Source: an uncultured Bacteroidia bacterium
Lineage (GTDB): Bacteria > Bacteroidota > Bacteroidia > Bacteroidales > Prolixibacteraceae
Direction of reading: 5' to 3'
NCBI GenBank assembly: GCA_903907075.1
Contig: CAIVMQ010000085.1
Coordinates: 1-64,000, forward strand
DNA length: 64,000 bases
The notes under the pieces were generated by a model. It saw only the letters and a list, made by a program, of their open reading frames with translations. It searched no databases and was not told where the DNA came from. Position 1 is the first letter of the stretch; the number at the start of each line of letters is the position of its first letter. Shown here piece by piece: positions 1 through 64,000 of this stretch. Made by a program: the position numbers and the translations under genes.

Positions 1-574
1 TGATAATAATTTAGAGCCCCAACTGACTTCGAATAACAAATGTGGATCAATTATCTCATCTAACATATGTAACAAATCAGTGCTATTTACATATGTTTCG
101 ATTCTTTTTCAATAAAAAACAATTACACACCCCGAATATATAAGCCGTTTTTACAACTATAAATAACTATAAATTTACATTATTAAGTAGACATAATCAG
201 ATAGTTATATGGTTTTAATACAGTATTTATTTAATATTATTGATAACATTTGTTATTTTATCGATTAAATACACTAAAATACCCTAACTAAACTTTTTAT
301 ATCATTAATAATCAGTACATTATATTGTTTATTTAAAGCTTTCATACATTACAGGGATTAACTATCCACAAAGAGGAGTTCGTATCTGATTTAATTATAT
401 TAAATCATTTAAATACAGTTAAATATATATAATCATGATGGTTTAAATTCGGAATATAAACAAAATATATTTTGAAATCACGGCAGTTTACTTTTGTATT
501 AATTCTGTTTTAATTCAATTATGTGAGTCGCTTAATTTATTCCATTCAGTTACAATTATAAATTATAATTTATC
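1..574. other. AT-rich non-coding region
   Basis: No convincing coding frame on either strand. Very AT-rich with many short runs of A and T and stops in all frames. A single sequence resembling a DnaA box (actatccaca near 369) stands alone, so I do not call an origin. The right end leads into the promoter of the XRE regulator. The first bases may be just downstream of a gene outside the window. Confidence 0.6.
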
Positions 575-608
575 TACATTTGTAATAAGCAATTAATTAA
601 TTATTGCT
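575..608 (+). promoter_or_regulatory. Promoter -7 box plus imperfect palindrome upstream of XRE gene
   Basis: TACATTTG at 575-582 fits the Bacteroidota -7 consensus TAnnTTTG. Six bases downstream, 588-608 is an inverted repeat with arms agcaat and attgct around an AT-rich centre. Its position over the expected transcription start suggests an operator, perhaps for autoregulation by the XRE protein encoded at 673. The promoter box is a sequence match; the operator role is inferred. Confidence 0.4.
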
Positions 609-672
609 GCATTCACCTCCGTTGAGCGGTGCCAGGATCGATTAATACTCAGAATAATTTTAGAAGATATCT

Positions 673-1182
673 ATGAAGGATCGGATAACCCAATTTTTAA
701 AGAGCGAAAAAATATCACCAGCTGAGTTCGCAGATAAGATAAGCGTTCAGCGCTCGAGTGTTTCGCATGTACTGAACGGCCGCAACTATCCGAGTGCCTC
801 TTTTATCCAAAAGATGCTTTCTGCCTATCCTCAGCTGAATTCCCGATGGCTCTTGCTGGGCGAGGGAGCTATTCTGGAGGATAAACGGGAGAAAGAACCT
901 ACCTTGAGCCCATTCAACCTGTTTAAAAGCCAGGAGATACCTGAAATAGAACTGTTAAAGACCCCTGTAACTAAATCAGATACGAATATATTCTCCGGTG
1001 GTATCGAAGAAGAGAATGCCGTTAGTTATTCTAAATCGATAAAATCAAACCATCCATCGGAAGAAAATACATCTCAAAAAACAACCGATTTTAGTCATTA
1101 TATAGTTGGAAATAAAGAGATTGATCGGATTGTTCTCTTTTTTAAGGATAAAACTTTCGATGTTTATACATCTTCAAAATAG
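673..1182 (+). CDS. XRE-family helix-turn-helix transcriptional regulator
   Basis: 169 residues. The first ~60 form a Cro/CI-type helix-turn-helix: the stretch 'ISPAEFADKISVQRSSVSHV' contains helix 2, the turn and the recognition helix, followed by a typical GRNYPS loop. The rest is polar and probably flexible, ending in a short hydrophobic-aromatic segment (IDRIVLFFKDKTFDVY) that could mediate oligomerisation. No peptidase S24 dyad is seen, so it is not a LexA/CI self-cleaving repressor. It lies alone in front of pyrK, with its own promoter and a palindrome near the transcription start. Ligand and targets are unknown; DNA binding is inferred from the fold family. Confidence 0.8.
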   Translation: MKDRITQFLKSEKISPAEFADKISVQRSSVSHVLNGRNYPSASFIQKMLSAYPQLNSRWLLLGEGAILEDKREKEPTLSPFNLFKSQEIPEIELLKTPVTKSDTNIFSGGIEEENAVSYSKSIKSNHPSEENTSQKTTDFSHYIVGNKEIDRIVLFFKDKTFDVYTSSK

Positions 1183-1191
1183 AATTTGACC

Positions 1192-1199
1192 TATATTTG
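1192..1199 (+). promoter_or_regulatory. Promoter -7 box for pyrKD
   Basis: TATATTTG followed by CG, a full match to TAnnTTTG, begins 9 bases after the XRE stop codon and about 90 bases before pyrK. No clear -33 TTTG at standard spacing. Confidence 0.45.
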
Positions 1200-1289
1200 C
1201 GCGAATTAACGCAGCATTAAGGAATGTATGTCAAAAGAGATGAGTAAACAACCACATGCTGCTATCAATGAATGTTAAATTTGATGCAG

Positions 1290-2069
1290 ATGAGAAAAAC
1301 CGTTCTGAATTTGAAGGTAATTTCGAACCTCCAACTCAACGACGATCATCATTTATTAGAATTACAGTCACCTGATCAACTTGAAACGATAAATCCAGGT
1401 CAGTTTGCCAATTTATTAGTAGATCATTCTCCTAGTGTGTTTCTACGCAGACCATTTTCTATCTACTCTGTTGATTACCTTAATAATACTATCTCTGTCT
1501 TTATTAAAGAGATTGGCGATGGGACACGTGCTTTAGGAAAAACTCCTGTTGGTAGTTTTATCAATACGATGTTTCCACTTGGAAATAGCTTTACCATACC
1601 TGACGAACCTCAGAGAATTCTCCTTATTGGAGGAGGAAGTGGTGTTGCTTCGTTAATGAGCCTTGCTCAAATCCTCAGTAAAAAATCGAATGAAGTATCT
1701 ATTTTAATCGGTGCAAGGTCAGCTGTTGATCTGGTAGAACTAGGCCATTTCTCTAAATATGGAACTGTTTATACCACTACAGAAGACGGAACATTGGGAA
1801 CAAAAGGGTATGTTACGAATCACCTAATTATGGGTGATCAACTAGCCCAATTTGACCGAATATACACTTGCGGTCCAGAACCAATGATGAAAGCTGTTGC
1901 TTTAATAGCAAAAGAGAAAGCAATTATCTGTGAAGTATCGCTCGAGAATAGCATGGCTTGTGGCTTTGGAGTTTGCTTATGCTGTATTGCCGAAACTATT
2001 GATGGTCATAAATGTGTCTGTACTGACGGTCCTGTTTTTAATTCAACTCAATTAAAATGGCAGATCTAA
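1290..2069 (+). CDS. pyrK: Dihydroorotate dehydrogenase B, electron-transfer subunit PyrK
   Basis: Passes electrons from the FMN of PyrD via FAD and a [2Fe-2S] cluster to NAD+ during de novo pyrimidine synthesis in the cytoplasm. About 259 residues, normal for the family. The N-terminal half is a ferredoxin-reductase FAD domain with the RRPFSI FAD-binding motif. A glycine-rich [13 protein letters not shown] segment opens the nucleotide-binding domain, with CGPEPMM near the end. The C-terminal cysteine cluster ([12 protein letters not shown], then CVCTDGP) supplies the iron-sulfur ligands. An upstream in-frame ATG at 1272 exists; 1290 is preferred because the family usually starts just before the first beta strand. 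It overlaps pyrD by 13 bases, implying translational coupling. Confidence 0.95.
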
Positions 2070-2968
2070 GTATTAAAGTTCATAATTTAGAACTTAAAAA
2101 TCCGGTAATGACAGCTTCGGGTACCTTTGGATATGGTCTCGAATTTGATGATTTTATGGACGTAAACCTACTGGGAGGGATTGTTGTTAAAGGGACTACA
2201 ATCCATCCGCGACAAGGAAATGCCTATCCTAGAATGGCCGAAACAGCCTTAGGAATGCTGAATTCCGTAGGACTTCAAAATAAAGGAGCTCATTATTTCG
2301 CTACGGATATCTACCCAAAGCTTACAAAATACAAGACCAATATATTAGTCAATGTCTCCGGATCAACAATTGAAGAGTATATTGCATGTGCTGAGATTAT
2401 AAATGAATTAGATCTGATTACGGGAATAGAACTCAATATATCGTGTCCTAATGTAAAGGAGGGAGGAATGGCTTTCGGTACCAGTTGTCCGTCTATAGAA
2501 GCCGTGGTTAGTGCAGTTCGAAAGGTTTACCATAAAACAATGATGGTTAAGCTCTCTCCCAATGTTACCAATATTGGCGAATTAGCAAAATCAGCAGAAT
2601 TCTCAGGTGCCGACAGTCTCTCATTGATAAATACACTCCTAGGAATGGCTATCGATGCCGAGACCCGAAAACCAATACTCTCCACAATTACCGGAGGGCT
2701 CTCAGGCCCAGCAATCAAGCCAATTGCTTTGAGAATGGTTTGGGAGGTTTCTAAAGCTGTTAGTATCCCACTTGTGGGGATAGGGGGTATAATGAATGCA
2801 ACAGATGCCATCGAATTTTTCCTTGCAGGTGCATCAGCCATCCAGGTAGGAACAGCTAATTATCTCGATCCTTCTGTTACAATTAAAATAATTGACGGCA
2901 TCGACTCGTATCTTAATCGTCATAAATTCAATAGTATAACAGATATAATTGGCGGTTTACATATGTAA
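2057..2968 (+). CDS. pyrD: Dihydroorotate dehydrogenase B, catalytic subunit PyrD
   Basis: Oxidises dihydroorotate to orotate, the fourth step of UMP synthesis, using FMN. 303 residues, a TIM barrel of the class 1B type. Visible landmarks are [13 protein letters not shown] at the N terminus, the substrate loop [11 protein letters not shown], the lysine in [17 protein letters not shown], and the FMN phosphate site [12 protein letters not shown]. The 1B assignment is supported by the overlapping upstream pyrK partner. The reading frame begins inside the pyrK 3' end, so the two form one operon. No anomaly seen. Confidence 0.96.
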
Positions 2969-2970
2969 AT

Positions 2971-2978
2971 TACATTTG
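2971..2978 (+). promoter_or_regulatory. Possible promoter for the serine hydrolase gene
   Basis: TACATTTG matches TAnnTTTG, located 2 bases after the pyrD stop and 60 bases before the next start codon. Match by eye only. Confidence 0.35.
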
Positions 2979-3038
2979 TGAATAGTTAATTTGTGTCTCA
3001 ACAAATAAAATTAATATTTGAAACTATTTTTCGCAATT

Positions 3039-4325
3039 ATGCATTTTATTCGTAAAAGTTTATTTTTCATGTGGTTTGTAATATTCCTGTTTAGTCCATT
3101 TGGGCAGGATTCGCTTTCCAGTAGAAATTCACTTTTGTCACCTTCCGGAAAAGTATTTAATAATCTGATATTCAACAAATTAATAGCGGATCAGAATACT
3201 GTTGTTATTGATTTAGCGATGGAAAAGTTTCGAATTCAAAACGGATTAAAAGGAGTTGCAATGGCTGTAGTGAAAGATGAAAAACTCGTTTACGCTAAGG
3301 GTTACGGTTTCTCCGATGAGGAGTCCAAAACTCCGGCTACTGCGAATAATTTATTTCGCCTGGCTAGTGTCTCTAAACTAATTACTGCAGTAGCCATAAT
3401 GAAACTCGTTGAGAATTCAAAAATTTCGCTTGATTCTCGTGTTTTTGGCAAACAGGGGATTCTAAATGATGATAAATTCCTTGAACTTAAAGACAAACGG
3501 CTTGAGAAAATAACTGTTCGAAACCTGTTGAATCATTCAGGTGGTTGGACTCAGCATTATGGTGATCTGGCCTTTTTGCCTAAAACAGTATCCAAAGGGG
3601 TCGGAGATCCATTACCTGTTAAAATTGATTCTTATATTAAATTTGTAACCACACACAAAGTTCATTTTGAACCTGGAACCAATAGTGTCTATTCTAATTT
3701 GGGATATTTGATCTTAGGTAAAGTCATTGAAAAAATATCCGGAATGGATTATGATAACTATGTAAAGGTGGCAGTATTGGAACCTGCTGGTATTTTAGAT
3801 ATGCAACTAGGTGGCAGTTTTCTAAGTGATGCACTTCCCGGTGAGGTGACGTATTATCAGCCTGAGGATGGTAAACCTGTTGAGTCCTTTGACGGAAGCG
3901 GAAGAATGGTTTCAAAGATTTATGGTGGAAACGATATACATCTTCTGGGATCAGCTGGCGGTTGGTTGGCATCTCCAATCGATTTGATGAAGTTAATAGT
4001 TGTTATTGACAATGAACCTTTGGTTAAAGATATTCTATCGACAGAAAGCATTAAGGAGATGACAAACGTAGACCCAATGGGTTTAGATCCATTAGGATGG
4101 CGAGGGACAAATACGAAAGGCGAATGGTGGCGGACCGGAACTTTACCAGGGACTTCGGCATTGGTGAAGCGACAACCTAACGGAATATCGTGGGTTATAT
4201 TATCAAATACAAGTAATTACAAAGGACCTCATCTAGCCAAAGAGATGGATAAGGTGATGTCACATATTTTATTGAAAGTTAACCAATGGCCAGATTATAA
4301 TCTTTTTTCATTTCTGGTTAATTGA
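3039..4325 (+). CDS. Serine hydrolase of the beta-lactamase / penicillin-binding fold
   Basis: About 428 residues from the ATG at 3039; a TTG at 3018 could extend it by 7. The N terminus is one hydrophobic segment (LFFMWFVIFLFSPF), a signal or anchor, so the protein is probably periplasmic or membrane-anchored. The class C fold signature is clear: SVSK catalytic Ser-x-x-Lys near residue 110, and YSN near 218 within 'GTNSVYSNLGYLILGK'. This group (Pfam Beta-lactamase) includes esterases, D-amino peptidases and penicillin-binding proteins as well as lactamases, so resistance should not be assumed. It has its own upstream promoter-like box and stands alone between pyrD and the E2 gene. Substrate unknown. 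Confidence 0.85.
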   Translation: MHFIRKSLFFMWFVIFLFSPFGQDSLSSRNSLLSPSGKVFNNLIFNKLIADQNTVVIDLAMEKFRIQNGLKGVAMAVVKDEKLVYAKGYGFSDEESKTPATANNLFRLASVSKLITAVAIMKLVENSKISLDSRVFGKQGILNDDKFLELKDKRLEKITVRNLLNHSGGWTQHYGDLAFLPKTVSKGVGDPLPVKIDSYIKFVTTHKVHFEPGTNSVYSNLGYLILGKVIEKISGMDYDNYVKVAVLEPAGILDMQLGGSFLSDALPGEVTYYQPEDGKPVESFDGSGRMVSKIYGGNDIHLLGSAGGWLASPIDLMKLIVVIDNEPLVKDILSTESIKEMTNVDPMGLDPLGWRGTNTKGEWWRTGTLPGTSALVKRQPNGISWVILSNTSNYKGPHLAKEMDKVMSHILLKVNQWPDYNLFSFLVN

Positions 4326-4436
4326 ACGATTTATGATTAATCTTAAAACTAATTTTCATTCTTTTTGTTAAATATCTGGTGAATTTTAAAAAGGTTGTGT
4401 TTTTATGAATGCTAATTATAATGTAAATATAAAACA

Positions 4437-5765
4437 ATGTCTGATTTTCATGTACTAATACCAAAACTAGGCGAAAGTATCCAAGAGGCTACAATAACTA
4501 AATTATTTGTAAAACAAGGCGATACTGTAATTGAAGATGAAATACTTTTCGAAATTGCAACTGACAAGGTAGATTCTGACATTCCTTCACCTGTTGCTGG
4601 AGTAATCAAAGAAATTAGATGTGCCGAGAACGATTTAATTCCTGTCGGACAGATTGTTATTGTGATATCTATGGATGGCGGTGATAGTGCGGCTATACCG
4701 GTAGCCGAGGAAATCAAACCACCAATCCAACAACTAGAGGCTAAAGAAAGTAAATTGGAAGTTATTGCTAAGGTTGAACCATCTAAAGTAACGACTCAAA
4801 ATAAGAATAAAGAGAGTGATCGTTTTTATTCACCACTTGTTAAAAGCATTGCAGCTAAAGAGGGCGTGACAAATGCTGAGCTTCAATCTATAACTGGCAG
4901 TGGATTAGGTGGAAGGGTTCAAAAGAATGATATTATTCAGTTCGTCGAACAACGACAGAGCGGAAAAAAAGGTGGAACTTCGCAGCAAGTTTCAACTCCT
5001 TCAGCGGCTTCTGCTAGTCAGCTCGAGCGACCAAAGGTATCTGTCTCAATTGGAGCTGAAGATACGATCATAAAAATGGATCGGATCCGCAAATTAATTG
5101 CGAACCATATGGTAATGTCGAAACAAGTTTCGCCACATGTAACCAGTGTTGTAGAGGCAGATGTTACCAATATTGTACTCTGGAGAAATGCTGTTAAGGA
5201 TGAATTTGAAAAAGTAAACGGTCAAAAGCTTACCTTTATGCCGTTATTTGTGGAAGCAACAGCAAAAGCGCTCACAGAATTCCGTCAGGTTAACGCCTCG
5301 GTTGATGAAGATACTATTATATTACGTAAACATATTAATATTGCAATCGCTGTTGCAACTAACGATGGAAACCTGGTAGTACCAGTTATTAAAGATGCCG
5401 ACTCCAAGAATCTTGTTGGAATCGCAAGAGAGATAAATAACTATGGGAAAGCTGGTCGTGAAAACAAGCTCAATCCGGATGATCTTCAAGGAGGAACATT
5501 CACAATTACTAATTTCGGCTCATTTGGAGGGCTAATTGGTACACCTATTATTAATCAACCTCAAGTGGCTATTTTGGCTGTTGGGATGATTGAGAAAAAA
5601 CCCGCAGTTATGGAGACTCCTACGGGCGATGCTATTGTTGTGAGACATAAAATGTTTTTATCGCTATCCTACGACCATCGTGTTGTAGATGGCATGTTAG
5701 GGGGGAAATTCCTTCGCCGTATTGCTGATTTATTAGAACAATTTGAACCAACAAAAAATATTTGA
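4437..5765 (+). CDS. Dihydrolipoamide acyltransferase (E2) of a 2-oxo acid dehydrogenase
   Basis: 442 residues with three domains in order. Residues 1-80 are a lipoyl domain with lipoyl-lysine K44 in IATDKVDSD. A Ser/Thr/Lys-rich linker is followed by a peripheral-subunit binding domain at about 131-170 (SPLVKSIAAKEGV ... GLGGRVQKNDI). The catalytic acyltransferase domain follows, with HRVVDG at 414-419 near the C terminus. It forms the core that moves the acyl group from E1-bound thiamine diphosphate to CoA. The E1 fusion follows directly, so this is a two-gene complex locus. Similarity to branched-chain enzymes suggests 2-oxoisovalerate, but pyruvate cannot be excluded. No E3 gene is in the window; a shared Lpd elsewhere is expected. 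Confidence 0.92.
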   Translation: MSDFHVLIPKLGESIQEATITKLFVKQGDTVIEDEILFEIATDKVDSDIPSPVAGVIKEIRCAENDLIPVGQIVIVISMDGGDSAAIPVAEEIKPPIQQLEAKESKLEVIAKVEPSKVTTQNKNKESDRFYSPLVKSIAAKEGVTNAELQSITGSGLGGRVQKNDIIQFVEQRQSGKKGGTSQQVSTPSAASASQLERPKVSVSIGAEDTIIKMDRIRKLIANHMVMSKQVSPHVTSVVEADVTNIVLWRNAVKDEFEKVNGQKLTFMPLFVEATAKALTEFRQVNASVDEDTIILRKHINIAIAVATNDGNLVVPVIKDADSKNLVGIAREINNYGKAGRENKLNPDDLQGGTFTITNFGSFGGLIGTPIINQPQVAILAVGMIEKKPAVMETPTGDAIVVRHKMFLSLSYDHRVVDGMLGGKFLRRIADLLEQFEPTKNI

Positions 5766-5770
5766 TTAGA

Positions 5771-7837
5771 ATGCATACACTGAAAGTTTTACATGATTTG
5801 CCTGTTCATAAAATCTTTACGATTAAAAATACAGATAAAGCGATCCTTGAAAATTGGCTTTTTCTGATGACCGTGGGGCGTATAATTGATGAAAAAGCTC
5901 CTAATTATCTTAAACAAGCTATTGGCTGGTCGTATCATGCCCCTTATGCCGGTCATGACGGTATTCAATTAGCTATTGGGCAGATATTTGATAAAGAACA
6001 TGATCATCTTTTCCCATATTACCGTGATATGTTAACCAATATCTCCGCTGGACTTACTGCAGAGGAGATTATTTTAAACGGAATATCCAAAGCTGCCGAT
6101 GTAACCTCAGGAGGCAGGCATATGTCAAACCATATTGGCAAACCTGAATGGAATATTCATAATGTTTCTTCGGCAACAGGTAACCACACTTTACATGCCG
6201 TTGGAGTAGCTCGCGCTATAAAATACTATAATGGAAAAGGTGTTGCGATTAGCTCTCAAGGTGAGTCTTCGGTATCAGAAGGATATGTTTATGAAGCTAT
6301 TAATGGTGCGTCAACTGAGGAACTACCTGTAATTTTTGTTTTTCAGGATAACGGTTACGGAATTTCTGTTCCCAAAAAAGACCAGACAGCAAACAGAAAA
6401 GTTGCCAATAATTTCACGGGATTTAAGAATCTTAGGATTATCCATTGCAATGGCAAGGATGTATTTGATTCCATGAATGCGATGACAGAAGCTAAGAAAT
6501 GGTCATTGGAAACACAGCATCCATGTATTGTTCAGGCAAATTGCATCCGTATTCATTCCCATTCAAATTCAGACAGGCATGATTTGTATCGTAACGAGGC
6601 TGAATTGGGTTTTGTATTAGAGTCAGATCCTATGTTGAAATTCAAGCGATTACTAATACGTTACGAGCGGTTATCACTTGAAGAGATACAAGCAATTGAA
6701 GAGAAGGCTAAGGAAGTTGTAAAGCTGGCACATCGCAGTGCAATGGCTTCACCGGATCCAGATCCTGCTTCAATCTATGATTTTATTATTCCAGATCCTT
6801 ATCCGGCAGATAAATACCCTGAAGGTCTTCATAGCATGGATGGAGTTAAGAAAAAACTTATTGAAGGGATTAATGAAACTCTAAAAGCAGAGTTCCGCCT
6901 AAATCCAGATACCTTTATCTGGGGCCAGGATATGGCAAATAAAGAAAAAGGGGGGATATTTAATGTTTCTAAAGGACTGCAACAGGAATTTGGTCCAGCA
7001 AGAGTTTTTAATGGTCCAATTGCGGAGGATTTTATTACCGGAACCGCTAACGGAATGTCACGTTACAATAATAAAATAAGAATCGTTGTAGAAGGAGCGG
7101 AGTTTGCCGACTATTTCTGGCCTGCCATGGAACAGTATGTTGAGATGACTCATGAATACTGGCGAACAAATGGTAAATTCAGTCCTAATGTTACCATTCG
7201 CCTGGCTTCTGGGGGATATATTGGTGGAGGATTGTACCATTCTCAATCTACCGAAGGAACATTAGCAACTTTTCCAGGTATTCGAATTGTTTACCCTTCT
7301 TTTGCTGATGATGCTGCCGGATTACTTCGCACATCGCTACGATCAATGGGACCAACACTCTTTTTAGAGCCAAAAGCACTCTATAATTCCCCTGTTGCAG
7401 CAACTACAATTCCTGATGATTTTGAAGTTCCTTTTGGGAAAGCAAGAATCCGTCGCGATGGAACAGATTTAACGTTAATTACTTACGGTAATACAACTCA
7501 CTTGTCTCTTAAAGCAGCAGAGAGGATTGCTAAGGATGGTTATAATATTGAAGTTATGGACTTGCGCTCTTTAATACCTCTCGATAAAGAGGCCATCCTA
7601 AAATCGGTTAAAAAAACAGGACGTGTTTTAATTGTTCATGAAGACAAGGTATTTGGTGGCTTCGGTGGCGAATTAGCTGGGATTATCGGCGAAGAGGCCT
7701 ATGAATTTCTTGATGCTCCTGTTCGCAGGGTGGGATCGGCATTCACACCGGTTGGCTTTAGTAAGATATTGGAAAATGCCATTTTGATCAATGAGGATAG
7801 AATCTATGAAGCAATCCAGAATCTTCTGAAATATTGA
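5771..7837 (+). CDS. 2-oxo acid dehydrogenase E1, alpha and beta subunits fused
   Basis: About 688 residues, roughly alpha (residues 1-350) plus beta (350-688) in one chain. The alpha half has the decarboxylase core with 'SSQGESSVSEGYVYEA' and 'QDNGYGIS' in the thiamine-diphosphate region. The beta half has NGPIAEDFITGTANGMS, EGAEFADYF and the transketolase C-domain ending in VHEDKVFGGFGGE. It decarboxylates a branched-chain or related 2-oxo acid and acylates the E2 lipoyl arm. An in-frame TTG at 5762 would overlap the E2 stop by 4 bases; the ATG at 5771 is preferred. Fused E1 enzymes of this type are known in Bacteroidota. The substrate is inferred from family resemblance only. Confidence 0.9.
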   Translation: MHTLKVLHDLPVHKIFTIKNTDKAILENWLFLMTVGRIIDEKAPNYLKQAIGWSYHAPYAGHDGIQLAIGQIFDKEHDHLFPYYRDMLTNISAGLTAEEIILNGISKAADVTSGGRHMSNHIGKPEWNIHNVSSATGNHTLHAVGVARAIKYYNGKGVAISSQGESSVSEGYVYEAINGASTEELPVIFVFQDNGYGISVPKKDQTANRKVANNFTGFKNLRIIHCNGKDVFDSMNAMTEAKKWSLETQHPCIVQANCIRIHSHSNSDRHDLYRNEAELGFVLESDPMLKFKRLLIRYERLSLEEIQAIEEKAKEVVKLAHRSAMASPDPDPASIYDFIIPDPYPADKYPEGLHSMDGVKKKLIEGINETLKAEFRLNPDTFIWGQDMANKEKGGIFNVSKGLQQEFGPARVFNGPIAEDFITGTANGMSRYNNKIRIVVEGAEFADYFWPAMEQYVEMTHEYWRTNGKFSPNVTIRLASGGYIGGGLYHSQSTEGTLATFPGIRIVYPSFADDAAGLLRTSLRSMGPTLFLEPKALYNSPVAATTIPDDFEVPFGKARIRRDGTDLTLITYGNTTHLSLKAAERIAKDGYNIEVMDLRSLIPLDKEAILKSVKKTGRVLIVHEDKVFGGFGGELAGIIGEEAYEFLDAPVRRVGSAFTPVGFSKILENAILINEDRIYEAIQNLLKY

Positions 7838-7932
7838 TTGCTTAAATATTAAAAAATAATAAATTCGTATAACTAACGGATGAAACTACTTCATTATGAG
7901 TTTTATTCCTGAATTATTAAAAGAAATATCGG

Positions 7933-8442
7933 ATGGGAAAAATCGGACTTTTTTATAGTTTCAAATCAAAAAAGACGGCGAAAATTGCCGGAATCATTCA
8001 TAATGCATTCACTGGAGTCGATGTACAGCTGATCAATGTAGATGATGTTCATCACGAACATTTTCTAGAATATGACTTTCTGATCTTTGGCGTACCTACC
8101 TGGTTTGATGGAGAATTACCAAATCATTGGGATGAATTACTCCCGGCATTAGAAGAAGAAGATTTTTCGCATAAAAAGATTGCTGTATTTGGATTAGGTG
8201 ATCAAAAAGGTTATGCAGAAAATTTCTGCGATGCTATTGGCATTATGGCTGCCTTTTTCGAAAACAAAGGTGCGACCATTGTTGGAAGTTTTCCAATCGA
8301 AGGTTATACATTTGAAAGATCAAAAGCTGTCAAAGATGGACAGTTCAGAGGATTGCCTTTAGACCAGGAAAACCAAGCCCGATTAAGCAATAAACGAATT
8401 GAACATTGGGTTGAAACACTTAAAAAGGAGTTGGCTGGATAG
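7933..8442 (+). CDS. fldA: Flavodoxin
   Basis: 169 residues, the usual long-chain flavodoxin length. The N-terminal beta strand and phosphate loop are MGKIGLFYSFKSKKTAKIA. The FMN-flanking loops PTWFDGELPNHWDEL and FGLGDQKGYAENFCDAIG (tryptophan and the second flavin loop) are present. It is a soluble one- or two-electron carrier replacing ferredoxin, commonly under iron limitation. It follows the E1 gene by 95 bases and may have its own promoter. Nothing in the sequence names its partner enzymes. Confidence 0.93.
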   Translation: MGKIGLFYSFKSKKTAKIAGIIHNAFTGVDVQLINVDDVHHEHFLEYDFLIFGVPTWFDGELPNHWDELLPALEEEDFSHKKIAVFGLGDQKGYAENFCDAIGIMAAFFENKGATIVGSFPIEGYTFERSKAVKDGQFRGLPLDQENQARLSNKRIEHWVETLKKELAG

Positions 8443-8523
8443 GGGTAACCCTGATTGCGTGTTTTTATTCTTACATATTTGCTGCTCAATTTTACGTTGA
8501 AGGCATTTTAACGCAATGTTTTT

Positions 8524-9393
8524 ATGCTTAGAGTAATTAATCTGACTGTTGTCCTTATCTTGCTTTTAAGCACCTTAATTGCTACTAAAAAAGCGATTAA
8601 ATACTATTGCTCGTATAGATCAGAAGTTATCCTGATCAAAGATGTTCAGTTAAATACCCCTGATTCATTAATAAGTCAGTCAGATTCTGTATTGATTCCA
8701 ATCAATTATAAAGGTTCTGTAGACTTCCGAAATGTAAATCCAGAGACCCGTAAGGAGTTATTTATCCTTCAGATTCTACCAGCTATTGTAATTACGCGTG
8801 AGCAATTACTCGATGAACTCCATCATGTGGTGTTTATTGAGTCTCGTATGATCAGCAAAAAATCGATTTCCAATGCCGATTCTATATTTCTAAACACCAT
8901 AATGCAGAAATATAATGCCGATTCGTTAGGTGAATTAAAAAAACGGATCTATCCGCATCCAATAAGCCTGGCCCTTGCTCAGGCAGCACTCGAATCAGGG
9001 TGGGGAACTTCAAATATCTTTCGGAATGGAAAAAATGTATTTGGAGTGATGTCTTTTTCAACCGATGATGCCCGCTCTCTGATCCAATATACAGAAGGTG
9101 ATGATGAACGATACTTAAGGACATACGACAGTATTAAAGAGTCAGTTGAGCACTATTTTCTGCTAATAGCAACGGTCTCATCCTATAAAAAAATCAGGCA
9201 AAAAAGGTGGGAGGGGGGTGCCTCTCCAAACTTAGTTAAATACCTAAGCAGATACCACGATAGCACAGACCAATATGCAGAAATGGCTCAATCGATTATC
9301 GCAAGTAACAACTTGGAACGATATGATAATATCGTTATTGATCCAAATTTCAAAGAGAACTTATCGCTAACTTCGTTCTTAATGAAATATTAA
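8524..9393 (+). CDS. Exported glucosaminidase-domain peptidoglycan hydrolase (Bax-like)
   Basis: 289 residues. Residues ~5-22 are a hydrophobic anchor or signal segment (VINLTVVLILLLSTLIA), so the rest is periplasmic. The C-terminal two-thirds match the glucosaminidase fold (Pfam Glucosaminidase): 'ISLALAQAALESGWGTSNIF' carries the catalytic Glu, followed by GKNVFGVMSF and SVEHYFLLI. The family cleaves N-acetylglucosamine-N-acetylmuramic acid bonds. The arrangement resembles Bax proteins. It stands between flavodoxin and methylglyoxal synthase with no obvious functional link. A role in wall turnover is inferred. Confidence 0.85.
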   Translation: MLRVINLTVVLILLLSTLIATKKAIKYYCSYRSEVILIKDVQLNTPDSLISQSDSVLIPINYKGSVDFRNVNPETRKELFILQILPAIVITREQLLDELHHVVFIESRMISKKSISNADSIFLNTIMQKYNADSLGELKKRIYPHPISLALAQAALESGWGTSNIFRNGKNVFGVMSFSTDDARSLIQYTEGDDERYLRTYDSIKESVEHYFLLIATVSSYKKIRQKRWEGGASPNLVKYLSRYHDSTDQYAEMAQSIIASNNLERYDNIVIDPNFKENLSLTSFLMKY

Positions 9394-9436
9394 TATTTTG
9401 ATAATCAAATATGTGATCGCCAAAGTGTTAATTTTT

Positions 9437-9444
9437 TACCTTTG
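9437..9444 (+). promoter_or_regulatory. Promoter -7 box for mgsA
   Basis: TACCTTTG, a full TAnnTTTG match, 16 bases before the mgsA start codon, implying a very short leader. Confidence 0.5.
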
Positions 9445-9460
9445 CCAAAAATAAATTCAA

Positions 9461-9934
9461 ATGAGAGCTAAAATTAAAAAGACAATAGCCATAGTCGCAC
9501 ACGATAACCGCAAAAAAGATATGGCAGAATGGGTGGGTTATAACTGGAAAGAGTTAGCTCAGCATACACTGGTGTGTACCGGAACGACAGGCAAAATGGT
9601 GGAAGATACGATCAGTCTGAAATGCGCCGAATTTGATGAGATGCCACCTCAGGTAATTCGTCTGAAATCAGGTCCATTGGGTGGTGATCAACAGCTAGGA
9701 TCAATGATTTGTGAAGGAAATGTTAACCTACTGATCTTTTTTTGGGATCCGATGCAACCACAGCCACATGATGTCGACGTGAAGGCATTATTACGAATTG
9801 CTGTTCTATATAATATTCCAACGGCTTCAAACCGATCAACTGCAGATTTCATGATTTCTTCGCCATTATTTCACCTTGATTATAAGCCCATTATCAAAGA
9901 TTATACAGCTTATATCACACGAAAAATAGAATAA
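9461..9934 (+). CDS. mgsA: Methylglyoxal synthase
   Basis: Converts dihydroxyacetone phosphate to methylglyoxal and phosphate, a bypass of lower glycolysis. 157 residues, standard size. Family landmarks are IALVAHDNRK-like AIVAHDNRKKD at 10-20, TGTTGKM for phosphate binding at 40-46, the catalytic Asp in SGPLGGDQQLG (D76), and WDPMQPQPHDVDVKALLR. It has its own promoter box and converges on msrB with only 14 bases between the stop codons. Confidence 0.96.
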   Translation: MRAKIKKTIAIVAHDNRKKDMAEWVGYNWKELAQHTLVCTGTTGKMVEDTISLKCAEFDEMPPQVIRLKSGPLGGDQQLGSMICEGNVNLLIFFWDPMQPQPHDVDVKALLRIAVLYNIPTASNRSTADFMISSPLFHLDYKPIIKDYTAYITRKIE

Positions 9935-9948
9935 CCCAAATAGCAAGT

Positions 9949-10452
9949 CTATTTTGCTGTAGGAACAAATTTCAGGGAAACAGAATTAATACAGTAACGA
10001 AGTGAAGTTGGTGGGGGACCGTCATTAAAAACATGACCTAAATGAGCCTCACAATTGGAACAGGTAATCTCAGTCCGTATCATTCCATGACTCTTGTCGG
10101 TGATAACATTTATAGATTTAAGGTCGGCAACATCATTAAAACTTGGCCACCCACATCCGGATTTAAATTTCGACGACGAATTAAATAGTAGGGCACTGCA
10201 GTTCGCGCAAAGATAATCTCCCTTTTCATAAAAATCATAATATTGTCCGGTAAAAGGACGCTCGGTCCCTTTGTTCCTGGTCACTTCATATTCAAATGGA
10301 GTCATTTGTGACTTCCATTGCTCGGCTGTTTTAATAACCTTTGGAGCAACATGCTGCTCTTTTAGACTCTGTGATCTTATATCATCCTGCGCCATAACTA
10401 ATGTATTTAGTTGAACTGAAAAGACAAGAAAAAATAGTATACTGAATTTCAT
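9949..10452 (-). CDS. msrB: Exported peptide methionine (R)-S-oxide reductase MsrB
   Basis: 167 residues. Residues 1-21 are a signal peptide (ILFFLVFSVQLNTLVMAQ), so the enzyme acts outside the cytoplasm, repairing R-methionine sulfoxide in envelope proteins. Zinc ligands are CANC (82/85) and CSNC (131/134). The catalytic cysteine is C154 in LRYCINS, and C100 in SGCGWPSF is the likely resolving cysteine. FTGQYYDFYEKGDY is the family's N-terminal signature. No fused MsrA domain. The gene is preceded on its strand by an unusual repeat-rich leader (10467-10591). Electron donor is not visible; an exported thioredoxin-like partner is expected. Confidence 0.94.
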   Translation of the reverse strand: MKFSILFFLVFSVQLNTLVMAQDDIRSQSLKEQHVAPKVIKTAEQWKSQMTPFEYEVTRNKGTERPFTGQYYDFYEKGDYLCANCSALLFNSSSKFKSGCGWPSFNDVADLKSINVITDKSHGMIRTEITCSNCEAHLGHVFNDGPPPTSLRYCINSVSLKFVPTAK

Positions 10453-10466
10453 ACGACTAATCTTTT

Positions 10467-10591
10467 AAAGCTTATAAACGCTTTAGATCTTAACTTTGTT
10501 TAAATTGTTTATAAGAACGGTTATAAAACACATTATAAGTCTTTCTAAAATGTGTTTTATAAAATCTAATCACCCCCTTCTTTAGATCTTA
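10467..10591 (-). repeat. Nested inverted and direct repeats in the msrB leader
   Basis: A perfect 14-base inverted repeat has arms 10521-10534 (ttataaaacacatt) and 10549-10562 with a 14-base loop. Outside it, cttataaac (10471-10479) pairs with gtttataag (10507-10515), and aaagc/gcttt sit at 10467-10471 and 10480-10484. The 12-mer ctttagatctta occurs at 10481-10492 and again at 10580-10591, flanking the large hairpin. There is no T-run after the hairpin, so it is not a standard terminator. It may be a structured leader RNA, repeated operators or a decayed small repeat element. Confidence 0.6.
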
Positions 10592-10639
10592 TTCTTGTGT
10601 CTTATAATTAATATTATGTTAATTATGTATTACTAAAAA

Positions 10640-10662
10640 AAGAGGGAAGTCGTTTCCCTCTT
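10640..10662 (-). terminator. Rho-independent terminator of the TPR gene
   Basis: Perfect 9-base stem aagagggaa/ttccctctt with a 5-base loop. On the minus strand it is followed by a run of T. It lies just downstream of the TPR gene stop at 10668. Confidence 0.85.
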
Positions 10663-10667
10663 AAAAT

Positions 10668-11834
10668 TTATTTCTTATTGATAGCATCAAACTTATCCAT
10701 CATTTTTAATCTATAATATAAGTTTTTTAACTGGTCAAGAATATAAGTATCATTAGGATTATACTTCACAGCGTTTTCAAGATAAGGAACTGCAGATCTA
10801 AAGAACTCATCAGCTTTTCCTTTTTCTAAATCATAGCGAACTTGGTCTGTGGTAGGAACGGAATTCGCTACATCAAACTGTTTTACACCACGATTAAAGT
10901 AAATAACGCCAATATTATAATAAGCATCTGCATTTTCAGGCTTAATCTCAACAGCTTTTTTATAAACATCAATTGCTTCATCTTGTCGTCCAAGTCGATC
11001 CAGTGCGACTCCTTTCGCCAAATAGAATGAAGAATTATCTTTCTCTTTTGCAATTGCCTTATCCAGGTAATTTATTGCCTCGTTGGGTTGCCCGGTAGTT
11101 ATATAGTAATTAATTAACTGTACATTAATGCTTTGATCGTTAGGATATTTTTCAAAAGCTATTTTCATCGTTTCAACAGCTTTTATTGTATCCTCCTTAG
11201 TCCCTAACTGCTGATACGCGCTAATAATCTGGGCAAAACAAGATCCACCATTATACCCATACTTTGTGCAATCGATAAAGTATGCAATAGCTTTATCATA
11301 GAGTTTTGCATTCATAGCTGCTAACCCCGTATTATAAATAATGGCAGTATCTATAGTGGCATCGGATTTAAATAATGGAGATTTATCGACAAGCAATTTC
11401 TTCTCAAAATAATCTGTTGCCTTAACGTAATCATTTGCTTGATAAGCTATTACAGCAGCATTGATCAATGTATTCGAAAATGATACAAGTTTGAGTTTAA
11501 GAATTTGATTTCCACCCTTTTCATCCAGATCAGCAGCTTTCATATAAGATTTAAAGGCCTCCTCTACAGAATTAGGAACTAATTTCTTGTAGTTTTCGTC
11601 TTTTGAAAGGATTATTGCTTCTATAATCTCACCCCTGGCTTGCCAAGTACCCGACCAGTTAAGTGTTTTTTCAGATTTTGGATTAGAAGGATCAAGCGTC
11701 TCCTGAATAGCTTCCCAAGCTTTATCTAGTTTTCCTGACTCTTTATAAGAGAGAGCTGTTGCTACTTTTCCTTTTTGTGCAAAAACCGCAGTTCCAATTA
11801 GTACAAAAGCAAATGCTAAAATTAATTTTCTCAT
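10668..11834 (-). CDS. Exported tetratricopeptide-repeat protein
   Basis: 388 residues. Residues 1-19 are a clean signal peptide (MRKLILAFAFVLIGTAVFAQ). The body is helical with TPR units, clearest in the C-terminal half: 'SSFYLAKGVALDRLGRQDEA' followed by 'YKKAVEIKPENADAYYNIGV'. An additional ~100-residue N-terminal part has weaker repeats (KATDYFEKKLL, KAIAYFIDCTKYG). Such periplasmic TPR proteins are scaffolds for protein-protein contacts; no enzymatic domain is visible. It follows gyrA on the same strand with 91 bases between, and ends at a strong terminator. Function unassigned. Confidence 0.85.
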   Translation of the reverse strand: MRKLILAFAFVLIGTAVFAQKGKVATALSYKESGKLDKAWEAIQETLDPSNPKSEKTLNWSGTWQARGEIIEAIILSKDENYKKLVPNSVEEAFKSYMKAADLDEKGGNQILKLKLVSFSNTLINAAVIAYQANDYVKATDYFEKKLLVDKSPLFKSDATIDTAIIYNTGLAAMNAKLYDKAIAYFIDCTKYGYNGGSCFAQIISAYQQLGTKEDTIKAVETMKIAFEKYPNDQSINVQLINYYITTGQPNEAINYLDKAIAKEKDNSSFYLAKGVALDRLGRQDEAIDVYKKAVEIKPENADAYYNIGVIYFNRGVKQFDVANSVPTTDQVRYDLEKGKADEFFRSAVPYLENAVKYNPNDTYILDQLKNLYYRLKMMDKFDAINKK

Positions 11835-11925
11835 GATTTAAAAATATTTTTATTACAAATTGAGGTTAAATCGAACCTTATTAAAGTAAGCTTTTAAATA
11901 ATAACTGATTATTTTCCATTGATAA

Positions 11926-14457
11926 TTAATCGATAGCAGTATCAGAAACCTCTTGATCAACAATGTCATCAGTAGATTCAGTGGTCTCCCCTTCCCCTTC
12001 GAGAAGTTCTTCAACTTCCTCTATTTCAACCCGTGCAATGGAAGCTATTGAATCGTCATCTCTTAGGTTAATCAGCTTAACACCCTGTGCAGCACGCCCT
12101 GTCATTCTGATTTTAGAAACGGGAAGCCTAATCGTAATACCAGCCTGAGTGATAATCATTAAATCATCCGAGTCAGTAACATTCTTTATTGCCACTAAGG
12201 ATCCTGTTTTATCAGTGACGTTAATGGTTTTTACTCCTTTGCCTCCCCTGTTGGTAATCCTGTAATCCTCAATTTTAGATCGTTTTCCATAACCATGTTG
12301 CGAAACAACCAATACATCTTCGATGTCGTTTTCAACACAAATCATACCCACCAGTTCATCGTTCTCATTCGCAAGACTAATCCCACGGACACCCGATGCT
12401 GTACGGCCAATCGCTCTGGCATGCTTTTCATGGAAACGGATTGCCTTTCCAGATTTAATAGCAAGTAAAATCTCATTATTTCCGTTAGTCAGACGAGCTT
12501 CAATTAACTGATCATTCTCCCTTATTGTTATTGCATTAACTCCATTTTGACGAGGCCGTGAATAGGCTTCAAGAGGTGTCTTCTTAATAACCCCTTTTTT
12601 GGTGCAGAGAATGATATAGTTATTATTAATATAAGCTTCGTCTTTTAATGAAGTAACATTGATATAAGCCCTTACCTGATCATCGGCTTCGATACCGAGT
12701 AAGTTTTGAATAGCCCTTCCTTTGGATGACTTAGTCCCTTCAGGAATCTCATAAACCTTAAGCCAGAAGCATTTTCCCTTCTCGGTAAAGAGCAATAAGG
12801 TATTATGCATAGTGGCTATAAACATATGCTCAAGGAAATCCTCATCACGGGTGCTCGAACCTTTCGAGCCAGTACCACCGCGTGCCTGGGTCCTGAATTC
12901 TGTAAGTGGCGTCCGCTTAATGTAACCTAAATGGGAAATGGTAATTACCATATCTTCATTAGCATAAAAATCTTCAGGATTAAAATCTTCAGATGCATAT
13001 ACTATTTCAGTCCGCCGCGAATCACCATATTGAGTTTTAATCTCAACAAGCTCATCTTTGATAATGCCCATTCGAATATCTTCATTGGCTAAAATCTCTT
13101 TTAACCATTCGATATGCTTCCTTAACTCTTCGTATTCTGCATGAATTTTATCCCTTTCCAGACCGGTAAGTCTTTGTAATCTTAGGTCTAGAATTGCGCG
13201 GGACTGAATTTCATCAAGATCAAAATTTAGCATCAGTCCATCTCTGGCCTCTTCGGGAGTTTTAGCACTGCGAATAAGGGTAATTACTGCATCCAGATTA
13301 TCAATCGCAATAATAAGGCCTCTTAAAATATGGGCCTTCTTCTCAGCCTGATCCAAATCGTATTGGGTACGACGAATAACCACTTCATGACGATGTTCAA
13401 CAAAGTAATGAATAAGGTCTTTCAGATTAAGCATCTGAGGACGTCCTTTAACAAGAGCAATATTATTGACATTGAAGGCGGTCTGTAACTGAGTAAATTT
13501 GTACAACTTATTCAAGACAACGCTAGCCATCTCATCGCGTTTAATGTCAACAACGATACGCATCCCGGTACGATCCGATTCATCATTAATATTTGAAATC
13601 CCCTCAATTTTTTTCTCATTGACAAGATCTGCAATTTTAATAATCAATTCGGCTTTATTTACCATATAAGGAATCTCGGTAATAACGAGCTTCTCGCGAC
13701 CATGCTCAACAGATTCAATTTCGGCTTTACCTCGCACAACAATTCGTCCACGACCTGTTTCAAATGCCTCCTTAACGCCGGAATAACCATAAATAATACC
13801 TCCTGTAGGAAAATCCGGAGCCTTTACAATATCTATTAACTGACTAATATCAATATCACTATCAGCTATATAGGCAATGATGGCATCTATTGTGTCTGAT
13901 AAATTATGCGGAGGCATATTAGTCGCCATACCAACAGCAATCCCTGAGGTTCCGTTAACTAAGAGATTCGGGAATTTGGTTGGTAATACAATTGGCTCCT
14001 GAAGTGTCTCATCGAAATTAGGGCGAAAATCAACCGTATTCTTATCCAGATCGGCAAGTGCCTCTTCGGCTAGCTTTTTTAAGCGAGCCTCAGTGTATCG
14101 CATCGCAGCTGGACTATCACCATCGACCGAACCAAAATTACCTTGTCCGTCAATCAATGGATAGCGCAGCGACCACTCCTGAGCCATCCTAACCATGGCA
14201 AAATAGACCGATGAATCACCATGAGGATGAAATTTACCAAGCACCTCTCCCACTATTCTAGCCGATTTCTTATAGGGCTTATTGGAGGCGCTTCCCAATT
14301 CACTCATGCCATATAAAACCCTGCGATGCACAGGTTTAAGTCCATCACGGACATCCGGAAGAGCTCTCGATACAATCACCGACATCGAATAATCGATGTA
14401 GGCCGTTTTCATCTGCTCCTCAATGTTTATTTGTATAATTCTTTCTAAATCAGACAT
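11926..14457 (-). CDS. gyrA: DNA gyrase subunit A
   Basis: Breakage-reunion subunit of gyrase, introducing negative supercoils with GyrB. 843 residues. Catalytic Tyr is Y121 in [10 protein letters not shown]. The quinolone region reads [18 protein letters not shown]82 is the sensitive-type serine, and F86 takes the place of E. coli D87, which I regard as a lineage feature. The C-terminal domain is a six-bladed pinwheel with a GyrA-box-like [10 protein letters not shown]. It ends in an acidic tail rich in Glu, Asp and Thr ([16 protein letters not shown]). gyrB is not in the window. A TATTTTTG box lies 37 bases upstream. Confidence 0.98.
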
Positions 14458-14493
14458 ATATGCCTTATTCGTTTAGTTTGTAAAAAAGTAACA

Positions 14494-14501
14494 CAAAAAT
14501 A
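14494..14501 (-). promoter_or_regulatory. Promoter -7 box for gyrA
   Basis: Minus-strand TATTTTTG followed by TG, a TAnnTTTG match about 37 bases upstream of the gyrA start. Confidence 0.45.
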
Positions 14502-14780
14502 GTAAATTTTAAACTTAATCGAAGCATAAATTGTTCTTTTTATACATTTCAGAAACACGCTAAATTATTAAATAACTAAAACATTTATTTCTTTAATAAA
14601 TTAGCTTAAAAAATAACTAATATATATATCTTATCTTATTAGTTACTAGATTTATATCAGGGAATAATTGATCTTGAACCAAAACAAAAATCTTTGCTTG
14701 GTGGTAATTTATTGTGAATTATTAATTAATTTAGTCGCAAATATTAACGTGTTTTAAAAGCACTTGACAACAATATTATT
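14502..14780. other. Divergent intergenic region between gyrA and clpC
   Basis: The whole gyrA-clpC gap (14458-14780) has no coding frame. Very AT-rich. A near-palindrome gtgttttaaaagcac at about 14749-14763 lies 18 bases before the clpC start and could be a regulatory site, but one mismatch and low complexity make this weak. No clear TAnnTTTG box for clpC was found. Confidence 0.4.
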
Positions 14781-17330
14781 ATGGATTCAAAATTCTCTCC
14801 TCGCATTAAAGATGTCCTCTCTTACAGCCGCGAGGAAGCGATCAGGTTGGGGAATGATTATATCGGTACTGAGCACTTATTTCTCGGAATAATTCGAGAT
14901 GGTGAAGGAATTGCGATCGATGTGATGAATAAATTACACCTTGATTATATATCTATGCGTAAAGATCTTGAAAATCAGTTACGTAAAGATAATTCATTGC
15001 AGTTCGAAGCGAATATCCCCCTGCTTAAAAATACCGAAAAAGCCTTGAAAATCGTATTTCTTGAGGCTCGGGCTATGAACGAAAACATTGTAAATACGGG
15101 GCATTTATTATTAGCTATTTTAAAGGAGAAACAAGGTTTAATAAGTACTATTTTTAAAGATTATAGCGTGGGATACGATGAAATTAAATCAACAATAGAA
15201 GAGTTTACACGAATTGAAAATAAGTCTGATTTTCCTGAAGATAGCGACGAAAGTGACGATATGTTTGGTAAAAGTGGGGGAAGTGGTCCTGGCATGGGAG
15301 GTTCAAAAGGATCTGCGATACCCAAAACAGACACACCAGTATTAGATAATTTTGGAATCGACATTACCAAAGCGGCCGTTGAAGGGAGTCTAGACCCTAT
15401 TGTTGGGAGAGAAAAAGAGATTCAGCGTATAGCTCAGATATTAAGCAGACGAAAGAAAAATAATCCGGTTTTAATTGGAGAACCTGGAGTTGGAAAATCA
15501 GCCATTGTTGAAGGTTTAGCACTGCGAATATCCCAACGAAAAGTCTCACGGGTACTCTTCGACAAACGTGTGATCAGCCTTGACCTTGCCTCAATCGTAG
15601 CAGGGACTAAGTATAGAGGGCAATTTGAAGAGCGGATGAAGGCGATATTAAATGAATTGGCCAAAGTGGACAATATTATTCTCTTTATTGACGAAATTCA
15701 TACTATTGTTGGTGCCGGAGGAGCTACTGGTTCTCTTGATGCTGCCAATATGCTTAAACCCGCACTAGCCAGAGGAGATATTCAATGTATTGGAGCCACA
15801 ACTTTGGACGAATACAGGCAACATATTGAAAAAGATGGAGCTTTAGAACGCCGTTTCCAAAAGGTTATGGTAGAACCTACTTCAGTGGAAGAGACCATAG
15901 AAATTCTCCATAATATAAAAGAACGATATGAAGATCACCATAATGTAACTTACACTACAGAAGCTATCGAGGCTTGTGTTAGGCTTACGACACGTTATAT
16001 TTCCGATCGTCATCTACCTGATAAAGCAATTGATGCTCTTGATGAAGCGGGTTCAAGGGTGCATATTACCAATATAACAGTCCCCGAGCGAATAATAAAA
16101 CTCGAAGAAAGTATTGAAGAATCTAGAAACGAAAAGATTCAGGCTGTCAAGAGTCAAAACTTTGAACTTGCGGCCAGTTTTAGAGACAAGGAGAAAAATC
16201 TGCTTGCTCTTGTAGAAAAAGAGAAGGAGATCTGGGAAAAAGAGCTTGAAAATCACCGTGAAATCGTTGGTGAAGAACAGGTTGCTGACATTGTGGCTAT
16301 GATGTCTGGAATTCCTGTTCAACGAATTGCACAAGCTGAAGGCAAAAGGCTTCAAAATATGTTTAATGATATGAAATTAAATATCATCGGACAAGATGAC
16401 GCTGTTCTTAAAATTACTAAAGCAATCCAACGAAATCGTGCGGGTCTTAAAGACCCAAATAAACCAATTGGCTCATTTATTTTCCTGGGCCCTACGGGGG
16501 TTGGGAAAACACAATTGGCCAAAGTTTTAGCTAAATATCTATTCGATACTTCAGATGCTCTTATCAGAGTTGATATGAGCGAATACATGGAAAAATTCTC
16601 TGTATCACGACTCGTCGGCGCCCCTCCGGGATATGTCGGCTATGAAGAGGGTGGCCAACTTACTGAAAAGGTACGCAGAAAACCGTATGCAGTAATTTTG
16701 CTTGATGAAATCGAAAAGGCACACCCCGATGTATTTAATATTCTTCTTCAGGTGATGGATGAGGGGCGATTAACAGATAGTTTAGGTCGTAAAATTGATT
16801 TTAGAAATACGATCGTTATTATGACCTCCAATATTGGGACCAGACAATTGAAAGAATTTGGTCAAGGGGTTGGTTTCTCAACCCGGAAAACTGCCGAAGA
16901 AGAGAATGAATACGCTAAATTTGTGATACAAAAAGCGCTCAAACGTGCATTTGCTCCAGAATTCCTTAACCGTGTCGACGATGTGGTAATCTTTAATCCT
17001 CTTGAAAAGAGTCATATAGAACAAATAATTGACATTGAGCTTAAAGGTTTGTATGAACGCGTAGAAACACTTAAATATAAATTAGAAATTACCGAAGCAG
17101 CAAAAGCATTTATTGCTGATAAGGGTTTTGATCCACAGTTTGGTGCAAGACCACTTAAAAGGGCCATCCAAAAATACCTAGAAGACGAAATGGCCGAAGC
17201 GATTATTGGAAATGTTATTAATGAAGGAGATACAATAACCATTGATCTGGATGAAACCAAGGAAAAGATAGTCGTTAGGATTATTCCTCATGAACCTGTA
17301 CTACTAGAAAAAGAAAAAAGCGGCGAATAA
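14781..17330 (+). CDS. clpC: ATP-dependent Clp protease ATP-binding subunit ClpC
   Basis: Hexameric AAA+ unfoldase that feeds substrates to ClpP. 849 residues. Order of domains: two Clp-N repeats (residues ~1-145), a Gly/Ser/Asp linker, AAA-1 with Walker A GEPGVGKS at 233-240, a UVR-like middle segment (SQNFELAASFRDKEKNL) typical of ClpC rather than ClpB, AAA-2 with Walker A GPTGVGKT at 570-577, and the C-terminal ClpB-D2 small domain. The short middle region excludes ClpB. Its stop codon lies in the loop of a terminator shared with mazG. Confidence 0.95.
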   Translation: MDSKFSPRIKDVLSYSREEAIRLGNDYIGTEHLFLGIIRDGEGIAIDVMNKLHLDYISMRKDLENQLRKDNSLQFEANIPLLKNTEKALKIVFLEARAMNENIVNTGHLLLAILKEKQGLISTIFKDYSVGYDEIKSTIEEFTRIENKSDFPEDSDESDDMFGKSGGSGPGMGGSKGSAIPKTDTPVLDNFGIDITKAAVEGSLDPIVGREKEIQRIAQILSRRKKNNPVLIGEPGVGKSAIVEGLALRISQRKVSRVLFDKRVISLDLASIVAGTKYRGQFEERMKAILNELAKVDNIILFIDEIHTIVGAGGATGSLDAANMLKPALARGDIQCIGATTLDEYRQHIEKDGALERRFQKVMVEPTSVEETIEILHNIKERYEDHHNVTYTTEAIEACVRLTTRYISDRHLPDKAIDALDEAGSRVHITNITVPERIIKLEESIEESRNEKIQAVKSQNFELAASFRDKEKNLLALVEKEKEIWEKELENHREIVGEEQVADIVAMMSGIPVQRIAQAEGKRLQNMFNDMKLNIIGQDDAVLKITKAIQRNRAGLKDPNKPIGSFIFLGPTGVGKTQLAKVLAKYLFDTSDALIRVDMSEYMEKFSVSRLVGAPPGYVGYEEGGQLTEKVRRKPYAVILLDEIEKAHPDVFNILLQVMDEGRLTDSLGRKIDFRNTIVIMTSNIGTRQLKEFGQGVGFSTRKTAEEENEYAKFVIQKALKRAFAPEFLNRVDDVVIFNPLEKSHIEQIIDIELKGLYERVETLKYKLEITEAAKAFIADKGFDPQFGARPLKRAIQKYLEDEMAEAIIGNVINEGDTITIDLDETKEKIVVRIIPHEPVLLEKEKSGE

Positions 17331-17349
17331 CCGCTTTTTTCTTTTTCTA
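17307..17349. terminator. Bidirectional terminator shared by clpC and mazG, containing both stop codons
   Basis: Left arm 17307-17324 (ending in gcgg), loop 17325-17331 and right arm 17332-17349 (starting ccgc) pair over 17 bases with a one-base bulge in the A/T part. The A-run and T-run give a terminator on both strands. The clpC TAA (17328-17330) is in the loop and the mazG TAG (17347-17349) is at the end of the right arm. Confidence 0.9.
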
Positions 17350-18138
17350 GACCCTCTTCTCCCCTCTTTTGGCCTCTTCCCAATAAATGTCCATCTCTGC
17401 TAGACTCATTGAATGCAACGATCGACCCTTCAATAAGGTTTGTTCCTCTAAATAGTTAAATCGCCGAATAAACTTCTGATTGGTTCGCTCTAATGCACTC
17501 TCAGGATCTATATCATATAACCTTGCCGCATTGACAACTGAGAATATTAGATCTCCTAATTCGTTCTCCATATTCTTAGAATCATTAGCTGCAACTTCAA
17601 TTTCAAACTCCGCAAGTTCTTCCTTAACCTTATCCCAAACCTGCTCCTTATTTTCCCAATCAAACCCAACGCCTCTCGCTTTCTCCTGTATTCGGTTGGC
17701 TTTTACAAGTGCAGGAAGCGCATCTGGAACACCCTCTAAAACCCGACGACCTCTACCCTTCTCTTTTAACTTCAATGCCTCCCAGTTTTGTTCAACCTCA
17801 AGTGCACTTTCAACCTGAGTATCACCAAAAACATGAGGATGTCGGTAAACCAGCTTATCTGTTAGATTATCAATGACATCCCCAATGTCAAAACTATTTA
17901 ATTCTGAACCTATTTTAGCATAAAAGATAATGTGCAGTAATAGATCTCCAGATTCCTTTTTAACTTCATCTAAATTATTCCGCAAAATTGCATCACCCAA
18001 TTCATAAACCTCTTCAATAGTTAATTTACGTAACGATTCTATGGTCTGTTTTTGATCCCAGGGACATTTCTCACGTAGTTCATCCATAATATCCAGAAGT
18101 CGTCCAAATGACTTTAATTGTTCCTCTCTTCTACTCAC
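17347..18138 (-). CDS. mazG: Nucleoside triphosphate pyrophosphohydrolase MazG
   Basis: House-cleaning enzyme that hydrolyses (d)NTPs to NMP and pyrophosphate. 263 residues, the full-length two-domain form. Domain 1 has LREKCPWDQKQT and the metal-binding EEVYELGDAI ... KKESGDLLLHIIFYAKI. Domain 2 repeats the motif as VKEELAEFEIEV ... ENELGDLIFSVVNAARL with the EExxE...ExxD pattern. Converges with clpC and shares its terminator. Confidence 0.95.
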   Translation of the reverse strand: MSRREEQLKSFGRLLDIMDELREKCPWDQKQTIESLRKLTIEEVYELGDAILRNNLDEVKKESGDLLLHIIFYAKIGSELNSFDIGDVIDNLTDKLVYRHPHVFGDTQVESALEVEQNWEALKLKEKGRGRRVLEGVPDALPALVKANRIQEKARGVGFDWENKEQVWDKVKEELAEFEIEVAANDSKNMENELGDLIFSVVNAARLYDIDPESALERTNQKFIRRFNYLEEQTLLKGRSLHSMSLAEMDIYWEEAKRGEKRV

Positions 18139-18253
18139 TTTTTAGCTATTTTGATTGCCACGAATATAAACATTTGATTTAACCTTTTTCTTACCATCTT
18201 TTCAAAACTGAATTCCAAAAAAATGTTTATTTTGCAGTACTTAAAAGGGATAT

Positions 18254-19219
18254 ATGATTGAGCATAGTTTTCAACTGGAAGGGATTGAACCAACAGAATT
18301 TTACGGTATTAGAAACTCAAAACTGGAGTTGATAAAATCATATTGTCCTAAAATTTTGGTTGTAGCCCGCGGTCATACCATTAAAATTAAAGGTGAACAG
18401 CAAGAAGTAGGTGATTTCATCCGGAAATTTCAGTTAATTATTGAGCACTATTATCATTTTAATGCCCTATCTGATGAGACGATTCATCAAATTATGATGG
18501 ATGACATTAGTTCAATTGAACAAAGTATACAAAATGCTAGTGATGTCTTACTATTTGGAAATTCAGGAAAACCCATTCGTCCACGCACCGCAAATCAGCA
18601 AAAACTTGTTGACGGAACAAAAAAAGATGACCTTATCTTTGCAATAGGACCTGCAGGAACAGGTAAGACATATATAGCTATTGCATTAGCTATTAGTGCA
18701 TTGAAAAATAGACAAATTAAAAGAATAATCCTTAGTCGACCGGCTGTAGAGGCTGGCGAAAATCTGGGATTTCTCCCTGGAGATCTAAAAGAAAAAATCG
18801 ATCCATATCTTCAGCCTATTTATGATGCGTTATTGGATATGATTCCTCCAAAGAAGCTAGAGGAATATCTCAAAGATGGCATCATCCAGATTGCACCATT
18901 GGCATTTATGCGCGGAAGAACACTTAGTAATGCATTTGTCATTCTCGACGAGGCTCAAAATACAACCATCCCTCAATTAAAGATGTTTTTAACCCGTATG
19001 GGACTCAATACTAAATATATAATAACAGGAGATATAACACAGATTGACTTACCAAGAAAACAACATTCCGGATTAATCTTAGCCTTAAAAATCCTTCGTG
19101 GAGTTGAAGGAATTTCAACCATCCACTTTGATAAAAGCGATATTGTGAGACATAAACTAGTCAGAGAGATTGTCGATGCTTACGATCGTTACAATGTTCT
19201 GCATAACGAAGATTATTAA
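18254..19219 (+). CDS. phoH: PhoH-like ATPase
   Basis: 321 residues. An N-terminal region of ~115 residues with a KH-like segment (ILVVARGHTIKIKGEQQEV) precedes the P-loop ATPase: Walker A GPAGTGKT at 132-139, the SRPAVEAGENLGFLPGD block, and Walker B FVILDEAQNTT. Ends with the usual DIVRHKLVREIVDAYDRY. The family is linked to RNA metabolism and often lies near the endonuclease YbeY, which is absent here. purC follows by 22 bases, so the two are probably cotranscribed. Biological role within the family is not settled. Confidence 0.93.
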   Translation: MIEHSFQLEGIEPTEFYGIRNSKLELIKSYCPKILVVARGHTIKIKGEQQEVGDFIRKFQLIIEHYYHFNALSDETIHQIMMDDISSIEQSIQNASDVLLFGNSGKPIRPRTANQQKLVDGTKKDDLIFAIGPAGTGKTYIAIALAISALKNRQIKRIILSRPAVEAGENLGFLPGDLKEKIDPYLQPIYDALLDMIPPKKLEEYLKDGIIQIAPLAFMRGRTLSNAFVILDEAQNTTIPQLKMFLTRMGLNTKYIITGDITQIDLPRKQHSGLILALKILRGVEGISTIHFDKSDIVRHKLVREIVDAYDRYNVLHNEDY

Positions 19220-19241
19220 TAACCCTTAAAATACATAATTT

Positions 19242-20192
19242 ATGAGTAATGCTATAGTTTCAACCAATTTTTCCTTTCCGGGACAACAGAGTTTTTACAA
19301 GGGAAAGGTTAGGGATGTGTACAATATTAACAACGACTACCTTGTAATGGTTGTTTCCGATCGAATCTCTGCTTTCGATGTGGTGCTTCCCAGAGGAATC
19401 CCTTATAAAGGTCAAGTTTTGAATCAGATTGCAGCTAAATTTCTGGATGCCACTTCAGATATTGTCCCTAACTGGAAGTTGGCTATTCCTGACCCAATGG
19501 TTACTGTAGGTCATTTATGTGAACCATTTAAGGTTGAGATGGTTATCCGTGGTTACCTTACTGGGCACGCCTGGAGGCAATATCGTTCCGGAATTAGGGT
19601 ATTATGTGGCATCGCTATGCCGGATGGGATGAAGGAGAGTCAAAAATTCCCGACGCCAATTATTACACCAACGACAAAAGCCGCAGAAGGACATGATGAA
19701 GATATATCACGTGAAGAAATTATCAAACAGGGACTTGTGGCAGCCGAAGATTATGAAATACTAGAAAAATATACGTATTCGCTATTTGAAAGAGGCACTT
19801 CGATAGCAGCGAGTAAAGGCTTAATATTAGTTGACACCAAATATGAGTTTGGAAAAAAAGGCGATCAGATATACCTAATCGACGAAATACATACCCCAGA
19901 CTCTTCCCGCTATTTTTATGCTGATGGTTACCAACAGCGATTAACTAATGGAGAAAACCAAAAGCAACTCTCTAAAGAATTTGTGCGTCAATGGCTAATC
20001 GAAAATGGTTTTCAAGGCCTCGAAGGGCAACATGTACCAGAAATGTCTGATGAACTTGTAAATCAAATTTCTGATCGATATATCGAACTTTTTGAAAATA
20101 TTACTGGAGATAAGTTTATCAAGGGTGATGTAGCTAATGCAGGAAAGCGGATCGAAAATAACATCAGAAATTTCATTAACTCTAAAATCTAA
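19242..20192 (+). CDS. purC: Phosphoribosylaminoimidazole-succinocarboxamide synthase
   Basis: Joins CAIR and aspartate using ATP to give SAICAR in purine synthesis. 316 residues, the longer eukaryote/Bacteroidota-like form. Signature segments are [11 protein letters not shown] at the nucleotide loop, [20 protein letters not shown], the [16 protein letters not shown] block, [14 protein letters not shown], and [17 protein letters not shown] near the active site. Just downstream of phoH, and followed by a strong bidirectional terminator. Confidence 0.97.
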
Positions 20193-20265
20193 ATAGATAT
20201 TTAATAGCTGAAAATTAATTAGTTAACACTTGTTAATTGAATTTTTAAATCTTTATTTAGCGCAT

Positions 20266-20303
20266 AAAAAAGAGCGGAAATTAGTTGACTTCCGCTCTTT
20301 TTT
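20266..20303. terminator. Bidirectional terminator between purC and the DUF5606 gene
   Basis: Perfect 14-base stem aaaaaagagcggaa/ttccgctctttttt with a 10-base loop (20280-20289). A and T runs on either side serve both convergent genes. Confidence 0.92.
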
Positions 20304-20333
20304 CGATTTTACCAATCTGTTTTTAATATTACA

Positions 20334-20780
20334 TTAAACCTTACTCTTTGTTTTTTTAACAGGAGAAGGTTTAGGAACTACTTCGTCGGGAACTTTATCC
20401 TCAAAAATCAATAACCCTTTTTCATTCAATAAATTATACCAGGAAATAACTTTTTTTACATCCGATCCGTAAACACGATCTTTATCGTAATCTGGCAATA
20501 TAACCTCAAAATATTTTTTTAATTCTTCAGGTGAAGCCTTTGCTTCTATGGCTTGTCCACCATTCTCTTTATCCGAAATCTTCTCGAAGATCTTCTTTAA
20601 GGGGATATCTTCAGAAGCGGTATAAATAGCAATATCTTCTAAAGCACTCATCTTTGCATCTGCATAAGCCGTTGATTTTTTACCTGTTAACAACGATTCG
20701 ATCACAACACTGCTTTTACCTTCAGATACCACTTTAAAAAGTCCGGGTTGTCCGGAGATTGACAATATTCCTTTTAACAT
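20334..20780 (-). CDS. DUF5606 domain protein
   Basis: 148 residues. The conserved N-terminal block MLKGILSISGQPGLFKVVSE with SLLTGKKSTAYADAKMSALE matches the DUF5606 family of Bacteroidota, which I recognise by pattern but whose function is unknown. A second conserved part (ELKKYFEVILPDYDKDRVY, SDVKKVISWYNLL) suggests a small helical domain; the C terminus is a Lys/Pro-rich tail. No signal peptide, so cytoplasmic. A TATCTTCG promoter-like box lies at 20809-20816 on its strand. Monocistronic. Confidence 0.85.
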   Translation of the reverse strand: MLKGILSISGQPGLFKVVSEGKSSVVIESLLTGKKSTAYADAKMSALEDIAIYTASEDIPLKKIFEKISDKENGGQAIEAKASPEELKKYFEVILPDYDKDRVYGSDVKKVISWYNLLNEKGLLIFEDKVPDEVVPKPSPVKKTKSKV

Positions 20781-20808
20781 AGTGTTTTACTTTATTTTTT
20801 TTGAATTG

Positions 20809-20816
20809 CGAAGATA
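20809..20816 (-). promoter_or_regulatory. Promoter -7 box for the DUF5606 gene
   Basis: Minus-strand TATCTTCG followed by CA, one mismatch to TAnnTTTG, 29 bases upstream of the start. The same box precedes the DUF502 gene at 26589. Confidence 0.4.
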
Positions 20817-20880
20817 GTTATTTAATAATATTGGCCAATATTTGTGTGCTAATCTGGCACAATTTACTCTCTTTTAACAA

Positions 20881-22953
20881 TTATAAATTAAGTTGATGGA
20901 TGATTCCAATCCTAACCCATCGTCCAGGCTCATGAAGATTCCCAAAATCAAAATAGGATTTATTAAACAGATTTGATGCTTCTAGATAACAAGTAGTCTC
21001 CTTTTTCTTCCAATAGACACGACTATCAACAACAATAAATGGCTTAAAATTAACCTCTTCACCGTACTTTGAACCATCCCATTTTGTGTAAGTCCCGTTA
21101 CGGTTATTATAGCAGATTTGCCAATTTATTCCAATGTTTTTTACTATGACATGTGAAATCCCTAGATTTACTTTATTCTTTAGATAATCAAGAACATACT
21201 CTGAGGCATAAATTCCAGTTTGTCTGTTTTGAGATAGATGCGACCATGAAAAATTGATCAATTGAATAAATCCCTTTTTACCAAATAGCCTTTCAGTATT
21301 AATCTTAGCTGAAAGTTCAGTACCATTGCTGTTTAATTCAGTAATATTCTGCGCATACCAAACATTATCAGAGGGTTTGCGCACCCAATCAATCATATTG
21401 GTGCCATTGCGATGAAAATAGGCAAAATGACCATCAACTCCTTTGAATTGATATTTAATACCCGTTTCAAATTCCAACGCCTTTTCGGGCTGAAGGGATA
21501 TATTGCCCTTATTCGTTGGACTGGAATAGTATAAATCGGTAAAAGTGGGCATGCGAAGGGATGAATTCATTAATGCATAACCTCGTATGATCTTTGAGAA
21601 TTGATAACTCACATCAATTCCAGGAAAGTAATTCCATTTCATGCCTAAGTGAGAATTCCAATTGGCCATTAACCCCATTGACGCGCTGAAATTTTGGAGG
21701 TAAACAGAATGTTCAACAAATAGGCTTAAATTTGTTCGGGTATCAGATTTTGTAAACATTTTCCCCGGCTCACCTGGGACCGGAATCTGTGTTACCAGAG
21801 GAACTCCCAAAACATTACTCCAGATATTTTCATTGCGCATATCTACCCCAAATGCTGTCTTTCCGAGTGATGATCCAAACCATGCATTTAAATTAGTCCC
21901 ATATACATCGGTCAAATGAAAATTATGATTGGTATACCATGATGCAGCAAGCTCAGGGTATCTGAAAAGCTCAAAGCGATCTTGATTTCTGCGCCAATAA
22001 ACTGACGGTGTAAAATGAACAATATCACCTGTTTCCATTTTCACTGAGGCGAATATTGTTTTAACTTGCTCAAATTGATCGGGATATGCGGGCGTGTAAA
22101 AGCTGTTGGCACCGAAACTTCGATCGGTATGCCCGGCCTGTAACTCTAGAGAACCCGCCCTCGTCAGAAGCTTTCCCTGGTAAAATGCATCGGCTATTTT
22201 AAAATCAGTATTCTTGATATATCCATCAGAAGACCTGCGATCAACGGATATTAAATTCTTAACCTTACCCGTAATAAAGGTTCCAGAGATGGAACCATCA
22301 ACATAACCATTACCGCCTGCACTTAAGCGTCCTTTAAGGTTCGAATTTTCAGCTGTTCCTGTTATAATGTTAATTGCCCCACTGAAAGCATTTGGGCCGT
22401 AAATACGCGAGGCTGGTCCCTCTAAAATCTCAATTCTCTCTACCGCATCAAAGCTGACCGGAAGATTTAAGGAATGATGACCGGTTTGCGGATCATTAAT
22501 ATTAATTCCGTTAAGCAAAATCAATACCTGATCAAATGAACCACCGCGAATACTAATGTCTGACTGAACACCAAGGCCTCCTCGCTGCCTTACGTCAACG
22601 TCAAGAGCATACCGAAGCAAGTCTTGAATCGTTTGTACAGGTGCCGATTGAATTTCTTCCTTCTCAATTATCTTTACGATGCGGGAAACCTGCGAGAAGG
22701 CCACAGGAACACGCTGCGCACTAACCACAACAGTCTCAATATCAATATCTTTTATTGAATCAATTGTGTCATGACCGGCTATTATCATATTTCTTTCGGC
22801 ATTCGAAGGAATAGCGAACAATAAGTAACACACACTTAAACAGCCAATTCGCACTATTTTGTGTAAACTTTGGAAGATCGAATATCCCTTTCGGCCAAAC
22901 TTTTTAAAAGTTAAAACATGATTTGCCCGGCGCACCAGACTTTTTTTATTCAT
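20881..22953 (-). CDS. TonB-dependent outer membrane receptor (BtuB/FepA-like)
   Basis: 690 residues. After a long basic N terminus comes a hydrophobic signal segment (IGCLSVCYLLFAIPSNA), then a TonB-box-like stretch (IETVVVSAQRVP). The plug domain has 'IQDLLRYALDVDVRQRGGLG' and 'SIRGGSFDQVLILLNGININ', followed by EILEGPASRIYGPNAFSGAINI. The rest is a 22-stranded barrel ending in the family-typical aromatic region. Ligand unknown; size and motifs are closest to the vitamin B12/siderophore class rather than SusC. No SusD partner and no cobalamin riboswitch are upstream. A TAACTTTG box on its strand is at 22981-22988. Divergent from the GH109-like gene. Confidence 0.88.
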   Translation of the reverse strand: MNKKSLVRRANHVLTFKKFGRKGYSIFQSLHKIVRIGCLSVCYLLFAIPSNAERNMIIAGHDTIDSIKDIDIETVVVSAQRVPVAFSQVSRIVKIIEKEEIQSAPVQTIQDLLRYALDVDVRQRGGLGVQSDISIRGGSFDQVLILLNGININDPQTGHHSLNLPVSFDAVERIEILEGPASRIYGPNAFSGAINIITGTAENSNLKGRLSAGGNGYVDGSISGTFITGKVKNLISVDRRSSDGYIKNTDFKIADAFYQGKLLTRAGSLELQAGHTDRSFGANSFYTPAYPDQFEQVKTIFASVKMETGDIVHFTPSVYWRRNQDRFELFRYPELAASWYTNHNFHLTDVYGTNLNAWFGSSLGKTAFGVDMRNENIWSNVLGVPLVTQIPVPGEPGKMFTKSDTRTNLSLFVEHSVYLQNFSASMGLMANWNSHLGMKWNYFPGIDVSYQFSKIIRGYALMNSSLRMPTFTDLYYSSPTNKGNISLQPEKALEFETGIKYQFKGVDGHFAYFHRNGTNMIDWVRKPSDNVWYAQNITELNSNGTELSAKINTERLFGKKGFIQLINFSWSHLSQNRQTGIYASEYVLDYLKNKVNLGISHVIVKNIGINWQICYNNRNGTYTKWDGSKYGEEVNFKPFIVVDSRVYWKKKETTCYLEASNLFNKSYFDFGNLHEPGRWVRIGIIHQLNL

Positions 22954-22980
22954 AATTTTTATTTTTTAAGATTTATCCTT

Positions 22981-22988
22981 CAAAGTTA
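22981..22988 (-). promoter_or_regulatory. Promoter -7 box for the TonB receptor
   Basis: Minus-strand TAACTTTG, a full TAnnTTTG match, 28 bases upstream of the receptor start codon. Confidence 0.45.
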
Positions 22989-23146
22989 TTCAAACATTTT
23001 ATTTTACGGTTTGGTTTATCCATTTTTACAAGATAATTGAATTTTAATGTAAATGACAATGAGGGGCTTTTACTGATAATCGTAAGTCCGGAAATATTTT
23101 CCACAACGCATAAAACAGTAACAACTTATAAACTAAACCTTTAAGA

Positions 23147-24592
23147 ATGAAAACAAACCGAAGAGAATTTGTTAAAACAGGCACCGTTGCGGGTCTGGGA
23201 ATTGCTGGGATTGGGCTGACAGTCACGAATACATTTGGCCAGAAACGAGCCAAAAGCAAGGATGCTATTATTCGCGATCCTAATATAGTAAGAGTTGGGT
23301 TCATTGGTATTGGGGGCAGAGGAACAGGTCATGTTCACGATTCATTAACTGTGGGAGGAATTGAAGTTGTATCTGTATGCGATTTAAGCCAGGAAGCAAT
23401 TGACAACGTTCAAAAAATGGTTATTAAGAGCGGAGGAAAAGCTCCAAAAGGATATACCGGCAGCCCTCATGCGTTTGAACAGATGTTAAAAAATGAAGTG
23501 CTTGATGCAGTAATCATTGCTACTCCTTGGGATTGGCATGTTCCAATGGCCATTGCCTCAATGAAGGCCGGTGTACCTTATACCGGAGTTGAAGTTTCAG
23601 CGGCAAATACTCTTGAAGAGTGTTGGGACTTGGTAAATGTGCATGAACAGACTGGTAATCAGGTTATGATTATGGAGAATGTGTGCTACCGAAGAGATGT
23701 TATGGCAATTTTAAATATGGTTCGAAAAAATATCTTTGGTGAATTAATTCATTGCCGTTGCGGATATGAACATGACTTACGTGGTGTTAAATTTTCAGTA
23801 GACGATGATGAAATTAAAATTGGTAAAGAGGCCGAATCAGAAGCTCAATGGCGCGGCCTTCATTCAATAAAACGCAATGGCGACCTCTATCCTACTCATG
23901 GACTTGGTCCAATTGGAATTTATCTGGATATCAATAAAGGCAACAGATTCCTAACGTTATCTTCAATGGCATCGAAATCAAGAGGATTGAAGAAATTTGT
24001 CTCCGACCATACTAAAAAAGATGATACCTACCGTGAAATTAACTTTAATTTAGGAGATATTGTGACCACAATGATTAAGTGTGCTAATGGAGAAACGATA
24101 ATCGTTACGCATGATACAAACTTGCCACGTCCCTATTCACTAGGGTTTCGCGTGCAAGGGACAAATGGGATTTGGAAAGGCGAAGGCGGAGGAGATTGGA
24201 CCGATGCCGGAGAACAAATCTATGTCGAAGGTCAATCGAAAGAACATACCTGGGATAAGGCCGAAGAGTGGCTTAAAAAATATGACCATCAGTACTGGAG
24301 AGATAAAGGGGACCAGGCAACCGGAGGAGGACATGGCGGAATGGACTTTATCATGCTTAACGATTTCTTTGATACAGTTCGAAATAAAAAACAAGTTCCT
24401 CTCGATGCTTATGATGCAGCAGCATGGAGCGCTGTCTCTGCGCTTTCTGAAATGTCTGTCGCCAGAGGAGGTGCATTAGTTGATTTCCCAGATTTCACAA
24501 GAGGTCAATGGATCAAACGTCATCCTAGTTTTGCTAAAGATGGTAAATTTCCAACTGCCCCTGAACGTGAATATATCGAAAATTTGTTCTAA
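23147..24592 (+). CDS. Exported Gfo/Idh/MocA-fold protein, GH109-like glycosidase
   Basis: 481 residues. The N terminus RREFVKTGTVAGLGIAGIGL is a twin-arginine signal. A Rossmann domain starts at about residue 47 with VRVGFIGIGGRGTGH. The sequence 'GDLYPTHGLGPIGIYLDINK' followed by GNRFLTLSSMASKSRG is characteristic of family GH109, whose founding members are NAD-dependent alpha-N-acetylgalactosaminidases. I therefore favour a glycoside hydrolase using bound NAD over a soluble dehydrogenase, but substrate is unproved. Export by Tat would fit a cofactor loaded in the cytoplasm. Single gene, divergent from a TonB receptor, followed by a hairpin terminator. Confidence 0.8.
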   Translation: MKTNRREFVKTGTVAGLGIAGIGLTVTNTFGQKRAKSKDAIIRDPNIVRVGFIGIGGRGTGHVHDSLTVGGIEVVSVCDLSQEAIDNVQKMVIKSGGKAPKGYTGSPHAFEQMLKNEVLDAVIIATPWDWHVPMAIASMKAGVPYTGVEVSAANTLEECWDLVNVHEQTGNQVMIMENVCYRRDVMAILNMVRKNIFGELIHCRCGYEHDLRGVKFSVDDDEIKIGKEAESEAQWRGLHSIKRNGDLYPTHGLGPIGIYLDINKGNRFLTLSSMASKSRGLKKFVSDHTKKDDTYREINFNLGDIVTTMIKCANGETIIVTHDTNLPRPYSLGFRVQGTNGIWKGEGGGDWTDAGEQIYVEGQSKEHTWDKAEEWLKKYDHQYWRDKGDQATGGGHGGMDFIMLNDFFDTVRNKKQVPLDAYDAAAWSAVSALSEMSVARGGALVDFPDFTRGQWIKRHPSFAKDGKFPTAPEREYIENLF

Positions 24593-24600
24593 CTACTAGT

Positions 24601-24637
24601 ATTAGCAGAGACACGAGTTTTTCCTGTCTCTGCTAAT
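24601..24637. terminator. Bidirectional hairpin between GH109-like and zinc peptidase genes
   Basis: Perfect 13-base stem attagcagagaca/tgtctctgctaat with an 11-base loop (24614-24624). T-runs are short, so terminator strength is uncertain, but it lies exactly between two convergent genes. Confidence 0.75.
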
Positions 24638-24642
24638 TAATT

Positions 24643-25326
24643 TTAATCCCTGCGTACTCCCATATAGACCATCACATAATACAACAAGGTGGCTAACGAG
24701 CCTAAGGCTGCAATTATATAGGTATAGCCTGCCCATTTAAGAGCATCTTCTGCCTTCTCATGAGTCTCAGAATTAGTTACACCTGATGTTTTAATCCAGA
24801 TCAATGCACGGTTACTCGCATTAATTTCAACAGGAAGGGTAATGAAACTGAAAAGAGTCGTCAGTGCAAAAAGAACAATCCCAGCCAGTAAAATTGCGGG
24901 AAAAGTATTTACCATAAGTATTCCGGCTAGTAATATCCACTGCATCCACTGAGAGGCAAAACTAACAACCGGAACAAGACCTGAACGTAAACCAAGCCAC
25001 TCATAGGCCGCTGCATGTTGCAAGGCATGACCACATTCATGAGCTGCCACAGCGGCAGCAGCAACACTTCGACCAGAGTAAACATCGTCACTTAAATTGA
25101 CTGTTTTTGATGACGGATCGTAATGGTCAGTCAGTTGACCTTCTACTGACAATATTGTAACTCCCTGTATACCATTGTCTTTTAGCATTTGCCGTGCAAC
25201 CTCTTCTCCCGACATTCCATTAGCAGTAGCAATTTTCGAATATTCCTTAAAACGACGCTTTAATTGATTGCTGATTAACCAACTAGCAAGTGCAAAAACA
25301 ATAAATATTATCCAACTTCCCATCAT
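24643..25326 (-). CDS. Membrane zinc metallopeptidase (YugP family)
   Basis: 227 residues. One N-terminal membrane helix (SWIIFIVFALASWLIS), then a domain with the zinc motif HECGH at 96-100, followed by two or three hydrophobic helices (ILLAGILMVNTFPAILLAGI; YIIAALGSLATLLYYVMVY). Matches the Zn_peptidase_2 family by motif spacing and topology (NLSDDVYSGRSVAAAAVAAHE). It is probably an inner-membrane protease; substrate unknown. Two adjacent ATG codons begin the frame. Confidence 0.9.
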   Translation of the reverse strand: MMGSWIIFIVFALASWLISNQLKRRFKEYSKIATANGMSGEEVARQMLKDNGIQGVTILSVEGQLTDHYDPSSKTVNLSDDVYSGRSVAAAAVAAHECGHALQHAAAYEWLGLRSGLVPVVSFASQWMQWILLAGILMVNTFPAILLAGIVLFALTTLFSFITLPVEINASNRALIWIKTSGVTNSETHEKAEDALKWAGYTYIIAALGSLATLLYYVMVYMGVRRD

Positions 25327-25664
25327 AACTGTAAATTTTATTTGTTGTTCAAAATTATGGTAAATTATATCAAAATTCCGGCCAAAAAATTATTCAATGT
25401 TAAATTGGCAGCTATTTAAATAACTAATTAAATATAATTAACTATCGAACAGTCCTATAAAAATTAAATTTTGATTAAAATAAACTATGCATCTAATTAA
25501 TGATAAACGACTTAAGGAAATAAAGTAGGTATTCGATTAAAGGGTATTGTATCACTATCTTTTTTTTGACAAAAAAAAGGCTTTATACTAAAAAGTGGTT
25601 GGAATTTTGTATTTTCAAGTAAGATTAAAATTATTCGTATGCCTATTAATTTAAAAGAATCATT
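25327..25664. other. AT-rich divergent intergenic region
   Basis: 338 bases between the zinc peptidase gene and the Lys-rich peptide gene. It holds no coding frame or RNA gene I can support. An A/T-only inverted repeat (ctttttttt/aaaaaaaag) near 25559-25579 is probably chance in a low-complexity stretch. Confidence 0.4.
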
Positions 25665-25973
25665 ATGAAAAAAATAGGAACCATTTTGGTATTAGCTATC
25701 TTCTTAGTCAGTTTTGTATCGATTCATCCTCTGGATAGAAATTTAGGGCAAACGAAGTCCGAACTGCAAGAAAACTCAGATTTAAAAGTCAAGAAGAAGA
25801 GAAACTCAACTAAAAAAGAACTCAAAGACCCAATTTCTGAAAAACAATTAAAAGACCAGAAGAAAAGAGAAATTGAAGTAAAAGAGCACTCAATCGACAA
25901 AAACAAAAAAGTAAAACGGGTTTCTTCAGATGAAAATCTACCAGAAACAGTAAAAAAGAGAAATATACCTTAG
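25665..25973 (+). CDS. Small secreted Lys/Glu-rich protein of unknown function
   Basis: 102 residues. Residues 1-22 form a signal peptide (KKIGTILVLAIFLVSFVS). The remaining ~80 are almost all charged or polar, with many Lys, Glu, Asp and Ser and almost no aromatic or bulky hydrophobic residues, so the mature chain is probably disordered and very basic. I recognise no family. A true gene is supported by the signal peptide, the ATG start and the opposite-strand gene ending precisely at its stop: the TAG at 25971-25973 interlocks with the TAA of the DUF502 gene. Confidence 0.6.
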   Translation: MKKIGTILVLAIFLVSFVSIHPLDRNLGQTKSELQENSDLKVKKKRNSTKKELKDPISEKQLKDQKKREIEVKEHSIDKNKKVKRVSSDENLPETVKKRNIP

Positions 25974-26563
25974 CTTTTCTTAATTTTCGGATGAAAATCA
26001 CCTCCGGAAACACCTCCGGAAACAATAAACTTCATCGCCTCTGTAGGTGGTATCGATAGGGGCTTAACACTAGATTGAGGGACAAAATAGATTTCACCCG
26101 AAAAGCCGTATGAAAATGGACAATAAACTGTAATTAACTCATTTTGATCTATTAAGATAGGCTTATCTTGAGTTATAAATCCAATCTTCCATAAATTATT
26201 CTCCTTGTTGACTAGCATCATCACCGGTCGATGAAATTTACGCTCTTTACCAATAAATGCAGAAAATAAATCATTTATCGAAGAGTAAATCAATTTTAAA
26301 AAAGGTGTTTTTTCAAGAATCCGTGTTATTAGTTTTTTAATTGGCCGAGCCAATATTGTCTCTCCAACCATTCCCAAAAGTACCAACAGGACAAAAAATA
26401 TAAGAATCCCTAATCCTGGGGTCTTTATCTCAAAATGCTCCTCTAAATAAGTAGATAAGAGCCCATCGGTAAACATAAAGATCCTATAAACAATAAGGAC
26501 TGTAATTCCTAACGGAGCAATTAACAAAATACCCTGAATAAAATAGGTGAACAATTTTTTCAT
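25970..26563 (-). CDS. DUF502 family inner-membrane protein
   Basis: 197 residues. Two membrane helices: residues ~8-28 (FIQGILLIAPLGITVLIVYR) and ~50-68 (GLGILIFFVLLVLLGMVGE), followed by a soluble C-terminal part with the conserved FLKLIYSSINDLFSAF and VYCPFSYGFSGEIYFVP. This is the DUF502 pattern, a family of unknown function found in many bacteria and plant chloroplast-related proteins. Its stop codon overlaps that of the Lys-rich peptide gene. A TATCTTCG promoter box precedes it. Confidence 0.88.
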   Translation of the reverse strand: MKKLFTYFIQGILLIAPLGITVLIVYRIFMFTDGLLSTYLEEHFEIKTPGLGILIFFVLLVLLGMVGETILARPIKKLITRILEKTPFLKLIYSSINDLFSAFIGKERKFHRPVMMLVNKENNLWKIGFITQDKPILIDQNELITVYCPFSYGFSGEIYFVPQSSVKPLSIPPTEAMKFIVSGGVSGGDFHPKIKKS

Positions 26564-26577
26564 ACTTCCAACAATAA

Positions 26578-26934
26578 ATTTTCGACTGCGAAGATATAAA
26601 AAATCATGATAAGGTAGTCGTATCGCATCTCTTAATTGAGATAATCGACAGTTTATCCAATATACATCATCATTCTAATTCCTTAATATCTAATCAATTA
26701 AATTACTACCGATATGAATTTGAAAAACTGGTAAACAATGATCTCCAAATTTTAAATAATTACCTTAACATTGTCTTTGTAAAGGTTCAATACTTAGCTG
26801 GAAACATTACCTTTTTATTCAAGTCAACCATTACAGATAAAAATGCATTTTATTTATTGAACAAAATGGACGTTGATTCGTTGATCATCTCAATAAATCA
26901 GCATCAAAAGGAATTAGCAGAAATATTAGAATAG
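26578..26934 (+). pseudogene. Open frame without a standard start codon; possible frameshifted small gene
   Basis: The frame is open for about 118 codons up to TAG at 26932-26934, in a gap otherwise free of genes. Its translation looks protein-like ('YYRYEFEKLVNNDLQILNN', 'FYLLNKMDVDSLIISINQ'), but no ATG, GTG or TTG occurs before codon ~89. An ATG at 26606 is in the neighbouring frame and hits TAG after three codons; one additional A after it would give a continuous ~110-residue protein beginning M-I-K-V-V-V. This suggests a one-base deletion in the genome or assembly, or a rare start codon such as ATT at 26635. I recognise no family. Confidence 0.4.
26589..26596 (-). promoter_or_regulatory. 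Promoter -7 box for the DUF502 gene
   Basis: Minus-strand TATCTTCG followed by CA, 26 bases upstream of the start codon; same sequence as the box before the DUF5606 gene. Confidence 0.4.
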
Positions 26935-27055
26935 CTAAGCTCTCTTTTTTTGCGAATTTCAAGCAATTTGTAGTAGCGAAGTTTATTCGCCGGAAATAAA
27001 ATAAAGTGGTTTTAATTAATATTCAATTACTTAAGACAATGTTTGTTCTATAATT

Positions 27056-28036
27056 ATGGAAAACCTGTATGCCGATAACTTTGCAGAAAGAATGAATCAA
27101 TGGGGAAAAGAAGGAAAGCCTTTTATATTTATCATTGATTATGAAATGAATAGTCCAATAGTTATTCCCCTTCAAGAGGCTGCCCAAAATGGTATATTTT
27201 ACAATTTTGAAAACTACAACAATACTGATAGTCAAGTAAATGAAAATAAGGAGTTTGTATTTAAGAAATTCCCTGTTAGTTATCTTCTTTTTAAAAAATC
27301 ATTCGATCAGGTGTTAAATGAAATTAAGTTGGGAAACTCATTTCTCACTAATCTCACTTTTCCCACCCCTATTAAAACTAATCTTACGCTCAAGGAGATA
27401 TTTTACAGAAGCGAAGCCCCCTTTAAATTACTCTTTAAGAATTCATTCGTTGTATTTTCACCTGAACCTTTTGTGAATATTAATAATCAGAAGATTTCAT
27501 CCTATCCCATGAAGGGGACTATCGATGCTTCAATTCAAGATGCGGAAATTAAAATTTTAAATGACATCAAGGAAACTGCAGAACATCATACGATTGTAGA
27601 TATGATACGAAATGATTTATCGCGCGTTGCCACCAATGTAAAAGTTGAGAAATTCAGGTTTCTTAATACCGTTAAAACACACGATAAAACATTGCTTCAG
27701 GTAAGTTCAGAAGTTTCTGGCGAATTACCCAATGATTATTGCAGTCATTTGGGAGATATTCTAACCGAAATATTACCAGCTGGTTCTATTTGTGGTGCTC
27801 CAAAAAGAAAAACATTAGAAATAATCAGCAATTCAGAAATCTACAAGAGAGGATATTACACAGGGGTCTTTGGAATCTTTGACGGTGTAAATCTCCAATC
27901 TGCAGTAATGATAAGGTTTATTGAAAAAACCGATCGCGAATATCTGTTTAAAAGTGGAGGTGGGATTACCTTTTTTAGTGATCCACAAAAAGAGTATCAA
28001 GAACTAATTGATAAAGTTTATGTACCAATTCATTGA
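27056..28036 (+). CDS. pabB: Aminodeoxychorismate synthase component I
   Basis: Converts chorismate with ammonia to 4-amino-4-deoxychorismate for folate. 326 residues, a short PabB lacking the N-terminal subdomain of longer forms. Chorismate-binding landmarks: SYPMKGTIDAS, EHHTIVDMIRNDLSRVA, ILPAGSICGAPKRKTLEII, YYTGVFGIFDG, and the C-terminal FKSGGGITFFSDPQKEYQEL. The PMKGT motif favours aminodeoxychorismate synthase over anthranilate synthase. The partner lyase gene overlaps its end by 29 bases. No glutamine amidotransferase (pabA) is nearby. Confidence 0.92.
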   Translation: MENLYADNFAERMNQWGKEGKPFIFIIDYEMNSPIVIPLQEAAQNGIFYNFENYNNTDSQVNENKEFVFKKFPVSYLLFKKSFDQVLNEIKLGNSFLTNLTFPTPIKTNLTLKEIFYRSEAPFKLLFKNSFVVFSPEPFVNINNQKISSYPMKGTIDASIQDAEIKILNDIKETAEHHTIVDMIRNDLSRVATNVKVEKFRFLNTVKTHDKTLLQVSSEVSGELPNDYCSHLGDILTEILPAGSICGAPKRKTLEIISNSEIYKRGYYTGVFGIFDGVNLQSAVMIRFIEKTDREYLFKSGGGITFFSDPQKEYQELIDKVYVPIH

Positions 28037-28619
28037 AACAATCTGCTATAATAATGGTGTATTTGAGCGAATTGAATTACATAATAACCGTTGCAACCGC
28101 ACTCGAAACCATTTCTTTGGAAAACTTCCGACTATTCATCTCGAATCTGTGCTCTCGATTCCAGGTCCGCTAATTGATAAAAAAGTTAAATGCACCGTTA
28201 ATTATGGAATAGAGTTAAACAATATTGAATACAGCCTCTACCAAATCCGCCAGATTAAATCGCTCCAACTAGTCTATAACGACACCCTCGATTATAGTTT
28301 TAAGTTTGCAGACCGGTCAAAACTTCAACGACTCTACGACTTAAAAGGTAAATGTGATGATATACTATTTGTTAAAGATGGATTTCTAATAGATTCCTTT
28401 TATGCAAATACCATTTATTTACGTGATAAAAGATGGTATTCGCACACAATTCCATTGCTATTTGGTACCAGACTCGAAAGTTATCTTAAAGAGGGACTTA
28501 TCACCTCCTCTCCTATTCGTTTAAGCGAACTTCATTTATTTAAAGAAGTCAGAATTATAAATGCAATGATTTCTATTGAAGATTCTCCAATAATCCCCAT
28601 TGAAGCAATCTTATTCTAA
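28008..28619 (+). CDS. pabC: Aminotransferase class IV, probable 4-amino-4-deoxychorismate lyase
   Basis: 203 residues, PLP-dependent fold IV. Probable catalytic lysine is in YSFKFADRSKL, and the region 'CDDILFVKDGFLIDSFYANT' matches the usual E/D-x-x-x-x-N segment of the family. It splits aminodeoxychorismate into p-aminobenzoate and pyruvate. It is shorter than E. coli PabC (~269) and divergent, so the assignment leans on the 29-base overlap with pabB. A second in-frame ATG at 28020 would shorten it by 4 residues. Confidence 0.82.
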   Translation: MIKFMYQFIETICYNNGVFERIELHNNRCNRTRNHFFGKLPTIHLESVLSIPGPLIDKKVKCTVNYGIELNNIEYSLYQIRQIKSLQLVYNDTLDYSFKFADRSKLQRLYDLKGKCDDILFVKDGFLIDSFYANTIYLRDKRWYSHTIPLLFGTRLESYLKEGLITSSPIRLSELHLFKEVRIINAMISIEDSPIIPIEAILF

Positions 28620-28704
28620 TTTAGAATTAATAAAGATTAACTTTAATTTTTTGGTTATTAATAAGTTGCATATATTATTAAATAGTTATATTCAGATAAT
28701 GCAG

Positions 28705-28734
28705 TTTGTATTATTGATTTATAACATACCTTTG
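28705..28734 (+). promoter_or_regulatory. Promoter of the cytochrome/DUF5777/YceI operon
   Basis: TTTG at 28705-28708 and TACCTTTG at 28727-28734, separated by 18 bases, are an excellent match to the Bacteroidota -33/-7 promoter. The start codon of the first operon gene is 115 bases downstream, leaving a leader of about 105 bases. Confidence 0.65.
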
Positions 28735-28848
28735 TTAAATTAACAATATTGAACATAGAAATTTATTGTTTCTATATTATTCTAAAATGATAGAAATCAA
28801 GTATATAAAAATTGATTAGCCATTAGTAATTAATCGCAACAGAAATTT

Positions 28849-29844
28849 ATGAATTGGAAGAAATCAACACCGAATGCTCTACTACCTATCTATGGACTTG
28901 TTTTATCATTTTTTTTAATACAATGTCAACATGACGGGCTTATTGTTGCTAATTTAAAGCCTGTTTGTTACGACACCGAAATTGCACCTATATTTTTAAA
29001 CAAATGTTCAAGCTGCCACGATCAAAACAAGTCAAGCGGAGGTATAGGGTTGTATGATTATAACTCGATATTAAAATCTGTAACCCCTTATAATTCAGAG
29101 AAGAGCAAGTCTTATCTTTCGATTACTGGCAAAGGATTTGCACAGTTAATGCCACCTGCAGGTGCACTATCTGAAAATGATCGAATCCTAATTCGTGTAT
29201 GGATTGATCAAGGTGCTAAAAATACCATTTGCTATATTCCACCGGATGATAATATAGACAACGGCGGAGGAATCCCAGTTACCAAGTCTGGAGATGCAGT
29301 TTGTTTTAAGCGTGACATTCTTCCCGTATTGTTATCTTCATGTGGAACAGCAGGTTGTCACGATCAAAATTCGCGAAAAGATGGTTATGTAATTACCAGC
29401 TATGCCTCCGTAATGACCAATATGGTCAAGGCGGGTCAGCCAAATTCAAGCCGGTTATATACCATTGTAGCAAATAATAATATGCCGCCGAGCCCTTATG
29501 CCAAGCTTACCCAAGCTACAAAAGACAGTATTTATAATTGGATTAAAAACGGAGCCCTTGATGGCGTTTGTGCTTCTTCTTGTGATACTGCAACTTTGGT
29601 TACCTATCAAAATCAAATCTCATCATTAATGACCCGAAATTGCACCTCGTGTCACAGTGGTTCAAATGCTCAAAAGGGGATTGCCTTGGATACCTATGCC
29701 GGAGTTAAAACCTATCTTGATAACGGGAAATTATTGTCAGCCGTTAAAGGAACATCGATACAAATGCCTCCAGGATATTCAATAAGTAGTTGTGAAATGC
29801 GACAACTCGAACTTTGGAAAGCAAATGGAGCTAAACAGAATTAG
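28849..29844 (+). CDS. Exported lipoprotein with three c-type cytochrome-like modules
   Basis: 331 residues. A hydrophobic segment ends in FFLIQCQHDG, a lipobox-like cysteine. Three repeated modules of ~90 residues each carry a haem-type motif and a later Met-Pro-Pro: CSSCH with LMPP, CGTAGCH (a CX4CH variant, 29341-29361) with NMPP, and CTSCH with IQMPP. The repeated architecture suggests gene-internal duplication. His and Met would be the axial ligands in modules 1 and 3; whether module 2 binds haem is unclear. It is the first gene of a four- or five-gene operon and is probably an envelope electron carrier or scaffold. Function unknown. Confidence 0.75.
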   Translation: MNWKKSTPNALLPIYGLVLSFFLIQCQHDGLIVANLKPVCYDTEIAPIFLNKCSSCHDQNKSSGGIGLYDYNSILKSVTPYNSEKSKSYLSITGKGFAQLMPPAGALSENDRILIRVWIDQGAKNTICYIPPDDNIDNGGGIPVTKSGDAVCFKRDILPVLLSSCGTAGCHDQNSRKDGYVITSYASVMTNMVKAGQPNSSRLYTIVANNNMPPSPYAKLTQATKDSIYNWIKNGALDGVCASSCDTATLVTYQNQISSLMTRNCTSCHSGSNAQKGIALDTYAGVKTYLDNGKLLSAVKGTSIQMPPGYSISSCEMRQLELWKANGAKQN

Positions 29845-29853
29845 TCTTAACGT

Positions 29854-30240
29854 ATGAAAAAAATATTTCTACCACTCCTTATCCTGACTCTAACCTATTT
29901 ATTTTCAGGATGCTATTACGATAGCAATGAAGCTCTTTTTGGCCAACCTGGTATTGTTGCATGCGATACGACTGTTACCAATTTTACAGCTCAGATCAAA
30001 CCAATATTGCAGTCTAACTGCTATTCCTGCCATTCGAATGCACACGCAGCAGGAAGCGGCGCAGGAATAAAACTAGAGGATTATGCTGATGTTAAAACCT
30101 ATGCCACGAATGGGCGATTATTCGGTACAATAGTTCGACCTGCCATTTATTCTCCAATGCCAAAGGGTGGGGGAAAGTTAAGTGATTGCGAAATAAAAAT
30201 TATTAAAATTTGGATAACTAAAGGAGCCATAAACAATTAA
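29854..30240 (+). CDS. Small c-type cytochrome lipoprotein
   Basis: 128 residues. Signal peptide with lipobox LTYLFSGC at residues ~14-21. One haem motif CYSCH in 'IKPILQSNCYSCHSNAHAA', and a later SPMPKGGGK supplies a Met-Pro that could be the distal ligand. The domain resembles each module of the preceding gene and shares its LEDYADVKTYATNGRLFGT block, so the two likely arose by duplication. Starts 9 bases after the previous stop. Confidence 0.8.
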   Translation: MKKIFLPLLILTLTYLFSGCYYDSNEALFGQPGIVACDTTVTNFTAQIKPILQSNCYSCHSNAHAAGSGAGIKLEDYADVKTYATNGRLFGTIVRPAIYSPMPKGGGKLSDCEIKIIKIWITKGAINN

Positions 30241-30244
30241 AATT

Positions 30245-31156
30245 ATGACAGTTAAATTATTTGTTTTCATATCTATATTTCTGATTTGTGCTTTTATTTC
30301 ACCTTCAGCACGGAGCCAGGATTTGGATTCGCTGATGGAAAAAGCGGTAAAACCACAAACTGTTTATGCCACAGCTACATTTAAATCTACTCGTGTTGTG
30401 AATGGACATTCAGTAGAACGAATGAAGAAGAATCAGCTCGAATTTAGGGTTTCTCATCGATTTGGTCAAATGAATTCCGGATCTTACGAATTTTGGGGAC
30501 TTGATCAGGGGACTATTCATCTCGCTCTCGAATACGGCCTTACCGATTGGCTCGAAGTTGGAATTGGTCGTAGCACCTTCGAAAAAACGGTTGATGGATT
30601 TGGAAAGGTTTCACTTCTTAGACAAAGTAGCGGAGCGAATACTATGCCCATTCATCTCTCCTATTTGGCTAGCACAGAGGTGATATCCCTTAATACAGAT
30701 CCGGCAATGAAGCAAAACTTTTCTTCACGCATGACATTTGTTCAACAAATACTAATTGCACGCAAGTTTAATGAGAGCTTCTCATTCCAATTAACTCCAA
30801 CATTTATTCACCGCAATATTGTCCCTACAGAGATTGAACACAATGACCTCTTTTCTCTGGGCTTGGGTGGCCGCTATAAATTATCGAAGCGAATAGCCCT
30901 CAATGTTGAGTATTTCTATGTCTATCGCGGAAATGAAAATGCTATATTTCAGCCAAATACTGGTGCAATTCACTATTACAATCCACTCTCTGTTGGTATC
31001 GATATTGAGACAGGTGGTCACGTCTTTCAAATAATGATTACTAACTCTCAAGCGATGCGTGAGGGAGGCTTTATCGGCAAAACAACTGGAACCTGGGGTG
31101 ATGGCGGTATTCGTCTAGGCTTTAATATTTCAAGGGTCTTCTCATTTAACAAATAA
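30245..31156 (+). CDS. DUF5777 family beta-barrel protein
   Basis: 303 residues with a signal peptide ending ARSQ at about residue 24. The mature part alternates hydrophobic and polar residues in amphipathic strands ('EFRVSHRFGQMNSGSYEFWG', 'GLTDWLEVGIGRSTFEKTV') and ends with 'WGDGGIRLGFNISRVFSF', whose terminal Phe pattern is typical of outer-membrane barrels. I match it to the DUF5777 family by this pattern. It starts 4 bases after the cytochrome gene. Could be a porin or anchor for the haem lipoproteins; this is inferred from the operon. Confidence 0.8.
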   Translation: MTVKLFVFISIFLICAFISPSARSQDLDSLMEKAVKPQTVYATATFKSTRVVNGHSVERMKKNQLEFRVSHRFGQMNSGSYEFWGLDQGTIHLALEYGLTDWLEVGIGRSTFEKTVDGFGKVSLLRQSSGANTMPIHLSYLASTEVISLNTDPAMKQNFSSRMTFVQQILIARKFNESFSFQLTPTFIHRNIVPTEIEHNDLFSLGLGGRYKLSKRIALNVEYFYVYRGNENAIFQPNTGAIHYYNPLSVGIDIETGGHVFQIMITNSQAMREGGFIGKTTGTWGDGGIRLGFNISRVFSFNK

Positions 31157-31167
31157 AAATACAGATC

Positions 31168-31716
31168 ATGATCAAATCTATTCTTTTAATCTGCTTCGTT
31201 GCACTCGGCTTAACTAGCGTTGCTCAGTCTCTTTATATTACCAAAGATGCTAAAATCAATTTCAACTCCTCTACAACCGTGGAAGATATTGTCGCTGAAT
31301 CAAATCAGGCTACCACAATCATCGATATTGACAAGAATGTGATTAAATTTTCGGTCTTAACGACCTCCTTCAAGTTTCGCAGAGCGCTAATGGAAGAGCA
31401 TTTTAATGAGAACTATATTGAATCACCGAAATTCCCCAAGGCTAGTTTTACTGGTAAAATAGGTTCTCCCATCGATTGGAAAAATGAAAAGACGGTCAGT
31501 GTTGATGTTACTGGTTCCCTTACCATGCATGGAGTCAATAAAGAGATAACATTTAAGGCGAATATTACCCCTGGAAAGAGTAAGATTAGTGCAAGCTCCG
31601 AAATAGTAGTAACTCCGGAATCATTTAATATTCAAATACCTTCCGCAGTAAGGGATAAAATTGCTAAAGAAGTTACCATAAAGATTGAAGCAGTTTACGC
31701 CCCTTACCAGCAATAA
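31168..31716 (+). CDS. YceI-family periplasmic protein
   Basis: 182 residues, signal peptide to about residue 19 (LLICFVALGLTSVAQ). The rest is a lipocalin-like barrel with FSVLTTSFKFRRALMEEHFNENYIES and 'FPKASFTGKIGSPIDW', then VDVTGSLTMHGVNKEITFKA, the core YceI signature. Members bind polyprenoid or other amphiphiles. Fourth gene of the operon, 11 bases after the DUF5777 gene. Confidence 0.9.
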   Translation: MIKSILLICFVALGLTSVAQSLYITKDAKINFNSSTTVEDIVAESNQATTIIDIDKNVIKFSVLTTSFKFRRALMEEHFNENYIESPKFPKASFTGKIGSPIDWKNEKTVSVDVTGSLTMHGVNKEITFKANITPGKSKISASSEIVVTPESFNIQIPSAVRDKIAKEVTIKIEAVYAPYQQ

Positions 31717-31804
31717 TTTAAATATCGTTAAACCTGTGTTTATCCCGCTTGAGATAAATCCCGAATTAACGGTTATTTTTTAAAATATATCAATAAAATA
31801 GCGT

Positions 31805-32242
31805 ATGATGAAAAAGAAAAGTGTAGTTCGATTAGTTATTTGGTTGCTCTTGATTGGCATTGTTACCGCTTTTTCAGCGATCTATTATGTCTTTAACATG
31901 CCACGTAGAAACCTCTCCAAAGAAGTTGCAGTATACTCCTTGGCTGCAAAACAATTAATCAATGACTATCAAATTGATGAGACCTTTGCAAATAAAAAAT
32001 ACCTTGATAAGGCCATTACAGTTAGGGGAATAATTAGAAGCGTCAGAACGCTGGAAAATCACACCATGATTTTTAGCATTGAAGATGCCATGGAAGGGGT
32101 AAGCTGCACGTTAGATAGCGCAGACGTGGTCAAATACCAAACTAAACTCGATTTAATAAAAATAGGCACTGAAGGTACTTTCAAAGGAAGGTGTGCAGGT
32201 AAATTAATGGATATCCAAATAATTAATTGTATTCCTCAATAA
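31805..32242 (+). CDS. Membrane-anchored OB-fold (tRNA_anti-like) protein
   Basis: 145 residues. One N-terminal membrane helix (LVIWLLLIGIVTAFSAIYYVF), then a ~110-residue domain with the OB-fold strand pattern (KAITVRGIIRSVRTLENHTMIFSIED ... VSCTLDSADV ... GTEGTFKGRCAG). Resembles the tRNA_anti-like family, which is common in Bacteroidota and not shown to bind tRNA. Two ATG codons start the frame. Probably the last gene of the cytochrome operon, 88 bases after yceI and before a strong terminator. Confidence 0.8.
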   Translation: MMKKKSVVRLVIWLLLIGIVTAFSAIYYVFNMPRRNLSKEVAVYSLAAKQLINDYQIDETFANKKYLDKAITVRGIIRSVRTLENHTMIFSIEDAMEGVSCTLDSADVVKYQTKLDLIKIGTEGTFKGRCAGKLMDIQIINCIPQ

Positions 32243-32261
32243 CATAAAAGACAAATTATTG

Positions 32262-32299
32262 AAAAACAGCCTGTCCATACAATTGAACAGGCTGTTTTT
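32262..32299. terminator. Bidirectional terminator after the OB-fold gene
   Basis: 13-base perfect stem aaaaacagcctgt/acaggctgttttt with a 12-base loop. Flanked by A and T runs; serves the operon on the plus strand and the 32308-33060 gene on the minus strand. Confidence 0.9.
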
Positions 32300-32307
32300 T
32301 TTATATA

Positions 32308-33060
32308 TTAAAATGCAAAGCCTATACTAACTCCACCTCTAAACCACGGATATGGGGCATTTGTTGCCCTGATAATAATCCCGTTATCAATCTGATATAC
32401 AGAAAGTTTATGACTTATTACGGAAGGTAATTCAGAAATATTCTGATCAATAACTTGTTTAATAACAGTCAAGATAAGTGGATCATAAGGGTCAGCCATC
32501 GCTGATTTAGTGGTAATATTTCCGCGTAAAAATCCCCCTTCAAGCCCAAGCAAATAAAGATCCAAGTTCACTTTTTTTGCAATAAGAAATTGAAACCCTA
32601 ATTGGCATCCTAAGTTTATTGAATTTAACTTTATTGCAGAGGCTCCCGCATACTCAATACGCTGATCATATACCCCTGCAATTCGTGCATCCCCTCTAAT
32701 CTGATGATAATTCAAATATGGCTCAAGATAAAATCCCTTGGGGAGCCCTTGCTTTCCAGTATAATGTCGAAAGGCACCTCTGAGCGTGCTTGTACCAAAT
32801 TCGGCTCTCTTAAGGTCTGAATCGGCAGTTAAGCCATATTTACCCATAACCGATTTGGTAATAGGAAGCCCGATCTGAAATGTGATTGAATTTCGGGAAT
32901 TAATCATTCGTTCATACTCAAGAGAGACCGTGTGAAAATAGAGATTAACGGGCAAGAATTTCAATACGTTACGCTTCGAGAGTGAATTAGAATCGTGAAT
33001 TTGACCGAATATCAATGAAGTTAAACCTGAAAAAAAAATTAAAAGAAATAGCTTATTCAT
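32308..33060 (-). CDS. Predicted outer-membrane beta-barrel protein
   Basis: 250 residues with a signal peptide (KLFLLIFFSGLTSLIFGQ). The mature part has alternating strands such as 'VSLEYERMINSRNSITFQIG', 'RHYTGKQGLPKGFYLEPYLN' and GCQLGFQFLI, and ends with PYPWFRGGVSIGFAF, a terminal aromatic pattern for barrel insertion. Probably an 8-stranded DUF3575-like barrel; the family assignment is uncertain. Divergent from the RND pump operon. Function unknown. Confidence 0.7.
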   Translation of the reverse strand: MNKLFLLIFFSGLTSLIFGQIHDSNSLSKRNVLKFLPVNLYFHTVSLEYERMINSRNSITFQIGLPITKSVMGKYGLTADSDLKRAEFGTSTLRGAFRHYTGKQGLPKGFYLEPYLNYHQIRGDARIAGVYDQRIEYAGASAIKLNSINLGCQLGFQFLIAKKVNLDLYLLGLEGGFLRGNITTKSAMADPYDPLILTVIKQVIDQNISELPSVISHKLSVYQIDNGIIIRATNAPYPWFRGGVSIGFAF

Positions 33061-33183
33061 AATTTAATTTTTAGGGAATACTAACTGGGTACAAGGATAA
33101 TAATTTTGATCCGATACCTAAATTACAATAGTAAATTTAACAACTTTTAGATACACAAAAAATGGATATATTGTTTTTTGTGT

Positions 33184-33212
33184 TTTGCAAGCCTAAGATA
33201 TTTCTATCTTTA
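33184..33212 (+). promoter_or_regulatory. Promoter of the efflux operon
   Basis: TTTG (33184-33187) and TATCTTTA (33205-33212), one mismatch to TAnnTTTG, with 17-base spacing; start codon of the TolC gene 41 bases further on. Confidence 0.45.
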
Positions 33213-33253
33213 CAATATTATACCTTCATAGTTATACCTGGAAACAGAGCGAG

Positions 33254-34486
33254 ATGAAAAAAGCCTTCTGGAGCACACTACTATTAAGCTCTTTACTATC
33301 AGCGAATATATTTGCTCAATCTCTTGATGATTTTATATCCTTAGGGGTCAAAAATAGCCCGTTGCTTTACGATCTAAATAATCAAAGAATCGCTTCAAAA
33401 TTTGACAGCCTGCTTATACTCGCAACTTTTAAGCCTCAGATAAGGCAACTTACTCAGTTTGCCCACTACCCTACTGGTTCAGGATGGGGTTACGATGAAG
33501 CCATCACCAATGGCGGAAATTATTCTGCTGTAGTTAATTATAATCAGCCCATAGGTAATAAAAAACTGATCAGTAGTCAACTCTACTCCTTAGACCTAAT
33601 TAACCAAACGTTAAAGGTAAACGAAATAATAACCACCATTGAGCTTACCAAAGGTATTACGGCACAATACCTAACTGCCTATAGTGACTTTGCTCAAAAC
33701 ATGTTCTATAAATCGGTTATTGAGACACTCAATAACGAACAAAAAACATTAAAAATACTTGTAGAGAAAGGGGTTTATGCGCTTACTGATTTGATGAATT
33801 TGCAAGTAATGATAACCTCTCAAAAAATCATTCTATCTCAATCATCGATTCAGCTAAGTAATGATATCGCATTACTAATCTTTATTTGCGGTATTACAGA
33901 CATTTCAAACATTAATCTCATAAAACCCGACCTAAAAGTTGACCAAGAGTATGATCCTGAAAAATCTCCGCTATTTGCTCAGTTTAAAATCGACAGTTTA
34001 CAAAATATTAATCACAAGCAATTAATTGACAATAACTATCGTCCTCGAATAAATCTTTTCGCTGATGCCGGATTTAATGCAATAACAGTAGAGAATATTC
34101 CCCATAATATGGGTACAAGTCTTGGGATAAATCTTTCAATTCCAATATATGATGGGAAACAACGAAAACTAGAGTATAGTAAAATTAATATAAGCGAGAA
34201 CACACGCTCTTTTTATAAGAAATTTCAATCTTCGCAATACAAGCTTCAATTTAACCAACTACAAAATCAACTAAAACAAACTGATAATCTGATTATTGAG
34301 ATTAAAAATCAAATAGATGAACTCGAAAAGCTAATAGGTATTTATCAGATTGAATTAGATAAAGGATTAGTCCGATTCTTAGATTTTATTACTGTTTTTA
34401 ACAACTATATTGCTACAAAAAATAGTGCAATGGTTGCTGAAATGGGCCGAATGCAAATTATAAACCAAATGAACCACCTTAAATGA
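33254..34486 (+). CDS. TolC-family outer membrane efflux protein
   Basis: 410 residues with signal peptide (LLLSSLLSANIFAQ). Two coiled-coil-rich halves with TolC-type sequence (LDDFISLGVKNSPLLYD at the start; LFADAGFNAITVENIPHNMG and GINLSIPIYDGKQRKLEYSK in the second half). It forms the outer-membrane exit duct of a tripartite pump. Overlaps the adaptor gene by 4 bases (ATGA), so the pump is translationally coupled. Substrate not deducible. Confidence 0.88.
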   Translation: MKKAFWSTLLLSSLLSANIFAQSLDDFISLGVKNSPLLYDLNNQRIASKFDSLLILATFKPQIRQLTQFAHYPTGSGWGYDEAITNGGNYSAVVNYNQPIGNKKLISSQLYSLDLINQTLKVNEIITTIELTKGITAQYLTAYSDFAQNMFYKSVIETLNNEQKTLKILVEKGVYALTDLMNLQVMITSQKIILSQSSIQLSNDIALLIFICGITDISNINLIKPDLKVDQEYDPEKSPLFAQFKIDSLQNINHKQLIDNNYRPRINLFADAGFNAITVENIPHNMGTSLGINLSIPIYDGKQRKLEYSKINISENTRSFYKKFQSSQYKLQFNQLQNQLKQTDNLIIEIKNQIDELEKLIGIYQIELDKGLVRFLDFITVFNNYIATKNSAMVAEMGRMQIINQMNHLK

Positions 34487-35400
34487 GCTCCATAAAATCT
34501 GTTTTCTCTCTACTTACGGTAATTGTGTTAGTAAATTGCACTACTAATTCAAAAACCCAACAAGAGATTCTTAAAGTGTCGACTCCAGTTAGTGTCGTAT
34601 CTATTCAAAATTCCTCCATCAGTGAATTAATACATTTTAATGCCATATCAGCATATCTGCAGAAAAACAGTGTAAAGTCAACAATCACTGGGTATATAAA
34701 AAGGTCATTGGTGAACCAGGGGGATATTGTTAAGGTAGGCCAACCACTTTATACGCTCAACACTAAAGAGGGGGACGCATTAACTCAATTCGCAGCAAAA
34801 GATACATCACTTGCTTTTAAAGGAAAACTAAATATTGTATCACCAACCTTTGGTGTTGTTATAGAATCAAACAAACAAACTAATGATTATGTAAATGACG
34901 GGGAGGTGATGTGTACTGTTGCAGTTCAAAACAGTTTTGTTTTTCTACTTAATGTACCATTTGAACAAAATAAATATGCCATAATCGGAAAAAAATGTAC
35001 AATTATCTTGCCTGATTCGACTACACTTCTAGGAACAATAACGGGTAAACTTTCAACTGTAGATCCTGCATCTCAGACACAAAGCTTTATTATTAAGCCA
35101 ATTACTAATAAAATATACCCAGAGAATCTATCCGTACAGGTTCAAATCATTAAACGTTCAAAGATAACTACCCAGGTTACGGATAAAAATTGTGTACTGT
35201 CGGATGAAACAATGGAGAATTTTTGGGTGATGAAGCTTGTTAACGATTCTATTGCAATTAAAATGAAAATACTCCCAGGTATAACTTCAGGAGACAAAAT
35301 AGAGATACTCGCTCCTACTTTCTCTTCGGAAGAGCGTATTATTAGTAAGGGTAATTATGGATTAGCTGACACAGCGGTTGTACATATTACTAATCCCTAA
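34483..35400 (+). CDS. Periplasmic adaptor (HlyD/MFP family) lipoprotein
   Basis: 305 residues. Lipobox LLTVIVLVNC at about residue 19. The chain has a barrel-sandwich (lipoyl-like) part (KSTITGYIKRSLVNQGDIVKVGQPLYTLN ... SPTFGVVIESNKQTNDYVNDG) and a beta-barrel domain. The alpha-hairpin between the two lipoyl halves is very short, roughly 35 residues, unlike AcrA. It connects the RND transporter to the TolC duct. Located between its two partners with 3 bases before the RND gene. Confidence 0.85.
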   Translation: MSSIKSVFSLLTVIVLVNCTTNSKTQQEILKVSTPVSVVSIQNSSISELIHFNAISAYLQKNSVKSTITGYIKRSLVNQGDIVKVGQPLYTLNTKEGDALTQFAAKDTSLAFKGKLNIVSPTFGVVIESNKQTNDYVNDGEVMCTVAVQNSFVFLLNVPFEQNKYAIIGKKCTIILPDSTTLLGTITGKLSTVDPASQTQSFIIKPITNKIYPENLSVQVQIIKRSKITTQVTDKNCVLSDETMENFWVMKLVNDSIAIKMKILPGITSGDKIEILAPTFSSEERIISKGNYGLADTAVVHITNP

Positions 35401-35403
35401 AAG

Positions 35404-38400
35404 ATGAGAGATTTCTTCGTTTCCCATAAAAATCCCGTAGTTGCATTGCTTGTTATTATACTAGCATCAGGCATTTATAGCTATTCTAAGATGCAATCAT
35501 CGCTGTTTCCGGAGGTTACTTTTCCTAAGATTAAAATTATAGCAGAGAGTGGCTTACAGCCTATATCAAAGATGATGGTTTCGGTAACAAAGCCGCTGGA
35601 AAAGGCGATTAAAAGGGTGCCTAACTTAAAAACCGTGCGCAGTATTACCAGCCGCGGAAATTGCGAAATATCGGCCTTTATGGAGTGGAATGCCGATATC
35701 GATTTATGCAAACAGCAAATTGAATCATCGATAAATCAAATCAAGAATGAGTTACCCCCTGGGACCAACCTATCGGTAGAGAAGATGAATCCGTCAATCC
35801 TCCCGGTTATTGGCTATGTCATTGAGGGAGATAGACGAAGCAATATTGAATTGAATCAAATTGCAAACTATACCATAAAGCCTTTCCTTTCTCAAGCCAC
35901 AGGTGTAGCTGAAGTCTTGGTTATTGGCGGGAAAGTAAAGGAATATCAGATTGAGTTGCGAACTGATAAAATGGCGGCATTAGGAATCACACCAGCTAAA
36001 ATTACTGAGGCTTTAAATCAGACCAATTTCATAAGCAGTAATGGTTATTTAACTGATTTCAATAGGCTCTATCTTACTGTTACAGATAATAATATCACAA
36101 ATTTGGCAGATCTCGAAAATTTAGTGGTTAGTAACGATGGGAAGCGGATCTTAAAACTTTGCGATATCGGAACTATCAGAATTGCCGAACAGGCGCAATA
36201 TGTAAGGATCAATGCGAATGGACAGAGTGCAATACTAATGGCGGTAGTGAAACAACCAAATGGAAATCTAATTGAAGTTACCCAAGGTGTTATCCAAAGA
36301 GTGGCTGAATTAAACAACCATATCTTGCCTAAGAATGTAAGGCTTAAGCCTTACTATATCCAGGGAGATTTTGTCAACGATTCTATAAAAAGTGTTACAG
36401 ATAGCTTGTGGATTGGACTGCTGCTGGCCATTCTTGTATCCTTTATTTTTCTCCGGTCACTAAAGTCTAGTGTGGTGATTTTAATTACAATACCGATCAC
36501 CTTATCGTTAACGTTAACGGTGCTTAATTTAGTTGGTTATAATTTTAATATTATGACGTTAGGAGCTATTGCTGCAAGTATAGGTTTAATAATTGATGAT
36601 GCTATTGTAGTCATCGAGCAAATACACCGGACACATGAGGAATTTCCTGAAAAATCAACAAAAGAGCTAATCAGTGGATCTGTACGATTTCTCCTGCCTG
36701 CAATGGTTGGATCATCGATAAGCACGATTGTGATCTTTCTCCCCTTTATAATTCTAAGTGGAGTCGCAGGTGCCTATTTTAAGATTCTGACCAATACCAT
36801 GATGATCACTCTAGTTTGTTCCTTCTTTGTAACTTGGATTGGATTACCTATTGTCTATCTAATGTTCTCTGGGAGAACCAATAATGTGAAGCATAAAACT
36901 CCGCATCTTTACAAACGGGATGGCAAATGGATCACTTTCTTTATTTCCAGACCATATATTAGCATCTCCTTTCTAATTCTCTTAAGTTGTTCGGTATTCT
37001 ATATTTCATCACGTTTACAAACCGGCTTTCTCCCCGAAATGGATGAAGGCAGTATCGTTCTCGATTACACTTCCCCTCCCGGAACCTCACTACAGGAAAC
37101 CGATCGAATCATGTGTGAGGTTGAGAAAATTTTCCCTTCAGTATCCGAAATAGAGAGTTACTCGAGAAGAACTGGAGCACAGATGGGATTTTTTATTACC
37201 GAACCTAACTACGGTGACTATCTGATTCAACTTAAAAAAAATAGAAACCGATCGACTCAGGAGGTAATTGATGAGATAAGAAAAAAAGTTCAAGCCTCAC
37301 AACCTGGACTTAACATAGATTTTGGACAGGTAATTGGTGATATGCTTGGAGATTTAATGAAATCAACACAGCCTATCGAGATTAAAATTTTTGGTGATAA
37401 TAGTTTAGTCCTCCAAGGTATTGCTAAGGAAGTTGCCAAGATTACCACTGAGGTGAAGGGTGTAGAGGATGTCTTTAATGGAATAACAATTGCCGGTCCG
37501 TCAATTAACCTTGAGCCCAATCATCAAAAACTTGCGCTACTCGGTATTACTCCAGCAGATTTTCAGCATCAGCTTCAGACTCAGATTCAAGGGGTCATTG
37601 TTGGAACTATTTATGAACGGGAGCAACTTACCGCTATTCGTATGATTTATCCCGGTGCTACCCTAAAATCATTAGAAGAATTAAAAAATGGATCGATATT
37701 CCTCCCCAATGGAAAGCTCTATCCAATCTTACAATTAGCTACTATTAAGATTGATGGAGGTGTCTCGGAAATTGAAAGGGAAAATTTACAGACGATGATA
37801 CCCGTAACTGCACGGCTAAATAATCGTGATATCGGTAGTGTTATGAAAGATCTACAACTCGCTATACAGGCTAAAATTCAATTGCCATTAGGGTATCATA
37901 TTTCTTTTGGAGGTATTTATGAAGAACAACAGAAATCGTTCAATGAATTAATGATGATTCTTCTGACAGCTATTTTACTGGTTTTTGCTACAATGCTCTT
38001 CTTATTTAAAGAATTTAAAATTGCTTTACTTATCGTTTTAATTGCAGTATTTGGAATATCAGGAAGTTTAATCGCTCTTTATCTTACCGATACCCCTTTA
38101 AATATAGGAAGTTACACCGGTATTATTATGATTGTAGGGATTATTGGTGAGAATGCAATCTTTACCTTTCTTCAGTTTGAACAAACACTAAAATCAAATC
38201 ACACCGACGGTGCAATAGTCTATGCCATATCCACCCGTTTACGCCCTAAATTAATGACTGCCTTAGGTGCAATTATTGCTCTATCTCCAATCGCGTTGGG
38301 AATTGGCACCGGGGCTCAATTACATCAGCCTTTGGCAATCGCTGTAATTGGCGGATTTATTTTAGCGATTCCTTTACTGCTGATTGTCTACCCTTCCCTA

Positions 38401-38466
38401 CTTCGAATTTTGTTTAAAAATTATGAACATTCATATTTAAATACACTGGCAATTGAGGAATTGTAA
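35404..38466 (+). CDS. RND-family efflux transporter
   Basis: 1020 residues, inner-membrane proton-driven pump. Starts in the membrane (NPVVALLVIILASGIYSY), with periplasmic porter domains, and about 12 transmembrane helices. The proton-relay acidic pair is in TM4 (IGLIIDDAIVVIEQ). The second half repeats the pattern (MIVGIIGENAIFTFLQF) and carries Glu instead of Asp. It is close to CzcA/HAE-1 types. Export of metals or of hydrophobic compounds are both possible. Last gene of the operon before a shared terminator. Confidence 0.92.
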   Translation: MRDFFVSHKNPVVALLVIILASGIYSYSKMQSSLFPEVTFPKIKIIAESGLQPISKMMVSVTKPLEKAIKRVPNLKTVRSITSRGNCEISAFMEWNADIDLCKQQIESSINQIKNELPPGTNLSVEKMNPSILPVIGYVIEGDRRSNIELNQIANYTIKPFLSQATGVAEVLVIGGKVKEYQIELRTDKMAALGITPAKITEALNQTNFISSNGYLTDFNRLYLTVTDNNITNLADLENLVVSNDGKRILKLCDIGTIRIAEQAQYVRINANGQSAILMAVVKQPNGNLIEVTQGVIQRVAELNNHILPKNVRLKPYYIQGDFVNDSIKSVTDSLWIGLLLAILVSFIFLRSLKSSVVILITIPITLSLTLTVLNLVGYNFNIMTLGAIAASIGLIIDDAIVVIEQIHRTHEEFPEKSTKELISGSVRFLLPAMVGSSISTIVIFLPFIILSGVAGAYFKILTNTMMITLVCSFFVTWIGLPIVYLMFSGRTNNVKHKTPHLYKRDGKWITFFISRPYISISFLILLSCSVFYISSRLQTGFLPEMDEGSIVLDYTSPPGTSLQETDRIMCEVEKIFPSVSEIESYSRRTGAQMGFFITEPNYGDYLIQLKKNRNRSTQEVIDEIRKKVQASQPGLNIDFGQVIGDMLGDLMKSTQPIEIKIFGDNSLVLQGIAKEVAKITTEVKGVEDVFNGITIAGPSINLEPNHQKLALLGITPADFQHQLQTQIQGVIVGTIYEREQLTAIRMIYPGATLKSLEELKNGSIFLPNGKLYPILQLATIKIDGGVSEIERENLQTMIPVTARLNNRDIGSVMKDLQLAIQAKIQLPLGYHISFGGIYEEQQKSFNELMMILLTAILLVFATMLFLFKEFKIALLIVLIAVFGISGSLIALYLTDTPLNIGSYTGIIMIVGIIGENAIFTFLQFEQTLKSNHTDGAIVYAISTRLRPKLMTALGAIIALSPIALGIGTGAQLHQPLAIAVIGGFILAIPLLLIVYPSLLRILFKNYEHSYLNTLAIEEL

Positions 38467-38473
38467 TCAATAA

Positions 38474-38505
38474 AAAAGCCTGTAAAAATTAATTTACAGG
38501 CTTTT
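38474..38505. terminator. Terminator of the efflux operon, shared with tRNA-Arg
   Basis: Stem aaaagcctgtaaa/tttacaggctttt with a short loop, A and T runs on both sides. It lies between the RND stop and the 3' end of the minus-strand tRNA gene, so it can end both transcripts. Confidence 0.88.
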
Positions 38506-38506
38506 G

Positions 38507-38578
38507 TGACCCCACCGCGATTCGAACGCGGATCAAAGGAACCGGAATCCTCCATTCTATCCATTTAACTATGGGGCC
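38507..38578 (-). tRNA. tRNA-Arg (CCG)
   Basis: Read on the minus strand: acceptor GGCCCCA pairs with TGGGGTC with one G-T, discriminator A. T arm CCGCG-TTCGAAT-CGCGG is perfect. Anticodon stem GAGGA/TCCTT, loop TTCCGGT gives anticodon CCG, which reads CGG. D arm has a G-A mismatch at the 10-25 pair. CCA is not encoded. 72 bases. Confidence 0.92.
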
Positions 38579-38707
38579 TTTTTTTGAAAGTGTTGCAAAA
38601 GTAGTAATTTTCTTCAGACTCAAGTTCAAAATTATCCATTTCACAGATATATATAAGATTTATAAGGCAAAAAATAAGTTTTCAAAAGTTCTCCACAATT
38701 GTTCAAA

Positions 38708-38742
38708 TTTGGAATTACTTTACCACTAAAATATTAATTTTG
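38708..38742 (+). promoter_or_regulatory. Promoter for the HD-domain gene
   Basis: TTTG at 38708-38711 and TAATTTTG at 38735-38742; spacing 23 is at the long end. Start codon 24 bases downstream. Confidence 0.45.
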
Positions 38743-38765
38743 TCATTAAAATCAGGATTTAAAAT

Positions 38766-39542
38766 ATGGTAACCCGCGAATTAGTCGAAAATCTTCGATT
38801 GGCGTATAGTGAATTTCGAGTGGCATTTAAGTACGCTCCATTTAGTAGTGACATTTCCATTAAAATGACTTTTGAACACATCGAGAGAGTAGTCCAGAAT
38901 AGTATGCTTCTGGCCGATAATCTTGAGCTCAATGAAAATGAGAGAGCAATAGCAGAATTAACAGCTCAATTTCATGATATTGGAAGGTTATGGATTATGC
39001 TTCCGGAAAATTCAGAAAGTAAAATTAGCGATCATGCTGAGGCTAGTATTGAATATCTTAACAATACTGCCGCATTTAAAATACTAGACGAGACAAGTCA
39101 AAATATTATTATTCAAGTAATAAAAAATCACAACAAGTCACATATTCCTGATAATCAAGGGGATTCAATTGTTTTTTATACAAAACTATTACGTGATGCA
39201 GATAAGCTTGAGGTATGGAGATCAACCTCAGAATACATCAAGAATAGATCTGGCAAGCCTGCAATTACTAACGATTTAAACCTCTCTCAGAAAGCAGTAG
39301 TAACCCATGCATTCTGCCAAATAATTATCGAAGGAGGGATTCCAAATAAAGAAGATCTGATCACATTTCATGACTTTATAATCTTTCAGATGTCATGGGT
39401 CTTTGACTTACATTACAAAAAAAGTTTTCAGATATTAAACCAACAACAATATATCCGTCATCTTTACGATTCATTACCAAAAAATGATCATGTTATTGAA
39501 ATCTATAGAATGATCAGAATCTACATTGAGAATAGGATATAA
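38766..39542 (+). CDS. HD-domain phosphohydrolase-like protein
   Basis: 258 residues. Metal-binding HD residues are H38 (EHIERV), H70-D71 (QFHDIGRL) and the later aspartate in LLRDADKLEVW. The fold is that of small nucleotide or nucleic-acid phosphohydrolases; there is no GGDEF, RelA or DHH partner domain. No signal peptide. Has its own promoter. Substrate unknown. It precedes an exonuclease fusion gene by 109 bases, so a joint role in nucleotide or DNA repair metabolism is possible but unproved. Confidence 0.82.
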   Translation: MVTRELVENLRLAYSEFRVAFKYAPFSSDISIKMTFEHIERVVQNSMLLADNLELNENERAIAELTAQFHDIGRLWIMLPENSESKISDHAEASIEYLNNTAAFKILDETSQNIIIQVIKNHNKSHIPDNQGDSIVFYTKLLRDADKLEVWRSTSEYIKNRSGKPAITNDLNLSQKAVVTHAFCQIIIEGGIPNKEDLITFHDFIIFQMSWVFDLHYKKSFQILNQQQYIRHLYDSLPKNDHVIEIYRMIRIYIENRI

Positions 39543-39651
39543 AGGGAAATATATTTTCCAAATAAATCTATCGAAATCTGAGATGAGTAATAATGAATTT
39601 AAGATTATCCGTCAAAGGTTACGGATAAATTAAAATCTATCTGAATTAACT

Positions 39652-40998
39652 ATGTACGCGATCATCGATGTAGAAACAACCGGGACAGCGGCACTCTACG
39701 GTAAATTAACGGAGATTGCAATTATAATTCATAATGGGACAACGGTAACAGAGACATACAATACGCTAATTAATCCCGAGTGTAACATCCCCTATCACAT
39801 TACCCGATTAACAGGAATAACGAATGAAATGGTGGCGGGAGCTCCCAAATTTTATGAAATCGCAAAGAAAATCATTGAATTAACAGCGGGAAAAATATTT
39901 GTTGCCCATAATGCTACATTTGATTATTCTTTTGTAAGAGAAGAATTTAAGCGGCTGGGATACGATTTTAAGCGAAATACCATTTGTACAGTAAAACTTG
40001 GGAGGAAACTATTACCCGGGCATCAATCCTATTCATTAGGGAATATATGTGCCGATCTTGGAATAAAAATCACCGACCGTCATCGAGCAATAGGCGATGC
40101 CTTGGCAACTGCAAAACTGTTTGAAATTTTAATCCAACAAAATAACCTACTTGAATCCTCACTCTTTTTAACCAAAGCATATCCACTACCCAAAGAGAAG
40201 ATCGATTTAATTCCTGCCAAAACAGGTATTTATTATTTTTATAATTCAAGTGACACCATTATTTATATTGGAAAGAGTAAAGATATTCATCAGCGGGTAC
40301 TAACACATCTGAGTAACTCTCAAACAAAGAAAGCGATTGAGATGCGCGATAAAATAGCAGATGTCTCGTGGGAAGAGACCGGAAGTGAATTGGTTGCACT
40401 CTTACTCGAATCGTCAGAAATAAAAAAACACAAGCCACTATATAACAGGAGTCAAAGAAGATCAGTATTTAACTTTGGTTTATTCTCATCCGTAGATCCA
40501 CAGGGATATATTAACCTGAAAATTACCCGGATTGAGCACGATGATATCCCACTTACAACTTTTCATTTTCAAGAAGAGGGGTTAGAATTTCTTCATGATT
40601 TAGTCCAAAAATATGGATTATGCCAAAAATTATGTCATCTTGATCATAACTCGGGGGGGTGTTTTCAGGCTCAGCTTAATGAGTGTCGCGGAGCATGCAC
40701 GGGTCTTGAATCTGCAGAGAATTACAATATTCGTGTCAATAAATCGATACATCCTCTAAGTTTTAGATCCTCAAATTTCTTTATCCTTGAAAATGGTCGC
40801 GACAGCTCTGAGAATGCTGTGATTAAGATTGCAAATGGAAGATATGTTGGATTTGGATACCTCTTAATAGAGGAATCCGCTTCGGATATTTCCGCTCTAC
40901 ACGATTGCATCAAACAATATCTTGATAATCGCGATACCCATAGTATAATTAAGGGGTACATAAACAAGAATAAACACTTGAAAATATTAGAGTTATAA
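39652..40998 (+). CDS. DnaQ-like 3'-5' exonuclease fused to a GIY-YIG nuclease domain
   Basis: 448 residues. Residues 1-165 form a DEDDh exonuclease: D6-x-E8, D91 in HNATFDYSF, H144 and D149 in HRAIGDA. Residues 188-270 form a GIY-YIG domain (GIYYF at 192, YIGKSK at 205) as in UvrC and Cho. The C-terminal ~170 residues include a cysteine group (CQKLCHLDHNSGGC ... ECRGAC) that may bind metal. Fusions of this type are known as DinG-less Cho/exonuclease proteins and presumably act in DNA repair. Stop is 3 bases from the convergent photolyase stop. Confidence 0.88.
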   Translation: MYAIIDVETTGTAALYGKLTEIAIIIHNGTTVTETYNTLINPECNIPYHITRLTGITNEMVAGAPKFYEIAKKIIELTAGKIFVAHNATFDYSFVREEFKRLGYDFKRNTICTVKLGRKLLPGHQSYSLGNICADLGIKITDRHRAIGDALATAKLFEILIQQNNLLESSLFLTKAYPLPKEKIDLIPAKTGIYYFYNSSDTIIYIGKSKDIHQRVLTHLSNSQTKKAIEMRDKIADVSWEETGSELVALLLESSEIKKHKPLYNRSQRRSVFNFGLFSSVDPQGYINLKITRIEHDDIPLTTFHFQEEGLEFLHDLVQKYGLCQKLCHLDHNSGGCFQAQLNECRGACTGLESAENYNIRVNKSIHPLSFRSSNFFILENGRDSSENAVIKIANGRYVGFGYLLIEESASDISALHDCIKQYLDNRDTHSIIKGYINKNKHLKILEL

Positions 40999-41001
40999 GT
41001 A

Positions 41002-42327
41002 TCAATCCTCTACGAAACCCATTCCTTCAGCATACCTCTTAAGTGCTCTTTCGCGGGCAAACTTGTGTTCTACAATAGGCTTTACATAATCCGAGGTATC
41101 GAATTCGGGAACCCATTTACGAATATACTCATTGTGGGGATCAAATTTCTTAGCTTGTAATTCTGGATTGAATATTCTAAAATATGGAGCAGCATCACAA
41201 CCAGAACCAGCTGCCCATTGCCATCCGCCATTATTGGAGGCCAAATCATAATCATCAAGTTTACTGGCAAAATATGTTTCTCCCCAGCGCCAATCAATCA
41301 AAAGATGCTTACATAAAAAACTCGCAGTTACCATTCTGGATCGGTTATGCATAAATCCAGTTTGATTCAGTTCGCGCATTCCGGCATCGACCATTGGATA
41401 ACCGGTCTTACCATGACACCAAGCATTAAAATGATCAAGATTATTTTCCCATCGTATATTATCATATATTGGCTTAAAAGCCCGCGTTGCAACATGAGGA
41501 AAGTACCAAAGAATCTGACTGTAAAAATTACGCCAGATCAGTTCAGAGAGAAAAGTTTCCGAATGAAGCAGAGAAAGAGCAGTAACTTTACGAATGCTAA
41601 TGGTACCAAAACGAAGATGTACACTAAGTTTCGAAGTACCATTTCGTGCAGGAAAATCCCTGTTTTCAGCATACCGCTCCAACAACATCTGAGGAAGGGC
41701 TTTTGACGGGAAAGTTATATTGACAGGTTCAAATCCGAGCATCTCAATGCTCATCATTGGCAGTGGTTTAATCCGTATAAAATTGTGAAAATAATGTGAT
41801 GTATTTAATGTTTTTACCATCTCCATATTAAACTTCTCAAGAAATTTATTCTTGTAAGGGGTAAATACGGTATACGGTTTTCCATCTGCCTTTACCAATT
41901 CATCCTTCTCAAAAAGCACATGATCTTTATAAGAATGGTACTCTATCTTATTAATTTTTAAGAATCTTTCCACATGAAGATCACGATAAACAGAGTATGG
42001 CTCATAATCGCGGTTGGCATACACACTACAAATATGAAACTCTTCGGCCATTTTTTTGAAAATATCCTGAGGTCTGCCATGAGCAATATATAGGCTAGAT
42101 CCAATTTTTTCCAATGAATCCTTAATGCCTATTAAAGCTTTATAAATAAAATTAACCCTAAAATCAGGCCTAACCTCCAATCTCTCAAGGATATCTGGAT
42201 TAAATATAAACAACGGCAATACATTCTCACGTGTTTTAAGGGCATGATATAGAGCTGTATTGTCCTCAAGCCTTAAATCACGACGCATCCAGAATATATT
42301 TACAACAGGCTTATCCTTTTTAATCAT
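41002..42327 (-). CDS. phrB: Deoxyribodipyrimidine photolyase
   Basis: Blue-light DNA repair enzyme splitting pyrimidine dimers with FADH. 441 residues. N-terminal Rossmann domain (VNIFWMRRDLRLEDNTALYHAL) for the antenna; C-terminal FAD domain with SKLSVHLRFGTISIR, LIWRNFYSQILWYFP, 'GKTGYPMVDAGMRELNQTGF', and 'NNGGWQWAAGSGCDAAPYFR'. The Trp electron-transfer residues appear in WRWGETYF and GWQWAAG. Minus-strand promoter TAATTTTG at 42363-42370. It neighbours a predicted repair nuclease. Confidence 0.95.
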   Translation of the reverse strand: MIKKDKPVVNIFWMRRDLRLEDNTALYHALKTRENVLPLFIFNPDILERLEVRPDFRVNFIYKALIGIKDSLEKIGSSLYIAHGRPQDIFKKMAEEFHICSVYANRDYEPYSVYRDLHVERFLKINKIEYHSYKDHVLFEKDELVKADGKPYTVFTPYKNKFLEKFNMEMVKTLNTSHYFHNFIRIKPLPMMSIEMLGFEPVNITFPSKALPQMLLERYAENRDFPARNGTSKLSVHLRFGTISIRKVTALSLLHSETFLSELIWRNFYSQILWYFPHVATRAFKPIYDNIRWENNLDHFNAWCHGKTGYPMVDAGMRELNQTGFMHNRSRMVTASFLCKHLLIDWRWGETYFASKLDDYDLASNNGGWQWAAGSGCDAAPYFRIFNPELQAKKFDPHNEYIRKWVPEFDTSDYVKPIVEHKFARERALKRYAEGMGFVED

Positions 42328-42362
42328 TCAATGTTTAATTTATTAGTAGACAGATTAAAGTA

Positions 42363-42370
42363 CAAAATTA
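42363..42370 (-). promoter_or_regulatory. Promoter -7 box for phrB
   Basis: Minus-strand TAATTTTG, a full TAnnTTTG match, 35 bases upstream of the photolyase start. Confidence 0.4.
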
Positions 42371-42410
42371 ATAGAATATTGGAATATACTAAAAAGCCGA
42401 AAACAAAACA

Positions 42411-42418
42411 TATTTTTG
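42411..42418 (+). promoter_or_regulatory. Promoter -7 box for threonine aldolase
   Basis: TATTTTTG followed by TA, a full TAnnTTTG match, 43 bases upstream of the aldolase start. Confidence 0.4.
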
Positions 42419-42461
42419 TAAATAATAATTTTTAAGATGATTAACTTTAATTGGCACAGTT

Positions 42462-43529
42462 ATGAGAGACCGCGGGTTTGCAAGTGACAATAATTCGGGA
42501 ATTGATCCACATATTTTACGTGCAATTGAGGAAGCTAATAATGGTCATGCCATCGGCTATGGAGATGATAGATGGACTGCTGAAGCAATAACCCTATTTA
42601 AGAAAGAATTTGGTGAGTCTACTGAGGTGTATTTGGTTTTAACAGGTACCGGTGCTAATATTCTTGGGATACAATCGGCAGTTAGCTCTTTTAATTCTAT
42701 ATTTTGTGCAGAAACAGCTCATATACAAGTTGATGAATGTGGTGCCCCAGAAAAATTCACAGGAAGCAAACTAATTCCAATAGCTACACGCAATGGGAAA
42801 ATTACCCCGGGCGCTATTGAGAAGCACCTCCACGGATTTGGATTCGAGCATCATTCGCAGCCCGGATTGATTAGTATAACGCAAGCAAGTGAGCTTGGAA
42901 CGGTGTACAGTGTAAGTGAGATTCGTGAATTAGCTGATCTTGCGCACAAACATGGGATGTATTTGCATATGGATGGAGCGCGTATATCAAATGCTGCGGT
43001 CTCCTTAGGATTGCCTTTTAAAGCTTTTACACGAGATGCCGGTGTTGACATGCTCTCATTTGGCGGAACAAAAAATGGTATGATGATTGGCGAAGCGGTA
43101 TTATTTTTTAATTCTGCATTATCAGCCCATACGAAATACTACAGAAAGCAAGCGGCCCAGCTCTATTCAAAAATGCGCTTTGTTGGTGCCCAATTTATCC
43201 CCTATCTCCGGAATGAAATTTGGAAAAAAAATGCTACACATTCAAACAGAATGGCCAAAATCCTTGAAAAGGAAGTGGCCAAATTACATGGAATTACAAT
43301 AACCCAGTTAGTCCAGGCAAATGGTGTCTTTGCTATTGTCCCTAAGTCTATAATTGCCAAGTTACAAGAGGAATATTTTTTTTACATGTGGGATGAATCG
43401 ACGAATGAGGTAAGATGGATGACCTCCTTTGATACCAAAGAAGAGGATATTTTCAACTTTACCAAAATATTAGGCAGTTTATTAGGCGAATACCCTGCAA
43501 CTAATTCTGTTCCAAAGGCACTTAAATAA
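42462..43529 (+). CDS. Low-specificity L-threonine aldolase (beta-eliminating lyase family)
   Basis: 355 residues, PLP-dependent fold I. Converts L-threonine or allo-threonine to glycine and acetaldehyde. The PLP lysine is K204 in MLSFGGTKNGMM; HMDGARISNAA carries the Asp that binds the pyridine ring, and ETAHIQVDECGAPE the stacking His. Five bases before the rhomboid gene, so the two are probably cotranscribed, though no metabolic link is apparent. Confidence 0.93.
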   Translation: MRDRGFASDNNSGIDPHILRAIEEANNGHAIGYGDDRWTAEAITLFKKEFGESTEVYLVLTGTGANILGIQSAVSSFNSIFCAETAHIQVDECGAPEKFTGSKLIPIATRNGKITPGAIEKHLHGFGFEHHSQPGLISITQASELGTVYSVSEIRELADLAHKHGMYLHMDGARISNAAVSLGLPFKAFTRDAGVDMLSFGGTKNGMMIGEAVLFFNSALSAHTKYYRKQAAQLYSKMRFVGAQFIPYLRNEIWKKNATHSNRMAKILEKEVAKLHGITITQLVQANGVFAIVPKSIIAKLQEEYFFYMWDESTNEVRWMTSFDTKEEDIFNFTKILGSLLGEYPATNSVPKALK

Positions 43530-43534
43530 CTTGA

Positions 43535-44236
43535 ATGACAATACTTAAGCGATATTATCCCGGCAGTTATTCTGACAGGCAATACCAACTTGATAAACGA
43601 ATCGTTCGCCATGCCTTATTTATATCCAGTGCATTTGTAATTATTTTATGGCTTGTCAAAATTTTTGAGTTTGAGTTTAATTTTGAGATTTATAATTGGG
43701 GTATATTGCCTCATACAGCCATCGGATTACGCGGATTAATTTTTGCTCCGCTTATTCATGCAGATTTTGATCATTTAATCGCCAATTCATTTCCTCTATT
43801 TATTCTCACATTCACCCTGTTCTTTTTTTATCGAAATTCGGCCTACTTAATTTTTTTCCTGATCTATATTTTTTCGGGTTTATTTGTCTGGATAGTAGGG
43901 CGTGAGGTGATACATATTGGGGCAAGTGGTGTTATTTATGGCCTGGCAGGATTTTTATTTTTGAGCGGAATAATCAGTTATAATATAAGGCTGCTAACCA
44001 TCTCAATGATTGTAGCGCTCTTCTATGGTGGACTCTTCTGGGGAATATTCCCCTACAAGCCTCATATCTCGTGGGAATCACATTTATGGGGTGGTTTATC
44101 CGGATTAGGTTTAGCATTGCTATTTCGCAAATCGGCCCCGTCGAACAGCCAATTTGATTCTGAGGAAGAGGATCAGGATCAAGATGATGAGTATAATTTC
44201 GAACCCGATTCGGATCAAAGAGAAGAGCTGCATTAA
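43535..44236 (+). CDS. Rhomboid-family intramembrane serine protease
   Basis: 233 residues with six hydrophobic helices. Catalytic Ser is S131 in HIGASGVIYGLAGF and catalytic His is H183 in WESHLWGGLSGL, as in GlpG. HADFDHLIANS around residue 76-85 matches the L1/TM2 region with the oxyanion Asn. The C terminus is a highly acidic tail of about 30 residues (DSEEEDQDQDDEYNFEPD), which is unusual. Cleaves substrates inside the membrane; targets unknown. Confidence 0.93.
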   Translation: MTILKRYYPGSYSDRQYQLDKRIVRHALFISSAFVIILWLVKIFEFEFNFEIYNWGILPHTAIGLRGLIFAPLIHADFDHLIANSFPLFILTFTLFFFYRNSAYLIFFLIYIFSGLFVWIVGREVIHIGASGVIYGLAGFLFLSGIISYNIRLLTISMIVALFYGGLFWGIFPYKPHISWESHLWGGLSGLGLALLFRKSAPSNSQFDSEEEDQDQDDEYNFEPDSDQREELH

Positions 44237-44255
44237 GCAACTCATAATTTTATTG

Positions 44256-44263
44256 TACTTTTG
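44256..44263 (+). promoter_or_regulatory. Promoter -7 box for the nusB operon
   Basis: TACTTTTG followed by CG, a full TAnnTTTG match, 40 bases before the nusB start. Confidence 0.5.
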
Positions 44264-44303
44264 CGTGCTGAATTAATTAGTAAAAACCAGTTCTGTTTAA
44301 ATT

Positions 44304-45251
44304 ATGATAAGTCGAAGGATAATCCGTACTAAAGTGCTGCAAATATTATATGCGCACGTTTCATCCCCCGAAAAAACTATTACACAATCTGAATCTGAAC
44401 TCCATTTCAGTATTAAAAAAACCTACGACTTATATCATTTGCTATTTGCCATTCTTGGTGAATTAAGCGATTTTGCTAATGAGCGGATCGAATCACGAAA
44501 ACTAAAGAATCTACCGACAGAAGAAGATTTAAATCCAAATCTTAAATTCATCAATAACAGACTAATAATCAGGCTTAAATCCGATATAAGCCTAACCGAA
44601 TATTTAAAAGCCAATAAGCTTAGCTGGTCTAATTACCCCGATCTAATTCGTGGTATTTATAACTCACTTATAGAATCTGAATTATACAATGAGTATATTA
44701 ACTCTTCGACTGATGATTTTCAAAGTGACCGACGTTTCTGTGAAGAGTTTTTTAGTAATATATTGGTTAATAGCGAAATAATGCTCAATGAACTTGAAGA
44801 ACAGAGTATTTATTGGAATGATGATCTTGACTTTACAATCTCTATGGTAATCAAGACTGTCAAGAAATTTAAAGGGCAGGATGACCAAAATGAATATTTA
44901 ATGTCGCTCTATAAAGATCAGGAGGATCAAGAATTCACCTCTAAATTATTCAGACAAGCTATCGCCAATAATATAGAAAACAGAAAGATCATTGAAAACT
45001 ACACTAAAAATTGGGATGTAGATAGAGTCGCGATAATGGATATTTTAATTATGCAGCTGGCTCTTACAGAGTTAATGGAATTCCCCTCCATTCCAATTAA
45101 GGTAACACTTAACGAATACATTGAATTAGCAAAATATTATAGCACAACCAAGAGTAGTACTTTTATTAATGGTGTACTGGATCGTATTACGAAAGATTTT
45201 AAAGAAGAGGGTAAGATTATTAAAGCAGGAAGAGGACTGTTTGAAGGCTAA
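44304..45251 (+). CDS. nusB: Transcription antitermination factor NusB (long form)
   Basis: 315 residues, more than twice the E. coli length, which is usual in Bacteroidota. The N-terminal RRIIRTKVLQILYAH and C-terminal NWDVDRVAIMDILIMQLALTELM with 'IKVTLNEYIELAKYYSTTKS' match both ends of the NusB fold, separated by a ~170-residue insertion. It works with NusE on the boxA of rRNA transcripts. First gene of a run including yajC and coaE. Confidence 0.92.
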   Translation: MISRRIIRTKVLQILYAHVSSPEKTITQSESELHFSIKKTYDLYHLLFAILGELSDFANERIESRKLKNLPTEEDLNPNLKFINNRLIIRLKSDISLTEYLKANKLSWSNYPDLIRGIYNSLIESELYNEYINSSTDDFQSDRRFCEEFFSNILVNSEIMLNELEEQSIYWNDDLDFTISMVIKTVKKFKGQDDQNEYLMSLYKDQEDQEFTSKLFRQAIANNIENRKIIENYTKNWDVDRVAIMDILIMQLALTELMEFPSIPIKVTLNEYIELAKYYSTTKSSTFINGVLDRITKDFKEEGKIIKAGRGLFEG

Positions 45252-45293
45252 AGTTATTCTATACTAAATTCGCAAAAAAAGTGAGAAAATTAC

Positions 45294-45848
45294 GTGCAAT
45301 ACCAAAAGACTAAATACAAAATATTATTGGGAACACATTCGACATCCAAATTAAAGGTAGGTAAATATCTAATTTTTGAAATAAAAAATCTCATATTCAG
45401 CAACTTATCAGTCTGTATTTTTATTTTAGCTACCCTTCAATTTTGCTGTATATCATCACCCAATAAACCTGTAAGTAAAGGGTTAGAACCAAAAGCAAAA
45501 AATAGCCCTGGAAGAATTGTATTTAATCAGGAAATTCATAATTTTGGTACCTTAATAGATGGAGAGATTGTTTCTTATTCATTTGTCTTTAGAAACACGG
45601 GAGGATCTTCATTCCGACTAGTTAAGGGAGAAAAATCGTGTGGCTGTATTGAGATTCAGTTTAATTTAAATGAAATTCTACCGGGAGATTCGTCAACTGT
45701 AGAACTGATTTACAATAGTTCGGATGAATGGGGTAATATAATTAAAGAGGCGGTAATCGAAACTTCACTTGGAGAAAGGAAGGAGTTACAAATTGGAGCC
45801 TATATAGATAATAAACAAATCAATAACCTTTTAAATACGCAAAAATGA
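45294..45848 (+). CDS. DUF1573-domain lipoprotein
   Basis: 184 residues with GTG start at 45294; no ATG occurs in frame anywhere in the protein. A basic N terminus leads to a hydrophobic stretch (LSVCIFILATLQFCCISS) ending in cysteines that could be lipidated. Mature part is one DUF1573 Ig-like domain: IHNFGTLIDGEIVSYSFVFRNTGG, VKGEKSCGCI and PGDSSTVELIYNSS. Overlaps yajC by 4 bases (ATGA), so its translation is coupled to the secretion factor. Function of the domain is unknown. Confidence 0.82.
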   Translation: MQYQKTKYKILLGTHSTSKLKVGKYLIFEIKNLIFSNLSVCIFILATLQFCCISSPNKPVSKGLEPKAKNSPGRIVFNQEIHNFGTLIDGEIVSYSFVFRNTGGSSFRLVKGEKSCGCIEIQFNLNEILPGDSSTVELIYNSSDEWGNIIKEAVIETSLGERKELQIGAYIDNKQINNLLNTQK

Positions 45849-46168
45849 GTTCTATTTTATTTATTACAGCCCAAGCAGCGCCGCAGGCAGGAGCCTCATC
45901 GGCAAACATGTTGCTAATGATGGGTTTGATGATTGTCGTTTTTTATTTCTTTATGATACGCCCGCAAATGAAGCGACAAAAAGAGATGGCAAAGTTTCGT
46001 TCAGCACTTCAGAAAGGCGATAAAGTTGTTACCACAGGCGGAATCTATGGTAAAATTGATGAGATCAAAGAAAATATCATTATACTTGAAGTTGCACCAA
46101 ACATTAAATTAAAAGTAGATAAGAGTGTGGTTCTGAATGATATGTCGGATGCTCCTATTCAGAAATAG
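45845..46168 (+). CDS. yajC: Preprotein translocase subunit YajC
   Basis: 107 residues, standard size. One membrane helix at about residues 20-38 (MLLMMGLMIVVFYFFMIRP), then the conserved RPQMKRQKEMAKFRSALQKGDKVVTTGGIYG. Accessory inner-membrane protein of the SecDF-YajC complex. Follows DUF1573 with a 4-base overlap. A terminator-like hairpin lies downstream. Confidence 0.96.
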   Translation: MSSILFITAQAAPQAGASSANMLLMMGLMIVVFYFFMIRPQMKRQKEMAKFRSALQKGDKVVTTGGIYGKIDEIKENIIILEVAPNIKLKVDKSVVLNDMSDAPIQK

Positions 46169-46243
46169 TTTGATAAAATGGATTTAATTATACGCCAATT
46201 GAATTTTAATTAATTGGTGTTTAATAAATTACGGTGATTTCTG

Positions 46244-46268
46244 AAAGGCTGGGTAACCGGCCTTTTTG
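46244..46268 (+). terminator. Terminator-like hairpin after yajC
   Basis: Stem aaaggctgg/ccggccttt (one G-T pair) with GTAA tetraloop, followed by a T run. It separates yajC from the ybbR gene, which may be read through or have its own promoter. Confidence 0.75.
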
Positions 46269-46289
46269 CTACGTAAATAAACGATATGT

Positions 46290-47279
46290 ATGCCTGAACG
46301 AGTTATTGCATTTATTAGGAGTGAGATTAAAGCTATTCGCAACGGCAAGGTATTTATTTTTCTTGCGTGCCTTGTTTTAGCTACATTTCTATGGTTTCTA
46401 AATGCCCTTGAGAAACATTATACGGATCATATATCTGTCCGGGTAAGCTATGTTAATTTACCTCAAAAAAAGGAGCTTACAGGGTATTTACCCAATCATT
46501 TAGACCTTACGGTTGATGCACTTGGCTATACCTTACTTCGTTATAAACTTAGGTTAGTCCTCTCTCCTCTACTTATTGATGTAAATGAACTATCGAATAA
46601 TTATTTGACAACTAATTTTAGTTCAAAATATTCTATCTCAACAAATGGCCATAAGGAGGAATTCGCTAAACAGATTAATAATGAAATAAAAATTATTTCC
46701 ATAAAGCCAGATTCTTTAAATTTTAAGGTTAGCCATATAACTGAAAAAATGGTCCAAGTAGCTCCAAATGTCAAGTCCTCTTTTGCTCGTGAATATGTTC
46801 TTCAGAAGCGGCCTACATCAAAACCAGAGTCTATTTTAATAAGCGGTCCTGACGAAATTATTGATACAATTAAAGTAATTAATACAAAACTTATTGAACT
46901 TAAGAATTTATCTCAAAGCCTAATACGTGATGCTGATCTAATTTTTCCTGAGGAGATTCATTCTGATATAAGTAAAGTTTCTGTGCAAATAACAGTTGAA
47001 CAATCGACCGAAGCAAAATTCGAAATCCCTATTGAAATTTTAAACCAACCCAAAGATATTCTAATTAAAAGCTTTCCTTCAAAAGTGAAAATTACCTGTC
47101 GAGTAGGAGTAAGCCAATTTAATAAGCTTAATAAAGAAAGCTTTAAGGCTTTCATAAATTTTTCTGAGCGTAACGCACAACTTACCAAGTTGCCGGTAAT
47201 TCTCAATAATTTACCTGAAAATATTCTCTCAATGGACTATTTTCCCAAAGAGGTAGATTATATCATTGAGCATAAATAA
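46290..47279 (+). CDS. YbbR-like domain protein
   Basis: 329 residues. One N-terminal membrane helix (VFIFLACLVLATFLWFLNALEK) and a periplasmic part with repeated YbbR-type strand modules (VRVSYVNLPQKKELTGYLPNHL, and VQITVEQSTEAKFEIPIEILNQ near the end). YbbR proteins are often linked to cyclic-di-AMP synthase (CdaR) in Firmicutes; here it sits just before coaE with 6 bases between, a Bacteroidota arrangement, and no cyclase is visible. Confidence 0.85.
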   Translation: MPERVIAFIRSEIKAIRNGKVFIFLACLVLATFLWFLNALEKHYTDHISVRVSYVNLPQKKELTGYLPNHLDLTVDALGYTLLRYKLRLVLSPLLIDVNELSNNYLTTNFSSKYSISTNGHKEEFAKQINNEIKIISIKPDSLNFKVSHITEKMVQVAPNVKSSFAREYVLQKRPTSKPESILISGPDEIIDTIKVINTKLIELKNLSQSLIRDADLIFPEEIHSDISKVSVQITVEQSTEAKFEIPIEILNQPKDILIKSFPSKVKITCRVGVSQFNKLNKESFKAFINFSERNAQLTKLPVILNNLPENILSMDYFPKEVDYIIEHK

Positions 47280-47285
47280 GATTAA

Positions 47286-47885
47286 ATGGTTAAAGTTGGC
47301 ATTACAGGTGGTATTGGCAGCGGAAAAAGTACGATTTCCGAGATCTTTAAGCTATTGAAGATACCGGTTTTTCATGCCGATCTGGAAGCAAGGCACCTTC
47401 AAAACAACGATATAAATATTAAAACACTTATTTGTAATCTTTTGGGAAGTACAAGTTATACTTCCGACGGAATTCTAGATCGACAAAAAGTAGCTGCCAT
47501 TATTTTTAATGATAAGAACAAGTTGGCTTCTATGAACAAAATTATTCATCCGGCAGTTAAATTAAGGTTTTTGGAATGGTGCCTGAAATACCAAGACAAA
47601 CCCTATATCCTTTATGAGGCTGCAATATTACTTGAGAGCGGGCAATCAAAAGATTTTGATCAGATTATTTTAGTTTTAGCTGACGAAAAAACGCGTATAT
47701 CTCGCATTGTTAAGCGGGATCTGACAAATGAGATACATATTAAGCAGCGGATTTCAAATCAAATGGCAGACTTTGAAAAGGTTATCTTAGCAGATTATAT
47801 AATCGAAAATAATGAGAATAGCTTACTTATACCGCAAATATTAAAAATAGATCAACAAATCAGAGAATATGGCAAAACTAGGTAA
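47286..47885 (+). CDS. coaE: Dephospho-CoA kinase
   Basis: Final step of coenzyme A synthesis. 199 residues. P-loop GITGGIGSGKST at 5-16, HADLEARHL after it, the LDRQKVAAIIF and NKIIHPAVK segments typical of CoaE, and VKRD in the lid. Overlaps the next gene by 17 bases, so the 3' end encodes part of both. Confidence 0.95.
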   Translation: MVKVGITGGIGSGKSTISEIFKLLKIPVFHADLEARHLQNNDINIKTLICNLLGSTSYTSDGILDRQKVAAIIFNDKNKLASMNKIIHPAVKLRFLEWCLKYQDKPYILYEAAILLESGQSKDFDQIILVLADEKTRISRIVKRDLTNEIHIKQRISNQMADFEKVILADYIIENNENSLLIPQILKIDQQIREYGKTR

Positions 47886-48606
47886 ATGGATTGGCGGAGG
47901 ACTAGGGTTTACTCTGGGTGGACCTTTAGGTGCACTAGCAGGGTTTTTTCTAGGCTCATTTTTTGATGAAGCAGAGGTCATACACGTACAAGCTGGATCG
48001 GCAACAAATCGGAGAAGTCAGATTACTCAGGGTGATTATATGTTTAGCCTCTTGGTGTTAGTTACAGCTGTATTAAAGGCTGACGGAAAGATACTTCGTT
48101 CTGAGTTAGACTATGTAAAGGAATTTCTTATTCGAAGTTTTGGAAGTGAGGGTGCAAAACAAGCCTTAATTATTCTAAAAGACCTGACTCAACAAAATAT
48201 TCCTGTTACCGATGTTTGCACACAAATAAGAAAGTTTGTTGATTACTCTTCCCGGCTTCAGTTAATACATTTTCTCTTCGGTGTTGCAAACGCGGATGGA
48301 TCAGTTCATCAAGATGAACTATCACTGATTAAGCATATATCAACAACTTTAGGAGTATCTAAGGCGGATTATACCTCATTGGAAGCCATGTTCGTCCCTA
48401 AAACAGATTGGGCATACGACATCCTAGAGATTGAAAATAAAGGAACCAATGAGGAAGTTAAGAAAGCGTATCGAAAAATGGCTCTTAAATATCATCCCGA
48501 TAAAGTAAGTTACCTGGGAGAAGATGTTCAGAAGGCAGCCAATGAAAAATTCCAAAAACTGAATGAGGCCTATCAACTTATTTGCAAGGAACGGGGAATG
48601 AATTAA
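47869..48606 (+). CDS. TerB-domain / DnaJ-domain protein (DjlA-like)
   Basis: 245 residues. Residues 4-36 are a Gly-rich hydrophobic segment (LGFTLGGPLGALAGFFLGSF), probably a membrane-associated glycine zipper. Residues ~55-165 form a TerB-type domain (LVTAVLKADGKILRSELDYV; GVANADGSVHQDELSLIKHI). Residues ~183-245 form a J domain with the HPD motif at 209-211 in KYHPDKVS. Layout matches DjlA, a DnaK co-chaperone. Overlaps coaE by 17 bases. Confidence 0.9.
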   Translation: MAKLGKWIGGGLGFTLGGPLGALAGFFLGSFFDEAEVIHVQAGSATNRRSQITQGDYMFSLLVLVTAVLKADGKILRSELDYVKEFLIRSFGSEGAKQALIILKDLTQQNIPVTDVCTQIRKFVDYSSRLQLIHFLFGVANADGSVHQDELSLIKHISTTLGVSKADYTSLEAMFVPKTDWAYDILEIENKGTNEEVKKAYRKMALKYHPDKVSYLGEDVQKAANEKFQKLNEAYQLICKERGMN

Positions 48607-48706
48607 TAAAGTAGGAACTTATTCCAAAGAAATTTAGACTATTAAATAATCCTAATTAGCAATAGTGAGACGAAAATAAGTAACCATAAATTTCAAACGA
48701 ATTTTC

Positions 48707-49330
48707 ATGAAAATATCAATTCTCATAGTTGTATTCCTGGCCTTGGGACATTCTACTTATTCCCAAGTACCGAAGACATTAGATTTTGGTTTTAAAGGTG
48801 GAATAAATTCGAGTCAACTAATAACTTCAGATGGAACAATTAGTTCCGTTAAGTACACTAATTTTACCACACCGGCCAAATCTGGTTTTAATTTGGGTTT
48901 ATTTGCCCGTTTAGGGGGCAAAAGAGTCTATTTTCAGCCCGAACTTCTCTATTGTCTGAAGAATGGTGAATCTGTAAGTGGGTCATTGATTCAATCATTA
49001 AAATCTACCAGTATACAGATTCCTATTTTACTTGGATATAAATTAATTAATTTAAAATTTGTATCGCTGCGTGCGGTCGCAGGACCAGCACTCTCATATT
49101 CATTGGGAGAAAATAAACTCTTTTCAAGTATGACTCAATTAAACCTAATCCCAATGAAAAATAGCAATTGGGCCTGTCAATTAGGTGGGGGGATTGATAT
49201 TCTAATGTTTACCTTTGATCTTCGATATGAATGGGGAATTTCGCCACTTTCCGGATTAAGCACTCCCGATATTGGAATGAGTAATAAATTAAAGCTGTGG
49301 ACCTTCTCTATGGGAATTAAATTTATTTAA
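48707..49330 (+). CDS. PorT-like outer-membrane beta-barrel protein
   Basis: 207 residues with signal peptide (ISILIVVFLALGHSTYSQ). Mature chain begins DFGFKGGINSSQLI and has 8-stranded barrel features (GFNLGLFARLGGKRVYFQPELLYCLKNG; LRAVAGPALSYSLGENK), ending FSMGIKFI. Pattern matches the outer-membrane beta-barrel (OMP_b-brl_2 / PorT) family. Role unknown. Converges with the SpoIIE-like gene. Confidence 0.82.
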   Translation: MKISILIVVFLALGHSTYSQVPKTLDFGFKGGINSSQLITSDGTISSVKYTNFTTPAKSGFNLGLFARLGGKRVYFQPELLYCLKNGESVSGSLIQSLKSTSIQIPILLGYKLINLKFVSLRAVAGPALSYSLGENKLFSSMTQLNLIPMKNSNWACQLGGGIDILMFTFDLRYEWGISPLSGLSTPDIGMSNKLKLWTFSMGIKFI

Positions 49331-49366
49331 TACAATTCAGCTCAATATCGCTTAGCTCTAATATTC

Positions 49367-51346
49367 TTATCTATTTGAATTTTGACCAATAAACTTAATA
49401 GCAACCAGTGTTCTATCATCATGAATTTCTGTATTACCGCGAAAATGGTCAACAGCAAGGAATGCCGTATTTACAATTTTCTCAGCAGAGCTATCACTAA
49501 CTAATTTAATCGCCTTCACAAGCCCTTCTAAACCAAAAAAATCTCCGTTGTTATTCATTTGTTCTGTTACACCGTCTGTAAAAGTTATTAATGACTCGCC
49601 CGGTAATAACCTAATTCGACTTTCAGAATAGTTTATTTGGCGTTTAACTCCAACAGGGATTCCATGAGCATGGATAAGTGACTCTTCAATTGAATTATTA
49701 CGCAAAATTAAAGGATAAGGGTGCCCTGCGTTGCAGTAAACCAATTCACCGGATTTTAAATCTAATTTTGCAATAAAAACTGTTGCGAACATTTCTGAAT
49801 CGTGCACCAACGTAAGAGCTTCATTTAATGACTCCATCATCATTCCAAGACGCGAATTATCATTTGCAATACTTCGTATGAAAGTTCTGGTCATCACAGA
49901 AAACATTGCTGCAGGAATCCCTTTCCCTACAGTATCAGTTATTGAAATAAATAACTGGTTTTCATTCAATAAAAATAGGTCAAATAGATCACCACCTACA
50001 ATCTTAGCCGGAATTAATTTCCCAAAGCAATCAAAATCAGTACGGTCTGGGAAAAGGGGGAAATTAGTAGGCACCATCCCCATCTCTATATCTCTGGCCA
50101 ATGTTAACTCCTTTTCAATCTCTTTTGTATAAGATGAACTCTTGATCGAACTCTCGCTATAGATCGCAAGGCGATCTTTGATCATTTCCATATTGGATGT
50201 TAAGGAATTAATATCATTTTTACGCACGTCAGTATGCTTTTTTGTTAGTTGCCAAATCAGCTTACTATCAGATAATAGTTTCGGATCATTGGTATTAATT
50301 TCCCTTTCAAATTCTGCCGACTCAATGATTTTTCGTGTATCGTTGGCTAAAATGGTAATCGGGGAAACTAATTTCATAGAGAAATAAATGATAATCGCAG
50401 CTGCCACAGACCCTATAAAAAGTAACAAAGGGATAAGAAACAGCAATTGTCTGACAAGATCGGAAATAAAAAATTCTTCAGGAATTGCAATAATCGTAAA
50501 CCAATTGGAAGAATTAATTGGCCAATAGACGATTACTGTTGAATCGAAATCCTTATTTTCTAACCTGACTAAACGATTTCCGGATTGATGATTAGCCAAT
50601 AACTGAATAATATCTAATTTTGAATTTTTTAAATATTTAATAACTGAACCGATATCGTTACCCGTATGTGCTTGATCGGGATCATATACAATCTTATTTT
50701 TGTCGTTTAATACTACTGCATATCCAGCCTTGATCATAGCTTGATTATTTAGTTTTTGCAGATGAGTATTAAGCTCTACCGCACAAAAAAATACAGCATG
50801 AATTACCAATCCATTATCTTGAAATTCAAATGGATAGGCAAATATTACGGCACGTGAGCCTATTTGGGAATCAAAATACGGGGTACTCCATTCTGCTTTT
50901 TCACTTACGAACATTTTTTCTATCCAACTATTGGTTAATAGGTCAGATGTTATGAATCGTTTAGTATTCAAAATTATGTTCCCATGCGAGCGAAACAATG
51001 TAAATTCCGATTTTATCGATTTATCTGTATTTGAAAGTACAATTCCCATCGCATAGGTATTGGGTTGTCCATTAAAAACCAAACCCATATATTTTTGAAA
51101 ATTATTTTGAATATTTTGTTGTTTAATATCCATAGCCAAATGTTCTGTAAATCGGGATGCGTTATCCATTGAATTCTCCACATCGTCAAGAATTTCACGC
51201 ACCTCAAACTGAAGCCTGTACTGATTACTTTCATATATTAGATTTCGGACATGGGAAAAACCCACAAGAATGAATATTCCTGAAAAAATAATCGCAGTAA
51301 ATAAAAAATAAATACTTAGCCTATAAAAAAGATTCTTAATTTTCAT
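49367..51346 (-). CDS. Membrane sensor with SpoIIE/PP2C phosphatase domain
   Basis: 659 residues. First membrane helix at about 12-32, a ~260-residue periplasmic sensor of the Cache kind (with VILNDKNKIVYDPDQAHTGN), second helix at about 300-322, HAMP-like linker (VSPITILANDTRKI), a helical segment and a C-terminal PP2C domain (IVGGDLFDLF, ITDTVGKGIPAAMFSVM, 'CNAGHPYPLILR', ITFTDGVTEQ). These phosphatases usually dephosphorylate an anti-sigma antagonist; no STAS or HPK partner is adjacent, so its target is unknown. Confidence 0.9.
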   Translation of the reverse strand: MKIKNLFYRLSIYFLFTAIIFSGIFILVGFSHVRNLIYESNQYRLQFEVREILDDVENSMDNASRFTEHLAMDIKQQNIQNNFQKYMGLVFNGQPNTYAMGIVLSNTDKSIKSEFTLFRSHGNIILNTKRFITSDLLTNSWIEKMFVSEKAEWSTPYFDSQIGSRAVIFAYPFEFQDNGLVIHAVFFCAVELNTHLQKLNNQAMIKAGYAVVLNDKNKIVYDPDQAHTGNDIGSVIKYLKNSKLDIIQLLANHQSGNRLVRLENKDFDSTVIVYWPINSSNWFTIIAIPEEFFISDLVRQLLFLIPLLLFIGSVAAAIIIYFSMKLVSPITILANDTRKIIESAEFEREINTNDPKLLSDSKLIWQLTKKHTDVRKNDINSLTSNMEMIKDRLAIYSESSIKSSSYTKEIEKELTLARDIEMGMVPTNFPLFPDRTDFDCFGKLIPAKIVGGDLFDLFLLNENQLFISITDTVGKGIPAAMFSVMTRTFIRSIANDNSRLGMMMESLNEALTLVHDSEMFATVFIAKLDLKSGELVYCNAGHPYPLILRNNSIEESLIHAHGIPVGVKRQINYSESRIRLLPGESLITFTDGVTEQMNNNGDFFGLEGLVKAIKLVSDSSAEKIVNTAFLAVDHFRGNTEIHDDRTLVAIKFIGQNSNR

Positions 51347-51702
51347 CTAAATGTTATTTGGATTGACAAGGACAATCTTTTGTCAAATAAAATGGCAAAC
51401 TATGATTAATCTAATAATTTATGAATTATCTAATTAAGGAGTCTCTACTCTGAAAAGAACTATTGATAAACATTCATAATAGATAAATAATTAAGATCCA
51501 AGAAAACTGAAGAGACAGATAATTAGCCAATAATTTCATCTAATATAGTGAAAAAAATAAGGAAATGAATAAAAAAATTCGGAAATAAAAAAGAGCTGAT
51601 TACTCAGCTCTTTATATGATTCTAATTCGATAAATCTAATAGTATCTATAAATTAATCAGTTACACAATAGATAAATTCTATAGAAGGTTAATTAAAAGT
51701 TA
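51347..51702. other. Intergenic region upstream of the SpoIIE gene
   Basis: 356 bases with no supported coding frame; contains the fabG terminator and, by inference, the promoter of the SpoIIE-like gene. Otherwise AT-rich. Confidence 0.5.
51590..51613 (-). terminator. Terminator downstream of fabG
   Basis: 10-base perfect stem aaagagctga/tcagctcttt with 4-base loop, followed by a T run on the minus strand. It lies 90 bases beyond the fabG stop. Confidence 0.85.
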
Positions 51703-52449
51703 TTAGGTATTCATTGCTCCACATACATTAATAACCTGTCCAGAAACATAAGATGAAAGATCGCACGCAAGAAACAAGGCCACTTTAGCTACTTCATCCG
51801 GAAGTCCACCACGACGCATAGGTATTGACGCTTCCCATTGTTTACGGGCATCCTCAGGAATCTTAGCTGTCATTTCTGTGATAATGAATCCTGGAGCAAT
51901 TGCATTGGAACGAATTCCTCTTGAACCAAGTTCTTTTGCAATAGATTTTGTAAATCCAATAATACCAGCTTTTGAGGCTGAATAATTTGATTGACCGCCA
52001 TTACCGCTTACTCCAACGACCGAACTCATATTAACAATTGAACCACTACGTTGTTTAAGCATACTGGCCTGAACAGCTTTAGTAAAATTAAACACAGATT
52101 TAAGGTTGACAGTAATTACCGCATCCCACTGATCTTCAGTCATGCGCATAAGTAATGTATCTTTAGTAATTCCTGCATTATTCACTAATACATCTACAGA
52201 TCCAAAATCTTCGACAATTTTATTTACCACATTTTGTGAGTCTTCGAATTTTGATGCGTCAGATGAGTAGGCTTTTGCTTTCACACCCATTGCCAGCAAC
52301 TCCGCTTCGGTTGCCTTTGCGATATCATCATAAAAAAGATCAGTGAACGCGATGTTACATCCCTCTTCTGCAAACTTAATTGCAATGGCCTTACCAATAC
52401 CGCGAGATGCTCCGGTAATAATTGCCGTTTTTCCCTCTAAAAGTTTCAT
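51703..52449 (-). CDS. fabG: 3-oxoacyl-[acyl-carrier-protein] reductase
   Basis: NADPH-dependent reduction step of fatty-acid elongation. 248 residues. Cofactor loop TGASRGIGKAIA at 12-22, NNAG at 90-93, catalytic S142/S143 region, Y156 and K160 in NYSASK. Ends in an SDR C-terminal motif (FLACDLSSYVSGQVINVCG). Not in a fab operon; minus-strand promoter TATTTTTG at 52472-52479. Confidence 0.93.
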   Translation of the reverse strand: MKLLEGKTAIITGASRGIGKAIAIKFAEEGCNIAFTDLFYDDIAKATEAELLAMGVKAKAYSSDASKFEDSQNVVNKIVEDFGSVDVLVNNAGITKDTLLMRMTEDQWDAVITVNLKSVFNFTKAVQASMLKQRSGSIVNMSSVVGVSGNGGQSNYSASKAGIIGFTKSIAKELGSRGIRSNAIAPGFIITEMTAKIPEDARKQWEASIPMRRGGLPDEVAKVALFLACDLSSYVSGQVINVCGAMNT

Positions 52450-52471
52450 TTTTCATAATTTTATTAGTTTG

Positions 52472-52479
52472 CAAAAATA
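52472..52479 (-). promoter_or_regulatory. Promoter -7 box for fabG
   Basis: Minus-strand TATTTTTG followed by CA, 22 bases before the fabG start. Confidence 0.5.
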
Positions 52480-52693
52480 CTAATCTTTCTGAGAATTGTC
52501 AATTCTATTCAAAATGCATATAATGACACCAATTTAATTTTTTATTTTAATAGATGCAATTCACTGAATAAATCAAAATTCTATGCGTTTGCAGTCACAT
52601 CTTATTTAAATTCCCAACAACACATTATCCAGTAACAATTAACCAATTTAAAATATGCTTTAACAATGATTTCAGTGAGAAATACTCTGGAAT

Positions 52694-53920
52694 TTAACAA
52701 ATCTTATGAAGCCTTTGAAGCAGCGTAGGATGAGAATAGTGAAAAAAAACATATATTCTATGTGGCGTTAAATTGCTTAAATTATTTACTGACAATTTTT
52801 TCAAGGCCATAGCCAGCAGCTCTGCATTATACGTATCTTTTGCATATTGATCTGCCTCATATTCATTAAGTCTTGAATTATAATTAGTAAAAATACCTAT
52901 CAAGATAGAAAGCGGGGTATAAAGTATTCCGAACGAAATAATGGATAAATGGAATCCTGGCACATTAGATCCGAGCACTTGTGCAAAAAGCACATTACTA
53001 CTCACGAGCGAAAATAGGTAAAGCATTAGAGCCGTTGAGATAAAGGAGAACAATAGAGATGAATAAATATGATGTTTTTTATAATGTCCAATTTCGTGAG
53101 CCAACACAGCAACTATTTCTTGAGTAGTTAAGTCGGCGATTAATGTGTCAAATAATACAATTCGTTTTTTACTTCCAAGTCCCGTAAAATAGGCATTAGC
53201 TTTTGTTGAACGTTTGGAGCCATCCATGACAAATATATTATCAACCAAGAAACCCGCTTTTTGGCTAAAATCGTTAATGGCAGTTTTGAGCTCACCTTCA
53301 GGTAGCGGAGTTTGCTTATTAAAAAGAGGTACAATCAATGTAGAATAAAAAAGGAGCATAAAAAGTGAGAATCCGGCTATTACCGTTAAAGCTAATAGCC
53401 AGAATAAATTAGCGGTAAAAAGGTATAACCAAATAATCGTATAAAGGATACCTCCACCAACAAGTATGGCTACAATTAAACCTTTAAGTTGATCAAGAAA
53501 AAACAGCCGCTGGGTTGATTTATTAAATCCAAATTTAGATTCTATCCGAAAAGTATTAATCCACTTAAATGGCAGCGAAAGCAATTCACTACTTATCAAA
53601 AGAATAAAAAAATAAATCAGTGTAATATGGATTGGATTATTTACCATTAGCCGAACAAAACCATCAAGCCATCCAAAGAACCCTATGGCGAATGCAAACA
53701 AAATGGTAAAGAAACCCACTGATTCGCTGATTAACGCAAGCCTATTTTTGGCTTTCTCATATTCAATAGATTGCTTATATTTCTCAAGATCATAAATTCC
53801 AATTAATTCATTTGGAAGCCCTAATGACCATTGGGTTGTATTAAGATAATCCAGCCAACGATCAAAAATAAAGTTAACTATCAGAATAACAAGAATTGAA
53901 TAATAGAGAAGCTGAACCAT
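52694..53920 (-). CDS. M48 family peptidase, Ste24-like CAAX protease homologue
   Basis: 408 residues with about seven membrane helices. Zinc motif HEIGH at 275-279 with the third ligand in NEYEADQYAKD. The N-terminal M48 extension (LNTTQWSLGLPNELIGIYDLEKYKQ) is the Ste24 type. Cleaves membrane-associated peptides; Ste24 homologues process prenylated CAAX proteins in eukaryotes, but bacterial substrates are not known. Located alone between fabG and the DUF6340 gene. Confidence 0.9.
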   Translation of the reverse strand: MVQLLYYSILVILIVNFIFDRWLDYLNTTQWSLGLPNELIGIYDLEKYKQSIEYEKAKNRLALISESVGFFTILFAFAIGFFGWLDGFVRLMVNNPIHITLIYFFILLISSELLSLPFKWINTFRIESKFGFNKSTQRLFFLDQLKGLIVAILVGGGILYTIIWLYLFTANLFWLLALTVIAGFSLFMLLFYSTLIVPLFNKQTPLPEGELKTAINDFSQKAGFLVDNIFVMDGSKRSTKANAYFTGLGSKKRIVLFDTLIADLTTQEIVAVLAHEIGHYKKHHIYSSLLFSFISTALMLYLFSLVSSNVLFAQVLGSNVPGFHLSIISFGILYTPLSILIGIFTNYNSRLNEYEADQYAKDTYNAELLAMALKKLSVNNLSNLTPHRIYVFFHYSHPTLLQRLHKIC

Positions 53921-54052
53921 TTAATCAAATAATTTTTAGTGTTTTAAAAAAATACTATTAAAAATGTATGGGTTAAAGAATGAAATCTGGAAGTTTTGCC
54001 TTTTAGATTAAATAATAAGCCTTGTTTGATCTGAAAAGTGTTAATCAGAGGT

Positions 54053-55138
54053 TTAATACCGTTGTGTAGATTCCTTTTGCTTTATTTTCCTATTACGGTC
54101 TAGTTTCTTTAGATATTCATCAACAGTACTGGTATAGAATGTTTTATATGATTTTAGTCCCCAATCAATTGCGAGATCTAAATTCCCAGTCATTTCGGAA
54201 GCAAGGGCAAGATTAAACTCAATTCTACTTCGTATCCGAAGAGACTTTTCATTTGTAAATTTAGTCCAAATGGCAGTAGCATCTTCCCATTTATTCAGTT
54301 TAATTAATGGAACAGCTAAGTCAATATCCTTCCTGCCAGTTAAAAAATAAAACCGTTTATTCAACACGAAATTAGGGCTAATATAGTGTGCCATCTTGAT
54401 GGCAGCGGCAACACCTCCGCCTATTAATGCCTCTTTAGTATGAGGCATTTGCGTATATAAATCGTTTAGCGTATTACTATTTGCTTTCCAAAATATTGAA
54501 TCACTTATTTGAAAGCGAATGGCCGGCTTACTACTACCTGATCGGTACAGTCGCCACTCTGAAAAATATTTAAGATCAGTAATGGCACTATATATTTCCA
54601 TATTAGAGGGTTCAAAAGGTTTCATTTCATATTTGGTAACCAATTGCTCCCTAAAACCCTCCAGAATTAATAATCCATTCACCTGATAATCCTTACAGAG
54701 GCTATTCACCGTTTCAATATCCATTGTATGGTCGATATCTCCATAATCATTGCGCTCAACATTATAGGCAAATGGAATAACCACATCAAATCTGCCCGAA
54801 TTAAAAAGAGTATTGGCAACCACATGAATTAAAGTATCAGATGCTATAATATCCCTAAATATAGTATCTAATTGCATTTTATGATCTATAAGTATGTGCT
54901 CAAGTGAATCTGAATCGAGGTTCGAGAATTTCAAATTTAGGCTTCTGTTTAGCAATCCAAGGCTCTGGATATCATCTGCAATTGGGTATTCAGGAGAAAT
55001 GGCACTCTCAATTTCGATACTTCTTAACGAAGAGCAAGCAACAGTTAAGAATAACATACAACTAATTAACAATGTCTTAACTATTGAAATATAAGCACTT
55101 ACTCTATTCTTGTAAATTTTATCCCGAGAATATTCCAT
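54053..55138 (-). CDS. DUF6340 family lipoprotein
   Basis: About 361 residues from the ATG at 55138; a TTG at 55168 could extend it by 10. A long basic N terminus is followed by 'IVKTLLISCMLFLTVACSSL', with lipobox cysteine at TVAC. The body has no catalytic motif I recognise; the C-terminal part looks TPR-like ('INKWEDATAIWTKFTNEKSL'-type helices, LALASEMTGNLDLAIDWGLKSY). Family pattern is DUF6340 of Bacteroidota. Thirteen bases (or 43 from 55138) after the universal-stress gene, so cotranscribed. Confidence 0.78.
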   Translation of the reverse strand: MEYSRDKIYKNRVSAYISIVKTLLISCMLFLTVACSSLRSIEIESAISPEYPIADDIQSLGLLNRSLNLKFSNLDSDSLEHILIDHKMQLDTIFRDIIASDTLIHVVANTLFNSGRFDVVIPFAYNVERNDYGDIDHTMDIETVNSLCKDYQVNGLLILEGFREQLVTKYEMKPFEPSNMEIYSAITDLKYFSEWRLYRSGSSKPAIRFQISDSIFWKANSNTLNDLYTQMPHTKEALIGGGVAAAIKMAHYISPNFVLNKRFYFLTGRKDIDLAVPLIKLNKWEDATAIWTKFTNEKSLRIRSRIEFNLALASEMTGNLDLAIDWGLKSYKTFYTSTVDEYLKKLDRNRKIKQKESTQRY

Positions 55139-55181
55139 AAAAAAATTCCATGCTAGATTTGGATACAAATAAACTAATTTT

Positions 55182-56297
55182 TCAGGAATGAAATATTAAC
55201 ATTGGAATTTCAAGTCGAAACAATAGCTCTTTTGTCACACTTGGTCTGAAAATAGAAGATAGTATATTTCTTTTATGTGAGGTAATAGCAATAATATCAA
55301 TTTTATGCTCTGAAATATAATGCTCAATTCCTTGGGCAAGATTCTTATTTACAATTAAGCTAAAATCCATGGAAAGAGAATTATCCAACTGATATTTCTC
55401 CCTAAAATGGGATAAATCATAATTTATAAAAGGGTTGTTATCCGATTCATCAATATGAACTACATTAATATGGACATCGAGTGGTTTAGCTATTTTCAGT
55501 AGCTCCCGAATGGCATTTCCATCTGATATATCAAAATTAGTAGCATACATCAACCGCTTAAACATTGATTCTTTATAAGTTGAACAAACAGGGACAGCTA
55601 ATATAGGAAGTTGACATTTGTTAATAATTCCTGAGACAAAGCTACCAAGCCACCCCTCCCCTACTTTTTTACCCGAAAAACCAATAATAACCAAGTTATA
55701 GAAGCCTGCTTTGGCAAAGTCAAGAATCGACTCCTCTGCGATACCACCAATTAATTCGGTAGTTATTGAAATATCAGATAGTTTATGTATTGTCATATAA
55801 TCATCTACCTTATCTTTAAAATCGCGCATTGAAACGCGCGCATTTTCAATAATTTCTGTAAGAGTATCAGCAATTGAGGTAGGAAAAGGATAAAAATGAT
55901 CTGCAGCAATTGGATCGGTAACAGGATTAAAATAAACGTGAATTAAGGTAATCTCTGCCCTTTTTTGCAGGGCTACATGCAGAGCATAATATGCAGCATT
56001 AAGCGAACTAGATGAAAAATCAACCGGCACAAGAATTTTTCTTATTGGGTTTAAACTTGAGATATTCTGATCCTTGTTTGATTGATTTTTTAGGGTTCCA
56101 ATAAGTTCCAGTGCCTTTGAAGCATTTTTTTCAACAACTTGAAGTTCAATCTGCCCACCAAGATGTGTTGCGGCCTCCACACTCATACCATGATCCAGTA
56201 AGTAGGATTCTATTCCTGCAGAATCAAGCCATTGCTGTAATAAACTTGCCTGGTTAATATGGTCAAATATTGCAACTGTGATTAATTTATTTGCCAT
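55182..56297 (-). CDS. DUF2007 domain fused to two universal-stress-protein domains
   Basis: 371 residues. Residues 1-75 match DUF2007 (VAIFDHINQASLLQQWLDSAGIESYLL), a small domain also called putative signal-transducing. Residues ~85-235 are a Usp domain (RKILVPVDFSSSSLNAAYYALH ... LVIIGFSGKKVGEGWLGSFV). Residues ~240-371 are a second, more degenerate Usp (RLMYATNFDISDGNAIRELL ... IDIIAITSHKRNILSSIF). The first Usp has the G-x2-G-x9-GS motif of ATP-binding forms only in part. Precedes the DUF6340 lipoprotein in one transcript. Stress or persistence signalling is inferred from family. Confidence 0.83.
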   Translation of the reverse strand: MANKLITVAIFDHINQASLLQQWLDSAGIESYLLDHGMSVEAATHLGGQIELQVVEKNASKALELIGTLKNQSNKDQNISSLNPIRKILVPVDFSSSSLNAAYYALHVALQKRAEITLIHVYFNPVTDPIAADHFYPFPTSIADTLTEIIENARVSMRDFKDKVDDYMTIHKLSDISITTELIGGIAEESILDFAKAGFYNLVIIGFSGKKVGEGWLGSFVSGIINKCQLPILAVPVCSTYKESMFKRLMYATNFDISDGNAIRELLKIAKPLDVHINVVHIDESDNNPFINYDLSHFREKYQLDNSLSMDFSLIVNKNLAQGIEHYISEHKIDIIAITSHKRNILSSIFRPSVTKELLFRLEIPMLIFHS

Positions 56298-56421
56298 TGT
56301 GAAATTTTTATAAGGTTAAATAATCCACAACACCCTAAATTTAAGCACTAAATACAAACGCAGTTAAGCCGGAATGCTCTTATAAATATACGATATTATA
56401 TAGTGAAATTAGAGCGAATGC

Positions 56422-57888
56422 CTAATAATTTGCAATTAATTCGACTAAAAGCATCCAAAATTTATCCACTGTTTGAATATTAATTTTTTCATCTGGAGAA
56501 TGGACGCCGCGCATTGTTGGTCCAAAGGAAATCATATCAAGACCCGGGAACTTTTCAAGGAAAAGGCCACATTCCAAGCCGGCATGAATAGAGCGGACAA
56601 TAGGTTCGCTATTAAAAAGTTTAGTATAGGACAATTTTGTAAGCTGCAAAAGCTCCGAATGGGGGTTTGGAGTCCACCCTGGATACCCTTCGCCATGTAC
56701 TACATCAGCATTAATCATCTGAAAAACAGATTCTACCATATATGAGGCATCGAGAATACTACTTTCCAAATCACTACGTTGACTAGTCGTAATTTCGATT
56801 AGATTTTCTGGTTTTATTTTTACCGAAGCAAGATTTGTTGATGTTTCGACCATACCTGGCATCCTAGAACTCATTGCTAAAACACCATGAGGAGAGGCGT
56901 AGATCGCGTTTACCAAATTGATCTGACTAACCTTATCAATGACCTGCAATTGGGCTTCACAGGATTCAAGAGATAACTTGATCGCAGGTTCATTTAAGAT
57001 AATTTCTGATTCAATAAGTGAGCGAAAGAGATTAAACTCTGCAGTAATATGCTCCTTCTGCGAGGAGGGGACTAAAATCAAAGCATAAGCCTCTCTGGCA
57101 ATTGCATTTCTTAAATTACCACCATGATAATCCGAAATATAAATGTCATATTTTTGCATTGTTTGCCACAAAAACCTATTCAATATTTTTATGGCATTTC
57201 CGCGATTTTTATCTATATCATCACCCGAATGCCCACCTTGTAGACCATCAACTGAAATTCGAATAGCAAAAAGTCCTGATGGAGGATTAATCGATTCATA
57301 GCTTATGGTAGCAACAGTATCAATACCTCCTGCACAACCAATAAAAAGTTCACCATCATCCTCCGAGTCGAGGTTTACCAGTGCTTTGCCGGTAAAAAAA
57401 CCACTCTCAAGAGCCTTGGCACCCGTTAGTCCTGTCTCTTCATCAACTGTAAACAAACATTCCAGAGGACCGTGACACAGATTATCAGCACTTAAGATCG
57501 CTAATTGAGCCGCAATCCCTATACCGCAATCAGCCCCAAGGGTTGTGCCCTCTGCTGTTATCCAATCTCCATCGATATAAGGTCTTATAGGATCGATATC
57601 AAAGTTATGAATCGTCTCTCTATTTTTTTCACACACCATATCAAGATGCGATTGCAGAACCAACGTTCTTCGATTTTCAAACCCCTTGGATGCCTGTTTT
57701 GAAATAAGCACATTACCAGCTGAATCCTTTTTAAAACTAAGATTATGAGTATGGGAAAAATCACTTAAAAACGCAATTATCTTCTCCTCCTTTTTAGAGG
57801 GTCTAGGAATTTGACATATTGCTTCAAAATAGTTCCAAACCGACACGGGTTCAAGCCCTTGTAATTTATTCGCGCTTTTATTATTCAT
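56422..57888 (-). CDS. pepD: Aminoacyl-histidine dipeptidase (PepD)
   Basis: Cleaves Xaa-His dipeptides such as carnosine. 488 residues from the ATG at 57888; TTG at 57903 would extend it by 5. M20-family metalloenzyme: first zinc block LQSHLDMVCEKN, then LGADCGIGIAAQ, catalytic base in TVDEETGLTGA, and SIHAGLECGLFLEKFP with FGPTMRGVHSPDE at the C terminus. A weak TACCTTTA promoter-like box lies upstream at 57941-57948. Single gene. Confidence 0.93.
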   Translation of the reverse strand: MNNKSANKLQGLEPVSVWNYFEAICQIPRPSKKEEKIIAFLSDFSHTHNLSFKKDSAGNVLISKQASKGFENRRTLVLQSHLDMVCEKNRETIHNFDIDPIRPYIDGDWITAEGTTLGADCGIGIAAQLAILSADNLCHGPLECLFTVDEETGLTGAKALESGFFTGKALVNLDSEDDGELFIGCAGGIDTVATISYESINPPSGLFAIRISVDGLQGGHSGDDIDKNRGNAIKILNRFLWQTMQKYDIYISDYHGGNLRNAIAREAYALILVPSSQKEHITAEFNLFRSLIESEIILNEPAIKLSLESCEAQLQVIDKVSQINLVNAIYASPHGVLAMSSRMPGMVETSTNLASVKIKPENLIEITTSQRSDLESSILDASYMVESVFQMINADVVHGEGYPGWTPNPHSELLQLTKLSYTKLFNSEPIVRSIHAGLECGLFLEKFPGLDMISFGPTMRGVHSPDEKINIQTVDKFWMLLVELIANY

Positions 57889-57940
57889 TTTAGTATATAT
57901 CAATGCTTTACAATATTAAATTTAAAATTTTTCAACTAAC

Positions 57941-57948
57941 TAAAGGTA
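57941..57948 (-). promoter_or_regulatory. Weak promoter -7 box for pepD
   Basis: Minus-strand TACCTTTA, one mismatch to TAnnTTTG, 53 bases upstream of the pepD start. Low support. Confidence 0.25.
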
Positions 57949-57961
57949 ACGATTTTTCTTT

Positions 57962-58096
57962 ATGCCAAGGGTGATTAAGATGATTCAATTTATCTATTGC
58001 ATAAAAGATACTCAATATGAATTAACTATATCTGCTGTGAAAAATTATCTTCAGAAGGATATTAAATATGATTTTAAAAAATATGAAAAAATCTAA
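57962..58096 (+). CDS. Possible small protein upstream of the cobalamin riboswitch
   Basis: 44 residues from ATG at 57962 to TAA at 58094-58096. Composition is protein-like with aromatic and charged residues (MIQFIYCIKDTQYELTISAV) rather than low-complexity. A second ATG codon is at residue 7. No ribosome binding site or promoter is convincing and I know no family. It may be chance in an AT-rich gap, or a remnant. Confidence 0.3.
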   Translation: MPRVIKMIQFIYCIKDTQYELTISAVKNYLQKDIKYDFKKYEKI

Positions 58097-58140
58097 GTTG
58101 ATTTTAGTTGATCACCCTAACTATTTTCTTATTTTTGTCA

Positions 58141-58323
58141 TGAATTGGTGCCCATTGGGCTTAATTTGGGAATCCGGTGTAAATCCGGGACAGTACCCGC
58201 TGCTGTAAAACCCGATTCCGCTAATGCGGAATAGTATGTCTTTGGTTAATAACCACTATTCTTACCTATAACAAGAATGGGAAGGTGATCAAAGATCGGG
58301 ATAAGTCAGAAGACCAGCCATTC
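58141..58323 (+). promoter_or_regulatory. Cobalamin (B12) riboswitch aptamer
   Basis: Contains all conserved parts: GGTGCCC near the 5' end, 'GGGAATCCGGTGTAAATCCG' followed by GGACAGTACCCGCTGCTGTAA, GGGAAGG, and the B12 box AAGTCAGAAGACCAGCC. The 5' GAAT-TGGT can pair with ACCA and ATTC at the 3' end to close the aptamer. Binding of cobalamin would lower expression of the uptake genes downstream. An expression platform lies between 58324 and 58433. Confidence 0.96.
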
Positions 58324-58391
58324 GAGGTTTAAGCTTTCGGGATAAAAGCGTACAGATGGCCATTCTCCATTCTGCAAGATTTACCCATTAG

Positions 58392-58432
58392 CTTAAAATC
58401 ATTTAATGCTTGACATTTAAATTGATTTTAAG
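58392..58432 (+). promoter_or_regulatory. Hairpin next to the start codon, likely riboswitch expression platform
   Basis: Perfect 10-base stem: cttaaaatca (58392-58401) pairs with tgattttaag (58423-58432), 21-base loop. The right arm ends one base before ATG at 58434. There is no T run, so a translation-blocking role fits better than a terminator. Inference from position. Confidence 0.55.
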
Positions 58433-58433
58433 T

Positions 58434-59582
58434 ATGTTATACGTTCGAAAAGAGGTTGTTATACCTGCTTTATTAACATTATGTTTATTTATCTCCTGTA
58501 AGAATGGGAACAGCCTTTCAGGACCTGTGATCTCCTTTCAGATACCTAAAAGTGGGTATAAAATTGAAATTGGAAAAACTCTTCCAATAACACCTACTGT
58601 GATAAACGATGGAAACTCAACCTATAGCTGGTCGGTGAATGGTAAAGTTGTATCCTCATCTAAGATATTTTCCTTTGCTCCTTCACGGATTGGAAATTAT
58701 ACGCTTCAACTTAAAGTATCAAATGATATTGGCGCTGATGATAAAATGATTCAAATCGCAGCTTTTTCAAATAACTCTCCATACATTACAAAAGTATTTG
58801 ATTACCAATATGGTCCAGGGCAAAATGCAGTACAAATTTCGTTTGATTGGAAAGGAAATGATTTTATTGGAGAGCCCTGGAAAAATCTTAAAAAATACAC
58901 CTCACTGGGAGGCTGGGGAGGTTACATCATTGCTGGTTTTGATCATTTTGTAAAAAATGGAGATGGGGTTGACTTTGCAATATACACCCAACCAGGAGCA
59001 GGTTCTGAACCAGGAGTTGTATATGTTATGAATGATTTAAACAACGATGGCCTACCCAATGATGGAGAATGGCTTGAGATCAAAGGGAGTGAATACGAAC
59101 ATGCCGAAACGATTCACAACTACCATGTAACATACTTTAAACCTATAAATAAAGGAAATATAACCTGGAAGGACAACCAAGGACAAAGTGGTGAACTTTT
59201 ACCGCATTATGGATCTGACACCTGGTGGTGGAGTGGATATGGCGATAAAAGTGAAGTAAGCTACGATGGAGAGCGATTACCGAATGGCTATGTTAATATT
59301 TCTAGCGATCCAACAATTGAAAACTGGGCAGTTCGACAGGGTTTATTTGCCTATGGGTATGCTGAATGCTATTCGAATCTGGATTATAATATTTCACTAA
59401 AAGCCAACCTTTTCGATATCTCAAATGCCGTTGATAATACAGGAACGATAAAGAATTTAACTGATATTTCCTTTATAAAAGTTCAGAGTGGGATATTTCA
59501 AGTTGCCGGATGGCTAAACGAAATTTCACCGGAAATAAGTGGAGCAGCTGATCTTTCGCTGATTGAATATACTGCCAATTGA
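58434..59582 (+). CDS. Cell-surface lipoprotein of the cobalamin operon, PKD-like N-terminal domain
   Basis: 382 residues from the ATG at 58434; a TTG at 58410 would place the start inside the hairpin. Signal with lipobox ALLTLCLFISC. Residues ~25-110 look like an Ig/PKD-type fold (YSWSVNGKVVSSSKIFSF ... GNYTLQLKVSNDIG). The C-terminal ~260 residues include SLGGWGGYIIAGFDHFV, DVYVMNDLNNDG-like calcium-type acidic loop and many Trp/Tyr. First gene behind a B12 riboswitch and followed by a BtuB-like receptor and a BtuG-like lipoprotein, so an accessory cobamide-binding role is likely. Known accessory proteins such as BtuH vary widely; I cannot assign this one. Confidence 0.7.
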   Translation: MLYVRKEVVIPALLTLCLFISCKNGNSLSGPVISFQIPKSGYKIEIGKTLPITPTVINDGNSTYSWSVNGKVVSSSKIFSFAPSRIGNYTLQLKVSNDIGADDKMIQIAAFSNNSPYITKVFDYQYGPGQNAVQISFDWKGNDFIGEPWKNLKKYTSLGGWGGYIIAGFDHFVKNGDGVDFAIYTQPGAGSEPGVVYVMNDLNNDGLPNDGEWLEIKGSEYEHAETIHNYHVTYFKPINKGNITWKDNQGQSGELLPHYGSDTWWWSGYGDKSEVSYDGERLPNGYVNISSDPTIENWAVRQGLFAYGYAECYSNLDYNISLKANLFDISNAVDNTGTIKNLTDISFIKVQSGIFQVAGWLNEISPEISGAADLSLIEYTAN

Positions 59583-59591
59583 GGATAATAA

Positions 59592-61643
59592 ATGGTTAAA
59601 AAACTACCAAAAATTCACTTGCCTGGTATTTGGAAATCCCTTAATCTTCTATTTATTCTGATTATTTTCAATTTTTCAGAAATAAATAAACTCAATGGCC
59701 AGCCCTTCGCAGATACCTTAAGAATACAGGCGATCACAATATACACAAAGAGCCATATCAAAGAGGATGCAGGTAAAATTGCGGTTAAAATCGACTCTGT
59801 TGCAATGGCTAAGTCACTAACATCGAATATGTCTGAACTAATAGCGCAAAATACCCCCATATTTATCAAGGAATACGGCAGAGGAGCGATGGCAACCGCT
59901 TCATTTCGTGGGACTGCTCCTTCGCATACTCAAGTCTTGTGGAATGGAATGAGTTTAAATTCGCCCATGTTAGGAATGGTAGATTTCTCCACAATTCCAG
60001 TTTACTTCACCGATAATATAACACTTCTTTATGGTTCAGGCTCACTATCAGAACGAAGTGGAGCCTTAGGAGGGGTTATTAAGCTTGAGAATAAAACCGA
60101 TTGGCAAAATAAAGTAACCCTTCGCATGATTAGCGGAATAGGAAGTTATGGTTCAGTTGATCAGTTTTTAAAAATAAGCGGAGGGAATAAAAAAATACAC
60201 TATCAAACCCGGGCCTTTATAAACTACTCTGATAACAATTATCGATTTGTCAATAAGTTAATTGCAAATATAGATCCTCAAACAGGAGATTACCTCTACC
60301 CTACCCAACGAAATGAAAACTCTCCCTACAATAACACTGGTTTTTTACAGGAATTATATTTCCATCCAACAGAGCGAAGTGTTTTTTCATTGCGTTATTG
60401 GTATCAAAATAATAACCGAAGCCTTCCCCGGCTACTTACGAATGAAACAGCTGTTGATGTCACTATTAATCGGCAATCAGAGATCGCTCACCGACCTTTG
60501 TTAGAATGGGGCTATTATGGCCATAAAGGGATTTTAAATGTCGTTACAGGAGCCAATATTCAGCCTTCTAGTTATCAACGCAAGACAATAGTCTCAGGGG
60601 CATCTGACCAACTTGTCTCAAACGCGCACTCAAAATCAACAACATACTTATTAAGAGCAACTTACAAATACTCTTTCAGCGATAACCTCTCATTAATAAC
60701 AAGTGCGAATTCAGAATCAAGTACTATAAACTCTATTAATTCGCCACTAAATGGGATAGAATTAGGATATAATATTCAGCGAATTGATGATTCGTTTTCC
60801 GCACAACTGAGCAAATCATTTAATGAGCAGTTGGCAATTAATTTTCTCACACGCACAGATATTATTGGAGGAAAATCTGTCCCGTTAATTCCAACATTTG
60901 GAATTGAATATAATCCAAAGAGGCACAAAGAATCTTTTATCAAGGGCAGTTTAGCTAAGAACTATCATCAACCGACCTTAAATGATCTTTACTATCAGCC
61001 AGGTGGAAATCCTAATTTAAAAGCCGAAGAGGGGATTATTGCCGATATTGGAAGTGGCTTCTCAGCAAAAACTGGAAAAACAGCCTTGAATTTCGCTTTT
61101 AATGGTTATGCTTCTGGGATAAATAACTGGATCATCTGGCTCCCTACTCCTCAAGGGTATTGGGAACCCTACAATATGAAGAGGGTAAATACGCAAGGGG
61201 TAGAATTTAATGGAGGAGTTTCACGGCTTATAGGACTTACAACGGTTATAGTAAAGGTTAACTATGCACATACCGAATCAATAAACAGAGATATAGCACG
61301 TAATTGGGCTGATGAATCGGTAGGAAAACAACTCCCCTTTATCCCCAAAAACTCAGCAAATATGGTTATTAATCTCACCAGAAAAAAAACTCATCTAACT
61401 TGGATCTGGACCTATTACGGGAAGCGTTTTACTACAACAAGCAATGATAAAATCTCCCGTTTTGAGGTTCTTTATCCCTATTACATGAATAATCTCTATT
61501 TAGGCAAGGAGATCTGCTTCAAGGATAAAAAATTTGATGTTGAATTAAAAATTTTAAATCTTTTTAATGAATCCTATCGGACAATCCTTCAAAATCCGAT
61601 GCCAGGAAGAAATTACTCTTTACTAATTCGATACGACTTCTAA
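59592..61643 (+). CDS. btuB: TonB-dependent cobalamin receptor, BtuB-like
   Basis: 683 residues. Signal sequence (NLLFILIIFNFSEINKLNGQP), then a plug domain (LSNMSELIAQNTPIFIKEYGRG; MATASFRGTAPSHTQVLWNGM; LYGSGSLSERSGALGGVIKLE) and a barrel ending in SYSLLIRYDF-type terminal Phe (RNYSLLIRYDF). Family resemblance to BtuB plus riboswitch control makes cobalamin the likely ligand; starts 9 bases after the lipoprotein gene and 2 bases before the BtuG-like gene. The inner-membrane BtuFCD genes are not in the window. Confidence 0.85.
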   Translation: MVKKLPKIHLPGIWKSLNLLFILIIFNFSEINKLNGQPFADTLRIQAITIYTKSHIKEDAGKIAVKIDSVAMAKSLTSNMSELIAQNTPIFIKEYGRGAMATASFRGTAPSHTQVLWNGMSLNSPMLGMVDFSTIPVYFTDNITLLYGSGSLSERSGALGGVIKLENKTDWQNKVTLRMISGIGSYGSVDQFLKISGGNKKIHYQTRAFINYSDNNYRFVNKLIANIDPQTGDYLYPTQRNENSPYNNTGFLQELYFHPTERSVFSLRYWYQNNNRSLPRLLTNETAVDVTINRQSEIAHRPLLEWGYYGHKGILNVVTGANIQPSSYQRKTIVSGASDQLVSNAHSKSTTYLLRATYKYSFSDNLSLITSANSESSTINSINSPLNGIELGYNIQRIDDSFSAQLSKSFNEQLAINFLTRTDIIGGKSVPLIPTFGIEYNPKRHKESFIKGSLAKNYHQPTLNDLYYQPGGNPNLKAEEGIIADIGSGFSAKTGKTALNFAFNGYASGINNWIIWLPTPQGYWEPYNMKRVNTQGVEFNGGVSRLIGLTTVIVKVNYAHTESINRDIARNWADESVGKQLPFIPKNSANMVINLTRKKTHLTWIWTYYGKRFTTTSNDKISRFEVLYPYYMNNLYLGKEICFKDKKFDVELKILNLFNESYRTILQNPMPGRNYSLLIRYDF

Positions 61644-61645
61644 AA

Positions 61646-62707
61646 ATGAGCTTGAAAAAAGTACATATTAACCTCTTAATCATCTTGAATCTTGTATTTA
61701 TGGGGTGTATGAAGGATGACGAATGGGTAAAAAGCCAAAAAACAGATAAGATACCAGCAAATGGTTTATTTATTCTTAATGAAGGAAACTTCATGTACGG
61801 AAACAGCTCAATCTCATTTTACGATCCGAAAACCCGAGTTCTACAAAACGATATTTTCACCAAGGTAAATGGCCTTCCACTCGGAGATGTTGCACAATCA
61901 ATGTCGATAGTTGATAATTTAGGATATATTGTAATCAATAATTCAGGGAAAATTTATGTTATTGACACCTCAAGCGGTCAATATATTGGTAAGATTACAG
62001 GCCTGACTTCTCCCCGATATATACATATATCACAAAATGGAAAAGGTTATGTATCAGACCTATATGCCGAAAAAATTACAATTGTAAATCCGAAAACATT
62101 TCAAATAACAGGCTCTATTCCCACTACTGGGCACGCTTCGACAGAGCAAATGGTTGAGTGGAAGGAATTGCTTTTTGTAAGTTGCTGGTCTTTTGATAAT
62201 ACGATACTGGTAATAGATACACGCTCCGATAAAGTGGTTGGTGAAATTAAGACAGGAAAGCAACCGGGTGGACTTGTGCTTGATAAGTATAATAAAATCT
62301 GGACCCTATGTGATGGTGGATGGGTTCGGAATGGATTAAATGCCCGGGTACCAATGCTACAGCGAATCGATCCATTATCGCTAACAATAGAAAGGAGTTT
62401 TACCTTAGCTACCGATGGTGCTCCTTCTCGGCTTGCCGTTAATGGTTCGGGAGATTCTTTAATCTATATTAATAATGGGATCTGGAGAATGGGGGTCAAT
62501 CAATTAACAATTGATCAGCAGCCCTTTATATCTTCAAAAAATCATATTTATTACAGTCTCGCAGTAGACCCTCATACCTCTGAGTTGTATCTGAGTGATG
62601 CGATTGATTATCAGCAACAAGGAGTAATCTACAGATATTCTCCAATTGGTTTAAAGGTGGATAGTTTTAAAACGGGTATTATCCCCGGTTCGTATTGCTT
62701 TAAGTAA
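61646..62707 (+). CDS. BtuG-like beta-propeller lipoprotein (DUF5074/YncE type)
   Basis: 353 residues. Lipobox LNLVFMGC at about residues 13-20. The body has repeated propeller blades with the 'GYVSDLYAEKITIVNPKT' and VIDTRSDKVVGEIKTGKQPGGLVLDKYNK pattern of YncE-like 7-bladed propellers (DUF5074). In Bacteroides, BtuG of this family is an extracellular lipoprotein that binds cobalamin extremely tightly and caps BtuB. Same position and riboswitch operon here support that role; it is not proved by sequence alone. Confidence 0.8.
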   Translation: MSLKKVHINLLIILNLVFMGCMKDDEWVKSQKTDKIPANGLFILNEGNFMYGNSSISFYDPKTRVLQNDIFTKVNGLPLGDVAQSMSIVDNLGYIVINNSGKIYVIDTSSGQYIGKITGLTSPRYIHISQNGKGYVSDLYAEKITIVNPKTFQITGSIPTTGHASTEQMVEWKELLFVSCWSFDNTILVIDTRSDKVVGEIKTGKQPGGLVLDKYNKIWTLCDGGWVRNGLNARVPMLQRIDPLSLTIERSFTLATDGAPSRLAVNGSGDSLIYINNGIWRMGVNQLTIDQQPFISSKNHIYYSLAVDPHTSELYLSDAIDYQQQGVIYRYSPIGLKVDSFKTGIIPGSYCFK

Positions 62708-62722
62708 AATAGGGTGATGAAA

Positions 62723-63496
62723 TTAAAATACCATCGCAAATGATACCCCTGCTCCATGGTTTAAAAGAGTTGGCACAATAACCACATTATCCTTAATTCC
62801 AAAACGATAACGATGTGTAAAATAGACTATCTTAGTCGATAAAATACCGATTCCTGCTCCAATTAGAACATCCGAAATCCAATGTTTATTATTAATCATT
62901 CGATACATTGCCGTTGTTGTTGCAGTTGCATAGCCAGCCACACTAATCCAGGGAGAAGTATCTCTATACTCCATATCGAGTATTGTTGCAGAAACAAAGG
63001 CTTGCGCAGTATGTCCGGATGGCATGGAGTTCATTCCACCTGAGGGTCGTTTAGACTTTATGGTTGATTTCATCCCTTGTACAATTAGAGTCATTAATAA
63101 TTCCGATTTTACAGATAAAGCAAATTGGTCAATTAATGAACTTCGACTTTTTATACCTGCTACTTTTAGCCCATAAACTGCTGCAAGGGGTGTAAATTGA
63201 AGGTAATTATCAATTGGCGAAGAATAGCCCGAAAAGAGGTTCCGAACTTTATTTTGAATACTATACTTGCTCAACGAAGAATGTGAATCCGGTATAAGTG
63301 TAATTACACCTAAAAGAATAAGTGTTGAAGGGACGATTGCCTCTTTTATCCATTGATGAATTTTAACAAGATCCTTATCTGATGATTTATAATTTTCTAA
63401 AACAGTCCGTGTATTTACCTGATTATTAATTTTAATTTCCTGAGCAAAAATAAGTTGTGGAGACAATAAGGACAATAAAATAATATACCAATGCAT
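62723..63496 (-). CDS. PAP2-family phosphatase
   Basis: 257 residues from the ATG at 63496, chosen because a signal peptide starts there (HWYIILLSLLSPQLIFAQ); the frame is open up to 63589. PAP2 motifs: KSTIKSKRPSGG, MPSGHTAQAF with the catalytic His, and RMINNKHWISDVLIGAGIG, the conserved third motif. Acts on lipid phosphates such as undecaprenyl pyrophosphate, or on other phosphoester substrates. Converges with the cobalamin operon end. Exported, likely periplasmic-side of the inner membrane or outer membrane. Confidence 0.88.
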   Translation of the reverse strand: MHWYIILLSLLSPQLIFAQEIKINNQVNTRTVLENYKSSDKDLVKIHQWIKEAIVPSTLILLGVITLIPDSHSSLSKYSIQNKVRNLFSGYSSPIDNYLQFTPLAAVYGLKVAGIKSRSSLIDQFALSVKSELLMTLIVQGMKSTIKSKRPSGGMNSMPSGHTAQAFVSATILDMEYRDTSPWISVAGYATATTTAMYRMINNKHWISDVLIGAGIGILSTKIVYFTHRYRFGIKDNVVIVPTLLNHGAGVSFAMVF

Positions 63497-63550
63497 AACA
63501 ATCCTATTATAAAAATAAATCGGAAACAAAGGAATCAATTTTATTTGGCA

Positions 63551-63558
63551 TATTTTTG
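63551..63558 (+). promoter_or_regulatory. Promoter -7 box for ywbE
   Basis: TATTTTTG followed by TC, a full TAnnTTTG match, 32 bases before the YwbE start. Confidence 0.4.
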
Positions 63559-63590
63559 TCACGAAGAAATAATTCAAATTATCTTTCACA

Positions 63591-63806
63591 ATGGACGGAA
63601 GAAATCGAGCAAATATATCAATCGGAATTGAAGTCGCGATTGTAAAAAAAGAGGATCAAAGAACGGGTAAAATAACCACTGGAATAATTTGTAATATACT
63701 AACTAATAGTTTATTTCATCCGCATGGTATTAAAGTACGGTTGACAACTGGTGAGGTTGGCAGGGTCCTGAATATTATATCTGTAAGTGATATAAATCGC
63801 ACTTAG
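63591..63806 (+). CDS. YwbE family protein
   Basis: 71 residues. The pattern GRNRANISIGIEVAIVKKEDQRTGKITTGI followed by HPHGIKVRLTTGEVGRVLNI matches the YwbE family (DUF2196), a conserved small cytoplasmic protein of unknown function found in many bacteria. If the longer start of the PAP2 gene were used, only one base would separate the two divergent genes. It precedes ribH by 112 bases. Confidence 0.9.
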   Translation: MDGRNRANISIGIEVAIVKKEDQRTGKITTGIICNILTNSLFHPHGIKVRLTTGEVGRVLNIISVSDINRT

Positions 63807-63875
63807 AACGATGGAAATTAACAGATTAAAAGCTTTAAAAAAATTTGTGAGTAATCAACCGTGTTGGAACATCTG

Positions 63876-63902
63876 TTTGTCCCATTTTTCTTTTTAATTT
63901 TG
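63876..63902 (+). promoter_or_regulatory. Promoter for ribH
   Basis: TTTG (63876-63879) and TAATTTTG (63895-63902), spacing 15; -7 box is a full TAnnTTTG match 16 bases before the ribH start. Confidence 0.45.
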
Positions 63903-63918
63903 TAAAAAAAAATAACGA

Positions 63919-64000
63919 ATGGCAACAAAGGATCTTTCAGCATATAATCATGAGTCTGTTCCAAATGGAAGTAGTATGAAATTTGGAATTGTTGTTTCTG
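63919..64000 (+). CDS. ribH: 6,7-dimethyl-8-ribityllumazine synthase, truncated by the window end
   Basis: Only the first 27 residues are present. They read MATKDLSAYNHESVPNGSSM then KFGIVVS, the usual start of Bacteroidota lumazine synthase, ending at the first beta strand of the fold. It catalyses the penultimate step of riboflavin synthesis. The rest lies beyond 64000, so the identity rests on a short N-terminal match. Confidence 0.75.
   Translation, partial: MATKDLSAYNHESVPNGSSMKFGIVVS

Follow-up and report, generated by a model that had tools for sequence, protein, structure and literature searches.

A five-gene operon in the DNA analysed here (the window, a 64,000-nucleotide stretch from an uncultured Bacteroidia bacterium of the Prolixibacteraceae) may constitute a minimal outer-membrane porin-redox module, a reading to which we assign slightly less than even probability. 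Among the loci compared, the commonest constant is a DUF5777 barrel accompanied by a small one-electron protein. Fusions of the barrel to a cytochrome module, together with replacement of the cytochrome by a Rieske protein, sharpen an otherwise vague operon into a definite question, namely whether the barrel binds a small redox protein and what it encounters on the outer side.

Layout of the operon

All five open reading frames (ORFs) lie on the + strand between 28849 and 32242, where the original prediction places them. Each has a Pfam match, that of the one-module cytochrome (PF13442) falling below its cut-off. The features are as follows:

28705–28734, + strand: candidate Bacteroidetes-type promoter, TTTG-N18-TACCTTTG (exact pattern match)
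28849–29844, + strand: three-module PSCyt1-like cytochrome c, exported, lipobox doubtful (motifs, profile matches)
29854–30240, + strand: one-haem cytochrome c lipoprotein (lipobox FSGC, then CYYD; CX2CH; MP downstream)
30245–31156, + strand: DUF5777 (PF19089) outer-membrane beta-barrel (profile match; 12 strands in the model)
31168–31716, + strand: YceI-family lipocalin (PF04264), exported (profile match)
31805–32242, + strand: OB-fold protein (PF12869), N-terminally anchored (profile match, fold)
32258–32306, + strand: intrinsic terminator, hairpin followed by a U run (folding against shuffles)

The near absence of spacing that had been predicted applies to the first three intergenic gaps (9, 4 and 11 bases) but not to the last, between the YceI and OB genes, which measures 88 bases in the window against 8 in the nearest relative (locus L092). 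The terminator proved as strong as claimed: the hairpin at 32258–32306 folds at −21.1 kcal/mol (z −7.25), with 0 of 200 shuffles as good, and it is absent from a simple hairpin scan because the loop limit of that scan is 8. The proposed strong promoter is an exact match at 28705–28734 to what we take to be the Bacteroidetes-type consensus, but such matches are not commoner than chance in the window (2 found, 4.77 expected from shuffles); a sigma-70 scan of the window was also at chance, with 24 found and 23.9 expected. The sequences of all five products fit their predicted status as exported or membrane-bound proteins.

Two predicted haem proteins

The first protein contains three PSCyt1-like stretches (PF07635, E = 2.9e-14) bearing, in order, the haem motifs CX2CH, CX4CH (CGTAGCH) and CX2CH. 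Its earlier description as a three-module haem lipoprotein therefore stands as regards the three motifs, the middle one being CX4CH, but its lipoprotein status is doubtful because glutamine directly precedes the cysteine of the candidate lipobox (FLIQC). The protein matches the LIC11213 family lipoprotein (NF047812) over three stretches (3.8e-21) but misses the NCBIfam cut-off of that family (75.4 against 100 bits), and it found no match among PDB sequences up to E 0.01. The second protein, for which a one-module haem lipoprotein had been proposed, agrees with that description in its clean lipobox (FSGC) and CX2CH motif, its PF13442 match standing at 1.4e-4.

Haem motifs are present in both window proteins with a downstream Met, as in c-type cytochromes. 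Of 182 cytochrome-family members, 179 retain a CX2CH or CX4CH motif, and MP lies downstream of the motif in 124 of the 128 one-motif proteins. The source genome has a ResB-type maturation gene, and haem attachment to the CX2CH and CX4CH proteins is plausible from their sequences.

The DUF5777 barrel

The third product matches DUF5777 over the entire profile (PF19089, 6.9e-96, 320.7 bits against a cut-off of 23.1, positions 1–247 of 247). Its structure model (pLDDT 91.3, pTM 0.82) is a 12-strand barrel in which the strands alternate polar and hydrophobic residues and the polar positions are conserved; as modelled, the barrel is probably too narrow for a whole haem domain. The DUF5777 profile gave no match among PDB sequences up to E 1, and Cyc2 is not named among the 50 fold matches listed in each of two barrel fold comparisons. 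No paper naming the family was found in the open-licence literature, and within that literature the original statement that the gene combination has no named function holds. Excerpts of one article report new, unnamed porin-cytochromes in Bacteroidetes (PMC6344600).

Among the fold matches listed, the model resembles generic barrels (FapF, KdgM, NanC), and FadL-family channels reach Z values of about 11.5–13. Such ordinary matches would suit a simple channel function for DUF5777, the permeant being a small or lipophilic molecule and the haem proteins carriers that are only co-regulated with it. We consider this improbable, since the seven fusions, the Rieske replacement and the multihaem clade described below link the barrel itself to redox proteins.

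Conservation across Bacteroidota

The gene neighbourhood, on whose conservation the original prediction depended, is conserved far beyond chance adjacency. A YceI gene lies in the run of 118 of the 141 DUF5777 ORFs examined and a cytochrome-family or Rieske gene in the run of 125, where genes are mechanical script ORFs, a run is confined to one strand with gaps of at most 300 bases (400 in the ECF sigma, pump and Rieske-cluster count), contig ends make the counts minimum values, and the genomes are related, several contributing more than one locus, with Fisher values uncorrected for kinship. The redox gene is missing from 16 runs, some of them at contig ends or with partners on the other strand; 11 of these have YceI (6 also OB), 1 has OB only and 4 are partnerless. 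One locus (L203) is of mixed type, with a one-haem module, DUF5777, another CxxCH gene, YceI and OB in a single run. Because the pattern [FVI]DIETGGH served to retrieve loci L092–L171, the invariance of that stretch among them follows from the selection.

Of 296 Bacteroidota genomes sampled, 115 carry DUF5777, against none of 14 control genomes; beyond Bacteroidota, the search covered these 14 genomes and the 80 best loci of the pattern fetch. In the window's order, a strong COX1 match was found in 54 of 77 DUF5777 carriers against 7 of 121 other genomes, with the marginal-match genomes G428, G431, G454 and G462 counted as lacking DUF5777 and classes A and B separated on bit score instead of tree position. 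Across the phylum sample COX1 is near universal (285 of 296), so the absence, judged by eye, of all 11 COX1-negative genomes from the DUF5777 list carries little weight. Several points count against the redox-module reading: the runs that lack a redox gene, the mixed locus L203, the generic fold matches and narrowness of the barrel, a gene order that differs among loci, and carriers in Dyadobacter, Runella and Hymenobacter, aerobic heterotrophs for which no extracellular respiration is known.

ECF sigma genes lie near DUF5777 in 13 loci and pump genes in 5, neighbours that would also suit a stress role. One such role is metal redox homeostasis, in which the module would oxidise or reduce copper or iron at the outer membrane during metal stress. 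These counts favour it, as do three Dyadobacter loci (L151, L154 and L166) in which the order Rieske-DUF5777-YceI is flanked by two-component and RND pump genes, the pump being presumably of the heavy-metal type (Pfam returned ACR_tran and OEP only). However, a pump accompanies only 5 of 141 sources, and the pump genes of the window lie past the terminator and a convergent gene; we regard a metal role as decidedly improbable.

Cytochrome fusions and Rieske replacement

In seven ORFs of 407–440 aa, from seven genomes (L050, L182, L183, L184, L185, L186 and L188), a CX4CH module with MP downstream makes up the N-terminal part and a DUF5777 barrel the C-terminal part. The cytochrome module was identified by custom profiles combined with the CX4CH motif and MP; that of L050 went unrecognised by Pfam (E up to 0.01), which weighs against the redox-module reading. 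Of the seven fusions, the tree contains L050 alone. Two further candidates were rejected as fusions, namely G342 (open frame 378) and G414 (open frame 497), the protein of the latter being 295 aa.

In Dyadobacter and Runella relatives, a Rieske protein takes the place of the cytochrome. A cluster of 18 loci carries a Rieske-type gene at −1 (16 loci) or −2 (2 loci), the order Rieske-DUF5777-YceI occurs in 12 loci, and the one cluster member that was run against Pfam matched PF00355 at 1.9e-11.

A second DUF5777 clade in multihaem clusters

The source genome also carries a DUF5777 of a second clade, clade B, which is found in multihaem clusters without YceI. The one-haem module is present in 18 of 18 clade B loci and a protein with at least four CxxCH motifs in 16 of the 18 runs, while YceI is present in none of them. 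In the Pfam-checked loci, the partners are MtrC-like and c7/c3-type multihaem proteins, cytochrome b561, NapC/NirT, or Fer4 with NrfD. The choice of clade B rested on the tree, where no other clade is as rich in multihaem runs (support 0.771). Nineteen candidates, a subset of the low-scoring DUF5777 matches taken on bit score without prior sight of their neighbours, were fetched for it; 17 fell in the clade and two (L196 and L203) outside it.

The YceI and OB proteins

The YceI protein matches PF04264 at 3e-16 (60.6 bits against a cut-off of 23.7) and is divergent, its best solved relative standing at E 3.6e-4. In excerpts of a Riemerella iron-limitation paper, a YceI gene is up by 1.16 log2. 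Excerpts of another article describe BcnA/LcoA of Burkholderia as a YceI lipocalin with cytochrome b561, fused forms also being known, report raised lipid peroxidation in the mutants, and give Ubi-8 or octaprenyl ligands for most solved YceI structures (PMC9113575). Like that system, as described there, the window operon links a YceI lipocalin genetically to a haem protein, and fusion evidence exists in both cases. The place of cytochrome b561 is taken here by a c-type cytochrome or a Rieske protein together with a barrel of the outer membrane.

In the leading alternative to a redox module, by analogy with this precedent, the operon could serve envelope lipid-peroxide or quinone defence: a YceI-bound isoprenoid quinone would quench outer-membrane lipid radicals, the cytochrome or Rieske protein would recharge it, and DUF5777 would be the site of its exchange with the outer membrane. 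The frequency of YceI in the runs, the tie of DUF5777 to oxidase-bearing genomes and the nearby ECF sigma genes point in this direction. Cytochrome b561, however, is absent from the five genes, and the operon's YceI is divergent. Nor does YceI accompany DUF5777 throughout: it is missing from clade B runs, and the sequence retrieved around the seven fusions yielded no ORF of this family. We judge such a defence role unlikely. The emphasis that had been placed on a lipophilic molecule is narrowed by the same distribution: it fits the YceI-bearing branch only.

The OB protein matches tRNA_anti-like (PF12869) at 1.2e-19 (70.8 bits against a cut-off of 23.5). It combines an N-terminal helix with an OB fold, and at least 90% of 48 aligned sequences keep C101 and C130. 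Outside clade B, 65 of 140 runs include its gene. If it were CcmE-like, the operon would aid cytochrome maturation or haem delivery, and both the helix-plus-OB architecture and four CcmE entries in the OB fold list (Z 8.6–9.5) would suit this. Those Z values, however, tie with many unrelated OB folds, 3f1z scoring higher (Z 13.1), and PF03100 (CcmE) gave no match for the protein up to E 1, nor in the 92%-complete genome, which has the ResB-type gene, up to E 0.001. The protein also lacks the C-terminal HxxxY motif of CcmE, and the OB gene is missing from many runs. A CcmE-like assignment is not supported, and a maturation role is very improbable.

A proposed redox module and its likeness to known systems

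Our preferred reading, a porin-redox module, can be set out as a putative mechanism. In its favour stand the seven fusions, the Rieske replacement, clade B, the retained haem motifs with MP downstream, the barrel model and the COX1 association. The 12-strand DUF5777 barrel would form a complex with a small one-electron protein held at its mouth, here the one-haem lipoprotein (29854–30240). A small redox substrate would reach the polar barrel lumen and swap single electrons with the haem, in a manner close to that proposed for Cyc2, and the three-haem protein (28849–29844) would pass electrons to or from other carriers. In the YceI-bearing version, the lipocalin would perhaps ferry an isoprenoid or quinone across the periplasm; the anchored OB protein would be accessory. 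The module may in this way offer a simple route for single electrons across or at the outer membrane. If it does move electrons there, many bacteria not deemed electroactive would carry a compact redox porin.

By analogy, the best reading is that the module acts like a split, unrelated Cyc2. The seven fused relatives each place one c-type haem module N-terminal to an outer-membrane barrel, with similar total length and one haem per barrel. In contrast to Cyc2, for which excerpts of one article give a predicted 16-strand barrel and an AXPXFAR[Q/K][T/Y] motif (PMC8406198), the window has 12 strands in its barrel model, keeps cytochrome and barrel as separate genes and adds YceI and OB; the fusions carry CX4CH, and the Cyc2 motif is absent before the haem motif in all seven. 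MtrCAB/MtoAB likewise pair a barrel with cytochromes, and in clade B the likeness extends to multihaem proteins and to quinol-type modules of the inner membrane. The Mtr barrel of 26 strands surrounds a decahaem protein, according to the same excerpts (PMC8406198), whereas here a 12-strand barrel goes with a one-haem module and none of the five window proteins exceeds three haem motifs.

More broadly, DUF5777 could represent a separate Bacteroidota redox-porin family, unrelated to Cyc2 and Mtr, in which a 12-strand barrel is combined with an exchangeable one-electron protein (either a fused or free-standing cytochrome with CX2CH or CX4CH, or a [2Fe-2S] protein of the Rieske type) and in which lineages would be fed either by quinol-pool multihaem chains or by a quinone-carrying YceI lipocalin. 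This is a possibility that we lean towards doubting. Such a family would include a Rieske-based outer-membrane redox porin, for which we know of no precedent.

The residues that follow the lipobox were compared for a possible surface-export signal. An acidic residue at +4 is found in 70% of 61 cytochrome lipoproteins against 34% of 29 controls, and at least two acids at +2 to +7 in 49% against 38%.

Organization of the operon and its surroundings

The operon comprises five ORFs on the forward strand of the window:

28849–29844, +, three-module PSCyt1-like cytochrome (ORF; Pfam, three stretches)
29854–30240, +, one-module cytochrome (ORF; weak Pfam match)
30245–31156, +, DUF5777 (ORF; Pfam)
31168–31716, +, YceI (ORF; Pfam)
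31805–32242, +, tRNA_anti-like OB protein (ORF; Pfam)

The original prediction described these genes as having almost no spacing, which holds for the first three gaps (9, 4 and 11 bases) but not for the last (88 bases). It had also called the first protein a three-module haem lipoprotein; the three haem motifs are present (CX2CH, CX4CH and CX2CH, in that order), but the lipobox is not canonical. The predicted strong terminator was confirmed as a hairpin terminator after the operon (z −7.25 against shuffles), whereas for the strong promoter a well-matching pattern stands at the expected position, but shuffled sequence yields such matches no less often.

Upstream, at window 27056–28619, lie pabB and a class IV aminotransferase-like gene, whose overlap is 17 or 29 bases according to the start chosen. 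Relatives of both are also found upstream in loci L092 and L106. L092, from a Prolixibacteraceae metagenome-assembled genome, is the closest relative found by DUF5777 (82% identical). On the other side, past a convergent gene (32308–33060), are RND pump genes (OEP, HlyD-type and AcrB-type; 33254–38466).

The source genome (G000; 3.59 Mb, 133 contigs) contains a ResB-type cytochrome maturation gene, and no CcmE match was found in this 92% complete assembly. Two more YceI genes, at C14:48250–48753 and C119:18449–18955, score above the operon's own YceI against PF04264.

Conservation of the neighbourhood and of a redox slot

A phylum-wide sample of 296 Bacteroidota genomes contained DUF5777 in 115; the counts were 40/114 for the order of genome G030 and 81/198 for the window's own order (79 above the cut-off). 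Neighbourhoods were compared in the window and loci L032–L171 (140 loci), which hold 141 DUF5777 ORFs, two being fragments of one gene in L106. That metagenome contig has two ORFs apiece for DUF5777 and for the multi-module cytochrome gene, a split that may reflect sequencing error.

The original prediction had proposed checking the gene set for conservation in Bacteroidota, and such conservation was found: 118/141 DUF5777 runs contain YceI, and 125/141 contain a gene for a Rieske protein or a member of the cytochrome family. Same-strand runs combined OB, YceI and cytochrome family for 55 of the 141 ORFs, YceI and cytochrome family for 33, and Rieske and YceI for 14; 16 runs had no redox gene (11 with YceI, 6 of these with OB; 1 with OB only; 4 with none). 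When ORFs shorter than 255 aa are left out, 138 remain; in 109 of them DUF5777 directly adjoins YceI, and 9, window counted, show the exact window order. ECF sigma genes (13 loci) and anti-sigma-like genes (12 loci) lie upstream of the DUF5777 run, in loci that include L118, L120, L122, L126, L140, L053 and L163. At L187:5376–6836, a 487-aa protein with an internal YceI domain (157–318) is encoded directly upstream of DUF5777.

CX2CH or CX4CH is kept in 179 of 182 cytochrome-family proteins of the compared loci, the exceptions being two with CX3CH and one without that part. The 128 single-motif proteins carry CX2CH (90) or CX4CH (38), and in 124 an MP follows downstream, whose Met is presumably a haem ligand.

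Just upstream of DUF5777–YceI, loci of Dyadobacter, Runella, Emticicia and Telluribacter encode a Rieske-motif protein, and no cytochrome module was seen beside it. The Rieske cluster spans 18 loci; one member run against Pfam matched PF00355 (1.9e-11). The occupation of one slot by two unrelated one-electron proteins, cytochrome and Rieske, points to electron exchange.

The DUF5777 model has 12 strands (pLDDT 91.3, pTM 0.82) and generic matches among solved folds (FapF, Z 17.8; KdgM, 17.7; NanC, 17.1). Strand positions alternate between polar and hydrophobic, with many polar positions conserved; on this pattern, the lumen is unlikely to be an open, neutral pore. The OB protein was modelled as an anchored OB fold (pLDDT 94.4), nearest to the Klebsiella lipoprotein 3f1z (Z 13.1).

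DUF5777 with multihaem cytochromes and in fusions

A second DUF5777 of the source genome (C99:20761–21558) lies in a run of a six-CxxCH MtrC-like protein, a one-haem lipoprotein, DUF5777, a cytochrome c, a seven-CxxCH protein, cytochrome b561, a further cytochrome c and a NapC-like multihaem protein, adjoined by a Crp-type regulator. The surrounding cluster, of respiratory or extracellular-electron type, occupies 4228–12510 of locus L072 (G000:C99:12000–31000). Nineteen further low-scoring DUF5777 loci of the window's order were picked by bit score alone (a twentieth region being a suspected fusion), and 17 fell in the same clade as the C99 protein.

This group, clade B, has 18 members (support 0.771) in a tree built from 158 DUF5777 proteins and was chosen as the richest in multihaem runs. 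A one-haem module occurs in 18/18 of its runs, a protein with at least four CxxCH in 16/18 and YceI in 0/18. The other 140 had YceI (118), a cytochrome module (109), OB (65) or Rieske (17), and a protein with at least four CxxCH in 0/140 runs. Among loci checked with Pfam, cytochrome b561 and NapC-like partners occur in L072 and L205, NapC-like also in L198, and Fer4 and NrfD in L206. At L213:9866–12664, a 933-aa protein with 19 CxxCH and a cytochrome b561-like stretch (595–738) follows a clade-B DUF5777. Outside clade B, another type is marked by an EB_dh lipoprotein (7 loci); Fer4- and NrfD-type genes, identified by Pfam for L054 and by similarity for L063 and L052, then follow in L054 and L063, which carry that lipoprotein, and in L052, which does not.

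Seven fusion ORFs of 407–440 aa, from seven genomes of the order of G030 (L050, L182, L183, L184, L185, L186 and L188), place a CX4CH module with MP before DUF5777. In L050, the DUF5777 part matches Pfam at 1.4e-44; the cytochrome part, without a Pfam match at E up to 0.01, was assigned from our own profiles and the haem motif. Stretches of 3.9 to 12 kb around the fusions yielded no YceI ORF. Of all the findings, these fusions speak most strongly for small cytochrome and barrel working as one unit.

Lipid-radical defence on the model of BcnA/LcoA (PMC9113575) is the main rival explanation, and for the window's type alone it remains a strong one. YceI is missing, however, from clade B and from the surroundings of the fusions, which argues that the barrel–redox pair is the core, and favours a minimal outer-membrane porin–redox module over lipid-radical defence. 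In operons of the window's type, YceI would supply such a module with a lipophilic carrier as well.

The open-licence literature searched yielded no paper on DUF5777, and among the matches listed for combinations of the operon's parts, judged by titles and abstract openings, none dealt with this operon; nor did the searches yield a description of the Rieske variant, the fusions or the YceI lineage. The consulted part of a survey of iron-oxidation proteins (PMC10654088) mentions neither Bacteroidetes nor YceI. From bog-lake Bacteroidetes, PMC6344600 reports Cyc2 homologues and putative new porin–cytochrome types, whose families are not given in the part consulted, so an earlier sighting of clade B or the fusions is possible.

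Association with COX1

Within the window's order, DUF5777 is associated with haem-copper oxidases. A COX1 match below 1e-100 was found in 54/77 DUF5777 carriers versus 7/121 other genomes, and one up to 1e-50 in 62/77 versus 19/121, in a comparison that ignores kinship and counts four marginal-match genomes as lacking DUF5777. A COX1 match up to 1e-50 was absent from 10 of the 58 genomes whose DUF5777 is high-scoring and of window type. The association is compatible with a function in respiring cells and, to the same degree, with oxidative defence.
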